Source: a virus. From it: a DNA stretch of 64,000 nt. Shown one piece after another: positions 1 through 64,000 of this stretch. The first letter of the stretch is position 1. Each line of letters opens with the position of its first letter. A model generated the notes under the pieces. That model was not told the origin of the DNA. It searched no databases and saw only the letters and a list, made by a program, of their open reading frames with translations. The translations under genes were made by a program, and so were the position numbers. The stretch lies in IMG/VR virus record IMGVR_UViG_3300045971_000528, positions 1 to 64,000 of that record; one strand, given 5' to 3'.

Positions 1-9
1 ATGGTGTTC

Positions 10-135
10 TCAGTTGAATGTAAAACGGACGCCGAACCACCAGAGATCTACTCGGGCGAACCAGCGTCCGTTGTTCTTGCCGAAACCGGCCCGAACCGCA
101 TGGTTCGGGCCGTCGAGCGTGATCTTGGTGATCAT
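10..135 (-). CDS. small basic/aromatic phage-type protein (41 aa)
   Basis: A 41-residue frame whose start overlaps the stop of the PEP-CTERM gene as ATGA, indicating translational coupling. The second half is rich in Trp, Phe and Arg (GRWFARVDLWWFG), a pattern I associate with small conserved proteins of unknown function in phages and proteobacteria. There is no signal peptide or membrane segment. Function unknown; identity as a gene rests on the overlap and composition. Confidence 0.6.
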   Translation of the reverse strand: MITKITLDGPNHAVRAGFGKNNGRWFARVDLWWFGVRFTFN

Positions 136-668
136 TGTGATCTACGGCGCAGATGTAGCCCAATCAAACCGATCGCCAGAAGTGCAAGACTTGAAGGCTC
201 TGGAACAGGAGACACATCAACCAGAAAAGTATTTATCTCTGACCAAGTCGCCACTTGCCCAGTCCAAGAATGAGAGACTGGAAGGGTCGCGAATGTGACG
301 AATCTTCCAATGACCGGGTCGAATGTTCTGATGTTCTCAGATGCATTGAACACTGAAGCCGCGACAACTTCAGCGCCATCAACAAGGATGTTTGCGACAT
401 TCCCACTGCTGACGCTACCATTCCAGTAGGCCAAAACTCCAGAGATTTCGACATTAGCGCCCATGTCGAAAGTGATTGGTCCTAAACCGTTGAACGTCCA
501 CTTAGTGTTGTCGTTGCCGTCGATCGCAAAAACTGCTGGACCTGTGTACCAAGTATCGGCCCATTGAGTTTCACCAGCAGCCGAAACAGCCACAGGCGAA
601 ACCCAAGTTGGCCCCGCGTGGACCGTGAAAGCCAACGCGGCGGAAAATGCAAAAGCGAATCTCTTCAT
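132..668 (-). CDS. PEP-CTERM sorting-signal protein, secreted
   Basis: 178 aa. The start is the ATG preceded by AAGGGA; an upstream in-frame ATG lacks a ribosome site. Residues 1-18 form a signal peptide ending in VHAG. The middle resembles a discoidin-like/Wxx-rich carbohydrate-binding fold (weak inference). The C-terminus has the exosortase signal: VPEP, a hydrophobic helix, then an Arg-rich tail (LRRR). In the known family the protein is exported, cleaved by exosortase and attached at the cell surface or in the exopolysaccharide matrix. No exosortase is visible here, so host machinery would be needed. Co-transcribed with the 41-aa gene downstream. Confidence 0.88.
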   Translation of the reverse strand: MKRFAFAFSAALAFTVHAGPTWVSPVAVSAAGETQWADTWYTGPAVFAIDGNDNTKWTFNGLGPITFDMGANVEISGVLAYWNGSVSSGNVANILVDGAEVVAASVFNASENIRTFDPVIGRFVTFATLPVSHSWTGQVATWSEINTFLVDVSPVPEPSSLALLAIGLIGLHLRRRSQ

Positions 669-743
669 GTTATCCCTTAGTCGATAATGAATCATATCAC
701 AACAACGTTTTGAACGCACTGCGATTTACAGGTTGCACTTACG

Positions 744-751
744 CATAAATA
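744..751 (+). promoter_or_regulatory. late-type promoter CATAAATA, plus strand
   Basis: CATAAATA lies 25 nt upstream of the ATG of the only plus-strand gene, matching the motif seen before minus-strand operons. The motif therefore flips orientation with the gene, supporting it as a real promoter. Confidence 0.6.
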
Positions 752-776
752 ACTCATTATCAGTGATGGAGCAATC

Positions 777-1445
777 ATGAAGTGTTTTCACGGATGTGGC
801 CAACAGGCGTTGTTCTTTGCGCCAACGCTGTCCCGACGAGAGAAGGCGGACGTGTGGGTCTGTGCTCGCAGAGCAGCGCAATGCCCAACCAAGATGGGGC
901 AGATCAGACAGAAGCGGTTAGACACGCTGGCTGAAGTCGATGCTGATGGTGTTGATGGCTTCACGCGCAATGCACTCGCAGTGTCTGCCTCACGTCGCCA
1001 AGAGGACGGTACTTTCAACGGTGCAGAGAAGATGGTTCAAACCAAGCGATCAACGAAAGACGCCGATGGACGTGACATCTACCAACAGACCGCCATCAAG
1101 ACCGCCATCACTCGCTTTGGTCAATACGCTGGACTGGAGGGCATGCCCGAGTTCGAGATCTACCGCTACCACGTCAAGCGCATCACCGAACAACAACCCC
1201 TGCATCTTCTTCCTAAGCATGAGAAAAGGGCCGCCTACGGTAAAGCAGACGACCCCCATCAGGTAGATCACAAATTCTCAGTGGTGCAGGGCTTCTTGAA
1301 GAACATTCCGCCCTACATCATTGGTCACATCTCCAACTTGGAGATGCTTCCATCACGCCTGAACAACTCGAAAGGGTCGTCCTGTTCGATCACGGAAGAA
1401 GCTCTGCTCGAGGGCTTCTTCTCATCGATCAGAGTTGCGCAATGA
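777..1445 (+). CDS. zinc-finger HNH-like endonuclease, plus strand
   Basis: 222 aa. The N-terminus carries a CxxxC...C zinc-finger-like segment (Cys3, Cys7, Cys28, Cys36), as in phage HNH-type mobile endonucleases. The C-terminal part has the characteristic sequence DHKFSVVQGF...NIPPYIIGHISNLE...N..K, which fits the HNH-like module of T4-type free-standing endonucleases. It is the only confident plus-strand gene in the window, has its own TAAATA promoter, and converges on the Ro60 gene with a 17-nt overlap. That layout suggests a mobile insertion. The exact catalytic His residues are not certain. Confidence 0.7.
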   Translation: MKCFHGCGQQALFFAPTLSRREKADVWVCARRAAQCPTKMGQIRQKRLDTLAEVDADGVDGFTRNALAVSASRRQEDGTFNGAEKMVQTKRSTKDADGRDIYQQTAIKTAITRFGQYAGLEGMPEFEIYRYHVKRITEQQPLHLLPKHEKRAAYGKADDPHQVDHKFSVVQGFLKNIPPYIIGHISNLEMLPSRLNNSKGSSCSITEEALLEGFFSSIRVAQ

Positions 1446-3036
1446 GTTGCGGAGCGGCAGAGTCGAAACCTGCGATGTCCAACATTCCGGCATCCTTCGG
1501 ATCCGCGATGGTGAACTCGCTCACAGACGTTCCAATGACAATCGACTTCGCCATCGGGTTGAGCTTCTTCCGGTAATCGCGAAGCGCTTCCACCGGCTGG
1601 ATCGAACCGGCCCAAGTTTCGTTGTCGGTCAGAACAACGAACTTGTCCACCTTCATGCCGTGCTGGGAAGCATGCATCATCGGCAGAGCGCAGTCAGTGC
1701 CGCCCCACGAGAAGCGCTGCATCACCTTCAGAACCGCGTCGAGACGCATGTTCGGCGTGATCTTCAGCTCGCCCATCTTGGTGTTGAAACCACCGATCCA
1801 GTAGTTCGGCTGGTTCTTCACGACCGCGAGGGCCATGACACCAGCAACTTCTGCAGCGGTCAGGTTCGGGGAACCGTTGACGTGTGCACCAAACATGGAA
1901 CCAGAGCAGTCCACACCCACCAGGTACGAGTCATCCGTCTTCTCTTGCGTGGCAAAGGAAGCGTAGAACGCATCGTTGATGGCGTCGAGAACGCGTTGAT
2001 CAGCCTTCCAGGTCAGGGAACCCTTCTCGCCGTGACCAACGCTGTATTGCTTGAACGCCTGCAGGAGCGTGATCGGGTGGACACGCTGCTTGCGCAGGGA
2101 CTCCACGTCGCTTAGCTTCGCGATGACGTTCTTCGTACCAGCCGACAGCGGTGCGATCACGCCGTGGGCCGTCAGGGCACCCAGCTTGCGGATCGTTGCC
2201 GTCAGGCCCATGTTCACCACGAGGGCGGACAGGACATCGGCATCCTTCAGGAACTGGGTCGGAACCATTTCCCACGTGAGGTTGGAGTTGCCCTCAACCA
2301 GACGCAGAACGGTCTTCTTGTCCTCGGCACGCTTCAGGTACTCGAAGTCGACCAGCAGCTGCGGCACAGCTGCGCCTTCCGGCAGTTCACCCTTGACCGC
2401 GTAGCGGAACAGGTTCGACTGCACTTCAGACGACGGCTTCACGTGCGCCAGACGGAGCACGTCACGGTGAGCCCAGCCGTCACGCGACTGGTACTTCAGA
2501 AGCTGGAGAGCCAGCTTGTCCATTTCCTTCGACGTGTACCACTTGGCAACGCCACGCTTTGCAGCCGCGTTCCACTTGCCCATCGAGTCGAGGATCGACA
2601 CGAACATGAACAGCCAGGTGCCAGTACGAGCGATGCGTGGCAGCGCGTCGTAGGCAGCTTGCTTGGTCTCGTCGTTGCCGAACACCGCTGCGAGAGCGAT
2701 GGCCACAACAGCCGGGTCGTTCTTCGGCGCACGGCCAGCGAGCGAGTACTCGAGGGCACGGTTCACCACACGGACACCGTCAGCGGCAATGCACGCCTTC
2801 ACGGTGTTGAACGACATCTTGGTCGTGTCCTTCTTGCCGACGTAGTAGCCGGCCGACTCGGAACCCAGCGTCAGGAAGCGGTCGAGCACGCCCCACTGGT
2901 CGAGGGTGAAGGTGACACCACCTGCGTTGTTGGTCTTCATGTCAGCTTCGCGGCCCGGGATGGCACGGGACTGTGGCGTAACCGACTTGGTCGGCGACAG
3001 GGAAGCTGCGTGGGAAGTGTAGGTGTTTGCTGCCAT
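1429..3036 (-). CDS. rsr: Ro60 / Rsr family RNA-binding protein (TROVE + VWA)
   Basis: 535 aa, full length for bacterial Ro60. Residues about 40-350 form the HEAT-like TROVE ring, including the typical HRDVLRLAH segment near residue 190. Residues 370-535 are a von Willebrand A domain with MIDAS DCSGSM at 376-381, a conserved GGTD Thr near 440 and LTDNE near 466. Ro60 binds Y RNAs and misfolded RNAs; in bacteria it can tether PNPase for structured-RNA decay. The start ATG follows AGGAGA. Upstream, on the same strand, lies about 600 nt of hairpin-rich non-coding DNA that probably encodes its RNA partners. Confidence 0.95.
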   Translation of the reverse strand: MAANTYTSHAASLSPTKSVTPQSRAIPGREADMKTNNAGGVTFTLDQWGVLDRFLTLGSESAGYYVGKKDTTKMSFNTVKACIAADGVRVVNRALEYSLAGRAPKNDPAVVAIALAAVFGNDETKQAAYDALPRIARTGTWLFMFVSILDSMGKWNAAAKRGVAKWYTSKEMDKLALQLLKYQSRDGWAHRDVLRLAHVKPSSEVQSNLFRYAVKGELPEGAAVPQLLVDFEYLKRAEDKKTVLRLVEGNSNLTWEMVPTQFLKDADVLSALVVNMGLTATIRKLGALTAHGVIAPLSAGTKNVIAKLSDVESLRKQRVHPITLLQAFKQYSVGHGEKGSLTWKADQRVLDAINDAFYASFATQEKTDDSYLVGVDCSGSMFGAHVNGSPNLTAAEVAGVMALAVVKNQPNYWIGGFNTKMGELKITPNMRLDAVLKVMQRFSWGGTDCALPMMHASQHGMKVDKFVVLTDNETWAGSIQPVEALRDYRKKLNPMAKSIVIGTSVSEFTIADPKDAGMLDIAGFDSAAPQLIAQL

Positions 3037-3060
3037 GATGTTTCTCTCCTTTGGAATGAC

Positions 3061-3078
3061 GGCTATCACTTGATAGCG
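3061..3078 (-). promoter_or_regulatory. palindromic leader hairpin before Ro60
   Basis: A near-perfect palindrome (GCTATCA/TGATAGC around a 2-nt centre) sits about 25 nt upstream of the Ro60 start. It could be an RNA processing hairpin between the ncRNA region and the mRNA, or an operator. Confidence 0.4.
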
Positions 3079-3183
3079 AATGATCAAAATCAACCTGTAC
3101 GACGAAAAGCGGGATCGGAGATTTCGGTCGCTACGTCGCAATGACGCGCTTCCTACACCCGTCTTGAGGCGACGAGTAACCTA

Positions 3184-3277
3184 CCGGATTACGACCCCGG
3201 AAACATCACGCAGATTCGACGCGTAATCCCTACCTCCATGATTCGACATGGACACCTACTTCTGTGGTTCGGCACAG
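3184..3277 (-). repeat. string of four hairpins with GNCGAA-type loops
   Basis: On the minus strand, four short stems (3262-3277, 3236-3251, 3208-3224, 3184-3200) expose loops reading CCGAAC, TCGAAT, TCGAATC and GTCGTAAT. The first three contain GNCGAA. They are joined by single-stranded spacers containing GTAGGT-like repeats. The arrangement is clearly repetitive and lies directly upstream of Ro60. As I recall it, GNCGAA is part of the motif reported for bacterial Y RNAs, so these may be Ro60-binding elements. Confidence 0.6.
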
Positions 3278-3480
3278 ATACCTACTCTGCTTGTCCGGCT
3301 TGCTTTCCAACTTGCGATGGGGCACAGAGCTTCGAAGTTACAGTAGTTCGATTGTGGTAACCAATACCAACGGTCGAACAGGTTGAAGTTGATTGAAATA
3401 CTGAGGGCTGACGACTGAATGAAAGGTCTGACAAAGAGTGGGACGGAGATTGAAGACATCACCAGGTCTTGCATTCTGTT

Positions 3481-3616
3481 TGTACCCTTTCGGGTAGCGA
3501 TTTGCTTCCGTTGGCTTTCGCCGTCAGTAGCTCCATGAGTAGATAACCATCGCCGATCGGTCAGATCATTCGTTTGCGTTGAAGATCACGTGTGTGAAGT
3601 TTCCAACGCATGTAGC
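3481..3616 (-). ncRNA. candidate Y-RNA-like structured RNA near Ro60
   Basis: Starts just after a TATAAAATA promoter-like box and contains several stems on the minus strand: GCGTTG/CAACGC, GGC-GAAA-GCC and TACCC-GAAA-GGGTA. It includes GGCGAAAG, which fits the bacterial Y RNA core GNCGAAN(0-1)G, and the heptamer GGTTATC at 3542-3548, shared with four RNAs in the tRNA cluster. No open frame of note covers it. The boundaries are approximate; the transcript may continue through the hairpin string to Ro60. Confidence 0.55.
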
Positions 3617-3625
3617 TATTTTATA
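3617..3625 (-). promoter_or_regulatory. late-like promoter TATAAAATA before ncRNA/Ro60
   Basis: TATAAAATA on the minus strand, one A longer than the usual TATAAATA, located at the upstream edge of the structured RNA region. It would drive the ncRNA region and Ro60. Confidence 0.4.
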
Positions 3626-3654
3626 CGGTTTTCGCGCTGGGTGCAACTTTTTCA

Positions 3655-4191
3655 TCAACTTTGCGCAGGTTGAATGCGCTTGTAGATCATGCCGTTCAGG
3701 TGGGCGTAACCCTCTTCATCAGGAATGATGACATGATTAGCCAAGTCGCGCTCAGCAATCCTATCATACACAAACCGGGTGACGGTATCCCCGGCTTTCA
3801 GGTCGATCCAATCGAACATGTCCTGATCCATGTAGCGCCCGAATGGCGGGTCTGAGAAGTCGACGAGCTCGGCCTCTTGAACACCAGCAGCGTCGAGCAA
3901 CTTCTGATGATCGTCCAGCGACATCGTCTCTCCCATTCGGGCAGACAGTGCCTCGCGGCCCTTCTCACGCAACCCGTCTCTGATCTCGTTGTAATCCCAT
4001 GCCACTGCACAGATCAAAGCTGCCGTGTAGAGCGAGCCGTAGTAGGTGACAACTGACAACCCAATGTAGGCAAGCCACCAGGGCCATGAACAATGGTAGA
4101 GAACGAGACTTCCACCAATCACAGTGCAAGCACCCCAAATGGATCGAGTGCGTTCAACTACATTGCCAACCTTGTCATCGAATGTTGTCAT
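3655..4191 (-). CDS. two-TM membrane protein, unknown function
   Basis: 178 aa. Two hydrophobic segments lie at about residues 20-38 and 40-64 (ILVLYHCSWPWWLAYIG region and following). After them comes a soluble, acidic C-terminal half with Asp/Glu-rich stretches. No family recognised. Starts one base after the end of the upstream gene, so it belongs to the same operon. Confidence 0.75.
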   Translation of the reverse strand: MTTFDDKVGNVVERTRSIWGACTVIGGSLVLYHCSWPWWLAYIGLSVVTYYGSLYTAALICAVAWDYNEIRDGLREKGREALSARMGETMSLDDHQKLLDAAGVQEAELVDFSDPPFGRYMDQDMFDWIDLKAGDTVTRFVYDRIAERDLANHVIIPDEEGYAHLNGMIYKRIQPAQS

Positions 4192-4192
4192 G

Positions 4193-4918
4193 TCAGTGGT
4201 TCTTCAGTGCGTGTATGAAGCGTCTCTTGGACTGAACCAAGTAGGTCTTTGCAACAACTTCGATGCTGGCTCGCATCGACTTGGCGATACGCTCGTCAGG
4301 TGTCGAGTGTGGATCCGTCTTGGTAGTGAACGGGTGGGGTGCTTGACCACGCCCTGCATGATGGTCATCATTGCCTGCGTAGGTGCGAATGTTACCATTG
4401 GCAAGGATCTTGCGGCGCACACGAACCGTCTTGCGCTTCTCGTCACCAATTGGTGGCTCGTAGTCACCAATGAAGTTGAGCGTGCCGTTCTTAAGGTCAC
4501 CTGCCGTAGACTTGTCCTCGAAGCCGATGGACAGAAGATGCTTGTACTCGGGAGATGAACGAACCTTGGCAATTGCTGGCGCGATGTGGTCCCTCGTAGC
4601 ACCCATCAGATTGAGCCACTCGCCAACGGTGCCCATGATGGCCGCTGGACGGTAGTCGCCACCCTTCGATGACGACTTTGGGCGGTAGTGGGCATGGTCG
4701 TAGGTCGGGCGTTGCATCTCAGGCTTGCCATCAGGACCCTTGACCTTCTCATCCTTGTACTTGAAGTGCTTGCCGGTTGCCACGAACCTGCCTTGGTTGA
4801 CATCGAAGTCTTTCTCGACTGTCGCCCCAGGGGTGTCCGCAGACACGTACACCTTCTTGCGCTCAATCTTTTGGCGGGGCTTGTTGTAGCGGATCTCGAA
4901 CAGTTCAGAGGTCTTCAT
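4193..4918 (-). CDS. basic protein with putative capsid-targeting N-terminus
   Basis: 241 aa, unknown family. The N-terminus MKTSELFE fits the M(K/R)xxE(L/I)x(E) leader shared by many proteins in this window and resembles T4 prohead-protease sites, cleaved after (L/I)xE. The remainder is hydrophilic and Lys/Arg/His-rich with no membrane segment, compatible with an internal DNA-associated virion protein. A TAAATA box lies about 30 nt upstream, indicating late expression. Confidence 0.7.
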   Translation of the reverse strand: MKTSELFEIRYNKPRQKIERKKVYVSADTPGATVEKDFDVNQGRFVATGKHFKYKDEKVKGPDGKPEMQRPTYDHAHYRPKSSSKGGDYRPAAIMGTVGEWLNLMGATRDHIAPAIAKVRSSPEYKHLLSIGFEDKSTAGDLKNGTLNFIGDYEPPIGDEKRKTVRVRRKILANGNIRTYAGNDDHHAGRGQAPHPFTTKTDPHSTPDERIAKSMRASIEVVAKTYLVQSKRRFIHALKNH

Positions 4919-4945
4919 CGGTAGGTCTCAATAGGATCGATTGGT

Positions 4946-4951
4946 TATTTA
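4946..4951 (-). promoter_or_regulatory. late promoter (TAAATA)
   Basis: GTAAATAA about 28 nt upstream of the 4918 start; matches the window-wide late motif. Confidence 0.55.
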
Positions 4952-4970
4952 CGCCAATCGACCCCTCTGC

Positions 4971-5546
4971 CTACTGCAGGTGCTGCCAGACCCTGCTGTG
5001 CTCAGGGATGTAGGCCTTCAGGAACTCCATCTGGCAGGTCAGGATGTTCCGGTTCTCCAGCACGAGAGCCTCAGCCTTGTTGGGGGCGTACGGCACGTAC
5101 AGGAGCTTCATGCCTACTTCGTCGAGCAGGTGTGCGTCCTTGCGGTGGTTGCAGTCCTCGCAGCAGGTCACCACGTTGGTCCACTTGTCCAGGCCACCAC
5201 GCGAACGCGGGATGACGTGGTCACGCGTCAGGTGGATGTGCTTGAAGATCTTGCCGCAGTAAGCGCACATGTAGTGGTCACGTCGGAACAGGTCCGGGTT
5301 CGTCAGTGCAGGCGGCTTGTTCATGCGAGCCTTGGCCCCCTCACCCTTGACAGCAATGATTGGAGCAGTGACGATGCGTGACTGTGTACCTGTGATGCGG
5401 TTCTCACCGCCACGGAACATCACGTCGCCTTCACCCTCGCCCAGCTGCCATGCAACCAGGTTCTTGGCGTGGTAGACGATTGCGTCTTGGTGGCTGATCC
5501 AGTCCTGCGGAGTTCCGCCGACGTCCAGCTTAAGGATTCTGCTCAT
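4971..5546 (-). CDS. HNH endonuclease
   Basis: 191 aa. Residues about 97-142 form a complete HNH/zinc module: CAYCGK, then HLTRDHVIPRSRGG and CCEDCNHRK, with two CxxC pairs and the catalytic His within RDHV. This fits the widespread McrA-like HNH group. The ATG overlaps the TGA of the Nudix gene, so translation is coupled. Could be a mobile endonuclease or a genome-processing nuclease. Confidence 0.9.
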   Translation of the reverse strand: MSRILKLDVGGTPQDWISHQDAIVYHAKNLVAWQLGEGEGDVMFRGGENRITGTQSRIVTAPIIAVKGEGAKARMNKPPALTNPDLFRRDHYMCAYCGKIFKHIHLTRDHVIPRSRGGLDKWTNVVTCCEDCNHRKDAHLLDEVGMKLLYVPYAPNKAEALVLENRNILTCQMEFLKAYIPEHSRVWQHLQ

Positions 5547-5995
5547 GATCGTATCTGCCTTTCTAGTTCTTCTACAAACTTTACGTGGTCCTTCCGGCCC
5601 TTGGTTCTGAATTCTTCCAGCGACATCCACAGAGTGTACTCTGTCTCGTCGCACCATTTGTCGAAGTCGTGCCGATCCTGGACACCGACACCAAACACCG
5701 TGAGGTGATAGGCGCCTGAGTACAACTCGATCCGACCCTCGAATACCAACCGAAGGTCACCGCGTGCGTTGCGCATCTTGAAGCCGAGTTCTTCTTCGGC
5801 CTCGCGAACTGCTGCTTCGAGCGGTGTCTCACCTTCTTCGATCTTTCCCTTGCTGATCATCGGCCGTGGGCCACCGTACTTGGGGTCTGACGAGATCATC
5901 ATGAGGTACAGCGGAACCCCTTGATCATCCCGCAGCCAGGGAATCAACCCTGCCCGAGCGCGCTTTTCGTAACCTGATTCGTCTGATGAGTGCAT
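5543..5995 (-). CDS. Nudix hydrolase
   Basis: 150 aa with a perfect Nudix box near residues 48-70 (GKIEEGETPLEAAVREAEEE, consensus GX5EX7REUXEEXGU). Nudix enzymes hydrolyse nucleoside diphosphate derivatives; in phages they may act on NADH, ADP-ribose, NTPs or capped RNA. The substrate cannot be read here. The ATG lies only 5 nt after a TAAAAT -10 box, so the mRNA may be leaderless. Confidence 0.93.
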   Translation of the reverse strand: MHSSDESGYEKRARAGLIPWLRDDQGVPLYLMMISSDPKYGGPRPMISKGKIEEGETPLEAAVREAEEELGFKMRNARGDLRLVFEGRIELYSGAYHLTVFGVGVQDRHDFDKWCDETEYTLWMSLEEFRTKGRKDHVKFVEELERQIRS

Positions 5996-6000
5996 GATGC

Positions 6001-6044
6001 ATTTTAACCTATTGGCGGCCTGTTGTACATTCCCGACCTGTAAC
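6001..6044 (-). promoter_or_regulatory. early-type promoter for Nudix/HNH
   Basis: Minus strand: -10 TAAAAT, 17-nt spacer, -35 TGTACA, and upstream GTTACA whose distance from the -10 matches the other promoters of this class (24.2, 40.4, 47.8, 48.6, 63.3 kb). Confidence 0.65.
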
Positions 6045-6048
6045 AACA

Positions 6049-6080
6049 ACGGGGTCCTGTCTAGTTGAACAGGACCCCGT
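6049..6080 (-). terminator. intrinsic terminator, 12-bp stem
   Basis: Perfect 12-bp stem (ACGGGGTCCTGT/ACAGGACCCCGT) with an 8-nt loop, followed on the minus strand by a T-rich run (TTGTTGTTA). It ends the operon of the two small genes at 6.1-6.4 kb. Confidence 0.85.
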
Positions 6081-6113
6081 GCCAAGGTGTTGAACTGTTC
6101 AGTGTGTGTGTCG

Positions 6114-6251
6114 TCAGATGAGTTCGAAGACCCAACGGAAGCATGCCACATCAAGGATGAAGCATGAGTATTCAATGTCTGCGTCTGGGTCAGCCTGGAT
6201 GTACTCCAGCCCAAAGGCAAGACCCATGATGAGATCGAATGAAACCTGCAT
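6114..6251 (-). CDS. small hydrophobic protein (45 aa)
   Basis: 45 aa; the ATG at 6251 is preceded by AAGTAGGT. Contains a hydrophobic first half (FDLIMGLAFGLEYI) and a short acidic patch. It begins 2 nt after the stop of the 38-aa gene. Unknown function; possibly a small membrane protein. Confidence 0.6.
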   Translation of the reverse strand: MQVSFDLIMGLAFGLEYIQADPDADIEYSCFILDVACFRWVFELI

Positions 6252-6253
6252 AC

Positions 6254-6370
6254 CTACTTCTTTGGCGTGATCACAGACGTGACAACTGGTTTGATCCACT
6301 TGGTGTAGACCATCATCCAGAACGGTGCGAATGCGGTGCCGACTGCGACACCAATTGCGAAATCAATCAT
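6254..6370 (-). CDS. small single-TM protein (38 aa)
   Basis: 38 aa, with a strong ribosome site GGAGGT. Residues 3-22 form one membrane helix (FAIGVAVGTAFAPFWMMV) followed by a Lys-containing tail. A TAAATA box lies 40 nt upstream. Function unknown. Confidence 0.65.
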   Translation of the reverse strand: MIDFAIGVAVGTAFAPFWMMVYTKWIKPVVTSVITPKK

Positions 6371-6409
6371 GTGAACCTCCACTACTGGCAGACGCTGCCA
6401 TTGATGCTC

Positions 6410-6416
6410 TATTTAT
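6410..6416 (-). promoter_or_regulatory. late promoter (ATAAATA)
   Basis: ATAAATA 40 nt upstream of the 38-aa gene, just beyond the end of the saccharopine-dehydrogenase-like gene. Confidence 0.55.
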
Positions 6417-6419
6417 GCT

Positions 6420-7460
6420 CTAGCTTGCGACACTACAGATCAGCTCATACGCCTTCGTGGTGCGCAGCAGGTCGAATGGAATCTGATCAGGACGAAGCAC
6501 CCCAGCGGCAAGTTCACCGCGCAGAAGGAGTTCGACGACAGCAACACCAGTGCCGGCCGTTGTCAGTTCAAGAGCTGTCAGCCCGAGCCCATCGTGTGAG
6601 TAGAAGTGAATGCCACGAGAAGCTACACGACCTGTGATGTCCTTTGCGAGTGCGCACAACACAACCACGTCATCACGCGTGGTGTTGAACGCCTGCTTGG
6701 CCAGCTCGACACCCTTCTCGAGGTCGTTGTCGGCCATCGCAATCAAGCGTTGGATGTATTGTAGGTGGCCAGGATGGCGCAGCGTCTTGTACTCCACCGA
6801 TGGAATGTGGTCATAGGCGTCGAGATTGCCGACACCACCTGACGTGGTGAACCCCTCATAGAGGCGACCGTCAATCATGAGAGACTCTTCGTCAGACAGT
6901 GGAGCCACTTCTTCGATGATTCCATTGACCTTCCGCGCAGCCGGCTTGAGATACTCGTTGATCAGGCCCTCTGGCGACCAGGTGATACAGTAGTGTGCTG
7001 GCCCGAAAGACACCTGGGGCAGCGCCCCCACACGCAGAATCAACTCGGCCGGTGTCGAAAGCTTCTCAAACAGTGACAGCCCGATGTAACTTACCAGACC
7101 AGGAGCCAAACCCGTTTGGGGGACAAACGTGACACGGCTGATTTGAAGAGCCTCGATTGCACGCGTGACTGAAGTGTCTTCAGTGAAGTCGATGTAGTTG
7201 CTGCCGATTTTCTGGGCAATCTCAGCGACCTGGATATTGATGAAGAACGGGGTCGAACAGATCACGACCTTTGGTGCCACATCGCGTAGCACCGCCTCAA
7301 GTTGATCACGACCAACGGCCAAGCGGGTACTGAAGGGAGTGGCAGCAAGCGCGATCTCGCTGCTGTCGATAAGGACGAAATCAGTCTCGCCGATGTGAGC
7401 GAGGATCTTGGCACACGCAATGCCGACGCGGCCAGCACCGACGATGGCGATCTTGGTCAT
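6420..7460 (-). CDS. saccharopine dehydrogenase-family oxidoreductase
   Basis: 346 aa. The N-terminal Rossmann fold begins IAIVGAGRVG (residues 4-13). The C-terminal catalytic half contains WSPEGLINEY, TSGGVGNL and TLRHPGH, all typical of the saccharopine/carboxynorspermidine dehydrogenase group that forms or splits lysine- or polyamine-type secondary amines with NAD(P). The length is normal for the short bacterial form, and the gene looks intact. It has its own TAAATA box 25 nt upstream. This would be an auxiliary metabolic gene; lysine, polyamine or an opine-like product are all possible. Confidence 0.85.
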   Translation of the reverse strand: MTKIAIVGAGRVGIACAKILAHIGETDFVLIDSSEIALAATPFSTRLAVGRDQLEAVLRDVAPKVVICSTPFFINIQVAEIAQKIGSNYIDFTEDTSVTRAIEALQISRVTFVPQTGLAPGLVSYIGLSLFEKLSTPAELILRVGALPQVSFGPAHYCITWSPEGLINEYLKPAARKVNGIIEEVAPLSDEESLMIDGRLYEGFTTSGGVGNLDAYDHIPSVEYKTLRHPGHLQYIQRLIAMADNDLEKGVELAKQAFNTTRDDVVVLCALAKDITGRVASRGIHFYSHDGLGLTALELTTAGTGVAVVELLLRGELAAGVLRPDQIPFDLLRTTKAYELICSVAS

Positions 7461-7483
7461 GAGAAGCTCCTAGGTTGGTGCTT

Positions 7484-7804
7484 CTATTTACCAGTGGGGA
7501 GGGGCTCTTTTCCCAGGTAGCCCATGAGCGTTTCAGCCAGACGATTGGCGGCATTGATAGAATCCTGATGCTCGCGCTCAATCATCTCGATGGTCACTCG
7601 ATGGCAGAAGGACGCGTCGCATGAGTTTCGATACTTGTTGCGCCCATCTACCCGAACGTAGTGAAATAGCGGCGTCGATCTGTTTCGATACTCGATGCGT
7701 TCGAGAATGTGATAGCCAACATGGTAGCCAGTGATGAGCTGACCAACTTCGAGAGTGTCGTCCCATTCCAACGACACGCCGTTTGGAGAGACGACGGTGA
7801 CCAT
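7484..7804 (-). CDS. hypothetical protein (106 aa)
   Basis: 106 aa, soluble, mixed charge; the N-terminal half looks beta-rich (VTVVSPNGVSLEW) and the second half is helical. The start overlaps the stop of the following upstream gene at 7804. Not recognised. Confidence 0.65.
   Translation of the reverse strand: MVTVVSPNGVSLEWDDTLEVGQLITGYHVGYHILERIEYRNRSTPLFHYVRVDGRNKYRNSCDASFCHRVTIEMIEREHQDSINAANRLAETLMGYLGKEPLPTGK
7485..7490 (-). promoter_or_regulatory. late promoter (TAAATA)
   Basis: GGTAAATAG 25 nt upstream of the saccharopine-dehydrogenase-like start, inside the last codons of the upstream gene. Confidence 0.5.
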
Positions 7805-8037
7805 CAGAAGGCCCAGGTCTTGCTGAAGTCTTCGCGAGCGCTGTTGGCCGCGAACGCCAGCTTTGCGATAGCCTGCACCTCGGTGAGGATAGCTACCCGC
7901 TCTTCGAAGGGCAGGGCCGGCATGTCGACGCGATACACCGTATCGGCCATATGCTCTACGGTGCCAGGACTGGCACGACGGAGCTGCATCTTCTCGACTT
8001 CAGAGAGACGACCAAAGATGATGGTGGCTTGTTGCAT
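7804..8037 (-). CDS. hypothetical protein (77 aa)
   Basis: 77 aa, mostly helical, not recognised. The start is preceded by AAGGACTGT. Upstream, a -10-like TAGAAT lies inside an inverted repeat (8052-8070). Couples to the 106-aa gene by a 1-nt overlap. Confidence 0.65.
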   Translation of the reverse strand: MQQATIIFGRLSEVEKMQLRRASPGTVEHMADTVYRVDMPALPFEERVAILTEVQAIAKLAFAANSAREDFSKTWAF

Positions 8038-8051
8038 ACAGTCCTTTGTGA

Positions 8052-8070
8052 GTGTAGAGCAATTCTACAC
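8052..8070 (-). promoter_or_regulatory. palindrome over -10 box
   Basis: Perfect 7-bp inverted repeat GTGTAGA/TCTACAC with a 5-nt centre that includes a -10-like TAGAAT. Candidate repressor operator for the 77-aa gene. Confidence 0.45.
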
Positions 8071-8087
8071 CATTTAGGGACTGCGTG

Positions 8088-8516
8088 TTATGGAGCCTTA
8101 GGTTGAAGCACGCCAACCTTGTGGAGGGCGGCGAGACGGCGCATCATGGCTAGAGCCTGAACGCCTGTCATGTCGGCGGGCAGGATGGTTGTCGGTAGAT
8201 GATTGGCTAGCATTGGGCTTTCACGCATCGTCTCATCAGAAACATGCATCATGTCCCACTCAGCAAATTCGCGAGCCTTGACATCAATGTAACGGAGGAT
8301 CATTGGATCCTTGTGGCGCCCGTCTCTGACGATCTTGTTGTAGAGACGATTGACCGTAGCACGCTCACCTTCCATCAACTGGATGTAGAGCTGAGGGCTA
8401 GTCACGATCATGCCGCTCACGCCGATGGATCGATTGCGAGCCTGATTGCTTTCGAAGAACGAAGCATTAGGAACTGGTCCAACCGGTATGGAGATGTAGA
8501 CAACCTGGATGACCAT
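8088..8516 (-). CDS. BLUF-domain blue-light photoreceptor
   Basis: 142 aa. All BLUF signature residues are present with family spacing: Tyr7 (VVYIS), Asn28 (QARNRSIGVSG), Gln46 (YIQLMEGE), Trp87 and Met89 (FAEWDMM). The Asn-Gln, Gln-Trp and Trp-Met distances are 18, 41 and 2 residues, as in AppA. BLUF domains bind FAD and rearrange hydrogen bonds under blue light. A C-terminal helical tail of about 50 aa, but no output enzyme, is present, so it would act through protein contacts. Located downstream of a coiled-coil membrane protein under a late-type promoter. Confidence 0.93.
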   Translation of the reverse strand: MVIQVVYISIPVGPVPNASFFESNQARNRSIGVSGMIVTSPQLYIQLMEGERATVNRLYNKIVRDGRHKDPMILRYIDVKAREFAEWDMMHVSDETMRESPMLANHLPTTILPADMTGVQALAMMRRLAALHKVGVLQPKAP

Positions 8517-8525
8517 GATGTCCTC

Positions 8526-8879
8526 TTACTTTGCGAGATAGGTGAATAGAGCCCAACCGCCAGAGGCAAGGACGGCAGCGATACTGCCTAGACGAATGAC
8601 TGTTGCAACCACAGCTTCATGACGAAGCGCGATGCGGCTTGCTTCCTCAGCGCTCTTTCCGACCAATTGAACAGTGGTGTTCAACGAGTCGAGTGCGGTG
8701 ACGGCACGAGTCAACGTGCGTTCGAGAACGATTTGGTTGCTTGAATCAAGTTGGATCTTTTGGTCCAACCGATCTACGACTTCACGATGAAAATCTTCCA
8801 TATCGGAGATGCGGCGGTCGTGGTTCTCGGCGATCTGCTCGAGAACTGCTAGCCGGGTATCAGTTGATTCTGATGACAT
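8526..8879 (-). CDS. coiled-coil protein with C-terminal membrane anchor
   Basis: 117 aa. Residues 5-85 form a heptad-rich coiled coil; residues about 90-115 are a single hydrophobic anchor (IRLGSIAAVLASGGWALFTY). The architecture is similar to phage XhlA-type or tail-anchored proteins, but the family is not certain. First gene after a TAAATA promoter and upstream of the BLUF gene. Confidence 0.7.
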   Translation of the reverse strand: MSSESTDTRLAVLEQIAENHDRRISDMEDFHREVVDRLDQKIQLDSSNQIVLERTLTRAVTALDSLNTTVQLVGKSAEEASRIALRHEAVVATVIRLGSIAAVLASGGWALFTYLAK

Positions 8880-8911
8880 TTCGATTTGCCTCTAGGGGTA
8901 TAGGCTCGCTC

Positions 8912-8917
8912 TATTTA
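8912..8917 (-). promoter_or_regulatory. late promoter (TAAATA)
   Basis: CTAAATAG 33 nt upstream of the coiled-coil/BLUF operon. Confidence 0.55.
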
Positions 8918-8942
8918 GTACGCTAAGCGCTCGGGAGGCAAC

Positions 8943-9926
8943 TTACGGTGCAGCGCGGGTGCGGGTTCTGGGGGCTGGTGCAGGAGGAGCTGCTGGTGCA
9001 GCGGCAACGCCAGACAACTCGTCAATGAGTGCCTTCAGCTTTGTGGCAGTGGCAGTTTGCATCTTCCACTTGTTCTTCTTCATCAAGAGCAAGTTAGCAT
9101 TGACCTGTGCAACAGCTTGGTTGTACGTGGTTGGCACGACAGCAGGAGCAGCAGGGGCTGGAGCACCACCGGCAGCTGCGGAAGCGGCCGCAGGAGCAGC
9201 GGAACCACCAGCAGAAGCTGCAGCAGGAGCAGGAGTACTTGCGGCGGCAGGTGCAGAACCGCCTGCTGCTCCAGCAGGCGTGGAGCCGTCAGCGGCAGGA
9301 GCGGCTGCGCCACCATCACCATGACCGCTGTGCGGATCGGTATCAGCAGCGTGTGTTGCACGGGTCTGTTGGCTTGCAGCACTCACGAGGTCGAACAGCC
9401 GCTTGTCCAAAGTTGGATCATAGGTGACCGTCAGGATCTCGGCACCAGTAGGCACAGGTTGACTTAGATCAACTGCGATGGAGATCTTGGCCAGTGGGGA
9501 TGTCGACTTTGGCTTGAGGATGCCAGGATTTTCGTAGACAGAGAGGGCGCGGTGGTCATGTGACATCACAACGCTGAAGGTCTTTGGGCCTGCATTGAAC
9601 AACTTGGCGATCTCGGCATTCATGGTGCCGATGACGGCATCAGCAGCTTTGGTTGCCTTGTCAGGACCATCAGGAATTGCAGCAACCTTGCGAGCAGCAC
9701 CGGCATTCGCAGTGCGAACAAGTTGAGCCAAGCCAGTTTCGAAGGCCTTGCCGGCTTCCTTGGCGTTCTTGCCAGAGCGGGCAAACCAGCCAAGTTCTTC
9801 CTTGCCACGGCCGCTTACGAAGCCCTTGGCAATGCGACCGATGTTCTTGACAACGTCAACGACGCCTTCATCAAGGTCATCTTGAAGATCTTGGTCAATG
9901 GTTTTGAGCAGTGTGAATTCGTCCAT
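8943..9926 (-). CDS. Ala/Pro-rich low-complexity protein, probable virion protein
   Basis: 327 aa. Residues 1-190 are globular and helical. Residues about 200-290 are a long Ala/Pro/Gly linker, followed by a short helix and another Ala/Pro tail ending RTRTRAAP. Not recognised; the low-complexity linker and TAAATA box 24 nt upstream suggest a late structural protein. The GC-rich linker creates long meaningless frames on the other strand. Confidence 0.75.
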   Translation of the reverse strand: MDEFTLLKTIDQDLQDDLDEGVVDVVKNIGRIAKGFVSGRGKEELGWFARSGKNAKEAGKAFETGLAQLVRTANAGAARKVAAIPDGPDKATKAADAVIGTMNAEIAKLFNAGPKTFSVVMSHDHRALSVYENPGILKPKSTSPLAKISIAVDLSQPVPTGAEILTVTYDPTLDKRLFDLVSAASQQTRATHAADTDPHSGHGDGGAAAPAADGSTPAGAAGGSAPAAASTPAPAAASAGGSAAPAAASAAAGGAPAPAAPAVVPTTYNQAVAQVNANLLLMKKNKWKMQTATATKLKALIDELSGVAAAPAAPPAPAPRTRTRAAP

Positions 9927-9950
9927 GGAAACTCCGTACGGGTAGTACGG

Positions 9951-9957
9951 TATTTAT
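9951..9957 (-). promoter_or_regulatory. late promoter (ATAAATA)
   Basis: GCATAAATAC 24 nt upstream of the 9926 start, with GGAGT ribosome site between. Confidence 0.65.
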
Positions 9958-9973
9958 GCTGGCGGTAACAAAG

Positions 9974-9994
9974 AAGGGACCCTGTGGGTCCCTT
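9974..9994 (-). terminator. intrinsic terminator
   Basis: 9-bp stem AAGGGACCC/GGGTCCCTT with a 3-nt loop, then CTTTGTT on the minus strand; sits just after the stop of the 84-aa gene. Confidence 0.8.
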
Positions 9995-10016
9995 ACAAGA
10001 AGATCCATTTGGATCT

Positions 10017-10271
10017 TTACTGGATTTGGATGAAGTCGGGAATTTTTGGGATGCCCGTTTCGATTGTGATTTTTGAGGCAGGCAGCACTGGGACCTCTGA
10101 AGGGGGAGGTGGTGCTTGTGCTTGTAGCGCGAACTGCTTCAATGCGCTTTCGAAGTTCTTCTTGGCGGCTAGGAAAATGTCTATGCCGTACAGATTGCTA
10201 AGGGTAGCAGTTGCTACCATCTCTTGTGCCAACTTTGCTAGTTGGTCTTCTGTTATGAGTTCGGCGGACAT
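10017..10271 (-). CDS. hypothetical protein (84 aa)
   Basis: 84 aa, helical with a Pro-rich segment (APPPPSEVPVLP) near residue 55. Begins 2 nt after the end of the 74-aa gene, so they form an operon. Not recognised. Confidence 0.65.
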   Translation of the reverse strand: MSAELITEDQLAKLAQEMVATATLSNLYGIDIFLAAKKNFESALKQFALQAQAPPPPSEVPVLPASKITIETGIPKIPDFIQIQ

Positions 10272-10273
10272 GA

Positions 10274-10498
10274 TCAGGCGTCTGTGGGTTTGGTGTCACG
10301 AGCTTCAAACACTGCGTGGATCATCATGATGTATTTGCAACGAGCTTGGATAAATTGGTCATACCCATGCGCGCTGAATGCGGCTGCTGCAGCGGCCATC
10401 GCGTCTGCAGCATTTACCAATTCCTCTTCACAAAAACCAGAGAATTGGCAGTTGGGACGATCTGGGCAATCGGCGCGGCCCAATGGTTGTTCATTCAT
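10274..10498 (-). CDS. small protein, paralogue of the 13.6 kb gene
   Basis: 74 aa. The N-terminal CPDRPNC pair of Cys may bind metal. The C-terminal half shares ADxMAAAAxxFSAHGYDQFI with the 65-aa protein at 13549-13746, so the two are paralogues. The start follows AAGGAGACA. Function unknown. Confidence 0.7.
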   Translation of the reverse strand: MNEQPLGRADCPDRPNCQFSGFCEEELVNAADAMAAAAAAFSAHGYDQFIQARCKYIMMIHAVFEARDTKPTDA

Positions 10499-10627
10499 AG
10501 TGTCTCCTTAATTTCGAGGGTGGAAGATTCCGGGACCGTATGGGAGTTGATAGCGGGTAAAGTGTCTGATGTCGATCTCCTAGTTGACACACACGAAGGA
10601 ACAACTCCATCGCATTGCGCTGCTTAT

Positions 10628-10891
10628 TTAATGTGCATCAACCAAGTCACCCAAAATACTTCGAACCCTGCGGGCCAGCTTGGCCTTAGCAGCCTTGCTG
10701 GCCAGGACAACTGGCACTATTACCGGATCTGGGCAGACCCATCTAGCACGCTTGCCATCGGGCTTTAGCGGCTGTCGTGGTGGGAAACCTAGCGCAACAA
10801 GCAATGCTTGGCGATCAAGTACGGTGAGCGCGTCTACAACTATTACCTTGATAAGCGCAGCTCGTTGCTCTGGCGGCGATTTCTGTTGCAT
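10628..10891 (-). CDS. hypothetical basic protein (87 aa)
   Basis: 87 aa, Lys/Arg/Ala-rich, helical; contains a short WVCPDP segment. I chose the ATG at 10891 because GAGG lies 9 nt before it; an in-frame ATG at 10900 is possible. The 127 nt between its end and the next gene contain a TAAATA (10625-10630) and an imperfect long inverted repeat, but no gene. Confidence 0.55.
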   Translation of the reverse strand: MQQKSPPEQRAALIKVIVVDALTVLDRQALLVALGFPPRQPLKPDGKRARWVCPDPVIVPVVLASKAAKAKLARRVRSILGDLVDAH

Positions 10892-10934
10892 CTTGATCAT
10901 CCTCGGTGGTGTGGTGGCTTACTCGTCCTCTCGT

Positions 10935-12134
10935 TTAGTTCAGCTTCAAGATCGTCAGGTGCGCAGAGACCGAGCGAGTTCCACCTGCAAGAGGCGTGAT
11001 CGTCAGCGCTGTGGAATTCCCGGCTGGGTTCCGCACGGTCAGAATAGAGTTGATCACCGAGGTGGTGACTAGCGCGACTCCCTCAATCTGACTGGTGCCG
11101 GTTGCCCGACCAACAACTGTGTACGCCAAGTCGTTGCCGTTCAGTGTCAGAATGAGCTGGCCTGGTTCGGTGATGCTGACTTGGAACTGAACCAAGTACG
11201 TCCCGATCGTCGTCAGGCTGAATGAGCTTGCCGATAGACGAGCGATCGTTGAGCCTGAAGTAGGGCCGTTCTGCGGAAATGAAACGTCAGTGCCAACTCC
11301 AACTGTCGACGCGTTGTTCGGCGGCATCAGCGCGTAGAAGTCAGCGAATGCGATTACGCCATGCTCACTATCACCGCCAGCGGGACCCTGTGGACCTGTT
11401 GCGCCTTGAGGCCCAGCTGGACCTGTCGCTCCCTGTGGACCCGCAGGACCTGTTGCGCCAGTTGTACCTTGTGGGCCCGTTGCACCTGTTAGACCGATCG
11501 GTCCAGCAGGGCCAGTTGCCCCGTTCGTTCCGTTCGTTCCATTCTGACCTGCTGGACCTTGTGGACCCGTTGCTCCATCAGCACCTGCTGGACCTTGTGG
11601 ACCCGTTGCTCCATCAGCACCTGCTGGACCAGTTAGTCCTTGGGGTCCAGTGAGACCTTGAGGACCAATAGGACCGGCTGGACCTTGAGCTCCATTGGTT
11701 CCAGGCGAGCCAGCAGGACCTTGAGTTCCATCACGCCCGTCTCTACCATCACGCCCGTCGCGGCCATCTGTACCAGAAGGACCTTGTGGTCCAGCAGGAC
11801 CTTGTGGACCAACAGGTCCAGGTGGGCCAGGTGGGCAGATAGGTGGGCAGGGGTATACAGGAAAGCAACCACCCGGCGGCTTCCTCGGGAAGCTTTCATC
11901 GTCGTTACAATCGACTGGCGGCTTCGGCGGGCATGGGGGTTGGCCACCGCCGCCACCTACATTGCTCTCACTTGGAGCGTTCGTGATAGGTGTAAACCCC
12001 GATGAGATGATCGGTGCAGTGATGCCTGGAATGTTTGTGTCTGGGCCTGATGTAGTTTCAACAGGCGATCGAGCCTTCGCACGCGTTAGAACGTCGTTCA
12101 GCTCAATGAGGTATCGTTCAGTAGTTGCGAGCAT
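10935..12134 (-). CDS. collagen-like fibre protein with C1q/BclA-like head
   Basis: 399 aa. Residues 1-30 ([15 protein letters not shown]) form an N-terminal attachment segment shared with the next gene. A Pro/Cys-rich spacer follows. Residues about 105-250 are uninterrupted Gly-X-Y collagen repeats ([14 protein letters not shown] types). The last about 140 residues resemble the trimeric TNF/C1q-like jelly roll of BclA-type proteins. Probably a trimeric phage surface fibre. A late role is inferred from content. Confidence 0.85.
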
Positions 12135-12136
12135 AA

Positions 12137-12421
12137 TTACCCCTGTGCATCAAGCCTTGCGATGATTTGAGAAATTGCAAGTTCAATGGCAGCAAGACGT
12201 TCTTCAAGTCCATCGGGGCAACCCGGGCCTGGGGGTCCAGGTGGTCCGGGCGGGCCTTGTGGCCCTGGAAACATCGAACCGATGTTGATGATGTCATCTC
12301 CACTTGTAAGATAAGCACCCGCAATGTCCAGCGCTTCTAACGCACAGACCGGCCCGCTAGCTCTGCACCTTGTGAGAACTTGCGTCAACTCGATTAGCTG
12401 TCGCCCTGATGAATCTACCAT
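12137..12421 (-). CDS. short collagen-like protein
   Basis: 94 aa. The N-terminus ([15 protein letters not shown]) is homologous to that of the 399-aa fibre, followed by a short [13 protein letters not shown] collagen stretch and a C-terminal helix. Likely shares an attachment site or co-trimerises with its neighbour, whose start lies 3 nt downstream. Confidence 0.75.
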
Positions 12422-12457
12422 GCTCCACCACCATTGTTCTTCTTTTGTTTGGGTGGG

Positions 12458-12479
12458 GCGGACCCCCTCCGAGGTCCGC
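12458..12479 (-). terminator. hairpin after coiled-coil gene
   Basis: 7-bp GC-rich stem GCGGACC/GGTCCGC downstream of the 12502 stop. No strong T-run, so moderate support. Confidence 0.45.
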
Positions 12480-12501
12480 GCTATGTTATGCTAGTGCTCG
12501 A

Positions 12502-13428
12502 TTAACGAACTTGATTGCTCGTTGTCGTTTGGCCAACGCCTGACATGGAACCGAAGTTCACCATGCCTTGACGCGTTTCCTGCAGTTGGCTTTGGAAAGC
12601 CTGCAGTGCGCTGTTCACGGCTGCGAACTGGCTGTTGCCATGCTGGTTCTGCCAGTAGCCGCAACGATCACGCTCAGAGACGAGGGCTGCGTTACGCTCG
12701 ATGAGCTCACGGTTCAGCTGTTCCATCTTGAGTTCGTTCACGAGGGCACGTGTTGCATTGCCGTCAGCAACGATCTGTTGGCCCAGGAGAGCCGATGCGA
12801 GCTGTGTTGCAGCTGCATTCTTCGCACCTTCGAGAGCCGTCGCTGCTTGGCCGTTTTGGGCTGCGGAGTTGATGGCGCTGAGAGTGTTCGCGAACTGCAT
12901 GTCGGTACCAGCCTTGAGGGCTGCGACAGCTGTAGCGTTGTTGAACGCGTACTGTTGCTGGGCGATGAAGTACGCCGTGTCTTGAGCGACGACGCGGTCA
13001 GCTTCGGTACCAGTGCGGTCCGAATTTGCCCATGCCGCAGTCTTGACGATGTCATTCGTGTCTGCTGCTTCCTTGGCGGTCTCACGACGGATGTCAGAGC
13101 CTGAAGCCAGGGTTGTTGCACGAATTGCGCCGCTTTCGAAAGCAACATCACGACGGATGTTGGCTTCAGATTGCTGGCTCTCACGACGGATGTCAGCCTG
13201 ACCTTGGAGGTTTGCTGTTTCGTCGAGTTGGCCCGTTACGGTGCCGGTTACGATGTCTGCCATTTTGGATACCCTTTCAGTTGCAGTTTCAGCCGAAGTT
13301 GTGGCCTTGCTGCTATCATTTGAAATAATGGGCTGGACGACACTTGCTACAACTGCCGGTGCTGGTGTGATTTGTTGGCTTGTGGCCCGCAAATTCGCCA
13401 TCAGGTTGGTGTTGTCTTCGGTGAGCAT
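12502..13428 (-). CDS. long coiled-coil protein with repeated DIRRE motifs
   Basis: 308 aa from ATG at 13428; ATG at 13263 is preceded by AAGGG and is an alternative start (253 aa). Residues 75-120 repeat ADIRRE/ANIRRD/SDIRRE about every 15-20 residues, followed by Ala/Asn-rich helices. No signal peptide. Probably a virion or fibre-associated coiled-coil protein next to the collagen-like genes; family unknown. Confidence 0.7.
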   Translation of the reverse strand: MLTEDNTNLMANLRATSQQITPAPAVVASVVQPIISNDSSKATTSAETATERVSKMADIVTGTVTGQLDETANLQGQADIRRESQQSEANIRRDVAFESGAIRATTLASGSDIRRETAKEAADTNDIVKTAAWANSDRTGTEADRVVAQDTAYFIAQQQYAFNNATAVAALKAGTDMQFANTLSAINSAAQNGQAATALEGAKNAAATQLASALLGQQIVADGNATRALVNELKMEQLNRELIERNAALVSERDRCGYWQNQHGNSQFAAVNSALQAFQSQLQETRQGMVNFGSMSGVGQTTTSNQVR

Positions 13429-13545
13429 ACAGTTCCATTGCTTGCATCAAGCTTACGCTTGGTGTCTGAGCGGTGTAACGTCACCGGTACCGTTGTGGTT
13501 GGTTCCACAATCCTTGTCAGATCTCTTTGGATCTGTTTCTGACTG

Positions 13546-13551
13546 TATTTA
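13546..13551 (-). promoter_or_regulatory. late promoter (TAAATA)
   Basis: GTAAATAC upstream of the coiled-coil gene, about 118 nt before its first ATG. Confidence 0.45.
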
Positions 13552-13746
13552 CAGTGGATCGCCCAGAATACAAATAGGCACGACGGGCGGTGCTGAGAAC
13601 AGAATGCGGTTTGTCGAGATGAAGAGTTCTCGTGCGAGGATGAATTGGTCGTAACCGTGCGCCGAAAAACAGGTGGCGGCGGCAGCCATACTGTCAGCGA
13701 GAGCCAGCATCACTTCTTCGGTGATGCGATCGCTGGTGTTGTTCAT
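13549..13746 (-). CDS. small protein, paralogue of the 10.3 kb gene
   Basis: 65 aa. Shares ADSMAAAATCFSAHGYDQFI with the protein at 10274-10498. The conserved HGYDQF segment suggests a functional surface, but no family is recognised. A TAAATA box lies 47 nt upstream. Confidence 0.7.
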   Translation of the reverse strand: MNNTSDRITEEVMLALADSMAAAATCFSAHGYDQFILARELFISTNRILFSAPPVVPICILGDPL

Positions 13747-13792
13747 GTGTGGACTCCCTTGTGAACGGTGGTGAGCGGTGTGCTCTCAAGGG

Positions 13793-13798
13793 TATTTA
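13793..13798 (-). promoter_or_regulatory. late promoter (TAAATA)
   Basis: CTAAATAC 47 nt upstream of the 13746 start. Confidence 0.55.
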
Positions 13799-13898
13799 GG
13801 CTTGCCGCTTCGTCTGTACCGTACGGTACAGACCTCAACCTACTAAGATATCAATAAGACATAGGAGGCATGTCCGGGACAGAATTCAGGTTGACACA

Positions 13899-13922
13899 GA
13901 AAAGGGCCCGAAGGCCCTTTTC
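13899..13922 (-). terminator. intrinsic terminator of the cytochrome operon
   Basis: 10-bp stem GAAAAGGGCC/GGCCCTTTTC with a UUCG loop on the minus strand, 18 nt after the stop of the first cytochrome gene, followed by a T-rich tail. Confidence 0.85.
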
Positions 13923-13939
13923 ATCATCGTAGGTGCTGC

Positions 13940-14665
13940 TTATGCGAGCATCTTCTGCACTGCAGTCAGTGCATACTTCAAGAGAGTGTCGTAGGCCTGA
14001 GCGCACTTGAATGCTGCACTCGTCGAGTGGCACTGCTCGCACTGGTCTACAGTCACTGGGTGACCAGCAGTGTAGGCAGCCTTGCCCTTGGCAATCACGT
14101 TGTCGTGGCAGGTGACACAACCAGAAGTGACGCCAGCGTGGATCTGGTCATGCGACACGGTGTCCCATGCAGTGATCGCGAAGCTTGAACCATTTGCTGG
14201 AGTCGTGTGGCAGGTGCCGCACTCAGCAGTTGTTGGAACGTGGTTCGTTGGCTTTGTCAGAGCGTTGTACACCGATGCGTACGTACCACCGTGGCACTGC
14301 GAGCAAGCGATGTTGCTGACTGTTGAGTGGTTCATCGACCAAGTCGTGGTGAACGACGAGGTGAAGTGGCAGTTGTTGCACTCGAGCAGACCCGTTGGGA
14401 TGTGGTTTGCTGAGCGGGCGACGGTGACTCGTGCTGGGTCACCATTGTGGCATGCTACACAGTTCTTTGGTGTTCCGAGGAACACGCCAGCCTTGTGGCA
14501 TGATGCGCACGTGTTACACTTCCCAGTCGAGAGGTGTGCTCCATCGAGCGTAAAGTTCGGGTGCGATTGCTCGTACATCGAACATTCAGCCGCATGGGCG
14601 CCAGTGGAAGCGAACATGCTTCCAAGGAGGACCACCGCGGCTGCAAGTAGTTTTTTCAAGGACAT
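13940..14665 (-). CDS. periplasmic/secreted heptahaem c-type cytochrome
   Basis: 241 aa. Residues 1-26 are a signal peptide cleaved after AHA. Seven CxxCH sites follow (CASCH, CVACH, CNNCH, CSQCH, CGTCH, CVTCH, CEQCH) with many extra His available as axial ligands. The repeated NHIPT...C..CH pattern is typical of environmental multihaem cytochromes. Haem attachment requires the host Ccm system in the periplasm. Paralogous to the next gene; both follow an outer-membrane barrel gene. A late promoter lies 28 nt upstream. Confidence 0.95.
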   Translation of the reverse strand: MSLKKLLAAAVVLLGSMFASTGAHAAECSMYEQSHPNFTLDGAHLSTGKCNTCASCHKAGVFLGTPKNCVACHNGDPARVTVARSANHIPTGLLECNNCHFTSSFTTTWSMNHSTVSNIACSQCHGGTYASVYNALTKPTNHVPTTAECGTCHTTPANGSSFAITAWDTVSHDQIHAGVTSGCVTCHDNVIAKGKAAYTAGHPVTVDQCEQCHSTSAAFKCAQAYDTLLKYALTAVQKMLA

Positions 14666-14692
14666 CAGAATCTCCGTTACAAAAAGACGTCG

Positions 14693-14699
14693 TATTTAT
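14693..14699 (-). promoter_or_regulatory. late promoter (ATAAATA)
   Basis: CAATAAATAC 28 nt before the 14665 start; would give the first cytochrome its own transcript. Confidence 0.6.
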
Positions 14700-14724
14700 T
14701 GCCGGCCGCTGCTAGATACGCATT

Positions 14725-15405
14725 TTAGTTGTCCCAATTCCTGTACATCGTGCCGCGATTTCCGAGAGGCCGGTGGCACCCCACCTGTGAGCAATCGAGC
14801 GGAACGGGATTGCGTTGGAAATGCGTAAGCGACATCAACTCTCCATGACCGAGCCAAGTCTGTCCTGACAAGTGGCAGCCCTTGCACCAGCCTGCGCCGG
14901 ATCCAACGGTTCCATTGTGGTTCATCGTGACAGTAGTCCACACTGTGGTAGACGTGTGGCATGCCTTACAGTCGAGTGTTGAACCACCTAGAAGCTGCGT
15001 CGCTTCAGGGATGTGTTTGATTGGTTCGCCGAGAGCGCCAGCCCCGGTGTAGCTGCCATTGTGGCAGGTCTTGCACAACATCGTCGTCACCTTCGTGTGG
15101 CTGAATGTCGATGGCGTGAATGCGACTGTCGAATGGCAAGAGGCACAGTCCATCGTGCCGGTTGGAATGTGTGAAGCTGATCGATACACGGTGTTGCGTG
15201 CAGGATCTCCATTGTGGCAGTCGATGCAGTTCCTTGGTGTTCCGTTGAAGATCCGATTGATGTGACAAGATCCGCAGGTGGTGCACTTTCCGGTAGAGAG
15301 GTGGGCACCCGAGAGAATGTATAGTGGATGCGACTGTTCGTAGAGTGTGCACTCAGCGCCAAAAGCCGGCATGCAGAACATCAGGAGTAGAAGTATGAGT
15401 CTCAT
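14725..15405 (-). CDS. second multihaem c-type cytochrome
   Basis: 226 aa with a signal peptide cleaved near FGA. Six CxxCH sites (CGSCH, CIDCH, CASCH, CKTCH, CKACH, CKGCH) plus one expanded CSQVGCH (Cx4CH) that may bind a seventh haem. Shares YEQSHP...LxGAHLSTGKC and the NGDPAR...HIPTG repeats with the neighbouring cytochrome. Starts 1 nt after the stop of the barrel gene, so the two are co-translated. The expected role is electron transfer across periplasm or outer membrane. Confidence 0.94.
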   Translation of the reverse strand: MRLILLLLMFCMPAFGAECTLYEQSHPLYILSGAHLSTGKCTTCGSCHINRIFNGTPRNCIDCHNGDPARNTVYRSASHIPTGTMDCASCHSTVAFTPSTFSHTKVTTMLCKTCHNGSYTGAGALGEPIKHIPEATQLLGGSTLDCKACHTSTTVWTTVTMNHNGTVGSGAGWCKGCHLSGQTWLGHGELMSLTHFQRNPVPLDCSQVGCHRPLGNRGTMYRNWDN

Positions 15406-15406
15406 G

Positions 15407-17428
15407 TTAGAAGTCGGTGCGGACGCCGAGGTAGAATGATTGGTTGTAGGAAGTCACATTCGCTGCATTCAGCAGATCAAGAAGGCTAGTGCGAGTGATG
15501 CTGAAGGCAGTGTCAAGAGCGAGCGACTCTGAGAAATAGTAGTTCAGTCGGACTGAAAGCCCTGTGTTCGTGGTTAGCAAGCCTGGTTGGGTGCGAACAA
15601 AGTATCGACCGAGAAGTTCGAAGCTCATCTGACCGTACTTGAAGTTGTCGACGACCGTGATCGAGGTTCCACGCCCACCACCGAACATGAAGCTCGTGAT
15701 GACATTCAAGTTGTTGCCCTTGTACCAAGTATCAGTGCCAGATAGCATCAAGTTCAGCGTGGTGTTCTTGCCAGTTCCAGCCTGCGAAGTGATCGAAGCT
15801 GGCAGATCGAGTGTAGAGATTTGGTCGATGCTAGTACCCGAGATGCTGGACACCTGAATGTCGGAACCGAGAGTCCACTTTGGTGTCAGTGTCGTGGTGG
15901 TGCCGAGCATGAATGTCGTGCTCATCGGTGTAGAGCCGGCGATGTACTTGTAGATCTGATCTTGCGACAGACCAGAGTTCGCGAACACATCACCTACTGA
16001 TGTGAACGGCTTCCGATCGATGGTGCCGAAGCCCAACATCGTTGAACGTTCAGCGAACAGAACAGGTGCCTTACGATGATCGATCATGAAGTACGGCGAC
16101 GTGAACCCAAGGGATGTGCGGCCCTGGAACATGAGAGTGTTCAACGCCTTGTACAACAGATCGTACTCGACAATGAGTGAGGAACTCAGCTGTTGGCTTG
16201 ATTGGAACACCTCGACACCGACAGCTTGTCGTTCTGCGTGTCCGTCAGCGATGCTGTGATTGTAGTACAGATCTCCTGAGAACTTTTCAGTGTCCAACTG
16301 GTAACCTACGCCAAAGAACTTCCGACTTGTCGACGAGGTCCCGACATAAGGCACGCCTCCCAGAAGGACAACCTTTGACTTTGGATCCATTGCGTAGTTT
16401 GCCACAATCCCATCGAATCTGCCAAGCGTGCCGTAACCCGAGGTCATACGACCGACCTTGATGCCCATGTCTCGGAAAGTGTCTTGCACGTCCACCGACA
16501 CGGTCGATAGATTCTGCTTCGACGATTCAGGGTGCATGAGGTTGTCGGTGCGTGAGTATCGAATGGCCACCTTCGTGGTGATCTCGTCTGCTCGATACGT
16601 TCCGGTGACACGACCGTTTGTAATCAGCGCGGAGTCGGATCGCTGAAAACTGGTGGCTGAGGGAGAGTTCGAGCTGATGTAGTAGTACTCAGACACTGAG
16701 GCGGCCGTCTTTGCATCGACACCTTGGTGTGGTTGTCGTGCCTCGAACCGGCTTGCGATCACCTTCGGTTGAGCAATCTCCAGTGAGATAAGCCGCTGCT
16801 GGATCCGCTTGAACTCAGGGCTGTCAGGGTACATCGTCAGGTAGAACTTGTACTCAGCCTTGGCCTTCTCGAACTTGCCTGCCTTCTCTTGTGCGAAGCC
16901 TGCGAGTTCCTGTGCCTCCATCGTGGCAGCAGTTGGTGACATCATCAAGATGGCGTTCAGCGATTCGAGTGCATCATCAGTGTCGCCGTTCTCTGCAAGC
17001 ACCTTCTTTGCCAATGCAAGCAGCTCCTCGGGTGTTCGCTTGTTGGTGATCATGACCACCTCTGGTTGCTGAGCTTCGGCTACCACGACAGTGAGAACGT
17101 TTTCACGCAGCAAGATGCGGTATGGCATGCGATGATCGAGGGTGATCACGATGCGCGTGCGGTCAGGTGTTGCGAGAACCTTCACCTCTCGAGTGTGTGG
17201 CTTGTCAAGGAATTCCTGATCACGCTTCTCTGGGCCCTTGGAGGGCAGATCTACTACGATCCGATACGGTGCTTCCAGCTCGAAAACGGTGGGCGGCCCA
17301 GCGACTGGATCAGTGAATGAGATCTTGGTGATCTCGGCATTTTCCGATGCGCGCACCACAATGCTCTGCAGAGAATTCGCACTGCAGATCGAGGTGATGA
17401 AAAGCAAAGGAAGAAGTATCCACCGCAC
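15407..17428 (-). CDS. outer-membrane barrel protein with AMIN and TPR domains
   Basis: 673 aa from GTG at 17428, which has GGA 6 nt upstream and yields a clean signal peptide ending SICSA; an upstream GTG at 17455 is possible. Residues about 25-115 match an AMIN domain (as in PilQ), about 130-225 are TPR-like helices, and 260-673 are alternating beta strands ending in RTDF, with the C-terminal Phe of BAM-inserted barrels. Genes for two multihaem cytochromes follow immediately. I infer a porin-cytochrome-like conduit; MtrB/PioB homology cannot be shown here. Confidence 0.8.
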   Translation of the reverse strand: MRWILLPLLFITSICSANSLQSIVVRASENAEITKISFTDPVAGPPTVFELEAPYRIVVDLPSKGPEKRDQEFLDKPHTREVKVLATPDRTRIVITLDHRMPYRILLRENVLTVVVAEAQQPEVVMITNKRTPEELLALAKKVLAENGDTDDALESLNAILMMSPTAATMEAQELAGFAQEKAGKFEKAKAEYKFYLTMYPDSPEFKRIQQRLISLEIAQPKVIASRFEARQPHQGVDAKTAASVSEYYYISSNSPSATSFQRSDSALITNGRVTGTYRADEITTKVAIRYSRTDNLMHPESSKQNLSTVSVDVQDTFRDMGIKVGRMTSGYGTLGRFDGIVANYAMDPKSKVVLLGGVPYVGTSSTSRKFFGVGYQLDTEKFSGDLYYNHSIADGHAERQAVGVEVFQSSQQLSSSLIVEYDLLYKALNTLMFQGRTSLGFTSPYFMIDHRKAPVLFAERSTMLGFGTIDRKPFTSVGDVFANSGLSQDQIYKYIAGSTPMSTTFMLGTTTTLTPKWTLGSDIQVSSISGTSIDQISTLDLPASITSQAGTGKNTTLNLMLSGTDTWYKGNNLNVITSFMFGGGRGTSITVVDNFKYGQMSFELLGRYFVRTQPGLLTTNTGLSVRLNYYFSESLALDTAFSITRTSLLDLLNAANVTSYNQSFYLGVRTDF

Positions 17429-17457
17429 AAGTGATCCAAGCGTGAACTGCGTCACAC

Positions 17458-17463
17458 TATTTA
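17458..17463 (-). promoter_or_regulatory. late promoter (TAAATA) of barrel-cytochrome operon
   Basis: TTAAATAGT immediately upstream of the candidate GTG starts. Confidence 0.5.
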
Positions 17464-17475
17464 AGGGATGGTATG

Positions 17476-17551
17476 TGGTACGTCCGAGTGGGTTCGAACC
17501 ACCGGCCTTCGCCTTCGGAGGGCGATGCTCTTCCAACTGAGCTACGGACGT
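17476..17551 (-). tRNA. tRNA-Arg(CCG)
   Basis: 76 nt with encoded CCA. Acceptor ACGTCCG/CGGACGT pairs fully; anticodon loop CTCCGAA gives CCG; T loop TTCGAAC is canonical. Reads CGG. Confidence 0.9.
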
Positions 17552-17557
17552 ATTGTT

Positions 17558-17629
17558 TGGACCCTCCGGAGGGATTCGAACCCACGTTCCACGGCTTAGA
17601 AGGCTTGGCCCGTTCCAATCGGCGGAGAG
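17558..17629 (-). tRNA. degenerate tRNA-like RNA (possible Arg TCT)
   Basis: 72 nt. Acceptor CTCTCCG/CGGAGGG and CCA are intact and the T loop is TTCGAAT, but the D arm is shortened and the arm around CTTCTAA (TCT) pairs for only two base pairs. Abuts the stop of the 105-aa gene. May be a pseudo-tRNA or a non-decoding mimic. Confidence 0.5.
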
Positions 17630-17630
17630 A

Positions 17631-17948
17631 TTATGGTTGTCGTTTGATCTTGTCGAGTTCCTCTTGAATGAACTGTTCTGTTGAGCGTTCATCCTTAGGT
17701 GGCTCGCACTGATGTCGAATCGATCCGAAGAAAGCTGCGATGTTCTCGCTGTTCTTGCCGAGAGTCTGCATGACCTCGACCGATGCAAACAGCATCACAC
17801 CGCAGATGATCAAATACACGAGGAACGAATTGCTCTCGTCAGGCTCCGGCAGGAACTTCTTGAATAGACCCTTCATCTTGAACACAACCGCCACCAGAAT
17901 GGCGATGGTGATGAGGACTACCCAGATTGATGTAGGAATACCGCACAT
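17631..17948 (-). CDS. two-TM small membrane protein
   Basis: 105 aa. Helices at about residues 7-25 and 42-60; the cytoplasmic or periplasmic tail is charged. ATG at 17948 lies 4 nt after a TAAATA box, so either the transcript is leaderless or another promoter is used. Not recognised. Confidence 0.65.
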   Translation of the reverse strand: MCGIPTSIWVVLITIAILVAVVFKMKGLFKKFLPEPDESNSFLVYLIICGVMLFASVEVMQTLGKNSENIAAFFGSIRHQCEPPKDERSTEQFIQEELDKIKRQP

Positions 17949-17952
17949 CAAC

Positions 17953-17959
17953 TATTTAT
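17953..17959 (-). promoter_or_regulatory. late-type box 4 nt before ATG
   Basis: CATAAATAG, then GTTG and ATG. The same 4-nt spacing recurs at 28.6, 46.1 and 60.2 kb. Confidence 0.45.
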
Positions 17960-17969
17960 GGAGCGTTGC

Positions 17970-18137
17970 TCAGAGCGCTGCGATCTGAGCACGAAGCTCG
18001 GCGATTTGACGCGTCTTGCCTGGGACATTGATCTCGGCAGCGGACGAAGACTTCTTCTGAAGCGAGAGACGCAGTTCGGTCTCGAGGGCTTGCAGGCGCT
18101 CAGTCAGTTTGAGCTTCTTCTTGTCGGCGTTTGCCAT
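17970..18137 (-). CDS. small charged coiled-coil protein (55 aa)
   Basis: 55 aa, Lys/Glu/Leu-rich with heptads at both ends (LKLTERLQALETELRLSL). Preceded by GGAG. Unknown function, within the tRNA cluster. Confidence 0.6.
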   Translation of the reverse strand: MANADKKKLKLTERLQALETELRLSLQKKSSSAAEINVPGKTRQIAELRAQIAAL

Positions 18138-18156
18138 GATGAACTCCAGTGTTGAT

Positions 18157-18230
18157 TGGTAGGAGCACTGAGAATCGAACTCAGGCCATCCGGGTAAAAG
18201 CCGGAGACGCTGCCATTACGTCATACTCCC
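18157..18230 (-). tRNA. tRNA-Lys(TTT)
   Basis: Acceptor GGGAGTA/TGCTCCT (with terminal wobbles), anticodon stem TCCGG/CCGGA with loop CTTTTAC giving TTT, encoded CCA. Confidence 0.85.
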
Positions 18231-18238
18231 ATGGAATT

Positions 18239-18363
18239 TGGTGGTGATGGAAGGAATCGAACCTCCCCTGGCTTTGGATGATAAAGATAACCAATCGCGG
18301 CCGGTTGTTTTGCAACTAAAAATGCAATCGATGTTTCCGTGCTGTCCACTACACTACATCACC
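18239..18363 (-). tRNA. expanded 125-nt tRNA-like RNA
   Basis: Acceptor GGTGATG/CATCACC, D arm and T arm are tRNA-like and CCA is encoded, but about 70 nt separate the D and T arms where 22 are normal. The insert contains TTGCA/TGCAA with an 8-nt loop and a TTGG/CCAA hairpin whose loop starts TTATC (GGTTATC motif). Either an intron-like insertion or a chimera of tRNA and the Y-RNA-like family. Decoding cannot be assigned. Confidence 0.5.
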
Positions 18364-18374
18364 ATTGTTCTTTG

Positions 18375-18450
18375 TGGTGCCCCATTGGGGAGTCGAACCC
18401 CATCCCACGGACTACAAAACCGTTGTGCACTCCTCATTCACTCACGGGGC
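18375..18450 (-). tRNA. tRNA-Thr(TGT), probable
   Basis: Acceptor GCCCCGT/ATGGGGC and CCA intact; loop TTTGTAG gives TGT with a T-T mismatch closing the anticodon stem. Reads ACA. Confidence 0.65.
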
Positions 18451-18456
18451 ATTGTT

Positions 18457-18527
18457 TGGCGCGCCTGCACGGAGTCGAACCGCACTGCCTTTGGCTCTTT
18501 GGCTGCCTCCAGCAAATCCCTCGGCGC
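18457..18527 (-). tRNA. degenerate tRNA-like RNA without U33
   Basis: 71 nt. Outer acceptor GCGCC/GGCGC, T loop TTCGACT and CCA are present, but the region where the anticodon should be has no T at all, so the universal U33 is missing. Unlikely to decode; pseudo-tRNA or mimic. Confidence 0.5.
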
Positions 18528-18533
18528 ATTGTT

Positions 18534-18609
18534 TGGTGGGACCGGTGGGAGTTGAACCCACAACCTATCGGTTAAGAGCCGAGTGCTCTGCCAGTTGAGC
18601 TACGATCCC
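18534..18609 (-). tRNA. tRNA-Lys(CTT)
   Basis: Canonical cloverleaf: acceptor GGGATCG/CGGTCCC, loop CTCTTAA giving CTT, T loop TTCAACT, encoded CCA. Confidence 0.92.
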
Positions 18610-18619
18610 ATGAAATACT

Positions 18620-18733
18620 GCAAGCAAAAGTGAAGTCGGTAAACCTCTTTCGAGGGTGTCGGGCTTTGAATCCCGCTCTAGCTGATGGCCGAAGGCCAAT
18701 GCATTAACCGATAACCGATTTTCAACGGCTTGC
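18620..18733 (-). ncRNA. structured RNA, Y-RNA-like family member A
   Basis: 114 nt closed by GCAAGC/GCTTGC, then TGAA/TTCA and TCGGT/ACCGA. Internal hairpins include TGGCC-TTC-GGCCA, CGGG-(TTCAAA loop)-CCCG resembling a T arm, and CCTC-GAAA-GAGG. It contains GGTTATC at 18710-18716 and has no CCA or anticodon arm. It shares layout with RNAs at 22.0 and 23.5 kb. Confidence 0.55.
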
Positions 18734-18740
18734 GTGTTTG

Positions 18741-18926
18741 TTACGGCTGACTACGTGCGAGTGATTCGGCTCTTAGCCAATCATCTAGCTCGAACCCGGG
18801 TTCACGGCCCCGTGCTTCGTACATTTGGTACGCGACCTGCTCGACGTCGAAAGGAACCCGCTGCACTTCATGCACAACTGGGGTCTCGACAGCAGGTACA
18901 ACCTTCTTGATTCTCTTAGTAGCCAT
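18741..18926 (-). CDS. DUF2934-like small protein
   Basis: 61 aa. The C-terminal half reads AYQMYEARGREPGFELDDWLRAE, matching the DUF2934 pattern (helix, RG-PG, DDWL-AE). The N-terminus is basic. Common in bacteria and phages; function unknown. TAAATA lies about 40 nt upstream. Confidence 0.75.
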   Translation of the reverse strand: MATKRIKKVVPAVETPVVHEVQRVPFDVEQVAYQMYEARGREPGFELDDWLRAESLARSQP

Positions 18927-18966
18927 TTCGCTCTCCTGTTATTGTTGTTGTCGCGAATCGACTCGC

Positions 18967-18973
18967 TATTTAT
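18967..18973 (-). promoter_or_regulatory. late promoter (ATAAATA)
   Basis: GATAAATAG upstream of the DUF2934-like gene and the RNAs beyond it. Confidence 0.5.
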
Positions 18974-18974
18974 C

Positions 18975-19046
18975 TGGCGTCGCCGCACGGACTCGAACCG
19001 CACCGCTCTGTGACCCGGGAAATCACAGTAGCCATCCATTGACGAC
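18975..19046 (-). tRNA. tRNA-Gly(CCC)-like, reduced D arm
   Basis: 72 nt. Acceptor pairs for six bp, T loop TTCGAGT and CCA present. Long stem CTGTGAT/GTCACAG with loop TTCCCGG gives CCC. The D arm is reduced to three weak pairs. Confidence 0.6.
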
Positions 19047-19052
19047 ATTGTC

Positions 19053-19155
19053 TGGCGGCGCACCGATGAATCATGGTCCTTCCGACGGGTTGCCGCGGCT
19101 CACCGTCATCCTATCACCACGAAACGGAGATTTGCAACTCTCCGCTCTTTGCGCC
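19053..19155 (-). tRNA. expanded tRNA-Cys(GCA)-like RNA, 103 nt
   Basis: Acceptor GGCGCA/TGCGCC with CCA. The D arm is absent; CGGAGA/TCTCCG follows the acceptor directly and carries an 8-nt loop GTTGCAAA containing GCA. A long insert with GACGG/CCGTC precedes a non-canonical T arm. Probably a degenerate or repurposed tRNA-Cys. Confidence 0.45.
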
Positions 19156-19161
19156 ATTGAT

Positions 19162-19236
19162 TGGCGGGCCGGACGGGAATCGAACCCGCATGAACTTCGT
19201 AGACAGCGAAGTGCCTTACCAGTAGGCTACCGACCC
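19162..19236 (-). tRNA. tRNA-Asp(GTC)
   Basis: Canonical: acceptor GGGTCGG/CCGGCCC, loop CTGTCTA giving GTC, T loop TTCGATT, encoded CCA. Confidence 0.92.
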
Positions 19237-19244
19237 AATGTTTG

Positions 19245-19574
19245 TTACTGCACCTTGTCAGGGTACTTGGCGTCCATGACGTCGATCGCATTGTGCGGAC
19301 TCGTTCCGATGTCCAACAGCGTGATCTTGTCAGATGCAAAGCCATTCTCGACGGTGATCAGGGATTCATCGGCACTGACGCCGCCCTTGTACTTGCCGTC
19401 GCCCTTCTTGTGCATCAACTTGCCCGTTGCCGGATCAACCGAACCCCATTCAGGAGTGTGTGCGCCTACGATCGGCTCGACAAAGTACGAGCGACCGGTA
19501 CGCTGTGAGTAGACGATGAAGCGGCCAGTTTCGTCCGTGTTCGTGAGGAACCGGGAACGTAGGGTTGCAGTCAT
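19245..19574 (-). CDS. hypothetical protein (109 aa)
   Basis: 109 aa, soluble. The first half looks like a beta-strand domain (GRFIVYSQRTGRSYFVEP). No known motif. A weak CAAATA variant of the late box lies upstream. Sits inside the tRNA cluster. Confidence 0.7.
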   Translation of the reverse strand: MTATLRSRFLTNTDETGRFIVYSQRTGRSYFVEPIVGAHTPEWGSVDPATGKLMHKKGDGKYKGGVSADESLITVENGFASDKITLLDIGTSPHNAIDVMDAKYPDKVQ

Positions 19575-19612
19575 AGTCTTCTCCTGGGTTATGGACTTCC
19601 GTCCGGGTTATT

Positions 19613-19686
19613 TGGCAGAGGGTGTAGGAGTTGAACCTACGTCTACTGAGTCAGAGTCAATCATGCTACCGTTGCACCAACCCCCA
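19613..19686 (-). tRNA. tRNA-Gln(CTG)
   Basis: Starts with T1 and has G73 as in Gln tRNAs; anticodon stem ATTGA/TCAGT with loop CTCTGAC gives CTG; T arm GTAGG/CCTAC; encoded CCA. Confidence 0.8.
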
Positions 19687-19697
19687 ATTGTTCTATC

Positions 19698-19772
19698 TGG
19701 TAGGATGTGTCAGAATCGAACTGACATAGTTGCGATGTGAACGCAACTGGTAACCACTCCCATCAACATCCT
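19698..19772 (-). tRNA. tRNA-Val(CAC)
   Basis: Acceptor AGGATGT/ACATCCT perfect; loop TTCACAT gives CAC; T loop TTCGATT; encoded CCA. Confidence 0.88.
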
Positions 19773-19779
19773 ATTGTTC

Positions 19780-19853
19780 TGGTCCCTCCGTCAGGAATCG
19801 AACCTGCTTCTCGCGGTTATCAGCCGCGGGCTCTACCATTGAGCTACAGAGGG
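19780..19853 (-). tRNA. tRNA-Ile(GAT)
   Basis: Acceptor CCCTCTG/CGGAGGG, stem CGCGG/CCGCG, loop CTGATAA giving GAT, encoded CCA. Confidence 0.9.
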
Positions 19854-19859
19854 AAATTC

Positions 19860-19942
19860 TGGTCGTGATGGACGGAATCGAACCGTCTTAGTCTTTCGAC
19901 ACACCTTATGAGGGTGGCGCATTGCCTTAATGCTACATCACG
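19860..19942 (-). tRNA. tRNA with CAT anticodon and long variable arm
   Basis: 83 nt. Acceptor CGTGATG/CATCACG and T arm GACGG/CCGTC are perfect. Loop CTCATAA gives CAT (Met or lysidine Ile). The variable region is a GTC-GAAA-GAC hairpin, a class II feature not expected for CAT tRNAs, and it also matches GNCGAAAG. Isotype uncertain. Confidence 0.75.
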
Positions 19943-19945
19943 TTG

Positions 19946-20140
19946 TTAGTACCCGTAGCCGCCATACCCGCAGCCAAAGCCAAGTGGGTGGTACGGATAG
20001 CCTTGATAGCCAGGGCCGCATCCACGATAGCCGCTGTAGCAGCGATGGTGGTTGGAGAGCATCATGATCTCCATTATGGTTGGGCCACTGTGGCGGTGAA
20101 AGTATGGAGCGCCGTAAGCGCCGAAGAATGGGTAGTTCAT
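19946..20140 (-). CDS. Gly/Tyr/Pro-rich small protein
   Basis: 64 aa, rich in Gly, Tyr, His and Pro (GFGCGYGGYGY at the end). ATG at 20140 is 1 nt after the upstream stop, with GGTGG 6 nt before. Low complexity; similar in style to the next gene. Function unknown, perhaps adhesive or structural. Confidence 0.6.
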   Translation of the reverse strand: MNYPFFGAYGAPYFHRHSGPTIMEIMMLSNHHRCYSGYRGCGPGYQGYPYHPLGFGCGYGGYGY

Positions 20141-20141
20141 G

Positions 20142-20366
20142 TTAGTACCACCCATGGCTGAGGCCGCCAAAGTTGTTCGAATTCGCTACCTGCGAAACTC
20201 CAGCCATCACACCTGCATTGTACAGGCTTTGATTGATGTTTGAAATCTGGCTGTCGATGATGCTGTTGCCATAATCTGGGAATACGTACTGTGGGTACGG
20301 GTAGCCATACGACGGGTAGCGGCGATTGAATTGTGGGTAGTACCCTGGGCCATACATGCGGGACAT
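20142..20366 (-). CDS. Tyr/Pro-rich small protein
   Basis: 74 aa. The first 32 residues are Tyr/Pro/Gly-rich (PSYGYPYPQYVFPDYG) and the rest is an Asn/Ser-rich helix. Preceded by AAGGAGAC and a TAAATA box 58 nt upstream. Function unknown; forms a pair with the Gly/Tyr protein. Confidence 0.65.
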   Translation of the reverse strand: MSRMYGPGYYPQFNRRYPSYGYPYPQYVFPDYGNSIIDSQISNINQSLYNAGVMAGVSQVANSNNFGGLSHGWY

Positions 20367-20423
20367 TGTCGTCTCCTTTTTCTTCTTGTTGTCAGACGGC
20401 CTGGACTCATGATCCAGGTAACG

Positions 20424-20429
20424 TATTTA
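20424..20429 (-). promoter_or_regulatory. late promoter (TAAATA)
   Basis: GTAAATAC upstream of the Tyr-rich gene pair. Confidence 0.55.
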
Positions 20430-20454
20430 CATCTAGCCGCTCATGTGTACAAAT

Positions 20455-20531
20455 TGGCTGGCCATCTAGGAATCGAACCCAGCATCTCCGCATTAACAGT
20501 GCAGCGTGTTCACCTTGCTTACTCATGGCCA
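20455..20531 (-). tRNA. tRNA-Asn(GTT)
   Basis: Acceptor TGGCCAT/ATGGCCA perfect, stem CTGCA/TGCGG, loop CTGTTAA giving GTT, G73, encoded CCA. Confidence 0.9.
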
Positions 20532-20537
20532 ATTTTG

Positions 20538-20611
20538 TGGAGCCCCCTGTCAGAATCGAACTGACGTCCAAGCCGTACGAAGACCTTGTACTACCACTGT
20601 ACTAAAGGGGC
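20538..20611 (-). tRNA. tRNA-Thr(CGT)
   Basis: Acceptor GCCCCTT/AGGGGGC, stem AGGTC/GGCTT, loop TTCGTAC giving CGT, T arm GTCAG/CTGAC, encoded CCA. Confidence 0.88.
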
Positions 20612-20615
20612 GTAA

Positions 20616-21302
20616 TTAGAACTTAAACTTGGCGCCCTTTACATATCCTTGCGCCAAATAGTTTTCGAGTTCCGTTTTCTTTATTCGTTTGGCATGTATA
20701 CTGTTATGAATCCAGCAGGTGCCAAATTGAGAATTCTTTTCGCCTTGTTGAAATGCACGATCTGCCCAGGTGGCTTTTCGTTTTTCCCAGGCCTCACTTG
20801 TCTGTGATCGTTTGCTCATTTCTTTCAGACCATCGCCAACTGCACATCCAGTAACAACACGGCCTGATGAATAAGCTGTTTTCAACCCAGTGGTTATCTT
20901 TTGGGATGTTTTTGCTACCCACTCTGGATCTGTTTCGCGCAACACACGCATTCGCTTGTTGCCCTTGATACCCTTTGCCCGCTGCACTTCTGCATTCAAG
21001 TTTTGGTGTTCAAAACCACCTTCACCGCCATACTTCAAGTTGATGTTCAACGGGTTGGCAAGCAGCACTTCATTGACGATTTCCTTCTCACGAAGTTTCA
21101 ATGCTTCGCGGTCTGGGCACATCTCAACGATTTCTTTCTTGTGGTTCTCGTCGCCATGTTTGGCACGCGAGTAACCCAGAATTTTCCCACTACCAAGATA
21201 GCCATCCTCGAGGTTGTCTGTCGAGTGCATCCCTACGTAGAACTTGCCTGTGACTTGACAAGTCGTTCTGTAGATGTAGTGGTATTTCTTCTGTCGGCGC
21301 AT
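20616..21302 (-). CDS. GIY-YIG homing endonuclease (Seg-like)
   Basis: 228 aa from ATG at 21302, preceded by AAGGAGAA and a TAAATA box. Residues 6-30 contain YIYRTTCQVTGKFYVGMHS, the GIY-YIG core with both Tyr. The C-terminus has the SQFGTCWIHN segment found in phage Seg/I-TevI-type DNA-binding regions. Inserted between tRNAs, as is typical for free-standing phage homing endonucleases. Confidence 0.9.
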   Translation of the reverse strand: MRRQKKYHYIYRTTCQVTGKFYVGMHSTDNLEDGYLGSGKILGYSRAKHGDENHKKEIVEMCPDREALKLREKEIVNEVLLANPLNINLKYGGEGGFEHQNLNAEVQRAKGIKGNKRMRVLRETDPEWVAKTSQKITTGLKTAYSSGRVVTGCAVGDGLKEMSKRSQTSEAWEKRKATWADRAFQQGEKNSQFGTCWIHNSIHAKRIKKTELENYLAQGYVKGAKFKF

Positions 21303-21319
21303 ATCGTTCTCCTTTGTCC

Positions 21320-21325
21320 TATTTA
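21320..21325 (-). promoter_or_regulatory. late promoter (TAAATA)
   Basis: GTAAATAG 17 nt upstream of the GIY-YIG start. Confidence 0.6.
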
Positions 21326-21352
21326 CAGGAACCGGGAACAATACGACCTGAA

Positions 21353-21428
21353 TGGGTGCTCGACGGGACTCGAACCCGCAACGACGAGAATCACAATCTC
21401 GGGATCTACCAATTGATCTACGAGCACC
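21353..21428 (-). tRNA. tRNA-His(GTG)
   Basis: Extra 5' G opposite C73 as in His tRNAs; acceptor GTGCTCG/CGAGCAC; loop TTGTGAT gives GTG. Only CA of the CCA end is unambiguous. Confidence 0.88.
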
Positions 21429-21436
21429 ATCGAATT

Positions 21437-21512
21437 TGGGCAGACGGGTGGGGTTCGAACCCACAATATCGCCTTCACAGGGCGAGGTGTTACCAATTAC
21501 ACTACACGCTGC
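21437..21512 (-). tRNA. second tRNA-His(GTG), bulged acceptor
   Basis: Loop CTGTGAA gives GTG and C73 fits His. The acceptor pairs GCAG/CTGC then CG/CG only with a one-nt bulge. D arm GTGT/ACAC and T arm GTGGG/CCCAC are sound. Possibly degenerating. Confidence 0.65.
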
Positions 21513-21520
21513 ATTGTAAG

Positions 21521-21596
21521 GGGGGATACAGGTGGGAATCGAACCCATCGTCGCTCAGGCAAACCCCGAGTGCTCTACCATTGAGCTACAACATCC
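21521..21596 (-). tRNA. tRNA-like RNA, isotype undetermined
   Basis: D arm and T loop TTCGATT are canonical; acceptor pairs about six bp. The anticodon stem is either five bp with G at position 33 or six bp with a 5-nt loop GTTTG. CCA is not encoded. Probably non-decoding. Confidence 0.45.
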
Positions 21597-21602
21597 ATTG
21601 TT

Positions 21603-21664
21603 TGGCTCCGACGTGCTGGGCTAACCAGTTACACGTTTCTCCCGGCTCATAACTCCCCATCGGA
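21603..21664 (-). tRNA. 62-nt minimal tRNA-like RNA
   Basis: Acceptor TCCGATG/CGTCGGA pairs all seven bp and is followed by G and CCA, yet the whole RNA is only 62 nt. The T-arm-like hairpin CTGG/CCAG has a shortened loop and no standard anticodon arm is visible. Confidence 0.4.
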
Positions 21665-21688
21665 TTGGGAGCGCGGGCGTGGCTTGAT

Positions 21689-21765
21689 TGGTGGAACGTA
21701 CGGGGAATCGAACCTCGTATCACGCGATTTAGTACCAATCTGCTGAGTAATCGCAAAAACGTCCC
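21689..21765 (-). tRNA. tRNA-like RNA, rearranged core
   Basis: 77 nt. Acceptor GGGACGT/ACGTTCC, T loop TTCGATT and CCA intact. The core favours GCGATT/AATCGC rather than separate D and anticodon arms. Anticodon cannot be assigned. Confidence 0.45.
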
Positions 21766-21771
21766 ATAAGA

Positions 21772-21845
21772 TGGCGGCCCCAGCGGGACTCGAACCCGCT
21801 TCGCAACGTAGACAGCGTCGCATAATACCCATATACCATGGGGCC
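21772..21845 (-). tRNA. tRNA-Asp(GTC), second copy
   Basis: Acceptor GGCCCCA/TGGGGCC, stem CGACG/CGTTG, loop CTGTCTA giving GTC, encoded CCA. Sequence differs strongly from the copy at 19.2 kb. Confidence 0.85.
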
Positions 21846-21851
21846 ATTGTT

Positions 21852-21940
21852 TGGTACACCTGATGGGACTCGAACCCACTAACAGCCTCTCGGCTTACTG
21901 GGTTGAAAGCCCAGCCACTCGACCCTTTGTATTCAGGTGT
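21852..21940 (-). tRNA. class II tRNA with TTC anticodon
   Basis: 89 nt. Acceptor ACACCTG/CAGGTGT, anticodon arm CTGGG/CCCAG with loop CTTTCAA (TTC), and long variable arm AGCC-GAGA-GGCT. TTC normally belongs to class I tRNA-Glu; a normal Glu(TTC) lies next to it. Charging identity uncertain. Confidence 0.8.
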
Positions 21941-21949
21941 ATTGAATTT

Positions 21950-22024
21950 TGGTACTCCCGAACGGTTTCGATCCGTCTTCTCCGCCTTGAAAGGGCAGCG
22001 TCCTAGCCAGTAGACGACGGGAGC
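21950..22024 (-). tRNA. tRNA-Glu(TTC)
   Basis: Acceptor GCTCCCG/CGGGAGT, stem CTGCC/GGCGG, loop CTTTCAA giving TTC. T loop reads ATCGAAA (T54 replaced). Confidence 0.85.
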
Positions 22025-22028
22025 ATAG

Positions 22029-22106
22029 TTCCAACAAATGCCTTTCGGCGTGCGGTCCAGGGGGGGATCGTGAAAGGATAACCCTGAGTTGCGAAGCGGT
22101 TGGAAT
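22029..22106 (-). ncRNA. structured RNA, Y-RNA-like family member B
   Basis: 78 nt closed by TTCCAAC/GTTGGAA. Contains CAGGG/CCCTG with GGTTATC at 22077-22083, and the hairpin GCC-GAAA-GGC that fits GNCGAAN(0-1)G. No CCA, no anticodon arm. The end CATTTGTTG resembles family member C. Confidence 0.6.
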
Positions 22107-22110
22107 GTTT

Positions 22111-22184
22111 GGTACCCACTACTGGAGTTGAACCAGTCGCCTCTTCGATGTCAACGAAGCGTTCTACCGATGAACTAAGTGGGT
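22111..22184 (-). tRNA. tRNA-Val(GAC)
   Basis: Acceptor ACCCACT/AGTGGGT, stem CTTCG/CGAAG, loop TTGACAT giving GAC, T arm ACTGG/CCAGT, encoded CCA. Its 5' end overlaps the last codons of the 22.2 kb endonuclease gene by 10 nt. Confidence 0.88.
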
Positions 22185-22834
22185 GATGTTCTTGTGAAAC
22201 ACTTTTCGAGTGTATCTGGAAAGTATCTCTTCATCCATCCGTGGATCTTCTGTGGTTTCATCCCAAGAAGATCTGCGGCCTGCTGAACCCATCCGAACTT
22301 GCTAAAGTCGATGTTCGCTTGAACTAACTTCTTCATTCGCTGTTCGGCGATGTTCTGGCGTTTCTGTTCAACTGGAAGATGAACTGGTTTTCTAACTGCT
22401 TCGACGAAAACATTCAGATCCCTATCCTTCGAGAGGAGAAACTTCTGAAAGTCGTCAAGGCACTGTTGTGTATCCTTGTAAAGACGCTGCCATTCGATGC
22501 GATAAACGCTCCACCCTTTGGTGTTCAAGAACTTATCTCTGATCGCATCCTTTTGGGTCTGTCCATCACGACGATGTTGACATCCGTCGATCTCAAGATC
22601 GACCATAAACTCGGCGAATGCGAAGTCTAAGAAATACTTGCCACATCGTTGTTGTTCGATAACGAGAACGCCTTTGAACCGTTGATCCTCAGACAGAACT
22701 TTTCGGAACCAACGCTCTGGATAACTCGATCGAGTCAGATCCTGGTTCTTGTGCGCCCATCCTGGGTGTCTGCCTTCAGCATGCGCCGCCTTCTGTTTTT
22801 CCGACAACTTTCGGCGGGTTTCTTCGCTCGTCAT
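22175..22834 (-). CDS. Vsr-fold (EDxHD) homing endonuclease
   Basis: 219 aa. The N-terminus SEETRRKLSEKQKAAH is a NUMOD3-like DNA-binding motif. The centre reads DFAF..FMVDLEIDGCQHRRD...RDKFLNTKGWSVYRIEW, the Vsr/DUF559 nuclease signature of I-Bth0305I-type homing enzymes. GGAGGT and a perfect TATAAATA precede the ATG. Lies within the tRNA cluster and clips the adjacent tRNA-Val. Confidence 0.85.
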   Translation of the reverse strand: MTSEETRRKLSEKQKAAHAEGRHPGWAHKNQDLTRSSYPERWFRKVLSEDQRFKGVLVIEQQRCGKYFLDFAFAEFMVDLEIDGCQHRRDGQTQKDAIRDKFLNTKGWSVYRIEWQRLYKDTQQCLDDFQKFLLSKDRDLNVFVEAVRKPVHLPVEQKRQNIAEQRMKKLVQANIDFSKFGWVQQAADLLGMKPQKIHGWMKRYFPDTLEKCFTRTSPT

Positions 22835-22855
22835 TTCGAACCTCCGTGTTGATTG

Positions 22856-22863
22856 TATTTATA
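22856..22863 (-). promoter_or_regulatory. late promoter, exact TATAAATA
   Basis: Exact T4-type TATAAATA 21 nt upstream of the Vsr-like endonuclease start. Confidence 0.75.
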
Positions 22864-22878
22864 CGGAGGTTCGAATGT

Positions 22879-22958
22879 TGGACCGTCAAACAGGACTCGA
22901 ACCTGCATTTTCATCCATTACCTTACTCGACGTTCGTAGCGTCGGTGGCTATTGACGG
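22879..22958 (-). tRNA. tRNA-Arg(ACG)-like, no D arm
   Basis: 80 nt. Acceptor CCGTCAA/TTGACGG and T arm GCAGG/CCTGT fine; CCA encoded. CGACG/CGTCG with loop CTACGAA (ACG) follows only 7 nt after the acceptor, so the D arm is missing, and a 21-nt segment fills the variable region. Confidence 0.55.
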
Positions 22959-22959
22959 A

Positions 22960-23035
22960 TGGACCCTCTGGCGGGACTCTAACCCACAACTGAACGTTCG
23001 TAGCGTTCTATGATCTACAGTTTCACCACAGAGAG
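22960..23035 (-). tRNA. tRNA-Arg(ACG)
   Basis: Acceptor CTCTCTG/CAGAGGG, stem GAACG/CGTTC, loop CTACGAA giving ACG. T loop TTAGAGT has A for the usual C56. Confidence 0.8.
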
Positions 23036-23041
23036 ATTGTT

Positions 23042-23115
23042 TGGTGCCTCAGTACGGAATCGAACCGTCTTCTCGCCCATACCAAGGGCGTGTACGACCA
23101 ATGTACTACAGAGGC
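23042..23115 (-). tRNA. tRNA-Thr(GGT)
   Basis: Stem CGCCC/GGGCG with loop TTGGTAT gives GGT; acceptor GCCTCTG/CTGAGGC with one T-T mismatch; encoded CCA. Confidence 0.85.
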
Positions 23116-23122
23116 TTTGTTC

Positions 23123-23198
23123 TGGCCCGACCTGTTGGTTTCGATCCAACCTCTCCGCGTTTTCAGCGCAGCGCTTTCACCAGATTAGCTAAAGCCGG
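23123..23198 (-). tRNA. tRNA-Phe(GAA)
   Basis: Stem CTGCG/CGCGG with loop CTGAAAA gives GAA; acceptor CCGGCTT/AGGTCGG; T loop ATCGAAA; encoded CCA. Confidence 0.88.
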
Positions 23199-23204
23199 TT
23201 TGTT

Positions 23205-23279
23205 TGGCACCGTGTACGAGAATCGAACTCGTTTTCCCGCGCTGAGAACGCAGTTTCCTATCCAGTAGAAGAACACGGT
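23205..23279 (-). tRNA. tRNA-Glu(CTC)
   Basis: Acceptor ACCGTGT/ACACGGT, stem CTGCG/CGCGG, loop TTCTCAG giving CTC, G73, encoded CCA. Confidence 0.85.
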
Positions 23280-23285
23280 ATTATT

Positions 23286-23361
23286 TGGTGCGTCGCCAGG
23301 GACTTGAACCCTGACATGTCTCCTTAAGAGGGAGGTACTCTGCCACTCGAGTTCGCAACGC
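23286..23361 (-). tRNA. tRNA-Lys(CTT), second copy
   Basis: Acceptor GCGTTGC/GCGACGC, loop CTCTTAA giving CTT, T arm CAGGG/CCCTG, encoded CCA. Confidence 0.88.
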
Positions 23362-23368
23362 ATTGTAT

Positions 23369-23457
23369 TGGCAGAGGAGGTAGGACTCGAACCTACAAGG
23401 TCATTACAACCGTCTGCTTCAAAGGCAGATGCGTCTACGCGATTTCGCCACTCCCCT
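23369..23457 (-). tRNA. class II tRNA with TTG anticodon
   Basis: 89 nt. Acceptor AGGGGAG/CTCCTCT, Leu-like D arm (GGCGAAATCGCGTAGACGC), stem TCTGC/GCAGA with loop CTTTGAA (TTG, Gln codon CAA), and long variable arm GGT...ACC. G73 and the long arm are SerRS-type features; anticodon is Gln. Isotype uncertain. Confidence 0.78.
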
Positions 23458-23466
23458 ATAATTCAA

Positions 23467-23549
23467 AGACAACAAGTGGAAGGAACGGGTAGCCTTTCGG
23501 CAAATCAGATTTATGGTCAGATGAGATAACCATTCCAGTTCGGTTGTCT
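23467..23549 (-). ncRNA. structured RNA, Y-RNA-like family member C
   Basis: 83 nt closed by AGACAAC/GTTGTCT. Contains ATGGT/ACCAT hairpin whose loop begins TATC (GGTTATC at 23525-23531) and the hairpin GCC-GAAA-GGC. Ends CACTTGTTG, like member B. No CCA or anticodon arm. Confidence 0.6.
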
Positions 23550-23555
23550 ATTGTT

Positions 23556-23650
23556 TGGCTCCGTCGGAGAGCTTCGAACTCCCATATTACGCCCTGCGGC
23601 CTTTACGTCTGGTTAACAGCCAGGTCTCTTACCAGTTAGAGTACGACGGA
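23556..23650 (-). tRNA. tRNA-Asn(GTT) with 25-nt variable arm
   Basis: 95 nt. Acceptor TCCGTCG/CGACGGA, loop CTGTTAA giving GTT, U1-A72 and G73 as in Asn tRNAs, but a 25-nt variable region with a GCC-GCAG-GGC hairpin. Looks like a tRNA-Asn with an inserted arm. Confidence 0.78.
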
Positions 23651-23658
23651 ATTGTTCT

Positions 23659-23732
23659 TGGCGGGCCGTGAGAGAATCGAACTCCCACCGAAGGTTTTGG
23701 AGACCCTCGTGCTACCACTACACCAACAGCCC
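23659..23732 (-). tRNA. tRNA-Trp(CCA)
   Basis: Acceptor GGGCTGT/ACGGCCC, stem AGGGT/ACCTT, loop CTCCAAA giving CCA, G73, encoded 3' CCA. First tRNA of the cluster in the direction of transcription. Confidence 0.9.
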
Positions 23733-23785
23733 ATTCTTCAGACCCTGAACAGAGGCTGAAGAATGGACCCGCCGAAAACCGGCGG
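23733..23785 (-). other. two hairpins upstream of the tRNA cluster
   Basis: ATTCTTCAG/CTGAAGAAT (9 bp, 14-nt loop) directly abuts the tRNA-Trp 5' end, followed by CCGCCG/CGGCGG. They may be precursor-processing structures. No gene seen in 23733-23907. Confidence 0.5.
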
Positions 23786-23907
23786 ATCAAAAATACCATC
23801 CCTTTTTCGCACTCGGCAGCCTGAAGAGTACTCGGCTGATTCAAAGCGGTCATCCTGCTTGTATCCCGCTGGACTTTCTAGCGGCTTGTTCTACTTCCAA
23901 AAACAAA

Positions 23908-23937
23908 CCAGGGTCCTTGCTTTCGCGAGGACCCTGG
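23908..23937 (-). terminator. strong intrinsic terminator
   Basis: Perfect 10-bp stem CCAGGGTCCT/AGGACCCTGG with a 10-nt loop, followed on the minus strand by TTTGTTTTT. The plus-strand side is also T-rich, so it may act in both directions. Separates the 24 kb genes from the tRNA cluster. Confidence 0.9.
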
Positions 23938-23962
23938 TCTTTGGTTGTTTGACTGGAGCTTG

Positions 23963-24085
23963 TTAGGCTTTTGTCTCCCCGAAGACCAGGGTTGGTGTAT
24001 CAATCTCATGGCGTTCAAAGCGCACGACATTATTCTGGCGTTGCTGCCAGAACATCGTGGTTTTGATCGTCTTGAAGGTGAACAT
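23963..24085 (-). CDS. possible small protein (40 aa)
   Basis: 40 aa, basic, soluble. Lies between an early-type promoter plus a TATAAATA box upstream and a strong terminator downstream, which favours a real transcript. The ribosome site is weak (GAG). Unknown function. Confidence 0.45.
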   Translation of the reverse strand: MFTFKTIKTTMFWQQRQNNVVRFERHEIDTPTLVFGETKA

Positions 24086-24119
24086 TTGCTTGATCTCGGT
24101 TAGGAAGAATTCGTGAAGT

Positions 24120-24127
24120 TATTTATA
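24120..24127 (-). promoter_or_regulatory. late promoter, exact TATAAATA
   Basis: Exact TATAAATA 35 nt upstream of the 40-aa frame. Confidence 0.65.
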
Positions 24128-24172
24128 CGGAATCCCCGATTTGCATCAAGTGTTCCGTAAGTTGATAGAGCA

Positions 24173-24215
24173 ATTATACACTAGTCGGAGGCAATGTACA
24201 CAGAAGAAGTGTAAC
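24173..24215 (-). promoter_or_regulatory. early-type promoter
   Basis: Minus strand: GTTACA, 9 nt, TGTACA, 16 nt, TATAAT. Same three-part layout as the promoters at 6.0, 40.4, 47.8 and 48.6 kb. Would drive the 40-aa gene and possibly tRNAs. Confidence 0.7.
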
Positions 24216-24307
24216 AGTTGTCAGGACCAGTGCAGTGGTTTTGAACTGACGTTCTCAACCGATGATGCTATTGTAGTCTTCTCTGGGAAGACGTGTTGAC
24301 AGATTTG

Positions 24308-24326
24308 TAACCACACGCAGGTTACA
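24308..24326 (-). terminator. hairpin at the end of the first paralogue array
   Basis: GTAACC/GGTTAC stem overlapping the stop of the 24.3 kb gene. The rest of 24216-24307 holds one more hairpin (GTCTTC/GAAGAC) and no gene. Confidence 0.4.
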
Positions 24327-24861
24327 GGATGCCGAGCTTCTTGAAGGATGCCTTGGCGAATGCCACACTTGCAGAGTCAAGGGTAGATTTGCCGTTTTGT
24401 CGGCCCTCAGCAATCTCGATCTGTGTCCAGATAAAGTCGAGCACGAAGAGAATCTTGTGGAGATTCTCCATGATGACAGTGGCGTCTGCGACATTGGATT
24501 GGACTGCCTGTAGGGCGGCGAGGGTGCGAGAGATCTTCTCATCCTCGAACCAAAGACCTGAGTCCTCAAGTTGCCCGTTGCGGGTTGGATATGGCAGCAG
24601 GGATTTGCGCGTGAGTTGCAGCTCGCCTGCAAGTAGCTGAACGATTTGGAGAACGTGTTGTCCATCGGCGCCTTGCACTACCTTCCGCATGATGTGCACG
24701 GCTTCTTTCAGGGCTTCGACGTGACCACCTGGGCGAAGCTTCAACGACAGGAAATAACCTTCAGCATTGATCTCCTTCATCAGGAGCTGTAGCAAGCGCA
24801 CGCCTTCTGCTGGAGATTCCGCCTCTTTCGGTGCTTCGCTGATGAAGTCTTTGAATCTCAT
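24322..24861 (-). CDS. array protein, putative capsid-targeted (LKKLGI family)
   Basis: 179 aa, helical. N-terminus MRFKDFISE ends in ISE, fitting a T4-type prohead-protease site; the following APKEAESP is linker-like. The C-terminus AFAKASFKKLGIL matches the AxLKKLG ending shared with five neighbours. Start overlaps the upstream stop as ATGA. Function unknown; inferred to be packaged in the head and perhaps injected. Confidence 0.75.
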   Translation of the reverse strand: MRFKDFISEAPKEAESPAEGVRLLQLLMKEINAEGYFLSLKLRPGGHVEALKEAVHIMRKVVQGADGQHVLQIVQLLAGELQLTRKSLLPYPTRNGQLEDSGLWFEDEKISRTLAALQAVQSNVADATVIMENLHKILFVLDFIWTQIEIAEGRQNGKSTLDSASVAFAKASFKKLGIL

Positions 24862-25520
24862 CGCAGCCCCAACTTCTTCAGTGCAGCATTGATGAACTTG
24901 TAGCAGGCATTGCTTGGCTCGACGTAGTCAAGCTCAGCCAGAAAGTCGACAATTCGATTGACACCAGAGGAGTAGGCCTCGAGCGATTCAGCCTGCTCCC
25001 ACAGCAACTTGGCAGACTTGAAAGCTTCCATCACATGCGGAGCGAAGACGTATCCGGCATTCTCAACAGCGACAGCATGTTCCGACATGCGCTTGAGATT
25101 GCCGTCATGCGTGAGCATCGTAACGCCTTGTAGACCAGCAAGCATGCGACCTGCAACCTTTGCATCCTGCTTCCCGATTCTGGCAATCCTGAGTGCCTCG
25201 ACGACTGCAGCCAGCTTGTTGAAGGCCTGCTCCTTACCGAACTTGTGCTCGAAGCGCAGACCGAACTTCAGGTCCTTGGACTCCTTGGTCATCTGGTCGA
25301 GGTTCATCAGCAGCTCGAGCACGGCTGCTGGGGAGAGCTCTTCTTCATTGACGCGTGACGTCAGGCCTGTCGATTGGGTCTGGCCAATGCTGATGCCAAC
25401 GGTGTCTAGGGTGAGGCGTGGTTGTTTACCAGCAGCAACAGTGCTCTTGTGTACCTGATGTGACAGCTTTGCAGTGGCCGTCTTACTGGCCTGTGTTGCG
25501 CCGAGATCAGTCAGCTTCAT
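24858..25520 (-). CDS. array protein (LKKLGI family)
   Basis: 220 aa, helical. N-terminus MKLTDLGATQ resembles the array leader but lacks a clear LxE. The C-terminus INAALKKLGLR is the family ending. Overlaps both neighbours by ATGA-type junctions. Confidence 0.72.
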   Translation of the reverse strand: MKLTDLGATQASKTATAKLSHQVHKSTVAAGKQPRLTLDTVGISIGQTQSTGLTSRVNEEELSPAAVLELLMNLDQMTKESKDLKFGLRFEHKFGKEQAFNKLAAVVEALRIARIGKQDAKVAGRMLAGLQGVTMLTHDGNLKRMSEHAVAVENAGYVFAPHVMEAFKSAKLLWEQAESLEAYSSGVNRIVDFLAELDYVEPSNACYKFINAALKKLGLR

Positions 25521-26022
25521 TGTAGTATCCGATCTTCTTCAGGACAGCCCGGGAGATAGACTTGCGGTAGGTGTCTGTGGCGTTACGAGCTACAACATCG
25601 AGTTCGTGGATGGCGCCAATGAACATCTGCAGTTCAGTGACGTAGGCCAACAAGCCTTCGGTGTTGGCCAGTTGCCCAGCTGCGCGACGATAGATTTCGA
25701 GGTTATCGGTTGGCAAGAAGTGCCAGTCCGCAAGCTTCGTCAGGCCCGAATAGAGTTGACCACATGCATCTGACTTCACGAGCTTCGACAGGGCCTGGTT
25801 CACCTGTGACAGCGGGTATGCAGCAGCGGTTTTCGCTTGGGTAGTCCGACCATCGGGCGGCTCGTTCATCATCTTGATTGCGAGATCGACCAGTTCATCT
25901 TGGTCATTGATTGCCTTGGGCAGCTTCGTGTTCGAGTCGAGTTCAATTAGGGCGCCAGCAATCAAGCCCGCCTTGCCATTGTGCTTGAGCTTCCTCACTT
26001 CATGGAGCTGCTGTAGCTTCAA
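25507..26022 (-). CDS. array protein, TTG start (LKKLGI family)
   Basis: 171 aa. I place the start at TTG 26022: it overlaps the upstream TGA as TTGA and gives MKLQQLHEV, nearly identical to the leader of the 27.5 kb gene. LHE fits the protease motif. C-terminus ISRAVLKKIG is the family ending. Confidence 0.68.
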   Translation of the reverse strand: MKLQQLHEVRKLKHNGKAGLIAGALIELDSNTKLPKAINDQDELVDLAIKMMNEPPDGRTTQAKTAAAYPLSQVNQALSKLVKSDACGQLYSGLTKLADWHFLPTDNLEIYRRAAGQLANTEGLLAYVTELQMFIGAIHELDVVARNATDTYRKSISRAVLKKIGYYNEAD

Positions 26023-26597
26023 GAAGATCTCCAAGGATTGTTGCCAGCGAACCACTCATGTTCGTAGTGCTCGCCATGAGCGCCCATCTTGGCATCGTGG
26101 AGTCGATCACGAGCCATGTCGTCCCACATGTCTGCGAGATAGTCGTACATGCCGTAGTTCTTCTTGCCTCGACCACGGCCCATGACGTTCTTCTTGACAG
26201 CGAGATTGATCTCATCCATCGTGACGTCATGCTTGTCCATGTAGTCGTGCAAGCTGTCGATCGGGTCGCCGTCAGGGAAGGAGTTGCCGATGGCATTCTC
26301 GACCTCATCCCAAATCTCTGCGAGAGATGGGTGACTGAGCTTCTTCAGGCGGGCAGCATCGCGTTCAGCACGACGATCTTCACGTTCCCACTGTGCGCGC
26401 AGCTTTTCGTCTGACGACTTTTCAGAGCGCTCTGCGCGGGTAGATGGGATGTCGCGGCTGTTGATCCAGTTCTTCACTTCGGTCGGGTGTTCCCAAAAGC
26501 CGTCGATCTTGCGGAACTTCTTTGGGTAGCCCGACATGTTGTGGACAGTCCACGTTTCAACGCCTTGCATTTCCTTGAGGTATTCACTCAGTCGCAT
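26019..26597 (-). CDS. array protein, charged (putative capsid-targeted)
   Basis: 192 aa; in-frame ATGs at 26600 and 26606 are alternatives, but 26597 gives the leader MRLSEYLKE (LKE site). Very rich in Arg, Asp and Glu, with a long charged helix near residues 55-90. No family recognised; lacks the LKKLG ending. Confidence 0.68.
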   Translation of the reverse strand: MRLSEYLKEMQGVETWTVHNMSGYPKKFRKIDGFWEHPTEVKNWINSRDIPSTRAERSEKSSDEKLRAQWEREDRRAERDAARLKKLSHPSLAEIWDEVENAIGNSFPDGDPIDSLHDYMDKHDVTMDEINLAVKKNVMGRGRGKKNYGMYDYLADMWDDMARDRLHDAKMGAHGEHYEHEWFAGNNPWRSS

Positions 26598-26976
26598 CAT
26601 ATCCATCCACGTTTATCGAATCTGCTCGGTAGGTAGACCAGTTCTCGTCTTTGTTGCGCTGGTCTGGTCCATAGGCCCTGTGCTGTTTCGCGATTGCAAT
26701 GCCTGCACCACGAACAGCATCAGCCATTGTCTTCCGATATTGGGCAGCATAGAGCGTGCCATCAGACCGCATCACCACGGCAGCGAACATATTGTTGTCT
26801 TCGCCGTCATGGTCATCATGCACGTTGCAGTGACCGACATAGACTGGACGACCAGCGCCATCTTCACCCACCTTGCGTACCACGAACGTGTACATCAGCT
26901 TGTCCAGCTTTGGCTGATTCTTGAACGTCACATGGAAGATGTGGTTGCGGGTCTCGAAGAGGGTCTGCAGCTTCAT
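26584..26976 (-). CDS. array protein (putative capsid-targeted)
   Basis: 130 aa with leader MKLQTLFE (LFE site). The body looks like a small alpha/beta domain (YTFVVRKVG, RPVYVGHC). No known motif. Start overlaps the upstream stop by 1 nt. Confidence 0.7.
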   Translation of the reverse strand: MKLQTLFETRNHIFHVTFKNQPKLDKLMYTFVVRKVGEDGAGRPVYVGHCNVHDDHDGEDNNMFAAVVMRSDGTLYAAQYRKTMADAVRGAGIAIAKQHRAYGPDQRNKDENWSTYRADSINVDGYDATE

Positions 26977-27497
26977 TAGTCGCCGATCCTTCTAGCTGTG
27001 ATGCCAAGCTTCTTCAAGCCAGCACGGCAGATGGTAGCGCGATACTTTGCATCGCCCTCGTCTTGATTCTGGCGAGGGTCTGACCCAACTGCAATGTTGT
27101 TGAAGGCGCTAAGCAGCTGATAGATCTTCTTCATGTTCTTGACGCTCTCAATCATGTGAGCATGACTGGCTTTCATCAACTGCATTGCCTCTTTCATCTC
27201 CTTAACGCCTTCCAGCTCTTCGAAACTGGTGCCCTCAAAAGCCTCGAAGGCATCTTGAATGGCGTGCGTTTCTTGTTCTTTCCAGGTTTCGAGGGCGCTC
27301 AGCCGATCATAAAGGGAGATGGATCCCTCAGTGTCCATGTGCACATGAAATAGCTCGAGAGCAACCTTAACATCCTTGTTGATGTCATGCTCTTCCCAGA
27401 TCTGGTAGAGCGCTGGGTCCGAGTAGCCCAGTTCCTTAGCGAGTTCCCTCAGGAGGTTTCGCTGGTCAATGGTTTCAAAGAGTTGTTGAAGCTTCAT
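26976..27497 (-). CDS. array protein (LKKLGI family)
   Basis: 173 aa, helical, leader MKLQQLFE (LFE site). C-terminal ICRAGLKKLGI. First gene after a TAAATA promoter 22 nt upstream, supporting late expression of the array. Confidence 0.75.
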   Translation of the reverse strand: MKLQQLFETIDQRNLLRELAKELGYSDPALYQIWEEHDINKDVKVALELFHVHMDTEGSISLYDRLSALETWKEQETHAIQDAFEAFEGTSFEELEGVKEMKEAMQLMKASHAHMIESVKNMKKIYQLLSAFNNIAVGSDPRQNQDEGDAKYRATICRAGLKKLGITARRIGD

Positions 27498-27518
27498 AGC
27501 TGCACGTAGTTGTACAGC

Positions 27519-27525
27519 TATTTAT
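27519..27525 (-). promoter_or_regulatory. late promoter (ATAAATA)
   Basis: CATAAATAG 22 nt upstream of the 27497 start. Confidence 0.65.
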
Positions 27526-27535
27526 GGCCTGGCCG

Positions 27536-28066
27536 TCAGACCAAGATGATACCGAGCGGCAGATCCAACTTCTTCATGGTGGCCTTGGCTACAGATCGAT
27601 CAAAGCTGTCTATGTGGGGCAGAGTGATCTGCTCATGACCCATGGCAATGTCATTCAACCGACGCATGACGGACACCAGACGCGTCACGTTCTGCGTAAA
27701 TGGAATGACTGGCTTGCGGTACATCCGGAACTCGGCTAGATCATCAGATTCGGTGGACAGATCCAGCATGTGGACCGGAGATACATCACAGAAGCCAGTC
27801 TTGCGTAGATTTCTCAGGCAAGAGCGGGTTCCTGGGATCGATCGTGTGGTAACTAGATTGCGCAGGGAGCTAAGCTCGTCCTCGAAGTTGATCTGCCGAA
27901 CAGCGAAGCGGTGCAGCGTTGCGGCCATTGCGTAGCAGTCTTCAAGATCTGCACCCTTGACCATGACAAAGTTCCCGAAGCCCGAACCTTCTGGATGCAT
28001 CTGAATCCAAGCGGACCGAAGCAGATCGATCTCAGGACAGGAGGTTGCTACCTCATTGAGCTTCAT
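27536..28066 (-). CDS. array protein (LKKLGI-like)
   Basis: 176 aa. Leader MKLNEVATS lacks a clean (L/I)xE. The C-terminal VAKATMKKLDLP is a divergent family ending. ATGA overlap with the upstream gene. Confidence 0.7.
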   Translation of the reverse strand: MKLNEVATSCPEIDLLRSAWIQMHPEGSGFGNFVMVKGADLEDCYAMAATLHRFAVRQINFEDELSSLRNLVTTRSIPGTRSCLRNLRKTGFCDVSPVHMLDLSTESDDLAEFRMYRKPVIPFTQNVTRLVSVMRRLNDIAMGHEQITLPHIDSFDRSVAKATMKKLDLPLGIILV

Positions 28067-28584
28067 ACTGGGATCCCCAGGGCCTTGAGTGCAGCCTTGG
28101 CGATGGTCTGCTCGTACTTGTCATGGACACCATGCTTGTTTTCGGCGTACTTTACGAGTGACATGATGTAGTCGAGGGCGTGCCGCAAGCCGATGGCGAT
28201 ACGCTGAATCTCAGGGCGTGGATACTTGCCAAGAATCTCGTCTTCCTTGTACATCTTGGCAACCAACGGCCAGTACTGGAAGCGATAGACTTCCACATCA
28301 TCACGTTGACGGCTCTGCCACCATGAAGAGGGCCGAATCTTGGTAGGTTTGTGGATCCGTGAACTACCAGCCAGTCGAATCAAGCCACATTGGTAGGACG
28401 TTGCCATGCCAGCGCCGAGAGCTGAGTTGTTGTTCTTGTACTTCTCGACAACCTCGACGGCGTACTCCATGATGGCTTTGGAGTGCTTACCCAATGCCGG
28501 CATGGGAATATCGTAGCCGCACTCCTCAACCGCTTGTCGGACGAACTTCTCTAGATCGGGAATGACGATGTCTTCAAGGAGCAT
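28063..28584 (-). CDS. array protein (LKKLGI family)
   Basis: 173 aa, helical. Leader MLLEDIVIPD contains LLE. C-terminus IAKAALKALGIPV is the family ending. A TAAATA box ends 4 nt before the ATG. Confidence 0.7.
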   Translation of the reverse strand: MLLEDIVIPDLEKFVRQAVEECGYDIPMPALGKHSKAIMEYAVEVVEKYKNNNSALGAGMATSYQCGLIRLAGSSRIHKPTKIRPSSWWQSRQRDDVEVYRFQYWPLVAKMYKEDEILGKYPRPEIQRIAIGLRHALDYIMSLVKYAENKHGVHDKYEQTIAKAALKALGIPV

Positions 28585-28588
28585 CAGC

Positions 28589-28594
28589 TATTTA
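28589..28594 (-). promoter_or_regulatory. late-type box 4 nt before ATG
   Basis: GTAAATAGCTG then ATG; same N4 spacing as at 17.95, 46.1 and 60.2 kb. Confidence 0.45.
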
Positions 28595-28846
28595 CAGCGG
28601 ACGTAGCCCTTTGCTCTCGAGATACCGGGTCAATTCGAAGATGTCCCGCATCCGAGTGCCGTCTTCGGCAGTCAGACAGCAACTACCAGACGGGTTGAAC
28701 CTGCCCTTGGTGTGCAACGCCATCTCCTTGACACCAACGACGGAGTCCGGCTCCTTGAAGCCGAGGTAATGGAGGGTGAGCAACATGGCCTGAACTTCAG
28801 GCGCTTGCCACAGGGTGGCGTGCGTGAGATAGAGGGAGAATTTCAT
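28592..28846 (-). CDS. hypothetical protein (84 aa)
   Basis: 84 aa from ATG 28846, which overlaps the upstream stop as ATGA. Leader MKFSLYLTHATLW differs from the array motif. Not recognised. Confidence 0.65.
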   Translation of the reverse strand: MKFSLYLTHATLWQAPEVQAMLLTLHYLGFKEPDSVVGVKEMALHTKGRFNPSGSCCLTAEDGTRMRDIFELTRYLESKGLRPL

Positions 28847-29058
28847 CAGTCGAGCAGTTTCTGGGTTGGGCGGCACTTCAGGCCATGCCTTGTGGCGAGG
28901 TTGTCCATGTGCTGCTCTGCTTCTTCTCGCGTTTCAAAACGTGCCATTGAAGCGATGTCCCATTCATCGTACTCCCAAGTGTAGACCTGAGCGACACTGA
29001 GTTGGGACCGATCACCACGTGGGTAGATGACCATGTAGGCGAGATCAGTTGACATCAT
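28846..29058 (-). CDS. hypothetical protein (70 aa)
   Basis: 70 aa, starting at ATG 29058 in an ATGATGA junction with the upstream membrane gene. A beta-rich start (LAYMVIYPRG) is followed by a helix with EEAEQHMD. Not recognised. Confidence 0.62.
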   Translation of the reverse strand: MMSTDLAYMVIYPRGDRSQLSVAQVYTWEYDEWDIASMARFETREEAEQHMDNLATRHGLKCRPTQKLLD

Positions 29059-29240
29059 CGACTGCCAAAGATTGCCGCGAGCGCGGCAAGGGCAAGGAAA
29101 AAAGCGACGATGGCCATGCGCACCAACCAAGCACCGCCAATCCAGACGCCAACGAACAGGGCCGCGTTCAGCCAGAACCCGATGAACGGGCTCAGGCATG
29201 TGAACACGATGGCGACAATGAGCATTGCAAGACTGATCAT
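29055..29240 (-). CDS. small membrane protein, two to three helices
   Basis: 61 aa, almost entirely hydrophobic (residues 2-20, 22-40, 42-58), ending FGSR. Overlaps the ligase gene by ATGA. Could be a holin-like or accessory membrane protein; no family match. Confidence 0.65.
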   Translation of the reverse strand: MISLAMLIVAIVFTCLSPFIGFWLNAALFVGVWIGGAWLVRMAIVAFFLALAALAAIFGSR

Positions 29241-30334
29241 GGCTTCTTCATCTCGTTGGGTTTGAATTGCGCTCCAGCCCGCCAGTGTTTCTGTGTCTGG
29301 ACATGCCCTTTGCGGACGTACTTGGCGACCGAAGTCTTGAACTCGGAGTACTTGAAGGAGCTAGCCAGTCGGACCACGTAGCCCTCACGCCGCTCCCATA
29401 GTTTGTCGCAGAATGCAGAGGCATATGCAAGTGCTTCCTCGTTGAAGGGGCCGCGATACAACACCTCCACCGGCGTGACACCAAGCAGTTCGAAGTACTC
29501 GAGGGTCTCGTCCCAAGAGAGGCAGACATTTCGCTCGTTCCACAGGCTGAAGCCGAGGAAGTACGACTCAAGGTCGTAGTACGTGATCGAGTGCTGCGCC
29601 CAGAGGTTCTCACCACAGATGCGCCAGCCTTCAGGCAGATTGAAGCAGACGTTGTTGATCAGGAACTGTTTGACCCACGCACGATCTTCACCACCACGAG
29701 AGTCGATCGACCGAGCGTGTACGTGACCATCGCTGTAGCCTGACGTGTTCTCGCCGTCCATCTTCACGCTGATGATGACCTCCTTGCCGGTGCCGTCATC
29801 GTGGTAGAACTGCGAGCAGTCCTTCAGCGCCTTGTCGTCGTCATGAATGCCGGGCGAGAAGGGCAAGTGAAAGGTCCGACCGTACTTGACGTAGGCGGTG
29901 TAGAGGTCGAGCTTGCCGCCCTTACCAAGGACCTTCTGAACCGACTCGTCGAAGAACAGTTCACCTTTGGTACGACGACCATCTTCGAGGATGTAGTCGC
30001 CCCACTTGGTGATGGGCTGCTCCGGATAGAATTGGTCGGGAACCACAATGTGAGTGATGCCGGCAACTTCACGTGCTTCTTCAACCGAGATCTCGGTAGT
30101 CTCGCACAGCATGTGGTGGTCCTCACAGACCGTAACACCGTTGTCGAGGTAGTAGCCTCCATTGGACCAAAGCCGTCGTTCGATCAAGTGATGGGCGTCA
30201 AGCTTTGGAGACTCGTCAGGGCTGATCTCGTAGAACCCCATGCCATGGCGGTTGGCGCAGAACACGCAACGGTACCCGTCACGTTTGAAGACGCCTTCAC
30301 GGAAATCATCGCGGCTGAGGAGTTTTGGTTCCAT
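29237..30334 (-). CDS. HNH nuclease-RNA ligase (Rnl2-like) fusion
   Basis: 365 aa. Residues 10-80 form an HNH/zinc module (Cys23, Cys26, His48-His49, CEDHH near 70-74). Residues about 110-350 are a nucleotidyltransferase ligase domain: motif I KMDGEN with Lys191 as the adenylation residue, GENLWAQHSI, motif IV EGYVVR and motif V VAKYVRK. Rnl2-type ligases seal nicks in RNA; the fusion with HNH on one chain is unusual. ATG lies 5 nt after TATAAT, so possibly leaderless. Confidence 0.85.
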   Translation of the reverse strand: MEPKLLSRDDFREGVFKRDGYRCVFCANRHGMGFYEISPDESPKLDAHHLIERRLWSNGGYYLDNGVTVCEDHHMLCETTEISVEEAREVAGITHIVVPDQFYPEQPITKWGDYILEDGRRTKGELFFDESVQKVLGKGGKLDLYTAYVKYGRTFHLPFSPGIHDDDKALKDCSQFYHDDGTGKEVIISVKMDGENTSGYSDGHVHARSIDSRGGEDRAWVKQFLINNVCFNLPEGWRICGENLWAQHSITYYDLESYFLGFSLWNERNVCLSWDETLEYFELLGVTPVEVLYRGPFNEEALAYASAFCDKLWERREGYVVRLASSFKYSEFKTSVAKYVRKGHVQTQKHWRAGAQFKPNEMKKP

Positions 30335-30335
30335 G

Positions 30336-30350
30336 GTGCATTATACACCA
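30336..30350 (-). promoter_or_regulatory. sigma70-like promoter for HNH-ligase
   Basis: TATAAT flanked by GGTG/GCACC half-palindrome, GCACC then ATG. A weak TTGCTC -35 lies 17 nt upstream. Confidence 0.5.
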
Positions 30351-30370
30351 ATGGCCAGATCAGAGCAACC

Positions 30371-30967
30371 TCAATAGCGCTGAATTTGTTCGATCTTCAG
30401 TTGAGACCGGGACAGGACGTCCTTGATGGCTTCGAACCGCTTCTTGCGTTCGGCATCTTCAGCTTGATCTGCTGCGCTCTTAGGGGGCAGAGTGATCTTC
30501 ACTGGGACCTGTACCGTCTGAGCAATTGGGGCACCCACTGGAGCAGAAGCAGCCAGGTGTGGCACCTCGCGAGTGTGAACTGGTTCGGGGCCCATGCACT
30601 TGAATCCGGCTGCAGTCAACCGCTCGCATTCAGCTTCAGACACGGCGGGGGCTGGTGCTGCCACAGCAAGGCGGATTGGTGCAGGCTGCTGCACTGGAAC
30701 CATGACCGTAGTGGTCTGGGGCGGCTGCAGACGGGCTTCGCCTTGCACCATGAGAGTGAGCAGGGTTTGCTGGACACCAGCAAGCTTGCTAACTTCGATC
30801 GTGAGGTCTTGGACCTGCTTCGCAGACTTCGCAGAGACTTCATCGAGCTCGCCAGTTTTGGCGTATCGCTCATCGATCTTGAAGATCAACGGGACTGTTG
30901 TGACGAGAGACGCAATGACGGCAGCGACGGTGGCAGGAACACCGATCTTCTTCAACAACTCCAGCAT
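30371..30967 (-). CDS. membrane-anchored coiled-coil protein, Pro-rich
   Basis: 198 aa. N-terminal helix LKKIGVPATVAAVIASLVTT, coiled coil at about 35-75, Pro/Val linker, and a charged helix at the end. The first 25 residues resemble those of the next two genes, so the three are tandem relatives. Possibly spanin-like or a virion-associated envelope protein; unproven. Confidence 0.68.
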   Translation of the reverse strand: MLELLKKIGVPATVAAVIASLVTTVPLIFKIDERYAKTGELDEVSAKSAKQVQDLTIEVSKLAGVQQTLLTLMVQGEARLQPPQTTTVMVPVQQPAPIRLAVAAPAPAVSEAECERLTAAGFKCMGPEPVHTREVPHLAASAPVGAPIAQTVQVPVKITLPPKSAADQAEDAERKKRFEAIKDVLSRSQLKIEQIQRY

Positions 30968-31131
30968 TACTTCTTCTCCAGCGAAGCGACTTTGGCTTCG
31001 AGCACTTCGATGCGTGCATTCTGCTCGCGTGTGTACTTGTACTGGTAGTAGACTGGCACGAACGTGATAGCAAGCACCACTAAGGTGGCGATGCCGGCAG
31101 GGAAGCCATGCTTCCTAAGAATTTCCATCAT
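30967..31131 (-). CDS. small membrane-anchored protein (54 aa)
   Basis: 54 aa. MMEILRKHGFPAGIATLVVL gives one membrane helix, followed by YYQYKYTREQ and a heptad coil ending KK. Overlaps both neighbours by 1-4 nt. Related to the flanking anchors. Confidence 0.65.
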   Translation of the reverse strand: MMEILRKHGFPAGIATLVVLAITFVPVYYQYKYTREQNARIEVLEAKVASLEKK

Positions 31132-31433
31132 GGCATTTCTCCGGGTTTCACATCAGTGCGTAGTTTCTGTTGATCAAGCTCTTTGCGGGCGAGCGTGATC
31201 CGCTGTCTGTCTTCTGGCGTTATGTGAGGTAGGGTCTCAAGCGCAGACAGAACGAGCAGTTGTCGATTTGCAAGCTCATTGATTTCTGCAGCAAGACGAG
31301 CGTCCGTGTCTCGCATTTTGCCATGAACCGCTGTCAGTGAAGCTACCTGCCCAGCAAGCGGCACAAAAACCACTGCACAGATGACTGCAAGAATTATCAG
31401 GGCAGAGCGGTTTTCTTTGAGATATTTGAGCAT
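31128..31433 (-). CDS. membrane-anchored coiled-coil protein (101 aa)
   Basis: 101 aa from ATG 31433 (GGAGAC before it). One N-terminal helix (SALIILAVICAVVFVPL), then a coiled coil and a Pro-containing tail. First gene of the operon behind a TAAATA promoter. Confidence 0.7.
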   Translation of the reverse strand: MLKYLKENRSALIILAVICAVVFVPLAGQVASLTAVHGKMRDTDARLAAEINELANRQLLVLSALETLPHITPEDRQRITLARKELDQQKLRTDVKPGEMP

Positions 31434-31453
31434 AGCAGGTCTCCTACTTGGCC

Positions 31454-31460
31454 TATTTAT
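31454..31460 (-). promoter_or_regulatory. late promoter (ATAAATA)
   Basis: GCATAAATAG 20 nt before the 31433 start. Confidence 0.65.
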
Positions 31461-31493
31461 GCTCAAACTGCCCAGAAGCTTATAGCTCTCAGG

Positions 31494-31520
31494 AGAGCTC
31501 TTGTATGTCACAAGAGCTCT
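31494..31520 (-). terminator. long hairpin after the zinc-ribbon gene
   Basis: Perfect 11-bp stem AGAGCTCTTGT/ACAAGAGCTCT with a 5-nt loop, flanked by further AGCTCTC palindromes. No long T-run, but the position just after the 31532 stop fits a terminator. Confidence 0.7.
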
Positions 31521-31531
31521 CTGGTGAGCTA

Positions 31532-32494
31532 TTAGAGAACTACCAGCGATGTGCCGCACTCAGCACAGAACTTCGTGCCGAACTTGTTCTCGGTGCCGCA
31601 GGTTGGGCAGGTGACCTTGGTCTTCACGGTGACAGGTGCTTCCACAACCGTCTCGCCGATTTTGCCCATGATCTTCAGCACCATCACGTGCTTCTGGCCA
31701 TCAGTTGGGAACCATTGACCAACATTGAACTTCTGCTCGGAGATGGAACCTGGAACAGTGATGCCGGCAACAGCCTCAACCTTCGACTGGCCACCAGCGG
31801 CCTGTGGGAAGTAGAAGTCTTCCTGTACCGAGGTCGGGTCATACGAAGCATTCACTTGGTTCACGAATGCCTGTGTTGGGCCTGCGCTGGCTGCAGCGTT
31901 GAGGGTCATGCCTTCGCCTGAGGTAGCAGTGAATGATGTCGCGGGCGCTGCACTGGCATTCTGTGCGAAGGTCGTAGAGGACTGCACAGCATTCTGCAGG
32001 TTGCCCATGGAAGCGCCACGTAGGACGCCAGTGGAGCACCACACTTCAGGCCAACGCGGGTACGTGCGGTGCCAGTAGTCTTCAACGTAGGTGCGCTTGA
32101 CGATCTCTTCCCTGATCGTGTTCACGATCTTGGCAGGCTCACGTTCAAATTCGAACTCGACACGGATCAAACCGTCTTCGGCTTGGATACCACGTGGGCC
32201 ATCCTCAATCTTCTGGGTCCGTTCGATGAACTTGAACTTGTGTCCCTTGTCCATCTGACCGGCAATCAGGAAACGCTCGAGGTCTACAGTGCCATTGGCG
32301 GGGACGATCAGGCTGGTGCCCTTGGTCGCATCGACGCCATCTACGGAGACCCGTACGAGTGCGCGAACTGAGTTGAGGTTCTTGAAGTGGAGGGTGTATT
32401 CAGCGCCGAACGGCATGAACACGGTGTCGCCAGACTCGCGTAGAACGCGGCCATTATGCTTGACGGCGACGACAAGCTTTTCTTGATACATCAC
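31532..32494 (-). CDS. conserved phage protein with C-terminal zinc ribbon
   Basis: 320 aa. Residues 1-140 form a beta-rich domain (PFGAEYTLHFKN, RALVRVSVDG) that I associate with conserved proteins of large phages. A Ser/Ala/Thr linker follows, and residues 290-315 are a zinc ribbon with CPTCG and CAECG. Probably a virion or assembly protein. TAAATA lies 80 nt upstream. Confidence 0.72.
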   Translation of the reverse strand: MMYQEKLVVAVKHNGRVLRESGDTVFMPFGAEYTLHFKNLNSVRALVRVSVDGVDATKGTSLIVPANGTVDLERFLIAGQMDKGHKFKFIERTQKIEDGPRGIQAEDGLIRVEFEFEREPAKIVNTIREEIVKRTYVEDYWHRTYPRWPEVWCSTGVLRGASMGNLQNAVQSSTTFAQNASAAPATSFTATSGEGMTLNAAASAGPTQAFVNQVNASYDPTSVQEDFYFPQAAGGQSKVEAVAGITVPGSISEQKFNVGQWFPTDGQKHVMVLKIMGKIGETVVEAPVTVKTKVTCPTCGTENKFGTKFCAECGTSLVVL

Positions 32495-32573
32495 GTATCT
32501 TCCTTTCCCAACAACTTGAAACCGTCCACAGACTAAGGACGCGAAGAGTTAAAGTCTGTCGTGCTGGTAGAGC

Positions 32574-32579
32574 TATTTA
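32574..32579 (-). promoter_or_regulatory. late promoter (TAAATA)
   Basis: TTAAATAG 80 nt upstream of the 32494 start. Confidence 0.5.
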
Positions 32580-32602
32580 ATCACAAACCCCGAATTGCAC
32601 CG

Positions 32603-33055
32603 TCAGTCATTCAGGTTGCTGATGGCCCATAGGACGCGGATTTCCTTACCACTATCATTGACATCGGACAAGCGAAACAGCTTCTCTTCGATTTCGTCAA
32701 TGTCACATGATGGCCATGACAGGTTTGCACCAGTGTTCCGTGACACGTAGATGTGGCGGCCTTCGCCAGCATACTTCTGGAGTTCATGGACCAGATCCTT
32801 CAGGAAGAACTTAGCACGCTTCGCCAGCGGAATGCGCATCGAGTCTTCTTCCTTCTTCCAACCGCCCTTGGGTAGGAAGGTGCCACCGAACCAGGACATC
32901 TCGCGGCGAACACGCGGCAAGCCATCATGGGCGCCGTTGCCGCTCCCATCAATGGTGATCTCGTACTTGGCGGCTTGGCCACGATACCACCTGACATGAT
33001 CAAGTGCAAACGATTCACGTCCAGCCTGCCCAACAGATACTTCACTCAGCTTCAT
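32603..33055 (-). CDS. array protein, W(F/Y)GG family
   Basis: 150 aa from ATG 33055, leader MKLSEVSVG. Central SWFGGTFLPKGGWKKEED followed by a helix and a GRHIYVSRN strand. This order (WFGG, PKGG, FLK helix, DGR-V strand) recurs in four other array proteins. Function unknown. Confidence 0.7.
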   Translation of the reverse strand: MKLSEVSVGQAGRESFALDHVRWYRGQAAKYEITIDGSGNGAHDGLPRVRREMSWFGGTFLPKGGWKKEEDSMRIPLAKRAKFFLKDLVHELQKYAGEGRHIYVSRNTGANLSWPSCDIDEIEEKLFRLSDVNDSGKEIRVLWAISNLND

Positions 33056-33521
33056 TGGAGATCCACCAGCAGATACGAGGATAGTCGAAGCGATGATTGA
33101 CAAAAGGATCCTTGACCTTTGCCATCACGCGCATTTCGGTAAGAGTGTCTTCGCCTGGACGAACAGCGCGCATCGTGTTGGTGCTCCAGGTCGGCTGGTC
33201 ATTGATGTAGACCTTGTAACCATCGGCGATCTTTGCATCAATGACCTTGGCAACTTCCTTCAGCCAGAGCATGACACGCTTCTCGAAGGTAAGACAGATG
33301 CCTTCACGTCGCTTCTCTTCGTCTGCAACACCATTGTGGAATACCAAGGTGCCGCCAAACCAGCAGCCCTCGTGTTCACGGTGCGGGGTGCGACGACCGC
33401 TAAATGAACCATTCATGACACCCATGTCTAGAGTGCGGGCAAGCTTCTTGTACCAAGCTGCATGCTCGGAGCGGAACTCTCGAGCTTCAAATGGGATGTA
33501 GGAGACCTCGTCGAGTTTCAT
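33042..33521 (-). CDS. array protein, W(F/Y)GG family
   Basis: 159 aa, leader MKLDEVSYI. Contains CWFGGTLVFHNG, a long helix LKEVAKVIDAKIADG and YKVYIND. Paralogue of the 32.6 kb gene. Ends WWISNEAE. Confidence 0.7.
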   Translation of the reverse strand: MKLDEVSYIPFEAREFRSEHAAWYKKLARTLDMGVMNGSFSGRRTPHREHEGCWFGGTLVFHNGVADEEKRREGICLTFEKRVMLWLKEVAKVIDAKIADGYKVYINDQPTWSTNTMRAVRPGEDTLTEMRVMAKVKDPFVNHRFDYPRICWWISNEAE

Positions 33522-33991
33522 TTCGGTTCCGAGATGGACCAGAGGACCTTGAGCTGCATTGGAATGACGAAGCGACCATCGCCGCGCGAGACGTCCTGGT
33601 ACACACAGTCACCGACAATGTCCTCCGCCTGGCGTGGAGTGTCATCATCCTTGATGTAGTGGGGGCTGGGATTCCAGCCACGTGGGTGACTGACAATCTT
33701 GACGTAGCGATCTGGGAACTGCTTCGCTTTCTTCAACAGGAAGGACGCAAGTTGCTTCTTGAAGCCAGTGAAGCGGCGTTCAGGAGACAAGCCGATGTCA
33801 TCAACACCAGTTCTGTCAACGTCTTTGATCTCGCCGCCAATCATCCATTGGTCAGGTGAGTGAAACTCCAGCTTGCGTGTCATCAGTTTGAAGCCAAACT
33901 TCTTGACGAAGTCAGCGAACTCCTGCTGCTCGGCCTGGGCCCAGTCTGGTGCCTGCTTTGGCTTGGCTTCGAATAGTTCGATCGTCTTCAT
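33518..33991 (-). CDS. array protein, putative capsid-targeted
   Basis: 157 aa from ATG 33991, overlapping the upstream TGA. Leader MKTIELFEAK (LFE site). A diverged copy of the W(F/Y)GG layout (QWMIGGE, then helix and RYVKIVSH). C-terminus VLWSISEPK resembles the other W-I-S endings. Confidence 0.7.
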   Translation of the reverse strand: MKTIELFEAKPKQAPDWAQAEQQEFADFVKKFGFKLMTRKLEFHSPDQWMIGGEIKDVDRTGVDDIGLSPERRFTGFKKQLASFLLKKAKQFPDRYVKIVSHPRGWNPSPHYIKDDDTPRQAEDIVGDCVYQDVSRGDGRFVIPMQLKVLWSISEPK

Positions 33992-34302
33992 GTGTGGAAT
34001 TCTGAATTGCTGAGGGTGAACCACTCGGCTCCTGAATGCGACTTCTTCTGGCGTAGCTGAAGCTTCTCGAGGTTCTTGTCGTTGATCACGATCCAACGGT
34101 TGTCCTCCAGCTTGACGGAGGTTGCACCATTACCGCCTGGATTTTGAGGAGGATCCCATTCAATAAACTTGACAATGCCGCCATCGCCCTTGTAGTAGAA
34201 GCGAACTTCCGTGCCCTTCTTGAGAAGGTTGCGCATCACCGTCAAGACGAAGGGAGCTTCGTCTGGCAGGCGATCATCTTCGAAGAGTTCAAGGACCTTC
34301 AT
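33988..34302 (-). CDS. array protein, PL-LLKKG domain
   Basis: 104 aa, leader MKVLELFEDD. The domain APFVLTVMRNLLKKGTEVRF is shared with the next gene and with the 54-61 kb array. 70% of the first 50 residues match the 34.3 kb copy, so duplication is recent. Confidence 0.75.
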   Translation of the reverse strand: MKVLELFEDDRLPDEAPFVLTVMRNLLKKGTEVRFYYKGDGGIVKFIEWDPPQNPGGNGATSVKLEDNRWIVINDKNLEKLQLRQKKSHSGAEWFTLSNSEFHT

Positions 34303-34631
34303 TTGTGGTCATCATCCGAGGGTGAACGTAGGGTGAACATGTCCTTTTGGCTAAAGGAGGACCGCTTGTTCTGAAAGAGCTTCAACTTGTCCAGGTTCAC
34401 GTCGTTGATTGTCATAGAGCCAAGACCGTAAGACAGCTCGAAGACGCTATAGCCCATTATGGTGCCTACGGTTGACGGCACCCATTCAAGCCCCTCGATC
34501 TGGCCACCTTCGCCCTTGTAGTAGACGCGAACCTCCGTGCCCTTCTTGAGCAGGTTCTTGATGATGGTCAGCACGAAGGGTGCCTCGTCAGGGAGGCGGC
34601 CTTCATCTTCGAACAGTTCAGAGACACGCAT
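34299..34631 (-). CDS. array protein, PL-LLKKG domain
   Basis: 110 aa, leader MRVSELFEDE. Contains APFVLTIIKNLLKKGTEVRV and YYKGEGG, near-identical to the neighbouring copy; later parts diverge. Confidence 0.75.
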   Translation of the reverse strand: MRVSELFEDEGRLPDEAPFVLTIIKNLLKKGTEVRVYYKGEGGQIEGLEWVPSTVGTIMGYSVFELSYGLGSMTINDVNLDKLKLFQNKRSSFSQKDMFTLRSPSDDDHK

Positions 34632-35068
34632 CAGTCATACTCCACGTAGAGGATGGTGCCGCGTTTGAATTGCTTTTCCATCTCGGGGCTGCTGATTGCC
34701 CACATCATGGCTGCGAGTATCTGTTGCTCAACAGTTTCTGGGTCTAGCACTTGGACAGCAGGACTTGCTTTCGCGTTGAAGACCTTGACACGATCTGCCT
34801 TCTCCATCAGGCGGCGTGCTACGGGAACAGCGACTTTCTTGGCATAGAGCTTGACGCGCAGCGGTCGATCCAGCAGTTCGTCATCATCCTCAATGACAAC
34901 CCCGAACTGAATCTGCATCTGCTCGTTCCACCTGTCGCTGTTAGAGTGTCTGGCGCGACTAACTTTCGTCCAGATCTTGAGGTCAAAGTCAATGCCACCC
35001 GCCACCAAGTAGTCTGCTTGGTTAGTACAGAGATCACGAAGATCGGAATGAGGAGTGACGTCGTTCAT
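34631..35068 (-). CDS. array-region protein (145 aa)
   Basis: 145 aa; no LxE leader. Beta-rich core followed by helix and a WAISSPEM segment similar to the endings of W(F/Y)GG proteins. Overlaps both neighbours. Confidence 0.65.
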   Translation of the reverse strand: MNDVTPHSDLRDLCTNQADYLVAGGIDFDLKIWTKVSRARHSNSDRWNEQMQIQFGVVIEDDDELLDRPLRVKLYAKKVAVPVARRLMEKADRVKVFNAKASPAVQVLDPETVEQQILAAMMWAISSPEMEKQFKRGTILYVEYD

Positions 35069-35922
35069 GCTAGGCGCCGATAGTACTTCTCGATGAGGTC
35101 ACCGAGCTGGGTGTTAGGGACCTGGAGCGCAGTCTTTGGAAGCACGGTGCCCTTTACCTTGGCAACGCCGCGTGACGCCCAGCGCGGGCCGTCGCTTGTC
35201 TGTTTCATCTGTGGTTTGTTGCAGATGTCGATGTATTCGTCGAGATCCTTGCCGTAGCCGCCGTATCCTGGCTTTGCAGTAGCATCACCACCTGCTACGT
35301 GCCACATGTAGAACAGTTCACCGGTCAGTCTACTGTTGGCAACAGGATCTTCTTCAATCCGAGCCATCATCTTCTTCAAGGACTTGTGAACTGCGGGTGT
35401 TACGTTGGCGTAGATGGTTCCCCACAGTCCGCGTACCTTGTCAGAGGAGGCCATCAGATCGACGCGAAACGGGAGCCCAATGTCCGCACGCTCTTCACCA
35501 AAGGAGACGTACCACCGGCACCATGCACGATAGACATTGTCCCCGAAGTCCTTCATCTCCACTGACCTGAGAGCATCCATGACCTCGTCTTCGGTCATCG
35601 AGACCTTGACCTTGGGTCCATTAGAGGAGCTGTTCGGGTAGACAGAGACCTTGCGGCCATCTTCTGTGTAGGACATCAATAGCTTGCCAAGCGCCTTGAG
35701 GAAGACCCGGCATCTGGCATCGAACGTCATCAGGTGCTTCCTGTCAGCGGTGTTGCCACCCTTTGGTGACAGACTTCCGCCGTACCAGCAACCGTCTTTC
35801 ATGAAGCCAACCATCTCGGACCACGTAACATCGTACTTGGCTGCTAGCTCACGCATGTCCTTGTTGAGACCCTTGCCGATCTCGAACGTGTTCGTCTCCA
35901 TGATGAGCTCTGTCACTCGCAT
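35065..35922 (-). CDS. array protein, W(F/Y)GG family (285 aa)
   Basis: 285 aa, leader MRVTELIME (IME site). GLNKDMRELAAKYDVTW then CWYGGSLSPKGG, RCRVFLKALGKLL and DGRKVSV. The first 110 residues align with the 35.9 kb protein. A second domain of about 150 aa follows. Confidence 0.72.
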   Translation of the reverse strand: MRVTELIMETNTFEIGKGLNKDMRELAAKYDVTWSEMVGFMKDGCWYGGSLSPKGGNTADRKHLMTFDARCRVFLKALGKLLMSYTEDGRKVSVYPNSSSNGPKVKVSMTEDEVMDALRSVEMKDFGDNVYRAWCRWYVSFGEERADIGLPFRVDLMASSDKVRGLWGTIYANVTPAVHKSLKKMMARIEEDPVANSRLTGELFYMWHVAGGDATAKPGYGGYGKDLDEYIDICNKPQMKQTSDGPRWASRGVAKVKGTVLPKTALQVPNTQLGDLIEKYYRRLA

Positions 35923-36827
35923 CAGATGTGCTGCCGTAGGAACTGATCGAAGGCTTCCATGTCAATGCGCTGGCTGCTCATTGGCAGAACCTTACGAGAG
36001 ATCTCCATGTAGGCCATTGCGACTGGCTGTGGGCACTCTTGACCAGTGACCTTGCCGAGGTAGGCTCCGAGGGCGTTGCGCATCTTGCGGAACTTCTCAG
36101 TCTCGCCTGTGATTGGCTTGACGCTGACGCGGCCGTTCCAGTACTGTTCGCCTGAGTGAGCTCGCTTGAAATTCCGGAAGTCTAGATCAATGCGCTTGGC
36201 TTTCTCGATGGTCATGGTGCCACCACAGTCGATCGCCATGGATTCTTTGGGGTTGTACTCCATCGAATGACCCCTTGCGCGCCGTTCGATTTCTTCAGGA
36301 TCCTTTGGATCTGTTGGCCCGTAGAAACGGCCAGTGAATCGAACAGCGATCGTGCCGGCCATCGAGGCAGGTTGGCTGACATACCATGCAAGGCATGGCA
36401 TCACTGGAGCCGTGACGTTGCCAGGTGGAAAATTGTCGACAGCAGCGGCTATTAGCTTTGCGAGTGCCTCACCCGCCTTGACTTCTTCCTTGTGCTTGGA
36501 TCGTTCAGCACCGGCAGCGACCATCACAGTACGACCATCAGCGATGTAGCCTTCGAGTTTCTTGGCCAGCATCTGCAAAAAGCCCTTGCGGCGGATGTCT
36601 AGCCGAATGCGACCCTTGTCTGGATCCTCATTGCGGCTGCCGCCCTTTGGACCTAGGCCGCCACCATACCAGCCGCCTTCAGCGCCAACCTGCGGCCAGC
36701 CCATGCCTGCGACCAAGGTGAGGTCGAGCTCGGCAGCAAGATCCTTGAACTCCTTGTTCATGCCCTTGATGGCGGCAAACGGATCTGTGGGTTCGGAAGT
36801 GTCTTCGTGAAGTTCTGAAATCAGCAT
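35922..36827 (-). CDS. array protein, W(F/Y)GG family (301 aa)
   Basis: 301 aa, leader MLISELHED (LHE site). GMNKEFKDLAAELDLT, GWYGGGLGPKGGS, GFLQMLAKKLEGYIADGRTV. First gene after a TAAATA box 22 nt upstream, so the operon is late. Confidence 0.74.
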   Translation of the reverse strand: MLISELHEDTSEPTDPFAAIKGMNKEFKDLAAELDLTLVAGMGWPQVGAEGGWYGGGLGPKGGSRNEDPDKGRIRLDIRRKGFLQMLAKKLEGYIADGRTVMVAAGAERSKHKEEVKAGEALAKLIAAAVDNFPPGNVTAPVMPCLAWYVSQPASMAGTIAVRFTGRFYGPTDPKDPEEIERRARGHSMEYNPKESMAIDCGGTMTIEKAKRIDLDFRNFKRAHSGEQYWNGRVSVKPITGETEKFRKMRNALGAYLGKVTGQECPQPVAMAYMEISRKVLPMSSQRIDMEAFDQFLRQHI

Positions 36828-36848
36828 GTAAGCTCCAATGGCTGGAGC

Positions 36849-36854
36849 TATTTA
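36849..36854 (-). promoter_or_regulatory. late promoter (TAAATA)
   Basis: CGTAAATAG 22 nt before the 36827 start. Confidence 0.65.
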
Positions 36855-36865
36855 CGCCGGTGGGA

Positions 36866-37306
36866 TCAGAACAGTGGATGAACCAATCGCACTCGAAAGC
36901 GGGCTTCAGCCACGTACGTCGCTCCGCTCTTCGTGATGAAGCTCTTGTTGGTTGTCTGGGCCTCCAGATTCGCAACGGTGAGCGCGCTCTGTTCGGCGGT
37001 AAGCGTATTAGCCCCATCTGCCCGAAGGACACCCCATGTCCCTGGCATGACCTGGGGTAGGCCGTCAGCCAGCAGCTTGTAGATGACTTTGATGCGGATC
37101 CGGAACGGCATATCCTGAGCAAACTCATCGACGACGGAATCCACCTTGAACCCGACGGTCCAGCCGTCGAACATGGTCGAGGTCTTCAAGACCTCAACCT
37201 GCATGTTGAAGCCGAGTTCCATCTCGCGGTTGTACTTCTCGAGAGCAGCCACAAGCTGCCGCTGGAAGTCGTCAGCGGACGGTTTCGCGGTGACAGCGTA
37301 GGCCAT
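36866..37306 (-). CDS. hypothetical protein (146 aa)
   Basis: 146 aa, soluble. The N-terminal helix is followed by beta strands (FRIRIKVIYKLL). Starts at the last base of the upstream gene's stop. Not recognised. Confidence 0.65.
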   Translation of the reverse strand: MAYAVTAKPSADDFQRQLVAALEKYNREMELGFNMQVEVLKTSTMFDGWTVGFKVDSVVDEFAQDMPFRIRIKVIYKLLADGLPQVMPGTWGVLRADGANTLTAEQSALTVANLEAQTTNKSFITKSGATYVAEARFRVRLVHPLF

Positions 37307-38217
37307 CAGGCAGCCAATCCAGCTTGCTTCAGCTGCTTGTGGGAAGCCGACTGCTTAGTCGCATGGTAGCGAGTCGCTTGCTGCATCCAACGATGGGTGG
37401 CTCCCTTCACAAGACCTTGAGGGCAGTAGACACGCTCTCCAGTGAAGAGGTCGGTGACCATGCCCTGGATCTTGCGGGTGCCGAAGCGCTCACGTTCATG
37501 CTGGTTCAGTTCTTCCCAGGTCTTTGTCAGACGAGAGGTCTGCTGGCCGAGCATCTTACTCCACCCCACGAAGAAGGTCTGCGGCTGAACGCCGTGGTGT
37601 CCTGGGCGGACGAAGGTGATGGTGGCAATCGGCACGTCCTTCACCTCGAAGTGGTACCAGACACCGTCGACCAAGCGGAGAACGTTGTCCTTGTCCAGCC
37701 AGCGAGTGACCGCGAAGTCTTCGGCTGCCGCACGTTCGGACCTGATCCTCTTGGCAGATTTTTGACCCAGCTTTTGGGTGCGCTTGACGGTACCGTCCTT
37801 CGGGCAGACGTAGTAGTCGTGGTAGAGTTCCTTGATGGGAACGTAGCCCTTGTCGGACCAGCGCTGAAGAGCAACCACCTGACCAGCTTCGTTGAGCTTG
37901 GTGTTGACCTGAATCAGACGGGCGAGATCATCGTGAACGTCGTGATTGGTCTTGGTCTGCGCGGCGACCTTGGCACAGAACTCGCTGTAGCACTTGTCCC
38001 ACTTCTTGCCGACGCAGGAGCGGAGCCAACCTTCGAGGACGCTGTTGTTGGTGTGCTTCTCTTTGCGGTCATCCCAACTGTCGTAGCGGCGCTTCATCGA
38101 CTCGCGACCACCGACCTCGTCATCTGCGAACCCCTTGTCGCGGCGATGTTCCTTGAACCCACGGCCAGAGCCGTAACGTTCGGGTTCGGTCAGTACCTTG
38201 GCGAAGTCTTCACGCAT
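37306..38217 (-). CDS. conserved hypothetical protein (303 aa)
   Basis: 303 aa, strongly basic. MREDFAKVLTEPERYGSG, then VGKKWDKCYSEF, a pattern I recognise from conserved proteins of unknown function in Planctomycetes and large phages. No catalytic motif evident. Confidence 0.7.
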   Translation of the reverse strand: MREDFAKVLTEPERYGSGRGFKEHRRDKGFADDEVGGRESMKRRYDSWDDRKEKHTNNSVLEGWLRSCVGKKWDKCYSEFCAKVAAQTKTNHDVHDDLARLIQVNTKLNEAGQVVALQRWSDKGYVPIKELYHDYYVCPKDGTVKRTQKLGQKSAKRIRSERAAAEDFAVTRWLDKDNVLRLVDGVWYHFEVKDVPIATITFVRPGHHGVQPQTFFVGWSKMLGQQTSRLTKTWEELNQHERERFGTRKIQGMVTDLFTGERVYCPQGLVKGATHRWMQQATRYHATKQSASHKQLKQAGLAA

Positions 38218-38220
38218 CGA

Positions 38221-38553
38221 TCATTCCTTGAAACGGTCTTTCAGTTGTTCACACGACGGGGTGCGGCAGGCAGTTCCAACGCCACCGCTTCCACACGGGC
38301 AGCTACGAACCCAGCGCCACTGGTTGATGAGGTCGGGGTTCAACTGCGGAACTTCACCGAGACGGCCCTTGGCCGCGTAGAGATAGCCAGCCTTGAACTC
38401 GACGAGAACGCCGAAGACCCGCACCTTGGCGTATTTATCGCCGTCGTACTGCACTGGTGTGCATTCGCGGACTGGAGCGTCCTTGCCGGGCTCGTCGCCC
38501 AGGTGAATCATCGGGTAGTCGGTCCAGGCACGGAGGGTAGAGGTAGTATCCAT
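38221..38553 (-). CDS. hypothetical protein with SEC-like Cys motif
   Basis: 110 aa from ATG 38553. The C-terminal SCPCGSGGVGTACRTPSC Cys-rich segment may bind zinc and resembles SEC-C/CGS motifs. ATG lies 5 nt after TGATACAAT, so the mRNA may be leaderless. Confidence 0.68.
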   Translation of the reverse strand: MDTTSTLRAWTDYPMIHLGDEPGKDAPVRECTPVQYDGDKYAKVRVFGVLVEFKAGYLYAAKGRLGEVPQLNPDLINQWRWVRSCPCGSGGVGTACRTPSCEQLKDRFKE

Positions 38554-38583
38554 ATTGGATTGTATCACAGTTTGTTGAATGAA

Positions 38584-38607
38584 GCACAAGGCCCGAAGGC
38601 CTTGTGC
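38584..38607 (-). terminator. intrinsic terminator after lipoprotein gene
   Basis: 10-bp stem GCACAAGGCC/GGCCTTGTGC with a UUCG loop on the minus strand, 20 nt after the 38628 stop. Confidence 0.85.
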
Positions 38608-38627
38608 AGGTTGAAGAGCGGACTCGA

Positions 38628-40361
38628 TCAGTTGCCGAACGGAACCAGATCGACCACCACTCGGGTGCCGACGCTGATCACGCCGCGGTTGGCGACTTCA
38701 CCCGTCTCGAAGTTCAGTTCGACGTACATGCGGTCGGAGTTCTTGGTGTTGACCACTTCGATCATGGCCGTCGTGTCGAACATCGTGAACGCCTTCGGGA
38801 AGAGACCCAACGCATCGGTGTTGAAGTAGCGGAAGGTCTTGGCCTTCACGTCGTACTTCGTGAACTCGTTCATGGACTGATTCACGCAGGTGGCCTGGCC
38901 GTTGTACAGCTTGGCGTACTGCGGGTTCTGCGAACCGTACACATCAGCCGACGTGACTTGGCCGGCGACGTGTTGGAGGTACGTCGTTTCGCCAGTGGCC
39001 GAGTTCCACAGCGTGCAACGGGTGGACATCCAGGTGGAGCCGCTGCGGCCGGCGTGACCGTAACCTGGCTCGCTCGTCCACTTCGGCATCGCAAAACCGC
39101 CGGTGCCGGATGTGGGCGCCAACGTCTGGAAGAACACGCCGTCCTTGTACATGGCGTAGGTGCCGGTGACCGGATCAGAGACGCCGTAGGAGAACTTCGG
39201 AGCTGCGGTCCACAGAGTGGAGGCGCCGGTCTTCGGGTCGATGATGTGAACGCCGTCATTCTGGTTCGACTTGATCGTGCCGTCGGCATCGACGAAGTTG
39301 CCCCAAGTGAACGAGGTAGAAACGGCGGAGTTGCGCACCATCTTGAAGCCGGTGGAGCCCTTCTCGTAGACCAGAACACCGACGAAGGCACGATCGGCAG
39401 AGGTACCGACCAGGTACTGGCCGTTGTAGGCAATGGAACCGTTGCCGGTCTTGACCTTGGCGTCCAGCGACGTGAGGTCAGTCAGGGTGGCGGTGTAGTT
39501 GTCGGAGACATCCAGCACACGGATCTGGCCGCCTGCGTAGATCAGGACGGCTGACTGGCTGGTGTTGAAGGCCTCGTCACCAGCGGGAATCACGGTGGTG
39601 ATTGAGTCGGCAGTGACGGTGGTGTCGAAGACGGTGCCGTCACCAGCGATCACGAATTCGCCGGTGCGGAAGGTGACGTTGCAGTCCTTGTCGACGGTGT
39701 CGGGAACCTGCATCTTCGCCAGCATGTGGCCCTTGACCGGATCCAGCGTCCAGATCTTCTCGACCACGACTTCAGTGTTCGAGGTGTTGCAGTTCAGGGT
39801 GGCATTGCTCTTGGTTGTCAGTTGGGCACCGAGGCTGGTCAGCTTGCCATTCACCAGCTTGTTCGTGAAACCGTGGTTCGAACCGTGATTCAGCTTCGGG
39901 CGGTCATCGGCGAGTGCGTCGCCCATGATCGGCGACATCAGCTTGTAGAAGGCCGTCGTGATGGTGTCGAAGAAGGCGCTCGCCACGGTTGTGTTGCCGG
40001 CGGTGCGAGCCAGGATGTCCTTGCGGGTCAGACTCAGGCGCGTGATGCCGACCTTGACAGGTGCTGCTGACGGGGTCGGTGCAACGGCGACAGGCGGGGG
40101 AGTCACGACCACTGGCGTCGGTGCGACAGCGACAGGATCGGGTGCAACAACGACAGGATCGGGTGCAACAACAACAGGCGCAGAGAGTGCGGGCGGGGTC
40201 GAAGCGACGGGGGCATCGGCAATAGGAGCCGAAGTGCCAGTCGCGGGGGCGGGCGAAGACGAGGTGCTGGATGGGGTATCACTTCCACCGCCGCCGCAGG
40301 CGGTCAGTGCGGCCGCCAGTGCCAGGGTTGAGAAGGAAAACAGCTTGCGTTGAGTGCTCAC
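38628..40361 (-). CDS. large secreted lipoprotein (577 aa)
   Basis: 577 aa. Signal peptide with lipobox LTAC-GGGGS (Cys22). Residues 30-100 are a Pro/Val/Ala linker with PDPVVVAP-type repeats; residues 105-577 are a beta-rich extracellular domain with repeated Gly-Asn-Asp turns, possibly a propeller. Style is that of betaproteobacterial CGGGG lipoproteins. It has an early-type promoter, so it may alter the infected cell surface, for example superinfection exclusion (inference). Confidence 0.82.
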   Translation of the reverse strand: MSTQRKLFSFSTLALAAALTACGGGGSDTPSSTSSSPAPATGTSAPIADAPVASTPPALSAPVVVAPDPVVVAPDPVAVAPTPVVVTPPPVAVAPTPSAAPVKVGITRLSLTRKDILARTAGNTTVASAFFDTITTAFYKLMSPIMGDALADDRPKLNHGSNHGFTNKLVNGKLTSLGAQLTTKSNATLNCNTSNTEVVVEKIWTLDPVKGHMLAKMQVPDTVDKDCNVTFRTGEFVIAGDGTVFDTTVTADSITTVIPAGDEAFNTSQSAVLIYAGGQIRVLDVSDNYTATLTDLTSLDAKVKTGNGSIAYNGQYLVGTSADRAFVGVLVYEKGSTGFKMVRNSAVSTSFTWGNFVDADGTIKSNQNDGVHIIDPKTGASTLWTAAPKFSYGVSDPVTGTYAMYKDGVFFQTLAPTSGTGGFAMPKWTSEPGYGHAGRSGSTWMSTRCTLWNSATGETTYLQHVAGQVTSADVYGSQNPQYAKLYNGQATCVNQSMNEFTKYDVKAKTFRYFNTDALGLFPKAFTMFDTTAMIEVVNTKNSDRMYVELNFETGEVANRGVISVGTRVVVDLVPFGN

Positions 40362-40437
40362 GTTATGCTCCGGTAGGTCCTGCGGGATCTTCCCCGCCTG
40401 TGGTATCAGAGGTGTTCAATCTCTGTTTCAGTAAGAT

Positions 40438-40481
40438 ATTGTAAGTCGCAGCCTGCTAGATGTACACAACAAGAGTGTAAC
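40438..40481 (-). promoter_or_regulatory. early-type promoter for lipoprotein
   Basis: GTTACA, TGTACA, 17-nt spacer, TACAAT on the minus strand; about 75 nt of leader with a GCGGG/CCCGC hairpin before the ATG. Confidence 0.68.
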
Positions 40482-40496
40482 GACCTGGACTTGTAA

Positions 40497-40616
40497 CTAG
40501 GGGCCGTAGCCGCTTGCCCACACGCAAACGTACCCAGGATCCGCTTCGTACAGATCGAGGAACTCGTCGTACGTCATCATGCCGAGGTATTCATCGCCGT
40601 ACCAAACTTCGACCAT
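40497..40616 (-). CDS. small acidic protein (39 aa)
   Basis: 39 aa (MVEVWYGDEYLGMMTYDEF...), starting 2 nt after the upstream stop. Acidic and Tyr-rich. Unknown; support is context and composition. Confidence 0.55.
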   Translation of the reverse strand: MVEVWYGDEYLGMMTYDEFLDLYEADPGYVCVWASGYGP

Positions 40617-40618
40617 GA

Positions 40619-41044
40619 TCAAAGCACCTGCAGTTTCGAGAAATCGCGGACATGGGCGTTTTCGTACCAGAGCCGGCCTTGAACGCTTTCCTGCGTCAAC
40701 CGACCCGTGCGCTTCAATTCTTCTTGTTCGTTCTCGGATGAAGTGATGCGGACGCAGGCCGACGGTGTGCACTGGATGATGTACACCGATTGCGTGACGA
40801 TGTTGACCTTCTTGAGATTGGGGCAGAAGCGCTCGAGCCGCTGGTACAGCGATCGTTCCTCGACGATATTCATCCACCGTTCGGGATAGAAGAACGTGAC
40901 CTCGGTCAATTCGGGATTCACACGCTCTTCATCGAACACTTGGCGCAGAACGCCTTGGCCCATGTGAAGTTGAAATTCGAGGTTGTCATCTCGCATGTGC
41001 GGGCGACGTTGCACGAGAACGAGTAGTTCGAAAGGGTAGTTCAT
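40619..41044 (-). CDS. hypothetical protein (141 aa)
   Basis: 141 aa from ATG 41044; a TTG at 41050 overlapping the upstream TGA is an alternative. Beta/alpha mix, no known motif. Second gene after the GIY-YIG gene in an early-type operon. Confidence 0.65.
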   Translation of the reverse strand: MNYPFELLVLVQRRPHMRDDNLEFQLHMGQGVLRQVFDEERVNPELTEVTFFYPERWMNIVEERSLYQRLERFCPNLKKVNIVTQSVYIIQCTPSACVRITSSENEQEELKRTGRLTQESVQGRLWYENAHVRDFSKLQVL

Positions 41045-41046
41045 GT

Positions 41047-41370
41047 TCAAGCCGTGTTGAGAGTTGCGCCGATCTGCTTGGTGACTTCGCGTTCGCGCTG
41101 ATGGGCTTCAGCCTTGCCACGCACACGCTCCATCACTTCCACGACGAAGGCTTCGGCTCCGTGTTGGCGAATGGCCTTGCACAGGGTCCAGTCCTTGGCT
41201 TGAGTGAGGGCGCGGGTAACGTGTCGTTGCCAACGGCCTTCGACTGCCTTCTTCGGGGAAAGACCCGAGCAGACGGTCATTCCGATGTAGACCTCAGCGG
41301 TCGGCTTGCACGTGACCTTGTAGATCGCGTGCATACGGTCTGACCGCTTCTTGCGCTTTACTTGTTCCAT
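41047..41370 (-). CDS. GIY-YIG nuclease domain protein
   Basis: 107 aa. Residues 14-35 read HAIYKVTCKPTAEVYIGMTV, the GIY-YIG core, followed by an Arg-rich helix. It is just the nuclease domain, lacking a DNA-binding tail. ATG 5 nt after TATAAT suggests a leaderless early mRNA. Confidence 0.85.
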   Translation of the reverse strand: MEQVKRKKRSDRMHAIYKVTCKPTAEVYIGMTVCSGLSPKKAVEGRWQRHVTRALTQAKDWTLCKAIRQHGAEAFVVEVMERVRGKAEAHQREREVTKQIGATLNTA

Positions 41371-41375
41371 AAGCC

Positions 41376-41417
41376 ATTATACATCAACTTGACGTTGAGA
41401 TGTGGCTAAAGTGTAAC
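41376..41417 (-). promoter_or_regulatory. early-type promoter
   Basis: TATAAT with GTTACA 31 nt upstream; the -35 (GCCACA) is weaker than in the others. Confidence 0.6.
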
Positions 41418-41422
41418 CGTCG

Positions 41423-42178
41423 TTACTTGACTGGGGCGCCTGGTACTACCGGGGCGGTGTCCATCTTGCGTGCCTTCGACAGCGAATGGATCTGGGCTGC
41501 AGCGGCAGCGAGCTGACGACGAACAGTCAACAGCGTGTAGTAGACCTGAGACACTGCGGTCTTGCGGTCTTGGCCAGCAGGAGCATCTGCTGGAGTAGCC
41601 ATCAGCTTCCGCTCAAGCAGGTCTGCCCCACCGTCGATGTTGAGGGTGAGAGCGGTCTTGTCGAGGGTCAGCACGTCAGTGATGAACTTGGCATGCGTGG
41701 TGATGAACTTGTCGTTGTTCGGCCCGACGTTGGCGAACTGACCTGCCTTCACAGCAGCAATGGCACGGTCGGCTTCTTGAACAGTGATGATGCCTTGCTG
41801 TTGAGCTGCACGCTGGAACTGCTTGTGCATCTCTTCGCAGGCTGAGGACATGGCCGTGAAGGTCGTGTAGGCGCCTGCAGCTTCGTCCTTGGTGCGCAGC
41901 AGATCAACGAACGTTGTCATGTTCGGCGTCGTCTTCGGCGCCCTAAGAATTGCTTGTAGCGTCTGTGTGGCTGCTGCAAGGATCTTTCGGTGCTGGTCAG
42001 GCGACAGCTTCTTGAGGACCTTCTTGTGCTCTCGCTCGACATCGCTGTATGCAGAGCGCCAGCCAGTTCTGATGTCAGACACCACTTGGCGCAGGCCTGC
42101 AGTGATGTTGTCCTCACCACCAGCCGAGTACTCGAGGAGCAGGTGCTCCTTGAACGATGGCAAGTTAGCTTCCCGCAT
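41423..42178 (-). CDS. helical protein with T4-like capsid-targeting start
   Basis: 251 aa, helical. The N-terminus LPSFKEHLLLEYS closely resembles phage capsid-targeting peptides, with LLE as cleavage site near residue 16. Ends in a Pro/Val tail. Overlaps the upstream gene by 14 nt. Inferred internal virion or scaffold-core protein. Confidence 0.7.
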   Translation of the reverse strand: MREANLPSFKEHLLLEYSAGGEDNITAGLRQVVSDIRTGWRSAYSDVEREHKKVLKKLSPDQHRKILAAATQTLQAILRAPKTTPNMTTFVDLLRTKDEAAGAYTTFTAMSSACEEMHKQFQRAAQQQGIITVQEADRAIAAVKAGQFANVGPNNDKFITTHAKFITDVLTLDKTALTLNIDGGADLLERKLMATPADAPAGQDRKTAVSQVYYTLLTVRRQLAAAAAQIHSLSKARKMDTAPVVPGAPVK

Positions 42179-42902
42179 TGATCAGCTCGGCCTTCAGGGC
42201 GCGGTAGGCGGTGTCGACTTCACCAAGCTGAGTAACGAAGTCGCCATTGAGGGATGCAGCAGAGGTGCTGAAGTTGTCATCAGTCACCTGCATCCAGTTT
42301 TCCCAGCGTGGTGAGTGAACGATCTTCTCGATCTCGCCAATTTGAACACCAACCTTGAGCAGCTCTTCAGTGAAGTCGCCGCTGTCGTCGTAGTCCTTGG
42401 CTTCAGTCAGACGACCTTCAGCAACCTTGCCACGAACGGTGACAGTGCGACCGTTCTCGTCCTGAATGGTGTGGCTGTCGCCAGAGGAACGGATGATCTT
42501 CTTGGCACGAGTGACTGTGGTCTTGCCGCCAACAGTGCTCACGATGTTCTTGCCTTCATCGCCTTGATCAGCGGCGCCAGCCATCGCTTCATCTACGTCG
42601 CGATGTGCTTCACCTGCTTCATCGGCCATCAAGTCGACTTCAATGTGCGTCATGTGCTTTTCAACGAGACGCTTGAAATCTTCGAAGGCATTCGCTAGTA
42701 CATGAGAACTCATGGGACCTGCGAAATGTTCGATTGAGCCACCAACCCCAAGGGCGTCTTCGAGATCAGCTAGACTGTCATTGACGTAGTCAAGGACGGC
42801 ATGAAACTGGTGTGATGAGACGCCTTCCTGAATGGCTGGAGCTTGCTCCTGCACTTGAGCCGGGCGGAGGGAAGAGAGTTCTTGCAGACGTGAAAGGGAC
42901 AT
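42165..42902 (-). CDS. putative virion core protein
   Basis: 245 aa. Ser/Leu/Gln-rich start (LQELSSLRPAQVQEQAPAIQEG) with an IQE site near residue 26, then acidic helices and a KTTVTRAKKIIRSS segment. Follows a TAAATA box 25 nt upstream. Function inferred only from the leader and context. Confidence 0.68.
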   Translation of the reverse strand: MSLSRLQELSSLRPAQVQEQAPAIQEGVSSHQFHAVLDYVNDSLADLEDALGVGGSIEHFAGPMSSHVLANAFEDFKRLVEKHMTHIEVDLMADEAGEAHRDVDEAMAGAADQGDEGKNIVSTVGGKTTVTRAKKIIRSSGDSHTIQDENGRTVTVRGKVAEGRLTEAKDYDDSGDFTEELLKVGVQIGEIEKIVHSPRWENWMQVTDDNFSTSAASLNGDFVTQLGEVDTAYRALKAELINAGS

Positions 42903-42926
42903 GAGAGTCTCCGGATGTTCGTAGCT

Positions 42927-42933
42927 TATTTAT
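42927..42933 (-). promoter_or_regulatory. late promoter (ATAAATA)
   Basis: CGATAAATAA 25 nt before the 42902 start. Confidence 0.65.
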
Positions 42934-42948
42934 CGTTCCGGACAGCAG

Positions 42949-42968
42949 AATGGGCCCGAAGGCCCATT
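42949..42968 (-). terminator. intrinsic terminator
   Basis: 8-bp stem AATGGGCC/GGCCCATT with UUCG loop on the minus strand, downstream of the 43018 stop. Confidence 0.8.
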
Positions 42969-43017
42969 CATTTTGCGCGCGCTATCTTGAAGCTAATGCT
43001 ATAAATCGGCGGCGGAG

Positions 43018-43482
43018 TTATGGTGTTGGTTCTTCTTCAGGCGGAAGATCGGTAGGAGCTCCATCCAGGTCTTCGTCTGGCGGTGTTTCGTCTTCTGGTG
43101 CAGGTTCAGCCGGCTCATCGAAGGCGCCTGTGTCCTGCTGCATGCCGGTTCCCCAAGCCTGATGCAGGTCGTCGACCGCATTAAACAGCGTCTCGATAGC
43201 AGAGTGCACTGCATCAAGAGCACCCATATCTCCGCCAGCCTTGACACCAATGTGGTGCAGCTTGTGTGCCTGACCTGTAGCACCTGGTGCATGCTTGAAG
43301 ATGGACTCGATTTCCTCGAGCTTGTTGCGGGCCTGGTCGATCTTGTCGTAGAAGCGAACGATCTCCGCACGCGACAAAACGGGGTGCGGCTTTGGGCCCA
43401 TCCCGTATTCGTCTTGATCTTCAGTGATCGGAGTGGCTGATTCGTGCAGGCTCAGCAGACCCGAGAGGGTTGTGAAGGACAT
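43018..43482 (-). CDS. acidic putative virion core protein
   Basis: 154 aa. Leader LSGLLSLHESATPITEDQ contains LHE and ITE sites. The C-terminal 40 residues are almost entirely Glu, Asp and Pro. TAAATA lies 24 nt upstream. Resembles scaffold/internal proteins in composition. Confidence 0.68.
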   Translation of the reverse strand: MSFTTLSGLLSLHESATPITEDQDEYGMGPKPHPVLSRAEIVRFYDKIDQARNKLEEIESIFKHAPGATGQAHKLHHIGVKAGGDMGALDAVHSAIETLFNAVDDLHQAWGTGMQQDTGAFDEPAEPAPEDETPPDEDLDGAPTDLPPEEEPTP

Positions 43483-43505
43483 AGGAACTCCATGTTGGAT
43501 GCTCC

Positions 43506-43512
43506 TATTTAT
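43506..43512 (-). promoter_or_regulatory. late promoter (ATAAATA)
   Basis: GCATAAATAG 24 nt before the 43482 start, inside the end of the HD gene. Confidence 0.65.
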
Positions 43513-44177
43513 GCCCGGTTCCGCTCATATTGCAGCTCGTCCAGCCATGCCATGAACTCCCGATAGACCTCGATTGCTGGCTTCGGCGGCTCGAAATCCT
43601 GCAGTTCGACGATCCCGATGTTCAGCAACCGCGTCCAGTTGGTGCCACGACTCGGCATCAGGTGGTAGGCCTCGATCGTGAGGGCGTACATGTCGGCCCA
43701 CTTGATGATGTCACGGGTTGTGGAATCCGGTTCTGACAGGCCGAGGGATTGCCAGATGGTTTCCATCATGCGCTGCTCGATAGCACCGTATGCCTCCTTC
43801 ATTCCCGGTAGCTGCTTCAGCGGGGTGGGTAGGTCGAGCAAGTAGGCCTCGCTGCCATCATGCACATGCGAATGAAGAAGGACGGTACCGGTGATGTAGT
43901 GCGCAACCTCACCGTGGAAGTGGGTTTCGTTGTAGAAGCTCTGCCGAAGACCTGTCTCTTTGGGATCCTTCAAGCGCTGAACGATCTTGGCGACTGCTGT
44001 GGAGTGTTGTCCTACCGTGTAGGGCAGGGTGGTCATGGTGTGACCTGCATACCGAGGCATGCGACTGAGTGCCCACCCCATGTCACGATGGTCGATCTGC
44101 TCCACCTTCGGATCGAGGAGGTCGATATAGAGACCACTCACGGTCTCGATGCAGTTGGTTCCAACTGGTGTGTTCAT
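43509..44177 (-). CDS. HD-domain phosphohydrolase (YfbR-like)
   Basis: 222 aa. YTVGQHSTAV near residue 53 and HSHVHDGSEAYLLDLPTPLKQ near 105 provide the H...HD metal site and the EAYL-D-P-P-K signature of the YfbR/5'-deoxynucleotidase group. Such enzymes remove phosphate from dNMPs; in phages they may adjust nucleotide pools. Overlaps the GNAT gene by ATGA. Confidence 0.82.
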   Translation of the reverse strand: MNTPVGTNCIETVSGLYIDLLDPKVEQIDHRDMGWALSRMPRYAGHTMTTLPYTVGQHSTAVAKIVQRLKDPKETGLRQSFYNETHFHGEVAHYITGTVLLHSHVHDGSEAYLLDLPTPLKQLPGMKEAYGAIEQRMMETIWQSLGLSEPDSTTRDIIKWADMYALTIEAYHLMPSRGTNWTRLLNIGIVELQDFEPPKPAIEVYREFMAWLDELQYERNRA

Positions 44178-44713
44178 GCCGTTCTCTTGGTTGTGGCGAC
44201 TAGACGAATGTCTCCCTTGCCGCCGTAAAGCCGATGCCGGCTGTAGAGCTCCCCATCATCCCAGTAGACAGGACAGCGAATGCTCAGGTTCTTGAAATCA
44301 TGGGCCCAAATAGTGAAGAAGTCTCTTCGAACGAAACTCTCCCACAGGGCTTTCGAGTGCTTCGTGTGGGTCTTGCCTGATGCGACCAACATGCCATCAT
44401 CATTGATGACCGCGCGGTAGAGATCCTTGGCCAATCCCTGCCCACGAAATGCAGGGAAGATCCAGAGCTGCTCGACTTCCCATGCAGTCCAGCCGGGTCG
44501 CTGCTTGAGCATGAGCCAAGCCATCGGCCTTGGGCCTTTGGATGTCTCTCGGAAGATGGCGTAGTAGACTCGAAACCCAAGCCCGCAGCAAGGTAGCTGC
44601 ACCACTCCACGTTTCCCAACAAACCGATTGGGTCCTTGCTGGTGGCGACGCGTGATGATCTTGTAGGTCCATTCCCAGTATGGACGCGTGATGCTCTGCT
44701 CGAGAATCTGCAC
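44174..44713 (-). CDS. GNAT-family acetyltransferase
   Basis: 179 aa. WEVEQLWIFPAFRGQGLAKDLY holds the acetyl-CoA binding motif (R-x-x-G-x-G/A). Substrate unknown. Normal domain length with an N-terminal extension. Confidence 0.78.
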   Translation of the reverse strand: MQILEQSITRPYWEWTYKIITRRHQQGPNRFVGKRGVVQLPCCGLGFRVYYAIFRETSKGPRPMAWLMLKQRPGWTAWEVEQLWIFPAFRGQGLAKDLYRAVINDDGMLVASGKTHTKHSKALWESFVRRDFFTIWAHDFKNLSIRCPVYWDDGELYSRHRLYGGKGDIRLVATTKRTA

Positions 44714-44717
44714 TAGC

Positions 44718-44927
44718 TCACCACTTGTTGATGGGGCAGGAAGCTTCGAGCAGCTTCGTCTTCAGATCGAGGAAGCAACCGCAGAGGTCGCATTGGTGTG
44801 TCATTTTGCGATAGTGCGGACATGCTTGGCAGACCTTGACACGTTCGCCCGCCAGTTCACCATCAGCCATGGGTGGCAGCTCGCCCTTCATAAGCTTGCG
44901 TGCGATGTCTTTGAGGGTCAAACTCAT
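44718..44927 (-). CDS. zinc-binding small phage protein
   Basis: 69 aa with C33xxC36, C46xxC49xC51 and C64P. The pattern QCDLCGCFLDLKTKL...CPINKW is common in T4-type phage proteins of unknown role. Overlaps the 45 kb gene by ATGA. Confidence 0.8.
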   Translation of the reverse strand: MSLTLKDIARKLMKGELPPMADGELAGERVKVCQACPHYRKMTHQCDLCGCFLDLKTKLLEASCPINKW

Positions 44928-45337
44928 GAGCGCCTCTTGTTGCTGGAGAGGAGAGCTTGGAGCTCGTCCTCAGACACGTACACATCGTTGCCTTTGTTGT
45001 AGGCAGGCGCCACATTGAACTTCCGCTCGCGTGCAGCCAGTTCGCGAGCCAGCATCTCAGGATCCTCGGCGTACTGGAGCTCAGGTCGAGCCACAGTTTT
45101 GGTGCCACCGTGGCGGATGTACTTCGCTGCATGGTGTGGATGCAGACCTTCGCACCTGTCTGTGAGCATGCGGGGCGGGTTGCTCTTCGGCTTGATGGCC
45201 GTGATTGACGTCTGCCGAATGCCGCTCGACATGGTGCTCACAGACTGTAGCCATGCATTGTATTCGGCTTCAAGCTTCTGCCATCCCGGCTTGCGCTTCT
45301 GCTTGCCTGGTCGAGTGTGTATACGAAGTAGTCCCAT
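44924..45337 (-). CDS. conserved phage protein (137 aa)
   Basis: 137 aa, basic N-terminus (RIHTRPGKQKRKPGW). The sequence LEAEYNAWLQS is of a type I have seen in other phage hypothetical proteins. ATG 6 nt after TACAAT suggests a leaderless mRNA; the -10 sits in a CCATTGT/ACAATGG palindrome. Confidence 0.7.
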   Translation of the reverse strand: MGLLRIHTRPGKQKRKPGWQKLEAEYNAWLQSVSTMSSGIRQTSITAIKPKSNPPRMLTDRCEGLHPHHAAKYIRHGGTKTVARPELQYAEDPEMLARELAARERKFNVAPAYNKGNDVYVSEDELQALLSSNKRRS

Positions 45338-45339
45338 GA

Positions 45340-45362
45340 TGCCATTGTATCACGACAATGGG
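45340..45362 (-). promoter_or_regulatory. promoter with palindromic -10
   Basis: TGATACAAT within a perfect 7-bp inverted repeat CCATTGT/ACAATGG directly upstream of the 45337 start. Confidence 0.5.
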
Positions 45363-45374
45363 TCGGAGCGACCT

Positions 45375-46079
45375 CTACTTGCGACGTTTGTAGAGGATGA
45401 GCGCCAACCCAGCGACCAGCAGCGACAGCGTTGATGGTTCAGGAATGCTGGGTACGACAACTGGAATGTAGATGGGCGGCGATGGCTGCCACACAGGCCA
45501 TCTGTTTGGATAGTCAGGCTCTTGCGGCACGATGCTGTTGGTCTGTGGCAAGGGGGCTGGCGGCACCATTGGAGTATCGGGCGGGGTCGTAGCACCGCCA
45601 CCTGGTATTTTGTCGCCAGTTCCTGGTGGAACCCCGGCACCACCACCACCACCACCACCCTTTGATTCTGGTTTCGGTTCAGGCTTTGGCGCCACGCGCG
45701 TGATTTGGCTGAGGTTTCCGCAGATAGTGGGGACAATTACACAATACCCGTCGCTGCAATAGACCATACCACGTTCGAGAGCATCCGGCTTCCACTTGTC
45801 GCGAGTAACGGTAGCGCACATCTGGTTTCGTCCAAAGTGCATCCCACGCAGATCAGTGTACTCGTGCTTGCCCTTGATTTCAGTCTTCGTAATGTCAACG
45901 ACTTCATCGAACTTGCGCTTTGCAATCCGCTGTTGCAGCCGATCGCGAGTCTCTTGTGGGATGTCGGTGTAGTGCTGCACTGCAGACGGCACATCACCCT
46001 GAAACCGGTTCGCCCCTGGATTGTCCCAAGAGCATGACGGGGTTGAGATGATAGCGGCGAGAGCGAGGGCACTGAGCAT
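45375..46079 (-). CDS. MHFG-type PEP-CTERM protein
   Basis: 234 aa. N-terminal signal peptide; RGMHFGRNQMCATVT and CSDGYCVIVPTICGN match the MHFG PEP-CTERM family. A Gly/Pro linker follows, then the sorting signal IPEPSTLSLLVAGLALIL with KRRK tail. This is the second exosortase substrate in the window. A TAAATA box ends 4 nt before the ATG. Confidence 0.9.
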   Translation of the reverse strand: MLSALALAAIISTPSCSWDNPGANRFQGDVPSAVQHYTDIPQETRDRLQQRIAKRKFDEVVDITKTEIKGKHEYTDLRGMHFGRNQMCATVTRDKWKPDALERGMVYCSDGYCVIVPTICGNLSQITRVAPKPEPKPESKGGGGGGGAGVPPGTGDKIPGGGATTPPDTPMVPPAPLPQTNSIVPQEPDYPNRWPVWQPSPPIYIPVVVPSIPEPSTLSLLVAGLALILYKRRK

Positions 46080-46083
46080 GCCC

Positions 46084-46090
46084 TATTTAT
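46084..46090 (-). promoter_or_regulatory. late-type box 4 nt before ATG
   Basis: CATAAATAGGGC then ATG of the PEP-CTERM gene. Confidence 0.45.
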
Positions 46091-46093
46091 GGC

Positions 46094-46399
46094 TCAGCGC
46101 ATGTCGTGCCCAGGCTGATTCACGTGTACCGTGTAGTTGTTTTCCGACAACCACGTTCCATCGACCTCTTCAGCATCGATGCAAGGCACCACAGACTTCC
46201 CCGTTTTGTTCTTGAGGATCCTATGGTCGGTCAGATCGTAGATCCAACTTGCCTCAAATGTCAGCCGCTGTGGAAGCGCGGCACCATTATCGAACCTCGG
46301 CCGAGGAAGGATGACATCGTACTCGATCCCGCCAAGACGCCGACCCACTACGTGATAGTAGTGGGTCTTTACACGCACCCTGACGAGTTCGCGGGTCAC
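46094..46399 (-). CDS. hypothetical protein (101 aa)
   Basis: 101 aa, beta-rich (VRVRVKTHYYHVVG), soluble. ATGA overlap with the 89-aa gene. Not recognised. Confidence 0.65.
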   Translation of the reverse strand: MTRELVRVRVKTHYYHVVGRRLGGIEYDVILPRPRFDNGAALPQRLTFEASWIYDLTDHRILKNKTGKSVVPCIDAEEVDGTWLSENNYTVHVNQPGHDMR

Positions 46400-46665
46400 G
46401 CCTCGACTTGTTCAGGCTGAGCAGCCTTGCCGGCACCACGGAGAATGCGCTTGCCGGCGGTCTTCTCGGCCTTGCCGCCAGACGACTCGTGCTCCGCCTT
46501 AATCATCTCGGCGATGCGCTTCAGCACTTCGGGATTGTCCCGATAGCCCCACTTCTTGCCATGGGACGGCGTGGTGCGAGCCGGACCCTTCTCACCGTTC
46601 TTGTGCATCAAAGTAATGCTGCGAGCCTTGGCGAGGTTCCGGGCGTTCTTGCTGTTGCGGGACAT
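46396..46665 (-). CDS. basic small conserved protein
   Basis: 89 aa, Lys/Arg-rich. SRNSKNARNLAKARSITLMH and GPARTTPSHGKKWGY resemble a small protein common in Burkholderiales and their phages. Possibly nucleic-acid binding. GGAG before the ATG; TACAAT about 26 nt upstream. Confidence 0.72.
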   Translation of the reverse strand: MSRNSKNARNLAKARSITLMHKNGEKGPARTTPSHGKKWGYRDNPEVLKRIAEMIKAEHESSGGKAEKTAGKRILRGAGKAAQPEQVEA

Positions 46666-46709
46666 GTGGTCTCCAGTTGAATAGATCTATTGTAAGTCGA
46701 GAGCCGGGT

Positions 46710-47816
46710 TTAGCAGGCTCTTTCGTCAGGTTGCAGCATCGAGATCAGAGCACCGATGCGGGCTTGTTCGATGCCCTCACCGATTTCCTTGCCGCTCATG
46801 CCATCGGCCACGAACACGGGTGCCAGTTGAGAAGCCAGCGGTTGCGCGAGGCTGAAGCCACCCACCATTTCGCGGGCAGTGAATGTCTGCGCTGTGCCCA
46901 ACTTCGCCGCGCCGTAGCTGATCAGCGTGAACAGCTCCAGGCGCTTTTCATTCTGCCAGCCGATGCGCCGCAGCAATGCACTCAAATCGCGGGCGGTATG
47001 ATTGGCTGTGCGGTTCTGGCTGATGAACTGCGCAAATGCCCAACCTTCGCTACCGCCGACCTGCATCGAGAACGCTTGATCACTTTGCGCGATGGCTGTG
47101 AACGCCAGCACACGTTCGTCCTTGTTGAAGTTCTGGCGAACCCAACCAGCAACATCGGCGAGTCGCAAGGTGTTCATGCCGCGGAAGAAGCTGACGTGCT
47201 GGGTAACCTTCAGCTCATGCAGCATCTTGAAGAAGCGCATGCAGCCCTTGACCGTGCACGTCTTCAGCACCTTGACAATCTCGGCAGCGAAGCGCTCCCA
47301 CGGCAGCTCATTCAGCTCGCCGCGTGCGACCATTTCCTGCGCGAATAACAGCGTGACGTCAGCGACCGTGAAATCCTCGAAGCGACCGTAGAAGCGAGCC
47401 AAACGAACGACGCGCAATGGGTCTTCCTTGAAGGCACTCGACACATGGCGTAGGATGCGCTTGTTGATGTCGTTGATGCCGTCGAACGGGTCGATGAACT
47501 CGCTGGTCTCTTCGTCCATGGCGATCGCATTGATCGTCAAGTCACGACGGCCCAGGTCGTCGGCCAGCGTGACATCTTCGTCGTAGTGCACCGCGAAACC
47601 GTGGTAGCCGGCCCCCGTCTTGCGCTCCGTGCGAGCGAGAGCGTATTCTTCACCCGTCGTGGGATGCAGGAAGACAGGGAAATCGGCACCGACTTGTTCG
47701 TAGCCCATGGCCAGCATCTCTTGCGGGGATGCACCAACGACTACATAGTCACGGTCCTGGATGGAGTTGCCCATCAACAGGTCACGAACTGCGCCACCAA
47801 CGAGGTATTGTTTCAT
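46710..47816 (-). CDS. cca: CCA-adding tRNA nucleotidyltransferase
   Basis: 368 aa. YLVGGAVRDLLMG at residue 4, RDYVVVG, RRDLTINAIAMDE near 90 and LRVVRLARFYGRF near 135 are the class II nucleotidyltransferase and neck motifs. It adds or repairs the 3' CCA of tRNAs; most tRNAs here encode CCA but at least two do not. Early-type promoter; ATG 6 nt after TAGAAT. Confidence 0.96.
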   Translation of the reverse strand: MKQYLVGGAVRDLLMGNSIQDRDYVVVGASPQEMLAMGYEQVGADFPVFLHPTTGEEYALARTERKTGAGYHGFAVHYDEDVTLADDLGRRDLTINAIAMDEETSEFIDPFDGINDINKRILRHVSSAFKEDPLRVVRLARFYGRFEDFTVADVTLLFAQEMVARGELNELPWERFAAEIVKVLKTCTVKGCMRFFKMLHELKVTQHVSFFRGMNTLRLADVAGWVRQNFNKDERVLAFTAIAQSDQAFSMQVGGSEGWAFAQFISQNRTANHTARDLSALLRRIGWQNEKRLELFTLISYGAAKLGTAQTFTAREMVGGFSLAQPLASQLAPVFVADGMSGKEIGEGIEQARIGALISMLQPDERAC

Positions 47817-47822
47817 GGTGCT

Positions 47823-47865
47823 ATTCTATCACAGCGGGTAGGAATGTACACTACGAAAGTGTTAC
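47823..47865 (-). promoter_or_regulatory. early-type promoter for cca
   Basis: GTAACA, TGTACA, 16-nt spacer, TAGAAT, AGCACC, ATG. Three-part layout. Confidence 0.72.
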
Positions 47866-48035
47866 CGCGGCCGATGGATCTGTTCGTGGGTTTCGATTTT
47901 GTGGCACTTACGGCAGATGTGCCGCTCAGACCAGAAGCGGTAACCAGACCGCAGGTCTTGATCCTCGACGGTGTCAAGGTACCGCCACTGGTGATTGCAC
48001 CAGAGCATGCTTTTGATCCAAGCTAGGATGTTCAT
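47862..48035 (-). CDS. small zinc-ribbon-like protein (57 aa)
   Basis: 57 aa; the start overlaps the upstream stop as ATGA. Contains NHQWRYLD and ERHICRKCHKIETHE, with one CxxC and several His. No signal peptide, so the CRKCH is not a haem site. Possibly zinc binding. Confidence 0.65.
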   Translation of the reverse strand: MNILAWIKSMLWCNHQWRYLDTVEDQDLRSGYRFWSERHICRKCHKIETHEQIHRPR

Positions 48036-48433
48036 GCCCAGTCCAGCAACATGCCCACGTCTAGTTCGAGAACGATGGCATGTCGATCTTGAAGGGTGAT
48101 GTCAGCCCAGTCCAAACAGGCGGGGTCGATCGCGCCGTCCTTCATGAGCATGTTCAGCGAGATGCGGAGGTTGGTGTCGGTGATGGCATGACCGTGAATC
48201 TCGGAGTCGTAGCCTTCCAGCCGAAGCTGCGCGACTGCATGAATGTCGCTTGGGCTGTCGTCATCATCAGCCTGCATGGACACACCGACCCCGGTGATCT
48301 TGCAGTAGCGGGGGAATTCAGACTTGCCGTGCTTGCCGTTGCCATCTTCACCAAACATGAAGATGGTCTTGCCGAGCATGGCACGTTCAAGCAGGATCCT
48401 GCAGTCCTGGCGAAGTTCTTCAAGAATTGTCAT
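48032..48433 (-). CDS. hypothetical protein (133 aa)
   Basis: 133 aa, acidic. EELRQDCRILLERAML helix, then beta strands with a DDDDSPSD loop. Not recognised. Overlaps neighbours at both ends. Confidence 0.65.
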   Translation of the reverse strand: MTILEELRQDCRILLERAMLGKTIFMFGEDGNGKHGKSEFPRYCKITGVGVSMQADDDDSPSDIHAVAQLRLEGYDSEIHGHAITDTNLRISLNMLMKDGAIDPACLDWADITLQDRHAIVLELDVGMLLDWA

Positions 48434-48581
48434 TGAGTTGGCGCTGCAGATCGCGCTTCAGGTTCTGGCGGTTGAAGTCCTTCGGCCCACGCATACGACC
48501 GCCCTTAGCAGCAAGCAACACATCGTTGAGCTGCTTGGCGCGGGGTTTGGGGATATGAATGGTGAAGGTGGTCTTTTGCAT
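48420..48581 (-). CDS. small basic protein (53 aa)
   Basis: 53 aa, Lys/Arg-rich (TIHIPKPRAKQLND, RMRGPKDFNRQNLKRDL). ATG 8 nt after TATAAT of an early-type promoter. Possibly nucleic-acid binding; unknown. Confidence 0.62.
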   Translation of the reverse strand: MQKTTFTIHIPKPRAKQLNDVLLAAKGGRMRGPKDFNRQNLKRDLQRQLNDNS

Positions 48582-48589
48582 GATGAATC

Positions 48590-48633
48590 ATTATACATCG
48601 GGTACGTGCACATGTACACCGTCAAGATGTAAC
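48590..48633 (-). promoter_or_regulatory. early-type promoter
   Basis: GTTACA, TGTACA, 17-nt spacer, TATAAT on the minus strand. Confidence 0.72.
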
Positions 48634-48834
48634 CTCAACTGTTAGATCCCACATAGCGTTTTCGATGTCGAGATCGGCCGCCAGGATCTTACAGCCCGGA
48701 GATTGCTGCTGCGCTTGCGCCACCATCCACTGCCGTTCGTCAGGCAGAACACCAAGCGCCGTACCCATGATGGCATGGTCGGCGATGATGTCCTCTTGCT
48801 CAGGACTACATGGAACTCGAATGGTCGTCATCAC
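48622..48834 (-). CDS. hypothetical protein (70 aa)
   Basis: 70 aa, acidic; ATGA overlap with the phosphatase gene. Not recognised. The early promoter of the next gene lies at its 3' end. Confidence 0.62.
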   Translation of the reverse strand: MMTTIRVPCSPEQEDIIADHAIMGTALGVLPDERQWMVAQAQQQSPGCKILAADLDIENAMWDLTVEVTS

Positions 48835-49784
48835 TCTATCTCGTCAAATGAGGTGGCGCCCTCAGCCCTCTTGGCTGGTGGGGTATCGATGACAAGAGGT
48901 TCAACCTCCCAGAATTGCGTTTCGGTGGCTTGATAGAACTTCCATGTGCCAAGCTCAACGCACGTCATGCGCTCCCAACCAGTAGCATCCGTGTCGTACG
49001 AGCCGTAGGCGCATGTGTCGATGTTCGTCTGCCCGATGATGGTGAGTGGGCGCTGCACGATCGTGTGACCACTGATGATGTGACTCAACTTGTCGTTGAA
49101 CATCTTCGGCTTGTTGCCATTGAGGTAGACCGTACGTTTGATCTTCTCGACGTTGGACAGGTTGGCCTTGTAGAAGTTATAGAAGAGGAAGCGGCCCCAC
49201 ACAATGTGGTCGCCGTCTCGGGTCTGTACATTGTTCAGCGCAAGCACCTTGGCTGGGTCAGCAAGGATCTCATCAGTCACCTCATGTCCAGGTGGGAACT
49301 CGGCGTGGATCACGTGGAACTTCTTGCCATCAGGTCGTTCGATGGTGATGAGGAGCGGAAGCTCCTCAACAAGCGGGAACAATTCAAACAAGGCCTTGCT
49401 GTCTGCTTCAATGACCGGACGCTTCGATTCGTCTGTGATGAAGCTAGTGCGGTGCTGCCAATCCTTGTAGGCCTGAATGCCCCATGCCCCGCCATTCTGA
49501 ACCCAGAACTGGCCCATGTACCCGCCATTGAATGCCTCGAGCATCATCTGCTCGTGGTTGGCAAGCACACAGTGGAACCACGACTCGTTCAACAGCTGAA
49601 GACAGCGAAGACTGTCAGGCCCGCGATCTACCAGATCGGCAACGCTGACGAGACGATCCTTGGTAGGATCAAACCTAACGCCAGCCAGCAGATTCACCAA
49701 GACCGATAAGGATCCGTGAATGTCCCCAACCACGAAGTCTCTGCCTTCATGGTTGGGTGGTAGGGTCTTGATTGGATTTCGCAT
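48831..49784 (-). CDS. metallophosphatase (PPP/lambda-phosphatase type)
   Basis: 317 aa. GDIHGS at 20-25, DLVDRGPDS near 50 and ANHEQM near 75 are the metal-site motifs of PPP-family phosphatases, followed by later His residues (HVIHAEF, ISGHTI). May act on phosphoproteins or nucleotides such as Ap4A. Late-type promoter 27 nt upstream. Confidence 0.9.
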   Translation of the reverse strand: MRNPIKTLPPNHEGRDFVVGDIHGSLSVLVNLLAGVRFDPTKDRLVSVADLVDRGPDSLRCLQLLNESWFHCVLANHEQMMLEAFNGGYMGQFWVQNGGAWGIQAYKDWQHRTSFITDESKRPVIEADSKALFELFPLVEELPLLITIERPDGKKFHVIHAEFPPGHEVTDEILADPAKVLALNNVQTRDGDHIVWGRFLFYNFYKANLSNVEKIKRTVYLNGNKPKMFNDKLSHIISGHTIVQRPLTIIGQTNIDTCAYGSYDTDATGWERMTCVELGTWKFYQATETQFWEVEPLVIDTPPAKRAEGATSFDEIE

Positions 49785-49810
49785 TCGATACTGCCAAAGG
49801 TGAGGAGTTG

Positions 49811-49816
49811 TATTTA
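49811..49816 (-). promoter_or_regulatory. late promoter (TAAATA)
   Basis: TGTAAATAC 27 nt before the 49784 start. Confidence 0.6.
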
Positions 49817-49999
49817 CACCCTCAACCCCTCGACAATATCGTGCAGTTGGTCAGGATGGTCGATGAGGTATTGTTTGATCGCGTAGAGGACACACTGGTC
49901 CAGCCCGCCGATTTGACCGTTGCAGCGGTCATTGGCGTTCTGGACAACAGTGAGAACCTCCTCGCCCGTGATTGGGTATTCGAGGAGGTTACGCATCAT
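49814..49999 (-). CDS. hypothetical protein (61 aa)
   Basis: 61 aa, helical, acidic; ATGA overlap with the membrane protein gene. Not recognised. Confidence 0.62.
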   Translation of the reverse strand: MMRNLLEYPITGEEVLTVVQNANDRCNGQIGGLDQCVLYAIKQYLIDHPDQLHDIVEGLRV

Positions 50000-50808
50000 G
50001 CCAGCTTGAAGACGTCGCGGAAGGCGACCTTGACGATGCGGCCCGACAGATTGACCATCACGTCGGCAACGACACGGAAGAACTCGGTCAGCAGGTCACC
50101 GAAGATGAGGCTGAGAGCGTAGGCCGGCCACAGGAACGTCCAAGCACCCACGTGTTCGGTCAGTTCACCGCGGTTGATCTTCGGCTCCACGCTCAGCTTG
50201 TCTGCACCGAGAACCGTGCCGATGATGCGGTCTTCTTGACATTGAGCGCGGAAGCAAGAATTGGTGATGAAGGACTTGATGGCATCGACTGCAGTCTGGA
50301 AGGCACCCCATTCGGCACCCCGTTCACGAGCTTCGCGGATCAGATCGGCGTGGGAGATGTCAACCCGGCCTTCATTGTCCTTGAAGCGAACGGATTCGGT
50401 CGTCTTCAGCCAGTCAGACCATAGACCAGCCAAATGGCGAGCAGAGCGGCGGATGGTGAGACCGAACTCGAGACACGAGTAGACCAAGCCAAGGCCGAGG
50501 TAGGCAGCCAGCGGCGCCCAGAACGACCAGTTGCGAACGACTTCCCACAGCACGACGCGGTCTTGCGCCTTCGTGATCACCGTAGCAGCATCCTTGCCGG
50601 TACCCATCACGGCATCAACGTGCGCAGGACCAATGAAGGTGAACTCCGGCCAGTAGTACCAAGCCAGTGCCACAAGGCCGACACCGATAAGGTACCACTT
50701 TGGTTCCTCATTGGTCGTACGTCGGTCGAATGCCGTGGCAACGATGAGCGCCAGGAAAAACGCGCTGATGAGCGCCAGTTCGAGAAGGCCAAGACCCAGG
50801 AAAATCAT
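49996..50808 (-). CDS. multi-TM membrane protein (270 aa)
   Basis: 270 aa. Hydrophobic segments at about 2-24, 38-55, 92-112 and 220-245, with a soluble loop in between. Not recognised. Ribosome site GGAG; the promoter lies in an extended imperfect palindrome. Confidence 0.72.
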   Translation of the reverse strand: MIFLGLGLLELALISAFFLALIVATAFDRRTTNEEPKWYLIGVGLVALAWYYWPEFTFIGPAHVDAVMGTGKDAATVITKAQDRVVLWEVVRNWSFWAPLAAYLGLGLVYSCLEFGLTIRRSARHLAGLWSDWLKTTESVRFKDNEGRVDISHADLIREARERGAEWGAFQTAVDAIKSFITNSCFRAQCQEDRIIGTVLGADKLSVEPKINRGELTEHVGAWTFLWPAYALSLIFGDLLTEFFRVVADVMVNLSGRIVKVAFRDVFKLA

Positions 50809-50817
50809 GGAGTTGCT

Positions 50818-50868
50818 CCAGTTGTTGAGAGTTTATTCTAACACTCTCAACTGTTGGAGCGACCTGGT
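50818..50868 (-). promoter_or_regulatory. imperfect palindrome over a -10 box
   Basis: GCTCCA-3-nt mismatch-GTTGAGAGT arms flank GTTAGAATAA. It may be an operator for the membrane gene and also end the next operon. Confidence 0.5.
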
Positions 50869-50869
50869 A

Positions 50870-51148
50870 TCAGGTCCGGTAGTGCATCCTCGACAAGCGG
50901 AAGATGCGTGCCGCCAGGCGTTGGTTCGCCATCATCTGCACAGTCCAGGCCGTCTGCTTGAACTTCTCGTAGTCCTCACGACTGAAGCCGAGGGTGCAGA
51001 AGTTGCCGTAGTCGTCGACTGCGTTCAGGCGGACCTGTGCAGTCGGCAGTTCGATCTCGCAGCAGGGGCAGGGACCGGGATTTGGCTCACGTGGTTGGTC
51101 CGTCAGCCAATACTTGTTGGTGTGTTCCCAATCAAAGATGCGAATCAT
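50870..51148 (-). CDS. hypothetical protein with CPCC motif (92 aa)
   Basis: 92 aa from ATG 51148 (ATGA overlap). GPCPCCEIELPTAQV suggests a small metal site. Not recognised. Confidence 0.65.
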   Translation of the reverse strand: MIRIFDWEHTNKYWLTDQPREPNPGPCPCCEIELPTAQVRLNAVDDYGNFCTLGFSREDYEKFKQTAWTVQMMANQRLAARIFRLSRMHYRT

Positions 51149-51585
51149 GCCAACCCCTTGTCGAAAAGACAACCACCGTGCAAGCAGGCAACGCCCGCCG
51201 CTTCATTGTGTAGCGCCTCAACCCGCATGCATCCCTTCTTGCAGGGGTGCACCTTCGGCTTGCGATCTTCGCGCTTGCGCAGGAGAACCACATCACTGAC
51301 CTTGTAGCAGAGGATGGCAAGCTGGTCGTAGTAGTCCATCGTCATGTCGATGATGGCGCTGATCTGATCGTTCGTGGCCATGATGCGCACTGGGATCATG
51401 CGCTCGATGAAGAGCTCACCGTCCGGTGCCACCCACTGTCCCTTGGCGGGGGTGAGGATGGTGAGGCCGCCAGAAATCATGCGAACCTTGGCATCCCAAA
51501 CCCGGTGGTAGCGGGTCGTATAGGGCTTACCGCCGATGCGACGAACTGTCGGCACCAGAATTTCCCACATGTATGGTGTGTTCAT
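51145..51585 (-). CDS. conserved jumbo-phage protein (146 aa)
   Basis: 146 aa. TPYMWEILVPT...GKPYTTRYHRVWD...ISGGLTI is a pattern I associate with conserved proteins of large phages, role unknown. C-terminal CKKGCMR...CLHGGC may bind metal. Confidence 0.75.
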   Translation of the reverse strand: MNTPYMWEILVPTVRRIGGKPYTTRYHRVWDAKVRMISGGLTILTPAKGQWVAPDGELFIERMIPVRIMATNDQISAIIDMTMDYYDQLAILCYKVSDVVLLRKREDRKPKVHPCKKGCMRVEALHNEAAGVACLHGGCLFDKGLA

Positions 51586-52043
51586 CTCAGTTTGAGTTCC
51601 GCGTATGCTTCATCTTCGTTGATGTCGAGGTCCATGGAGAAGCTTCTGGCCAAAGCCTGCATCTTCTTGTTGGTCCGCAGGCAGGACACGAAGATCAACT
51701 CCGTGCCATCTGCTCGGCAGTCAGCGATGATCTGCGCCATGAGCATCTTGCCCAGCCCCTGTGTACGGTGCGCTTCATCTACGGTGAATGCGGCCTCAAC
51801 ACTCTTGCGGCCACTAACGTTGATGTGGCATGCAACAGCCATGGCTGCAAGCTGGCCTTCATGGAAGATGCCATAGGCGGTGTCTGTCTCGAAATTGAGG
51901 ATGGTGTCGATGTAGTTCTCGACGCCCCAGTCGCTGAGGGTAGTGCAGAACCGCATGTGACGGTCTTCTGGGCTCAGGCGAAGGTAGTGTTTTGTGATAG
52001 CCGGACGGTCTTCTACCGTCAGCATTTTGAGTGTGTGCGTCAT
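51582..52043 (-). CDS. GNAT-family acetyltransferase
   Basis: 153 aa. VEAAFTVDEAHRTQGLGKMLMAQ carries the acetyl-CoA loop (RTQGLG). Complete single-domain GNAT; substrate unknown. Confidence 0.88.
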   Translation of the reverse strand: MTHTLKMLTVEDRPAITKHYLRLSPEDRHMRFCTTLSDWGVENYIDTILNFETDTAYGIFHEGQLAAMAVACHINVSGRKSVEAAFTVDEAHRTQGLGKMLMAQIIADCRADGTELIFVSCLRTNKKMQALARSFSMDLDINEDEAYAELKLR

Positions 52044-52059
52044 GATGTGTGATGTGTAG

Positions 52060-52134
52060 TGGTCTCTCTGGCAGGAATCGGACCTGCGTCTCAGGCTTAG
52101 GAGGCCCGCGTATTCTCCACTATACGACAGAGAG
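52060..52134 (-). tRNA. tRNA-Arg(CCT), outside the main cluster
   Basis: Acceptor CTCTCTG/CAGAGAG perfect, stem CGGGC/GCCTG, loop CTCCTAA giving CCT, T loop TCCGATT, encoded CCA. Lies between the GNAT and the 84-aa gene behind a TAAATA box. Confidence 0.9.
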
Positions 52135-52141
52135 TGTGTCC

Positions 52142-52147
52142 TATTTA
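52142..52147 (-). promoter_or_regulatory. late promoter (TAAATA)
   Basis: AGTAAATAG immediately upstream of tRNA-Arg(CCT). Confidence 0.5.
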
Positions 52148-52399
52148 CTCACCCACGAGAATCAGATTGAGACAGCCGTCATCGTCGGCAACTACCAGGC
52201 TGCCGAACTTCCACGTTCTGCCACCAGACCATTCGCCAGTGCGGTCAGTCAGATCGAGCTTCAATCGCTGTTCCGAGCCCAGTTCGCGTAGCTCCTTGAC
52301 GGTGCCCTTGGATGGCATGAAGGCGGTCACAAGTAGATCGCCTTTGTGCGCGATCGTGGTGATGCGACTCGCGTGAAGCATGATGCGTATGAAGTCCAT
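52145..52399 (-). CDS. hypothetical protein (84 aa)
   Basis: 84 aa, beta-rich. ATG 6 nt after TGATACAAT; the -10 lies in a perfect 10-bp palindrome that includes the start codon. Not recognised. Confidence 0.65.
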   Translation of the reverse strand: MDFIRIMLHASRITTIAHKGDLLVTAFMPSKGTVKELRELGSEQRLKLDLTDRTGEWSGGRTWKFGSLVVADDDGCLNLILVGE

Positions 52400-52424
52400 G
52401 GTTGTATTGTATCACAACCATGGA
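52397..52424 (-). promoter_or_regulatory. perfect 10-bp palindrome over -10 and ATG
   Basis: CCATGGTTGT-GATACAAT-ACAACCATGG. The arms would place an operator or RNA hairpin across the -10 box and start codon. Confidence 0.6.
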
Positions 52425-52433
52425 CCAAGAATG

Positions 52434-53192
52434 TTACCGCTTGCGCTTCTTCCTGACCGCGGTTACCTTCACAGGTACGTAGAAGCCAGTGTCGCCCAAC
52501 ATCCGCCGAAGCTCGATCAAGTCTGACCATCGCTCCTTCGTATTGGCTGCACCGAGGATGACGACGGTAACCACCGCCTTGTTGATCTCGGTGATGACGA
52601 CCAAGCAGCCGCCAGAAGAGTTGATGAAGCCAGTTTTGGAGAGGTAGAATGACCAACCTTCCTTCGTCAGGAGCGGATTGGTGCTGTTGCGCTTGCCAAC
52701 TTCGGTGACTGTACGTGTCGAGATCTCAGCAACATCTGTCTGGTAGAGCTCCTTCGCCAGCAAAGCAAGCTGCCTCGCCGAGGAGGTGTTCTGCGGGCTC
52801 AGACCGGATGGCTCAACGATGGTGGCGTACGACGATTGATTCTCGGGAACTGTTCGGCCAAGAGCAACAGCGGCAACATTGTCAGAGGAGACGAGAGCAA
52901 GCTCCTCGAGCTGCTTGCGAGTGTACATTTGGCCGGGTTTCAGAGCCGAATGCTTGCCACCAGCGGCATCACGGAAGTCGAACTTCGAGATGCGAATGAG
53001 CTCCAGCGGATCCAGTGGGAGTGAGTTGTTGACAACCACCAGCTTGGAGATAGATGCAATGGGCCGGATGTCGTCAGCGTTCTTCTCGAGAAGCACGTTA
53101 CCATCCATGTCCTGCACAAGATACGTCGACGCTGTCAGAGCGAAAGCATGGCCTGTCCAGCAAAGGACAAGTGCAAGCAGAAACCGGGTCAT
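52434..53192 (-). CDS. D-Ala-D-Ala peptidase (S11 PBP, PbpG-like)
   Basis: 252 aa with signal peptide (cleaved near AFA). Active-site motifs: SISK (Ser47-Lys50), SDN near residue 102 and KTG near 195, i.e. SxxK, SxN, KTG of low-molecular-weight PBPs. Acts in the periplasm on peptidoglycan cross-links or stem peptides. In a phage it could aid lysis or remodel the wall. Basic KKRKR tail. ATGA overlap with the 76-aa gene. Confidence 0.92.
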   Translation of the reverse strand: MTRFLLALVLCWTGHAFALTASTYLVQDMDGNVLLEKNADDIRPIASISKLVVVNNSLPLDPLELIRISKFDFRDAAGGKHSALKPGQMYTRKQLEELALVSSDNVAAVALGRTVPENQSSYATIVEPSGLSPQNTSSARQLALLAKELYQTDVAEISTRTVTEVGKRNSTNPLLTKEGWSFYLSKTGFINSSGGCLVVITEINKAVVTVVILGAANTKERWSDLIELRRMLGDTGFYVPVKVTAVRKKRKR

Positions 53193-53419
53193 CTCTTGTC
53201 CAGGTTCCAGAAGGCAGTGTCGACGAGCGCCTGCTGTTCCTTCTCGTTGTACTCACCGTTGCCGCGACGGTGGCTGTAGGACCACGTGCCGATCTTGTTG
53301 AGCAGCGCAACGACCGCTTGGTGATTCATCGTCACTTCACGATGGAACTGGAGGTCATGAAGAAGCTGCTCGTAGACAGCGATCTTCTCTTTCTGGGTGG
53401 GGTGTTTTGGTGCAGTCAT
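53189..53419 (-). CDS. small conserved phage protein (76 aa)
   Basis: 76 aa, helical, His-rich (LQFHREVTMNHQAVVALLNKIG). Not assigned; coupled to HAD and PBP genes by ATGA overlaps. Confidence 0.65.
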   Translation of the reverse strand: MTAPKHPTQKEKIAVYEQLLHDLQFHREVTMNHQAVVALLNKIGTWSYSHRRGNGEYNEKEQQALVDTAFWNLDKR

Positions 53420-54030
53420 ACGATGATGCAGTTGCTTTCCTCGCAGCCCAGGATCTTAGAGCAAGCGAAGTAGTCGTGGCCGCTGAAGCCATAGTGTGGG
53501 TCGGTGAGATAGTGCACGCACTGACTCGAATCAAAGTCAGCACCGTCGTCAATGGCCACGTGACAGTCAATTTCCGGATGGTCACGCAGGAAAGCTTGAA
53601 CCTCTAGCCCACGCTTTTCCCACAGTCGTGGTGTGACGCCAACCAGCTCGACCTCAAAGCCGAGCAGCTTCAGGTAGAGACCCAGACATTCGAGGTGTTC
53701 AGGCGACCCGTACTCGATGTCGCATCGTCCTTCGAGAGCTGGAGACATTTTGCTGAAGTAGACACGGTGCGAAGAGGACAGCACAACCTTGGCACCTGAC
53801 CGCTTTGCCAGCCGGTTGAGCAGCGACACTGAGGTTGGGCAGAATGTCTGGAAGGACTGGATGACACCGTAACCGAACTCGCCGCCCGGGCACTTGCTCA
53901 GGAGCTGCATGGTCCAGTCAGCGATCTCTGTCTCGGTGCCGTTGCTGGCTTCCCAATAGGTGCCGGTGCGGGCAAGACAGGATGCGATGGAGTTTGCGAC
54001 TCCATCGATGTCGAGGAAGATCGCCTTCAT
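53416..54030 (-). CDS. HAD-family protein (Swiss-army-knife RNA-repair type)
   Basis: 204 aa. FLDIDGV at residues 5-11 is the HAD nucleophile motif, VVLSSSHR is motif II, and AIDDGADF carries the C-terminal Asp pair. The arrangement fits the HAD group linked to RNA-repair proteins, though nucleotide phosphatase is possible. Confidence 0.8.
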   Translation of the reverse strand: MKAIFLDIDGVANSIASCLARTGTYWEASNGTETEIADWTMQLLSKCPGGEFGYGVIQSFQTFCPTSVSLLNRLAKRSGAKVVLSSSHRVYFSKMSPALEGRCDIEYGSPEHLECLGLYLKLLGFEVELVGVTPRLWEKRGLEVQAFLRDHPEIDCHVAIDDGADFDSSQCVHYLTDPHYGFSGHDYFACSKILGCEESNCIIV

Positions 54031-54275
54031 ACCCGTTCTGCAGAGCGCCGTTCGTCAGCCGAGGTGTTGGTAAGCGTCAGCTTGCCGGAGTCTTCGTCGA
54101 TGCAGAAGGTGATGACGTCGCCGACAACGTAGTCATGCTCGACCACCCATTCTGGGCTGAACGTCAACAGGAGTTCTCCGCTCGGCAGCTCATGACACTG
54201 GATGGCATCACCGCTGGGGTCGTGTTGGGGATCTTCTGGGAACTGCTCGTTGCTCAGTGTCTGGTCAAATTGCAT
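54027..54275 (-). CDS. hypothetical AbrB-like protein
   Basis: 82 aa from ATG 54275 with AAGGATG before it; an ATG at 54350 overlapping the upstream stop would add 25 residues. LPSGELLLTFSPEWVVEHDYVVGDVITF resembles the swapped-hairpin AbrB pattern. Function unclear. Confidence 0.6.
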   Translation of the reverse strand: MQFDQTLSNEQFPEDPQHDPSGDAIQCHELPSGELLLTFSPEWVVEHDYVVGDVITFCIDEDSGKLTLTNTSADERRSAERV

Positions 54276-54346
54276 TGTGCATCCTTCTGGTGATTGTTCT
54301 ATTGTAGCACATCCCGGGCACCACTGGTCTGGCAGATGCAGGTTGA

Positions 54347-54691
54347 TCATTCGAGCCGCCCCATCTCTCGGTCATGATCCTCTTGATCGACGTCTGCGAG
54401 CTCAAGCGATCCGTCCTTCTGTGGGCGCAGTTCGAGCTGGTCAATGTGCATGGGGATGTGGTAGCCCTTGGAGTGGAACTCGTTGCCATCAGCACCCTTG
54501 ATGTCGATCCACATGGTCTCTGCATCTCGCTCACCTGAGCTGAGCTTGTTGGGCTCGATGTAGGTCCTGATGACAGTGCAGAGCTCACGACCATAGTCGT
54601 AGAAGATGACGCGCTTGTCCTTGCTGAGCGCTCTGCTCAGGAGTTTGTAGACCAGAGGAACGTCCTCGTCGGCGATTTCGTATAGCTTCAT
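54347..54691 (-). CDS. array 2 protein, PL-LLKKG domain
   Basis: 114 aa, leader MKLYEIADED. DVPLVYKLLSRALSKDKRVIFYDYG is the shared domain start (PL, helix, K-V strand). Acidic tail. Last gene of the second array. Confidence 0.72.
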   Translation of the reverse strand: MKLYEIADEDVPLVYKLLSRALSKDKRVIFYDYGRELCTVIRTYIEPNKLSSGERDAETMWIDIKGADGNEFHSKGYHIPMHIDQLELRPQKDGSLELADVDQEDHDREMGRLE

Positions 54692-55029
54692 GTGATCCCC
54701 AATTCGCGCAGCCGACCCCACTTGGGCTTCAGCGTCCAAATGTCACCATCCTTCTCAATCCCGATCAGATGGTCCATGTCTTCGGTGTCCATTAGAATGA
54801 GCGTTTGCTCTCTGAACCCCGTGCCAGGATACCATTTGCCGCGATCGCGGAATGCTTCGGTGTACACCATCTTGTAGCGCTTGCCATCATGGAAGAATTT
54901 GGTGGCGATGCACATTGTGTTGTCGCGGTCTGTAATGCGCAACGCTGTCTGGTCAACGGTCGTTTGGAAGTGCTTCAGTGCCAGCTTCAGTATGAGGGAC
55001 CCGATGTCCTCAATTTCATGCAACATCAT
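54688..55029 (-). CDS. array 2 protein
   Basis: 113 aa, leader MMLHEIEDI. SLILKLALKHFQTTVDQTALRI is a diverged domain copy. Ends in WTLKPKWGRL. ATGA overlaps. Confidence 0.7.
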   Translation of the reverse strand: MMLHEIEDIGSLILKLALKHFQTTVDQTALRITDRDNTMCIATKFFHDGKRYKMVYTEAFRDRGKWYPGTGFREQTLILMDTEDMDHLIGIEKDGDIWTLKPKWGRLRELGIT

Positions 55030-55348
55030 TTGGCATCTCCCATTCGCCCTTCAGCAACCAGCACCAGCCACCGCTCATTTGGTCGTAGTGCTTCTTCAGT
55101 TGGAACGTCTCTAGCCAAGCAGCGTGCGTGAAGTACGTGGTCATTGTTGAGCTACCACCGAAGTCGGACTTGTAGAAGAACGTGTAGTCGTTGCTGTCAC
55201 TGTCGTATTCCGCCTTGAACATCCAACCAAGGACTAGAAATTGATCGTCTTGCTTCACGCTCAGCTTTACTCGCTCGCCCTTGGCCAGCAGCTTTTGGAC
55301 GACGGTGAAGATCAGCGGAGTGTCGTCAGAGATTTCATCGAGTCTCAT
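55016..55348 (-). CDS. array 2 protein, PL-LLKKG domain
   Basis: 110 aa, leader MRLDEISDD. DTPLIFTVVQKLLAKGERVKLS is a clear copy of the shared domain. Ends in WCWLLKGEWE. Confidence 0.74.
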   Translation of the reverse strand: MRLDEISDDTPLIFTVVQKLLAKGERVKLSVKQDDQFLVLGWMFKAEYDSDSNDYTFFYKSDFGGSSTMTTYFTHAAWLETFQLKKHYDQMSGGWCWLLKGEWEMPNDVA

Positions 55349-55701
55349 AGGTCATGACCCCCGAGATCCGTATTGTTGCCAGATGCTGGAACATAGAGGG
55401 CTGGCACCAGAGGGCCCCACTTGTTTGGATAGTGTTTCTGCCGAATGTCTGCGCGCTGCAAGCGACCGGCTGGCTGTGAATACTGTTTCGAGACATTGGT
55501 GTACACGTTGAAGGTGTACACCTCGAAAGGCTTGTCAGGCGTTGGCGCAAATGAATCCACCTCGAAGCTGGTGATGCGACCCAGTGTAGACTCAGTGCCA
55601 TCATCTTGGACTATGACCATCAGCACTGGTTCTTCCTTCTTCAGGAGACTGCGCAGCATCTTCACCACGAACGGTTCGGCGTTGAGTTCGTCGAGTCTCA
55701 T
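55345..55701 (-). CDS. array 2 protein, PL-LLKKG domain
   Basis: 118 aa, leader MRLDELNAE. EPFVVKMLRSLLKKEEPVLM, then DDGTESTLGRITSFEV. Shared domain. Confidence 0.72.
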   Translation of the reverse strand: MRLDELNAEPFVVKMLRSLLKKEEPVLMVIVQDDGTESTLGRITSFEVDSFAPTPDKPFEVYTFNVYTNVSKQYSQPAGRLQRADIRQKHYPNKWGPLVPALYVPASGNNTDLGGHDL

Positions 55702-56018
55702 ATCAGCCCGCTCTTCTTGAAGGTCCAGTAGAAAGCAGGGCCGTCATCATCCTTGCCCAACTCGATGGTCGATTCATCTGCTTCTGGGCCAGTGCGCCAT
55801 GACGTGCCTATTTCACCAGACACTGCAGCCTTCGGCCAAACGATGCCGTACATCGTGCTGCCTGCAGCACGACCGGAAGTGGTGATGTCAACCACCCGGC
55901 GCGGGCGACCAGAAGCACCGATGAAGTAGACGCGATCGCCCTTCTCCAGCTTGCGCTTGATGATGGTCACAGCCAAAGGATCCTCGTCGGTGACGTCATT
56001 GATCTCATCAAGGCGCAT
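55698..56018 (-). CDS. array 2 protein, PL-LLKKG domain
   Basis: 106 aa from ATG 56018, leader MRLDEINDV. EDPLAVTIIKRKLEKGDRVYF. Ends FYWTFKKSGL. Confidence 0.72.
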   Translation of the reverse strand: MRLDEINDVTDEDPLAVTIIKRKLEKGDRVYFIGASGRPRRVVDITTSGRAAGSTMYGIVWPKAAVSGEIGTSWRTGPEADESTIELGKDDDGPAFYWTFKKSGLI

Positions 56019-56343
56019 TGACGACCTCCCACTCTTTGTCGCCGACCTTCTTGATGTCCAACAGACTGTCCAAATCTGGATCATGATCCCTTATGCTCAA
56101 CATCCAGATCTGCGGATTGCGGCTCGTAGACAGATTATACATCAGTGCGTAGCGATCTTCATCCTTTCCTACGTGCGTCAACTGACCATGTGCGGGAAAG
56201 ACAGTCAAAGTGCCAGTGTTGGTAGGGAACCGCTTCTTCTCGATGTTGAGCGTGACTATCTCGCCCTTGTCAATGAGGCGCTTCATCAGCCCAAGGATCA
56301 GCGGATCCTGATGATCTTCTTCGAACAGTTCGGTGACCTTCAT
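56008..56343 (-). CDS. array 2 protein, PL-LLKKG domain
   Basis: 111 aa, leader MKVTELFEED (LFE site). QDPLILGLMKRLIDKGEIVTL. Shared domain. Confidence 0.75.
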   Translation of the reverse strand: MKVTELFEEDHQDPLILGLMKRLIDKGEIVTLNIEKKRFPTNTGTLTVFPAHGQLTHVGKDEDRYALMYNLSTSRNPQIWMLSIRDHDPDLDSLLDIKKVGDKEWEVVNAP

Positions 56344-56627
56344 CGCATCTCCCAGGAGACGATCTTGCCGTCTTTTCTCTCGAGTGGATGGAGCATCATG
56401 CCTTCTAGCTGTTCAGGTGTCAAGTAGTCAACACCAAAGGTTGGCTCACTGCCGGCCGTGTCTACGATCTCATAGGACAATTGATACTGAAACTTCTTGG
56501 GAGCGTAGATCAGCGACAGCACCTCACCATAGCCTTGGTAAAAGACAGGCTCGCCCCGATCCTTGAGCTTGTGAACAAGCTTGTAGATGAGCGGCACATC
56601 TGCCTCGTGAATTTCAGTGAGCTTCAA
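56340..56627 (-). CDS. array 2 protein, PL-LLKKG domain
   Basis: 95 aa, leader MKLTEIHEAD (IHE site). VPLIYKLVHKLKDRGEPVFYQGYG closely resembles the 54.3 kb copy. Confidence 0.75.
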   Translation of the reverse strand: MKLTEIHEADVPLIYKLVHKLKDRGEPVFYQGYGEVLSLIYAPKKFQYQLSYEIVDTAGSEPTFGVDYLTPEQLEGMMLHPLERKDGKIVSWEMR

Positions 56628-56956
56628 TTTTCAATCACCCAGACTTCGTCTTTTGCGTAGTGCTTCAGTTTCAGTTCATCATCAACAGTCTCAGCCGGTT
56701 CGGCCCAACTGTGGGTCGTCATGCCACCGGGAGAGGTGTAGTAGATGAAGAGATTGCCAACCTCGTACTCGACGCGGTCGACTGCGCCATCCTCGTAGTG
56801 CCCCTTCTTGCCATTTCGCGTGATGACTTTGTATCCGTTCTCTTCGTCATCCTCCATCCAAAGATGGATGTACAGAGTCGCCTCATCCTTCAACAGCTTA
56901 TTTAGGACAGTCAGAAGCAGCGGACGGTGCAGATCCAGTTCTTCAAGCAGCATCAA
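56624..56956 (-). CDS. array 2 protein, PL-LLKKG domain
   Basis: 110 aa, leader MMLLEELDL (LLE). RPLLLTVLNKLLKDEATLYIHLW. Acidic middle. Confidence 0.72.
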   Translation of the reverse strand: MMLLEELDLHRPLLLTVLNKLLKDEATLYIHLWMEDDEENGYKVITRNGKKGHYEDGAVDRVEYEVGNLFIYYTSPGGMTTHSWAEPAETVDDELKLKHYAKDEVWVIEN

Positions 56957-58182
56957 CGTTTCTCCCGACGCTGCTTTTCCAGATCTGCCAGGAATTCAGG
57001 GGTGTATGTGAAGCACCAGACATCACCCTTCTTCACGAGAGTGAAGCAGTAGTCCATGGCTTTGTAGCTGAACTTCTGGACAGGCACCCACCCCTGAGTG
57101 GTAGATTGGTACGCGATATTCAGGCCGTCAGACTTTTCCTCAATGCGAGTGATGTCACCGATGAAGCCATGGAAGCCCATGTCAATCAAGATCTGGTGTC
57201 CCTTGTTGTAGAGCTGAAGCAGAAGCGTAGCGACCAGCGGGATCTTCCCATCATCTACCTCTTCTTCCAGCTCCTCTGCTTGATCAGGATCATAGCGCAC
57301 CATCCAATGACCCTCATGCTTGTCAAGTGTCATGTGGTTCTCGAGATGTTCCCGATCATAGGTGATGCTTTGCCGATTGTTGCCATGCGGGCGCATTACC
57401 TTAAAGATGTAGCTGCCATCCCACTGATAGAGATCTTCTAGCCATGCTGGTTCACCCATGTCTTCAGTGTCATAGAAGAACATGGCGTCCTCCTTGACCT
57501 TTCGCTGCGCCAACAGCTTCCTCACTTGGGTGAAGATGAGTGGATCCTTCTCCAGCTCTTCCCTCACTTTGCGACTACTTTCGCTGCCAGCATCCTCGAT
57601 GCGATAGATCTCCCACCCATTGTGGTCACCACGCAGATCCCACAGGTGCATCAAACTGTCGGGAATGGTAAGGCCGTAGTACCTACCCGTCTTGAGTTGT
57701 TCGAACTCAAAGGCGGTGCGCGCATCCTTGGTACCTTCAGCATGTCGTAAGATCTTCTTCAGCTCGAAGGTCCTCACGCGCTTGTGTTCCATGCGCTCGT
57801 CGTCATCGATAGATTGGTAGAGGACCTGCTCGCCCTTCTTCATTCGTTGTCTTAGAATGGTCGTGAGGATCGGTTCGCGATCATCGTCAATGTCTTCAGT
57901 GATGTCACGGTCTTCTTGCATCTCCCACTCAAGGTCACCGTTATTGTCACGCTTCATGATCGTCCAGCGATCGGCATTCAGCTCATTGATGCGTCTAGAA
58001 GTAACACCGATACCGGGACACTTGAATTTCAACTGCCAATGGTGGGCATTGAACAACGGATCGTCATGCTGCTCGGTAATTTTCTCGAGATAGTAGTGCA
58101 GCTTTCCCTGGCCAATGTAGACAGTGTTTCCAGTATCGTGCAGCTTCTGTACGACCTTGATGATCAGCGGCATGTCATCCAT
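56953..58182 (-). CDS. four-copy PL-LLKKG repeat protein
   Basis: 409 aa built of four tandem copies of the domain that neighbours carry singly: MPLIIKVVQKLHDTGNTVYI (start), EPILTTILRQRMKKGEQVLY (~105), DPLIFTQVRKLLAQRKV (~215) and IPLVATLLLQLYNKGHQIL (~310). Linkers contain ITED and ELEEE, similar to single-domain leaders. A fusion product of the array or a polyprotein cut at (L/I)xE sites. Confidence 0.75.
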   Translation of the reverse strand: MDDMPLIIKVVQKLHDTGNTVYIGQGKLHYYLEKITEQHDDPLFNAHHWQLKFKCPGIGVTSRRINELNADRWTIMKRDNNGDLEWEMQEDRDITEDIDDDREPILTTILRQRMKKGEQVLYQSIDDDERMEHKRVRTFELKKILRHAEGTKDARTAFEFEQLKTGRYYGLTIPDSLMHLWDLRGDHNGWEIYRIEDAGSESSRKVREELEKDPLIFTQVRKLLAQRKVKEDAMFFYDTEDMGEPAWLEDLYQWDGSYIFKVMRPHGNNRQSITYDREHLENHMTLDKHEGHWMVRYDPDQAEELEEEVDDGKIPLVATLLLQLYNKGHQILIDMGFHGFIGDITRIEEKSDGLNIAYQSTTQGWVPVQKFSYKAMDYCFTLVKKGDVWCFTYTPEFLADLEKQRREKR

Positions 58183-58504
58183 TGCGTACTCTCTTTAGTT
58201 CCCAATCATCTGGTGCATCTTCTGTCTTGAGACCGATTCGCGTCTTTTCCAGTGTCCATCTTGTTTCAGCTTCATCTGGGGTCATACTCACCCCGATGCC
58301 ACCATGTACATCAATGCTGTAAGCTGGGCCATGATACTCGTCACTGTCCATTGTGCGTGGATGATCAACAACTACCTTGCCAATCTTGCGCACTTCGAGC
58401 AATGCAAAAGACCCCCTCAACCAGATGCGGTCACCCTTAGCCATCAGCTTCCGCATGGTGCTGATGAGCAATGGTTCACGTTCGGTGATTTCACTGAGGA
58501 TCAT
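58175..58504 (-). CDS. array 2 protein, PL-LLKKG domain
   Basis: 109 aa, leader MILSEITER (ITE site). EPLLISTMRKLMAKGDRIWLRG. Overlaps the 409-aa gene by 8 nt. Confidence 0.74.
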   Translation of the reverse strand: MILSEITEREPLLISTMRKLMAKGDRIWLRGSFALLEVRKIGKVVVDHPRTMDSDEYHGPAYSIDVHGGIGVSMTPDEAETRWTLEKTRIGLKTEDAPDDWELKRVRNG

Positions 58505-58892
58505 TGGTCAGGATCCATGAAGGTGATGGGCTTGCAGGCACAAGGGTAAAGGTGGTGTCAAATTCATCAGCCCAAATAGCTGCAATTTGATTGCCATTGC
58601 CAGGACCACGGGAGTTCGGATCTACGTCGATCTCGTACTCGATCTCGATGAACAATCGGTTCGGATTCTTCACGCTTGGGTTGCTATCGCCACCACAACG
58701 TCGCGCATCGTGCGCCTCGAAGATGCGACCATTGTCGACGCGATACTTATCATGGGTGCCTTCCATTCCCAGATCATTCGAGGCATCTAGGGTGCAGTCA
58801 AGCCACACACGCTCACCCTTCGCAAGCTTGCGGCGAATGATGTTGATGAGGATCGGAGTGTCGGTCGGATCGGTGATCTCGGTCAGCTTCAT
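58491..58892 (-). CDS. array 2 protein, PL-LLKKG domain
   Basis: 133 aa, leader MKLTEITDP. DTPILINIIRRKLAKGERVWLD. Extended Asn/Gly-rich C-terminal part ending WILTNDPQ. Confidence 0.73.
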   Translation of the reverse strand: MKLTEITDPTDTPILINIIRRKLAKGERVWLDCTLDASNDLGMEGTHDKYRVDNGRIFEAHDARRCGGDSNPSVKNPNRLFIEIEYEIDVDPNSRGPGNGNQIAAIWADEFDTTFTLVPASPSPSWILTNDPQ

Positions 58893-59539
58893 TGCTTCTC
58901 CAACACGTAGTCTTTGCCATTGTTGATGGGAGACAGGGTGTAGTCGTCAGGATCGATGTACATCTGTTGCATGAAGCTGCTCGCTGGCACGGGTCGCTTG
59001 TCCATGAAGTCGATCTGCACCCCGCCATGCTCATCGTGTTCCATCTTGGAGACCTCGAAGGAGCAAGCACCGTGGTTGTTGTGGCGACGAATGAAGATCG
59101 TGCCGCCCTTGGCATAGATCTTCTTGGCAAGGATAAGCATCAGCGGCATCCCGTCAACTTCCTCCTTGACGACAGATTCGCTATTGACGAACTCCCAAGT
59201 GCTTCGACCCATGTGCTTGAACTGCTTCAGCATGTAGCAGTCCTCGAAGGTATCAGCATTGATCATCAAGTTGGTTTCGCCCTTGTACTGGGTATCGTCA
59301 GGTAGATCCTGTTTCACGTAGGTCAATTCGATCACATTCTCAGTGCCAATCAACCCCTGTATGAGACTGCTCGGGTTTGGTTTGGTTTCAAGTCGCAGGA
59401 TCGGACCTTCATGATGGACCTTCATCGCGCGCAGAGGCATGTCAATGGACAGCCATACCTCTTCGCCTTTTGCTAGCCGCTGCTTCACCAACTTGGCAAG
59501 CAGCGGCAGATCTTCTTCGTGGAGTTCAAAGAGCTTCAT
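58889..59539 (-). CDS. array 2 protein, two PL-LLKKG domains
   Basis: 216 aa, leader MKLFELHEED (LHE site). Domain 1 DLPLLAKLVKQRLAKGEEVWLS, linker ESVVKEEVDG, domain 2 MPLMLILAKKIYAKGGTIFI. Confidence 0.75.
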   Translation of the reverse strand: MKLFELHEEDLPLLAKLVKQRLAKGEEVWLSIDMPLRAMKVHHEGPILRLETKPNPSSLIQGLIGTENVIELTYVKQDLPDDTQYKGETNLMINADTFEDCYMLKQFKHMGRSTWEFVNSESVVKEEVDGMPLMLILAKKIYAKGGTIFIRRHNNHGACSFEVSKMEHDEHGGVQIDFMDKRPVPASSFMQQMYIDPDDYTLSPINNGKDYVLEKQ

Positions 59540-60225
59540 GCGCCCGCCGACATGTTACCGGTCACTGCAAGTGCCGGCTTGCCATCGATCCTAGTGAACT
59601 CGCCACAACGCTCGAGGTCATCATCAACGTAGCCAAAGGCCTGTGGTATTCTGCCGCCTGGCGCGATCACCATGAATTCAATCTCTTTGCCAGAGGCTTT
59701 ACCTTCAGTCTTGCGCTGAAAGCTGGTGATCCTGCCCTGCCACTCAAGCTTGTCCTGGTCATCGATGCGCCAGAAAAGATTGACTTCTTCCCCCTTGTCG
59801 AGGAGCTTCTGCAGGACCTTCTCGAGTAGAGAGACATCAACCTCTTCATCAACCTGCTTCACGCGGTTCGTCAGAATCCAGTGGCCGTCCTCGTCCTTCT
59901 TGAAGTCATAGCGATCATCAAAGCTATCAGCACGGACCCATTCTTCCTTGCCGCCAGGGCGGGTCATGTGCTTCCACTTGATGAAGAGACGGGGAATATC
60001 AAAGGCCTTCTCTGGCGCAGCCAGCGCACCACCCTTACCGATACCACCGACCTTGAGCGGGGCGCCCATCCGAATGCCAACGATGTCACCGAAGACGCGA
60101 TTGGATCCGTTCGATAGCTTGGCCCAGATCTTGACCTCGTCAGTTTTCATGCGCCGCAAGATGATCCGCGCCAACAGGGGCAGATCATCGTCGAAGTCGG
60201 ATTCGAGGAGGTGTGATACGAGCAT
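59536..60225 (-). CDS. array 2 protein, two PL-LLKKG domains
   Basis: 229 aa, leader MLVSHLLESD (LLE site). Domain 1 DLPLLARIILRRMKTDEVKIW, domain 2 SLLEKVLQKLLDKGEEVNLF. First gene of the array behind a TAAATA box. Confidence 0.75.
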   Translation of the reverse strand: MLVSHLLESDFDDDLPLLARIILRRMKTDEVKIWAKLSNGSNRVFGDIVGIRMGAPLKVGGIGKGGALAAPEKAFDIPRLFIKWKHMTRPGGKEEWVRADSFDDRYDFKKDEDGHWILTNRVKQVDEEVDVSLLEKVLQKLLDKGEEVNLFWRIDDQDKLEWQGRITSFQRKTEGKASGKEIEFMVIAPGGRIPQAFGYVDDDLERCGEFTRIDGKPALAVTGNMSAGA

Positions 60226-60229
60226 CCCC

Positions 60230-60235
60230 TATTTA
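60230..60235 (-). promoter_or_regulatory. late-type box 4 nt before ATG
   Basis: GTAAATAGGGG then ATG of the 60225 gene; likely promoter for array 2. Confidence 0.5.
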
Positions 60236-60251
60236 CGGGGATGCGAGGCTG

Positions 60252-60563
60252 TCAGTCAGCAAGCTTGAAGATGCGGCCGGACCAGTAGGTGGCTTGACGG
60301 GTGCGGATGTAGCGGCCCATTTCCTTGCCTTCCGTGTAGTAGTCACACGGCTTTCCATCCTTCACCCAGCCACGCACTTCTTCGGTGAGGCGGACGACCT
60401 GGGCAGCTTTGCGGCCCTCGCCACGGACACCGAGGAAGATGCCCTCGTAGGTGCCGATGAAGGAGCTGCGACCACCGGCCACAGCCACGATGCGATCGCC
60501 AGGTTGGATGGTCTGGCCAAACTTGTTGAGGAAGGACTTCGGTTCGTAGGTGATTTTCTTCAT
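60252..60563 (-). CDS. hypothetical SH3-like protein (103 aa)
   Basis: 103 aa. IQPGDRIVAVAGGRSSFIGTYEG resembles QINVGDPVVTFAQCGRATSVDEG of the 61.5 kb protein, suggesting a shared small beta-barrel. Function unknown. Confidence 0.66.
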   Translation of the reverse strand: MKKITYEPKSFLNKFGQTIQPGDRIVAVAGGRSSFIGTYEGIFLGVRGEGRKAAQVVRLTEEVRGWVKDGKPCDYYTEGKEMGRYIRTRQATYWSGRIFKLAD

Positions 60564-60865
60564 GTGCTCTCCGTTTCGGTGACGGTCAAGCTACCACAGT
60601 GCAGCTCCCACGTCTTAGTTTCTGGATCTTGAATGAGACGCGCCTGCTGCTCGATCTTGTCGATGTCGATCATGCAAGACAACCCGCGCCACTCCTGGGT
60701 CTGGCGTGCAGCCATATGGTATCTGATAGCCACGCAGTCATTCACAATGTCGATGCGATTGATCACTCGCGGCTTCGGCTTCAGGTGGTGGTTGATGTAG
60801 TCGACTCGGGTGCCCTTCTTGAGAAGGATGTTCACCATCGAGACGAGGATGGGAACCTCGGTCAT
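60560..60865 (-). CDS. array 2 protein, PL-LLKKG domain, short leader
   Basis: 101 aa. MTEVPILVSMVNILLKKGTRVDYI starts directly in the domain with no LxE leader. ATGA overlap with the next gene. Confidence 0.7.
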   Translation of the reverse strand: MTEVPILVSMVNILLKKGTRVDYINHHLKPKPRVINRIDIVNDCVAIRYHMAARQTQEWRGLSCMIDIDKIEQQARLIQDPETKTWELHCGSLTVTETEST

Positions 60866-61197
60866 ATCGGGCCGAGACCGTACGACTCAGTCTTCTTCGC
60901 GTGGTTGATCTTCAGTTCCCAGATGGTGGGTGCAGTCTGCTTGATGAAGGCGCAGTGCTCGAGTTCTTCGTGTGTGAACACTGAAACGTCATGCACGTCG
61001 AAGTTGAACTCGTACGTGATGCGGTAGCGAAATTGGATCGGTTGGGCCGCCGGCCATTCGACTGCATCAATTGCCACCAAGATTCCACTGCGTCTACCGC
61101 CGGCATGTTCGAGATCCACCCGGACGGTTTCGCCTTTGCGAAGTAGACCCTGCAAGATCCCGAAGATCAGCGGATGGGGTGTACTGAGGGTAGACAT
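60862..61197 (-). CDS. array 2 protein, PL-LLKKG domain, short leader
   Basis: 111 aa. HPLIFGILQGLLRKGETVRVDL is the domain start; no LxE leader. Confidence 0.7.
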   Translation of the reverse strand: MSTLSTPHPLIFGILQGLLRKGETVRVDLEHAGGRRSGILVAIDAVEWPAAQPIQFRYRITYEFNFDVHDVSVFTHEELEHCAFIKQTAPTIWELKINHAKKTESYGLGPI

Positions 61198-61454
61198 GTG
61201 AAGTCTCCTATGCGAAGGGTCTTTACCCCGTTGATCTCTACTAGGTCTGCATTTTCCTCCAGGAACTCGACGCTAAACATCTCATTGCGTCGCTCGGGGG
61301 TCTCGTACATGAACTGCACCATCCCGCCCAACCCACCAGGAATGATGGAGACCAAGTCGCCCTTGCCGTTCTTGTCGAACTTCGACTCGAACACTATCCA
61401 CTTGCCTTCGTTCAGCAACTTGATAGCGCAGTGGATGGCGAGCGGGAGTTTCAT
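61167..61454 (-). CDS. array 2 protein, leaderless start
   Basis: 95 aa. LPLAIHCAIKLLNEGKWIVFES is a diverged domain copy. ATG 6 nt after TGATATAAT. Overlaps the next gene by 31 nt, unusually long for this genome. Confidence 0.68.
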   Translation of the reverse strand: MKLPLAIHCAIKLLNEGKWIVFESKFDKNGKGDLVSIIPGGLGGMVQFMYETPERRNEMFSVEFLEENADLVEINGVKTLRIGDFTCLPSVHPIR

Positions 61455-61460
61455 GATTGG

Positions 61461-61466
61461 ATTATA
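61461..61466 (-). promoter_or_regulatory. sigma70-like -10 before leaderless gene
   Basis: TGATATAAT, CCAATC, ATG. Extended -10 type. Confidence 0.5.
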
Positions 61467-61486
61467 TCACGTCCACCGGAAACGTG

Positions 61487-61840
61487 TTAGATTGTGTGGC
61501 CGATCAGATCCTTGACCGTGATGCTGGCATGGCAGAGCGACTGCTCGTAGTGTAGCTTGGTGCGCTTGCCACTGAGCCGCTCGACGATGTAGTAGGTCTG
61601 CTCGCGCTGCAGGGTGTATGGCGTCTCGGGATCTTTCCGATACCACGTCTCGACCCTCATGATGCCCTTGAAGGTGCCTTCATCGACAGACGTGGCTCGA
61701 CCGCACTGGGCGAACGTGACAACTGGATCGCCGACGTTGATCTGTTTGCCGAAGCGACTGTTGACGGACTCCTCGAGGGGTTCCTTCTGCGAGCCGAACG
61801 CGCGCTCGTCGTAGTGGTGACGGTATCCATAGCGGCTCAT
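61487..61840 (-). CDS. hypothetical SH3-like protein (117 aa)
   Basis: 117 aa from ATG 61840 (ATGA overlap). Contains the QINVGDPVVTF segment shared with the 60.3 kb protein. Function unknown. Confidence 0.66.
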   Translation of the reverse strand: MSRYGYRHHYDERAFGSQKEPLEESVNSRFGKQINVGDPVVTFAQCGRATSVDEGTFKGIMRVETWYRKDPETPYTLQREQTYYIVERLSGKRTKLHYEQSLCHASITVKDLIGHTI

Positions 61841-62094
61841 GTCGGTTCTCCGATCGTGAGGGTGACAGGTACGGCCTCGTAGCGGGGCCATGGTGTGAAG
61901 CTACCGCGCCCAGCACTGGTGACCTGGCGGTTGAAGTCATCTTGTCGATCGGCATCCTTGTTCTTCTTGCCGACAACCGAGAAGGCGCTGCCCTTGGTGT
62001 AGAGCTTCGGGGTGGCATACTTGCCGTAGCCAGACTCGTATTCCTGGGTGCCTATCTGGCGGATGAAGTAGAACTGTTGCGTCGCAGCGCTCAT
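61837..62094 (-). CDS. hypothetical protein (85 aa)
   Basis: 85 aa. FYFIRQIGTQEYESGYGKYATPKLY then a basic stretch. Preceded by GGAGAA. Not recognised. Confidence 0.66.
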   Translation of the reverse strand: MSAATQQFYFIRQIGTQEYESGYGKYATPKLYTKGSAFSVVGKKNKDADRQDDFNRQVTSAGRGSFTPWPRYEAVPVTLTIGEPT

Positions 62095-62136
62095 GAGGTT
62101 CTCCTGTGAGAGGAGAGGGGCCGAAGCCCCTCGTGA

Positions 62137-63186
62137 TCAGGCGCTCTTGCCTTCCTTGAAGTGCTTGCCGACGGACGGCCAGTACAACAGGTTGGTGCCG
62201 GCGACGACCTTGCGGTTCGTGCTGGTGGACTGGATGAACACGTCCCATTCGCCGAGGTTGTCAGGCGACAGCTTGGCGTCGACGCTGGGCAGACCCACCA
62301 TCTGGCGAGCAGCCGGGCCGGCGAAGACTTCGCCCGTCTTCTGGTTGCGGACGGCGATCAGCTTGTAGCCCTGCACCTTCAGTTCGCTCTTGGTGAGCTG
62401 GTAGAAGGCGGCGCCCTTCAGCATCTTCGTGCCCAGGCGGGCTTCGACGAAGTCACGGATCTGCTGTTCGTGTTCGGCAGGGCCGACAGGCAGGAGCTGC
62501 ACTTCGGCGCCGACGTTGACCAGCGCGGCCTTGACGTCTTCGATGTTGACCTCGGCCATGTTGGCGTAGAAGCGCTTCGTCGACTTCATGCCCTTCGAGC
62601 GACCAGTCATGTAGTCGGTGAAGGCGGCAGTGGCTTGCGCTTGCGCGACTTCGACACCACGCTGGGTCTGCTCCCAGGCCAGGATGTTGCCTTCGTGGAC
62701 GCCCAGGCGGATGAGATTCTTGACCTCGGTGGCCGGCACGCGGAAGGTGAAGGTCCAGCGGTCAGATGCGATCAGCTCTTCCATCTTGGCGATGGCGCGG
62801 CCGGAACTCCAGCGACGGCTGTGTTCGTCGCGACCGTCGGTCGTCAGCGAAACCAGGAAGGCGGCATCGGGCTCGTTGGCGCCGGGTTGGCTCAGCAGGT
62901 TGTCGATGGCGTCGCCGACTGCATCCCACAGGGGCGTGCCGCCATTGGTGGAGTAGGACGAAACGGGGGTGAGGGCTTGAACGGGCTGGCCGTCTACCAC
63001 GACGCGTACGTCGGTGGTGTGACCGTAGCCGAGCTCCAGGACTGAGACGATCGTCTCTTGACCGGAGGCAGCCGTTGCGGCTGCGATGGAAGCAATGAGA
63101 CCGTTGTAGTCGTTCATTGCTGGGCGAGCGATCCGGGTCATGGAGCCGGAGTGGTCGCGGATGAGGGCCATGAAACTCTTGGACAT
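62137..63186 (-). CDS. von Willebrand A-domain protein
   Basis: 349 aa from ATG 63186 with GAAGGAA before it. Cytoplasmic VWA: MIDAS DHSGSM at residues 11-16, GGTPLWDA near 84 and TTDGRDE near 118. A C-terminal region of about 170 aa is unassigned. VWA proteins of this kind can act with MoxR-type ATPases or as virion chaperones. Both an early-type and a TATAAATA promoter lie upstream. Confidence 0.85.
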   Translation of the reverse strand: MSKSFMALIRDHSGSMTRIARPAMNDYNGLIASIAAATAASGQETIVSVLELGYGHTTDVRVVVDGQPVQALTPVSSYSTNGGTPLWDAVGDAIDNLLSQPGANEPDAAFLVSLTTDGRDEHSRRWSSGRAIAKMEELIASDRWTFTFRVPATEVKNLIRLGVHEGNILAWEQTQRGVEVAQAQATAAFTDYMTGRSKGMKSTKRFYANMAEVNIEDVKAALVNVGAEVQLLPVGPAEHEQQIRDFVEARLGTKMLKGAAFYQLTKSELKVQGYKLIAVRNQKTGEVFAGPAARQMVGLPSVDAKLSPDNLGEWDVFIQSTSTNRKVVAGTNLLYWPSVGKHFKEGKSA

Positions 63187-63253
63187 GTTTGCAAATTCCT
63201 TCAAAGACAAAGTTGATGTTGGGAACAAAGTTTGCCGTCTTCCGACGGCGTTC

Positions 63254-63261
63254 TATTTATA
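63254..63261 (-). promoter_or_regulatory. late promoter, exact TATAAATA
   Basis: GGTATAAATAG about 68 nt before the VWA start. Confidence 0.65.
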
Positions 63262-63276
63262 CCAATCCACTCTGGT

Positions 63277-63319
63277 ATTGTATCACACCATCAACCTGAC
63301 GTGTCAGGCTGATTGTAAC
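63277..63319 (-). promoter_or_regulatory. early-type promoter for VWA gene
   Basis: GTTACA 32 nt upstream of TACAAT, with TGACAC at the -35 position and a CTGAC/GTCAG palindrome over it. Tandem with the late box. Confidence 0.6.
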
Positions 63320-63322
63320 GTG

Positions 63323-64000
63323 TTACTTGATGGAGCAGACCTTGGCAGCTTGGGCCATGGTAGGCCACATAGGACCTGTCAGCTTGGCACCCTTTGGCAG
63401 CGGAATGATGATCCCCGTCTGCTTCTGCACCTCAGCAATGCTAGACCTGAAGGTTTGTGGCGTGGCCTTGGAGGCTGCATGCGGGTAGATGAAGACCAAT
63501 ACCTCGAGGGTCTTCTGATCAACCAGCACCTTGTAGAAGGCTGTGGGAACTACCACCGCATTCTTACCAATCGTGGTAGCACCCTTCAGGTCGTAGATGG
63601 GACCGACGTAGACAAGGATGTCATCGCCACGGCCAGCTGCCCATGCACGTGAGCGGACCTCAAGAGACTTCCATGCGGCACGATTCAGGCCTGGGAGTTG
63701 GGGTGCCGCGTTCGACAGGACGTTGCTCTCGAGGGAGAGTTGGTCTGTGGACCGCATGTCAGCGCTGTTGGCCATGTGGCCAATGTCGTAGCCTGACTTG
63801 GCGTAGTCCTTGGTCTCAGCGCGCTTCCCAGCCGGGACAGACGGCTCGGGCTTGAAGCCAGCAGCGCGATCATCGCATCCAGTGGCTGAAGCAGGAGTCA
63901 GGGTGTAGGCGACCCATGCCGGGATCTTGGCCTTGTTGTCATGCGCAAGCGCGTAACCTTCACGACAGATAGGCGTGATGTCAGACTTGGAGACTTTGGG
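63323..64000 (-). CDS. DNA/RNA non-specific endonuclease (NUC family), partial
   Basis: At least 225 aa; the 5' end lies beyond the window. GYDIGHMANSADM corresponds to the DRGH active-site region of Serratia-type nucleases, with Ile replacing Arg next to the catalytic His; SNVLSNAAPQLPGLNRAAW holds the Mg-binding Asn. These nucleases cleave DNA and RNA, usually after export. The N-terminus (signal peptide) is not visible. Confidence 0.85.
   Translation of the reverse strand, partial: PKVSKSDITPICREGYALAHDNKAKIPAWVAYTLTPASATGCDDRAAGFKPEPSVPAGKRAETKDYAKSGYDIGHMANSADMRSTDQLSLESNVLSNAAPQLPGLNRAAWKSLEVRSRAWAAGRGDDILVYVGPIYDLKGATTIGKNAVVVPTAFYKVLVDQKTLEVLVFIYPHAASKATPQTFRSSIAEVQKQTGIIIPLPKGAKLTGPMWPTMAQAAKVCSIK

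What the first reader, a model, noticed from the sequence alone, without database searches (positions are those of the whole stretch)
13940..17428. Phage-borne porin-cytochrome-like module
An AMIN-TPR outer-membrane barrel gene is followed by two signal-peptide multihaem cytochromes (7 haem sites; 6 plus one Cx4CH), all in one operon ending at a strong terminator and preceded by late-type boxes. In bacteria, barrel plus multihaem cytochromes make extracellular electron conduits. A phage carrying all three could maintain or re-route respiration in an infected metal- or electrode-respiring host. The Cx4CH site and AMIN domain make it different from classical MtrCAB.
Basis: partly seen in the sequence, partly recalled or inferred. 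Interest (0 to 1): 0.87.

Follow-up and report, generated by a model that had tools for sequence, protein, structure and literature searches.

The report
Phage-borne miniature outer-membrane electron conduit
Large viruses of bacteria carry a shrunken copy of a bacterial outer-membrane 'electrical wire' (a barrel protein plus haem-rich proteins, and in several viruses the inner-membrane part too), which suggests that a virus may keep or reroute its host's respiration to the outside of the cell.

Summary
At 13940-17428(-) lie an AMIN-TPR-beta-barrel gene and two secreted seven-haem cytochromes. The record is a 106-kb virus fragment. The same cassette occurs in 21 other viral loci, on contigs up to 369 kb; six records carry a T4-type capsid gene. 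It is therefore not host DNA misassembled into the contig.

The module is not MtrCAB. It is a reduced relative of PCC3, the putative porin-cytochrome complex of Betaproteobacteria. Its barrel is homologous to PCC3 porins. Its cytochromes match shortened PCC3 'extracellular' cytochromes, down to the C-terminal Cx4CH signature DCSxxGCHxPLGxxGxxYxxW. The phage porins branch inside Methylophilaceae (100/98-100/99).

The 24-27-haem periplasmic wire was not found in any virus. Seven viral contigs, one a relative of the window phage, encode the PCC3 inner-membrane protein, mostly halved to about 150 residues with both HX13H motifs kept. MHC-B has seven CXXCH sites and seven other invariant histidines. 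Selection is purifying (dN/dS 0.04-0.22), and T4-type late boxes precede MHC-B in 10 of 13 phages.

Most likely: a late-expressed outer-membrane electron conduit coupled to host or phage quinol oxidation. Electron transfer itself is inferred. I found no earlier report in the held literature.

The parts
15407..17428 (-). Outer-membrane barrel gene, 673 aa: signal peptide, AMIN, TPR, 22-strand beta-barrel; homologue of PCC3 porins
   Evidence: Pfam AMIN 9e-7; AF2 model; HMM homology to porins beside 10-74-haem cytochromes in Burkholderiales and other Gammaproteobacteria; tree
17114..17353 (-). AMIN domain (residues 26-105)
   Evidence: Pfam PF11741
16772..17014 (-). TPR-like helical region (about residues 139-219)
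   Evidence: Pfam TPR hits just below cut-off; helices 133-219 in the model
15410..16720 (-). Predicted 22-strand beta-barrel (residues 237-673)
   Evidence: AF2 secondary structure; strands counted by hand from that output
14725..15405 (-). MHC-A: secreted cytochrome, six CXXCH + one CX4CH; shortened PCC3 extracellular-type cytochrome
   Evidence: C-terminus matches L125 and L071 bacterial PCC3 cytochromes
14773..14793 (-). CX4CH haem site CSQVGCH in the C-terminal signature DCSxxGCHxPLGxxGxxYxxW
13940..14665 (-). MHC-B: secreted cytochrome, seven CXXCH, seven other invariant His, C-terminal helix
   Evidence: (alignment A5 invariants)
14693..14700 (-). T4-type late-promoter-like box AATAAATA, 27 nt before MHC-B
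   Evidence: TAAATA before MHC-B in 10 of 13 phages, 0.58 expected
17458..17463 (-). TAAATA box (TTAAATAG) 29 nt before the barrel GTG
13899..13922 (-). Terminator-like hairpin with TTCG loop after MHC-B
   Evidence: -21.7 kcal/mol, z -2.96; short T-tract, not listed
17476..23732 (-). Cluster of 26 tRNA genes directly upstream of the cassette (phage context)
   Evidence: ARAGORN

Best explanation
The cassette is a miniaturised, phage-adapted derivative of the bacterial porin-cytochrome complex PCC3, probably taken once from a Methylophilaceae-like host. Late in infection the phage makes an AMIN-TPR barrel that inserts in the host outer membrane and two periplasm-exported, host-matured seven-haem cytochromes that thread through or cap it, forming an outer-membrane electron conduit. 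Electrons come from quinol through a PCC3-type inner-membrane di-haem b protein: the phage's own short version in several phages, otherwise the host's protein and its 27-haem wire. The conduit would let the infected cell discharge (or take up) electrons outside the cell and stay energised when internal acceptors are short, for example in oxygen-poor humic or iron-rich freshwater. Shown here: homology, architecture, recurrence in viruses, haem-site and His conservation, purifying selection, late-type boxes. Inferred: membrane insertion, complex formation, electron flow, its direction and its benefit to the phage.
For: 1. The cassette recurs in 21 viral loci with conserved order barrel-MHC-A-MHC-B; MHC-A is missing or unreadable in some. 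Six records carry Gp23 capsid and six carry terminase. 2. The barrel profile matches bacterial porins at 1e-43 to 1e-121; the loci read with flanks sit beside large MHCs, most with the 24-27-haem MHC and several with a ~300-aa IMP, the published PCC3 layout (PMC5566968, PMC10734462). 3. The phage clade nests in Methylophilaceae porins, 100/98 and 100/99. 4. The MHC-A C-terminus matches that of a Methylophilaceae PCC3 cytochrome. 5. A short IMP with both HX13H motifs occurs in six viral contigs and a full-length one on a relative of this phage. 6. Seven CXXCH and seven other invariant His in MHC-B. 7. dN/dS 0.04-0.22. 8. Late boxes before MHC-B in 10 of 13 phages. 9. The Methylophilaceae MAG G008 has IMP plus 27-haem wire on one contig, and its only PCC3-type porin and cytochromes found are the phage-type set on another.
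Against: No electron transfer has been shown for PCC3 anywhere; in S. lithotrophicus ES-1 it is down-regulated on Fe(II) (PMC8788666). No viral record holds the 24-27-haem periplasmic cytochrome, so the link across the periplasm must come from the host or from MHC-A/B. The window record (106 kb fragment) has no IMP. Foldseek gives only generic barrels (OprD, TonB-type, FimD), with no MtrB in the top 50, so fit of a cytochrome inside the barrel is not shown. The AF2 model of MHC-B is poor (pLDDT 41.5).
Confidence: 0.62

Rival explanations
1. Receptor masking or superinfection exclusion: the phage makes a small look-alike of the host's surface PCC3 porin-cytochrome, which displaces or hides the host complex that the phage uses as receptor; redox activity is incidental.
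For: Late-type boxes fit a role near lysis; the proteins are homologues of large host surface proteins; the periplasmic wire is absent.
Against: All seven CXXCH and seven other His of MHC-B are invariant across 15 sequences, and several phages keep an inner-membrane cytochrome b with both haem-ligand pairs, which a mask would not need.
Confidence: 0.13
2. Haem or electron buffering: MHC-A and MHC-B act as periplasmic haem or electron stores or as protection against reactive oxygen in the infected cell, with the barrel serving another export task.
For: Small soluble-looking c7-type cytochromes; no periplasmic wire in the phages; TPR-barrel layout also seen in the cellulose exporter BcsC (9b8a).
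Against: Barrel and cytochromes stay together in nearly all loci, and both are homologous to parts of one known cluster.
Confidence: 0.12
3. The conduit works inward: it takes up electrons from Fe(II), humics or partner cells to feed the quinone pool during infection.
For: PCC3 was proposed for Fe(II) oxidation in iron oxidisers (PMC5566968); porin-cytochrome conduits are thought to be reversible (PMC10734462).
Against: PCC3 is down-regulated on Fe(II) in ES-1 (PMC8788666); methylotrophs have electron donors in excess when oxygen is short (hypothesis in PMC6344600).
Confidence: 0.1
4. Host DNA misassembled into a viral contig, or a non-functional relic.
For: The window record itself has no Terminase_6N or Gp23 match.
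Against: Cassette in many independent viral contigs with phage genes; viral versions form their own clade; dN/dS 0.04-0.22; phage-type late boxes that the bacterial copy L009 lacks; 26 tRNAs next to it.
Confidence: 0.02

Closest known systems
PCC3 porin-cytochrome complex (He et al. 2017, PMC5566968; Gallionellaceae survey PMC10734462)
   Same: Homologous porin with TPR region, homologous extracellular-type MHCs with the same N-terminal GAHxxxxxC...GTPxxCxxCH block and C-terminal Cx4CH signature, gene adjacency; several phages also have the inner-membrane protein with two HX13H motifs.
   Different: Phage cytochromes have 4-7 haems instead of 10-85; two paralogues instead of one; no 21-27-haem periplasmic cytochrome; IMP usually halved (145-160 aa instead of ~300); late-type phage boxes.
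MtrCAB / MtoAB / PioAB
   Same: Same principle: outer-membrane barrel plus multihaem cytochromes.
   Different: No sequence match of barrel or cytochromes to Mtr families above cut-off in Pfam/NCBIfam; only a weak haem-repeat match to 6r2q chain A (E 0.0018); no MtrB among the top 50 PDB folds; 22 predicted strands, not 26-28.
Borg-encoded multihaem cytochromes of Methanoperedens archaea (PMC11208441)
   Same: Extrachromosomal elements carrying multihaem cytochromes thought to augment extracellular electron transfer.
   Different: Archaeal elements, no outer membrane or porin; not phages with T4-type capsid genes.
Freshwater phage metabolic genes: pmoC phages (PMC7674155), viral AlaS (PMC11480375)
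   Same: Large freshwater phages carrying host energy or haem metabolism genes; the AlaS paper points to EET-rich bogs.
   Different: Neither describes cytochromes or a conduit in phages; the main text of PMC7674155 does not mention cytochrome, heme or porin.

Membership tests
PCC3 | Porin homologous to PCC3 porins | tested here: met
   HMM hits 1e-43 to 1e-121 to porins in PCC3-like clusters; phage clade nested among Methylophilaceae PCC3 porins. PCC3 identity of the bacterial loci rests on published gene layout and haem counts, not on a reference sequence search.
PCC3 | Extracellular multihaem cytochrome of the PCC3 type | tested here: met
   MHC-A and MHC-B share N-terminal blocks, MHC-A also the C-terminal Cx4CH signature, with bacterial PCC3 cytochromes. 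Extracellular location not tested.
PCC3 | Periplasmic cytochrome with 21-27 haems | tested here: not met
   Profile A7 finds none in 15 viral records and none in the viral collection; the bacterial genomes searched have it. The window record is a fragment.
PCC3 | Inner-membrane protein of ~300 aa with two HX13H motifs | tested here: inconclusive
   Not in the 106-kb window record, which is a fragment; short version in six other viral contigs and full-length version on a relative.
PCC3 | Conducts electrons across the outer membrane | not testable with these tools
   Also unproven for bacterial PCC3 (PMC12442390: function not tested).
MtrCAB/MtoAB/PioAB | MtrB-type barrel and DmsE-family decahaem MtrA | tested here: not met
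   No Pfam or NCBIfam match above cut-off and no PDB sequence match to these families beyond weak haem-repeat matches; 22 strands.
Polysaccharide export porin / secretin | Sequence homology to BcsC, PgaA, AlgE or secretin families | tested here: not met
   No such Pfam/NCBIfam hit; BcsC appears only as a weak fold match (TM 0.22-0.25).
Tailed phage (T4-type jumbo) carrier | Capsid and terminase genes on cassette-bearing contigs | tested here: met
   Gp23 in six and Terminase_6N in six of 15 cassette records; neither in the window record.

The most novel reading that the evidence does not exclude
Large T4-type phages encode a complete, miniaturised trans-envelope electron conduit (quinol-oxidising di-haem b protein, short cytochromes, outer-membrane porin) that dispenses with the 24-27-haem periplasmic wire and keeps infected methylotrophs respiring to extracellular acceptors until lysis.
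Probability: 0.4. Interest if true: 0.93.

Novelty: new variant of a known kind. Interest (0 to 1): 0.87.

Why it matters
To my knowledge, viral metabolic genes described so far act on photosynthesis, nutrients or single enzymes. A recurring, selected, miniaturised porin-cytochrome complex would mean that phages control the electrical link between a cell and its surroundings. That would affect iron, humic and methane-linked carbon cycling in lakes and wetlands, where Methylophilaceae and their relatives with PCC3 live. It also gives a minimal natural version of PCC3 (7-haem cytochromes in place of 10-85, a 150-aa IMP), which makes the untested function of this widespread complex easier to study by expression and structure. 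The shrinkage pattern shows which parts (HX13H pairs, seven haem sites with seven other His, the barrel) selection keeps.

Tried and rejected
Single-protein scan of viral contigs with MHC-B: nothing; alignment-based scans were needed. GenBank phages and PLSDB plasmids: no match. PHROGs: no significant family for the three proteins. The barrel alignment A3 was too diverse for a collection scan. The AF2 model of MHC-B has pLDDT 41.5 and was not used. Foldseek hits of the barrel are generic and were not used for function. Considered and rejected: MtrCAB membership, secretin or polysaccharide porin, host contamination, and the idea that the Cx4CH site and the AMIN-TPR layout are phage inventions. 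IMG sample habitats could not be looked up; freshwater origin is recalled for some sample numbers and not tested.
Full report
What is there. The window is the first 64 kb of a 106,081-bp virus record from IMG/VR. On the minus strand, 17428-13940, lie three genes in one direction. First is a 673-aa protein with a signal peptide, an AMIN domain (Pfam 9e-7), a TPR-like region and a predicted 22-strand barrel. Second is MHC-A, 226 aa, six CXXCH and one CX4CH. Third is MHC-B, 241 aa, seven CXXCH. Barrel and MHC-A are 1 nt apart, MHC-A and MHC-B 59 nt. The two cytochromes are paralogues (46% identity). Shuffles never reach their haem-site counts. A stable TTCG-loop hairpin follows MHC-B.

It is viral and it recurs. 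Profile scans found the same cassette in 21 viral loci on contigs of up to 369 kb, GC 0.35-0.56, with near-duplicates among them. MHC-A is absent or unreadable in a few. Six cassette-bearing records carry the T4-type capsid protein Gp23 and six carry a terminase. The window record has neither, but it holds 27 tRNAs, a phage-type tRNA nucleotidyltransferase and a Ro60-like protein, and seven of 16 genes of the locus L002 have a match in it. Between close phage pairs dN/dS is 0.13-0.22 for the barrel, 0.04-0.18 for MHC-A, 0.07-0.14 for MHC-B and 0.08 for the short IMP. The genes are therefore maintained by selection.

What it is related to. A profile of the barrel searched in 399 Burkholderiales genomes gave 23 genomes with matches, down to 9e-93 apart from G008. 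In the eight loci read with wide flanks the barrel lies beside an MHC of 10-62 haems, in most cases with a 24-27-haem MHC, and in several a ~300-aa inner-membrane protein (IMP). This is the published PCC3 layout: porin, extracellular MHC, periplasmic MHC of 21, 24 or 27 haems, and an IMP with two HX13H motifs (PMC5566968, PMC10734462). I identify the bacterial loci as PCC3 by that layout; I had no reference sequence to search with. In the 187 Methylophilaceae genomes 23 have the barrel, up to 405 bits apart from G008, more than any hit seen in the order, class or phylum samples. In a tree of 52 porins the phage proteins plus one Methylophilaceae copy form one clade (100/100) inside a clade with the other Methylophilaceae porins (100/98 and 100/99). 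The phage branch is long, and Methylophilaceae were sampled more completely than other families, so the exact donor is not settled.

The cytochromes. The N-terminal block of both phage cytochromes (GAHLSTGKCxTCxSCH...F.GTPxxCxxCHNG) corresponds to that of the bacterial extracellular PCC3 cytochromes. The C-terminus of MHC-A (DCSQVGCHRPLGNRGTMYRNWDN) matches that of a Methylophilaceae PCC3 cytochrome (DCSQSGCHKPLGNKGTVYKSWT, L125) and of L071 (DCSKSGCHAPLGPEGSAYSSW). MHC-A thus looks like a PCC3 extracellular cytochrome with most of its middle repeats removed. In 15 MHC-B sequences, besides the seven CXXCH sites, exactly seven other His are invariant (H35, H44, H88, H113, H142, H176, H202), as expected for bis-His ligation of every haem. 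The ligation itself is inferred.

The other PCC3 parts. The 24-27-haem periplasmic cytochrome was not found in 15 viral records or in the viral collection. The inner-membrane protein was found in viruses: 145-160 aa in six viral contigs, next to the cassette in L035, L046 and L006 and apart from it in L088, L089 and L098. Both HX13H pairs are kept, and the middle part of roughly 150 residues is gone. A full-length copy sits on a 48-kb viral contig; five of the 16 genes in its 11-kb stretch match the window record. None is in the 106 kb of the window record, which is a fragment.

A natural mix. The Methylophilaceae MAG G008 carries the phage-type cassette (MHC-B, barrel, MHC-A) on a 2-Mb contig between bacterial genes. 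It carries the IMP and 27-haem wire on another contig, and searches found no other PCC3 porin in it. If the binning is right, the phage-type outer half works with a bacterial inner half.

Expression. TAAATA boxes precede MHC-B in 10 of 13 phages (0.58 expected from local rates) and are 31 to 1 on the coding strand of the window. Together with Gp23 in relatives this fits T4-type late transcription. The bacterial copy L009 lacks the box.

How it most likely works. Late in infection the barrel is inserted in the outer membrane and the two cytochromes are exported and loaded with haem by the host. In four of the six Methylophilaceae loci read, genes that look like cytochrome c maturation genes lie directly behind PCC3. 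Barrel and cytochromes form a conduit; quinol-derived electrons reach it through a phage or host IMP. Flow outward to humics, Fe(III) or other acceptors is the favoured direction, because methylotrophs with such genes were recovered from anoxic humic water and were proposed to use them so (PMC6344600). Direction and benefit are inferred, and PCC3 itself is functionally untested (PMC12442390; down-regulated on Fe(II) in ES-1, PMC8788666).

Literature. Ten full-text searches found no report of a phage-borne porin-cytochrome complex. The library holds open-licence PMC papers only and no preprints, so an earlier report elsewhere cannot be excluded.

Noticed in passing
window 8088-8516 (-): BLUF blue-light sensor domain protein (Pfam 9.9e-18) in the same virus, next to unknown genes.
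   Followed up: no
window 1429-3141 (-): Ro60/TROVE-type RNA-binding protein (phrog_850), 65% identical to a protein in the related locus L002.
   Followed up: no
window 6420-7460 (-): Saccharopine-dehydrogenase-like protein shared with L002 at 41% identity.
   Followed up: no
window 10935-12421 (-): Two adjacent proteins with collagen-like Gly-x-y repeats just downstream of the cassette region.
   Followed up: no
G000:C1:98789-102580, outside the window: Genes that look like an ABC transporter set (ATPase, NitT/TauT-like permease, substrate-binding protein) in the same virus record; named by eye only.
   Followed up: no
L103:102-290: Short secreted His-rich ORF (about 60 aa), preceded by a GTAAATAG box, directly before the full-length viral IMP gene.
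   Followed up: no
L125, L126, L127, L128: In Methylophilaceae the PCC3 porin is followed by cytochrome c maturation genes (ccm-like, recognised by sequence, not searched).
   Followed up: partly
L124:6952-14607 (-): Bacterial PCC3 cytochrome of 2551 aa with 74 CXXCH sites in a Methylophilaceae genome, near the published maximum of 85.
   Followed up: no
L098:9394-10468: Viral mini-IMP gene directly after a ClpP-like protease gene, with ClpX- and ClpS-like genes nearby (named by eye).
   Followed up: no
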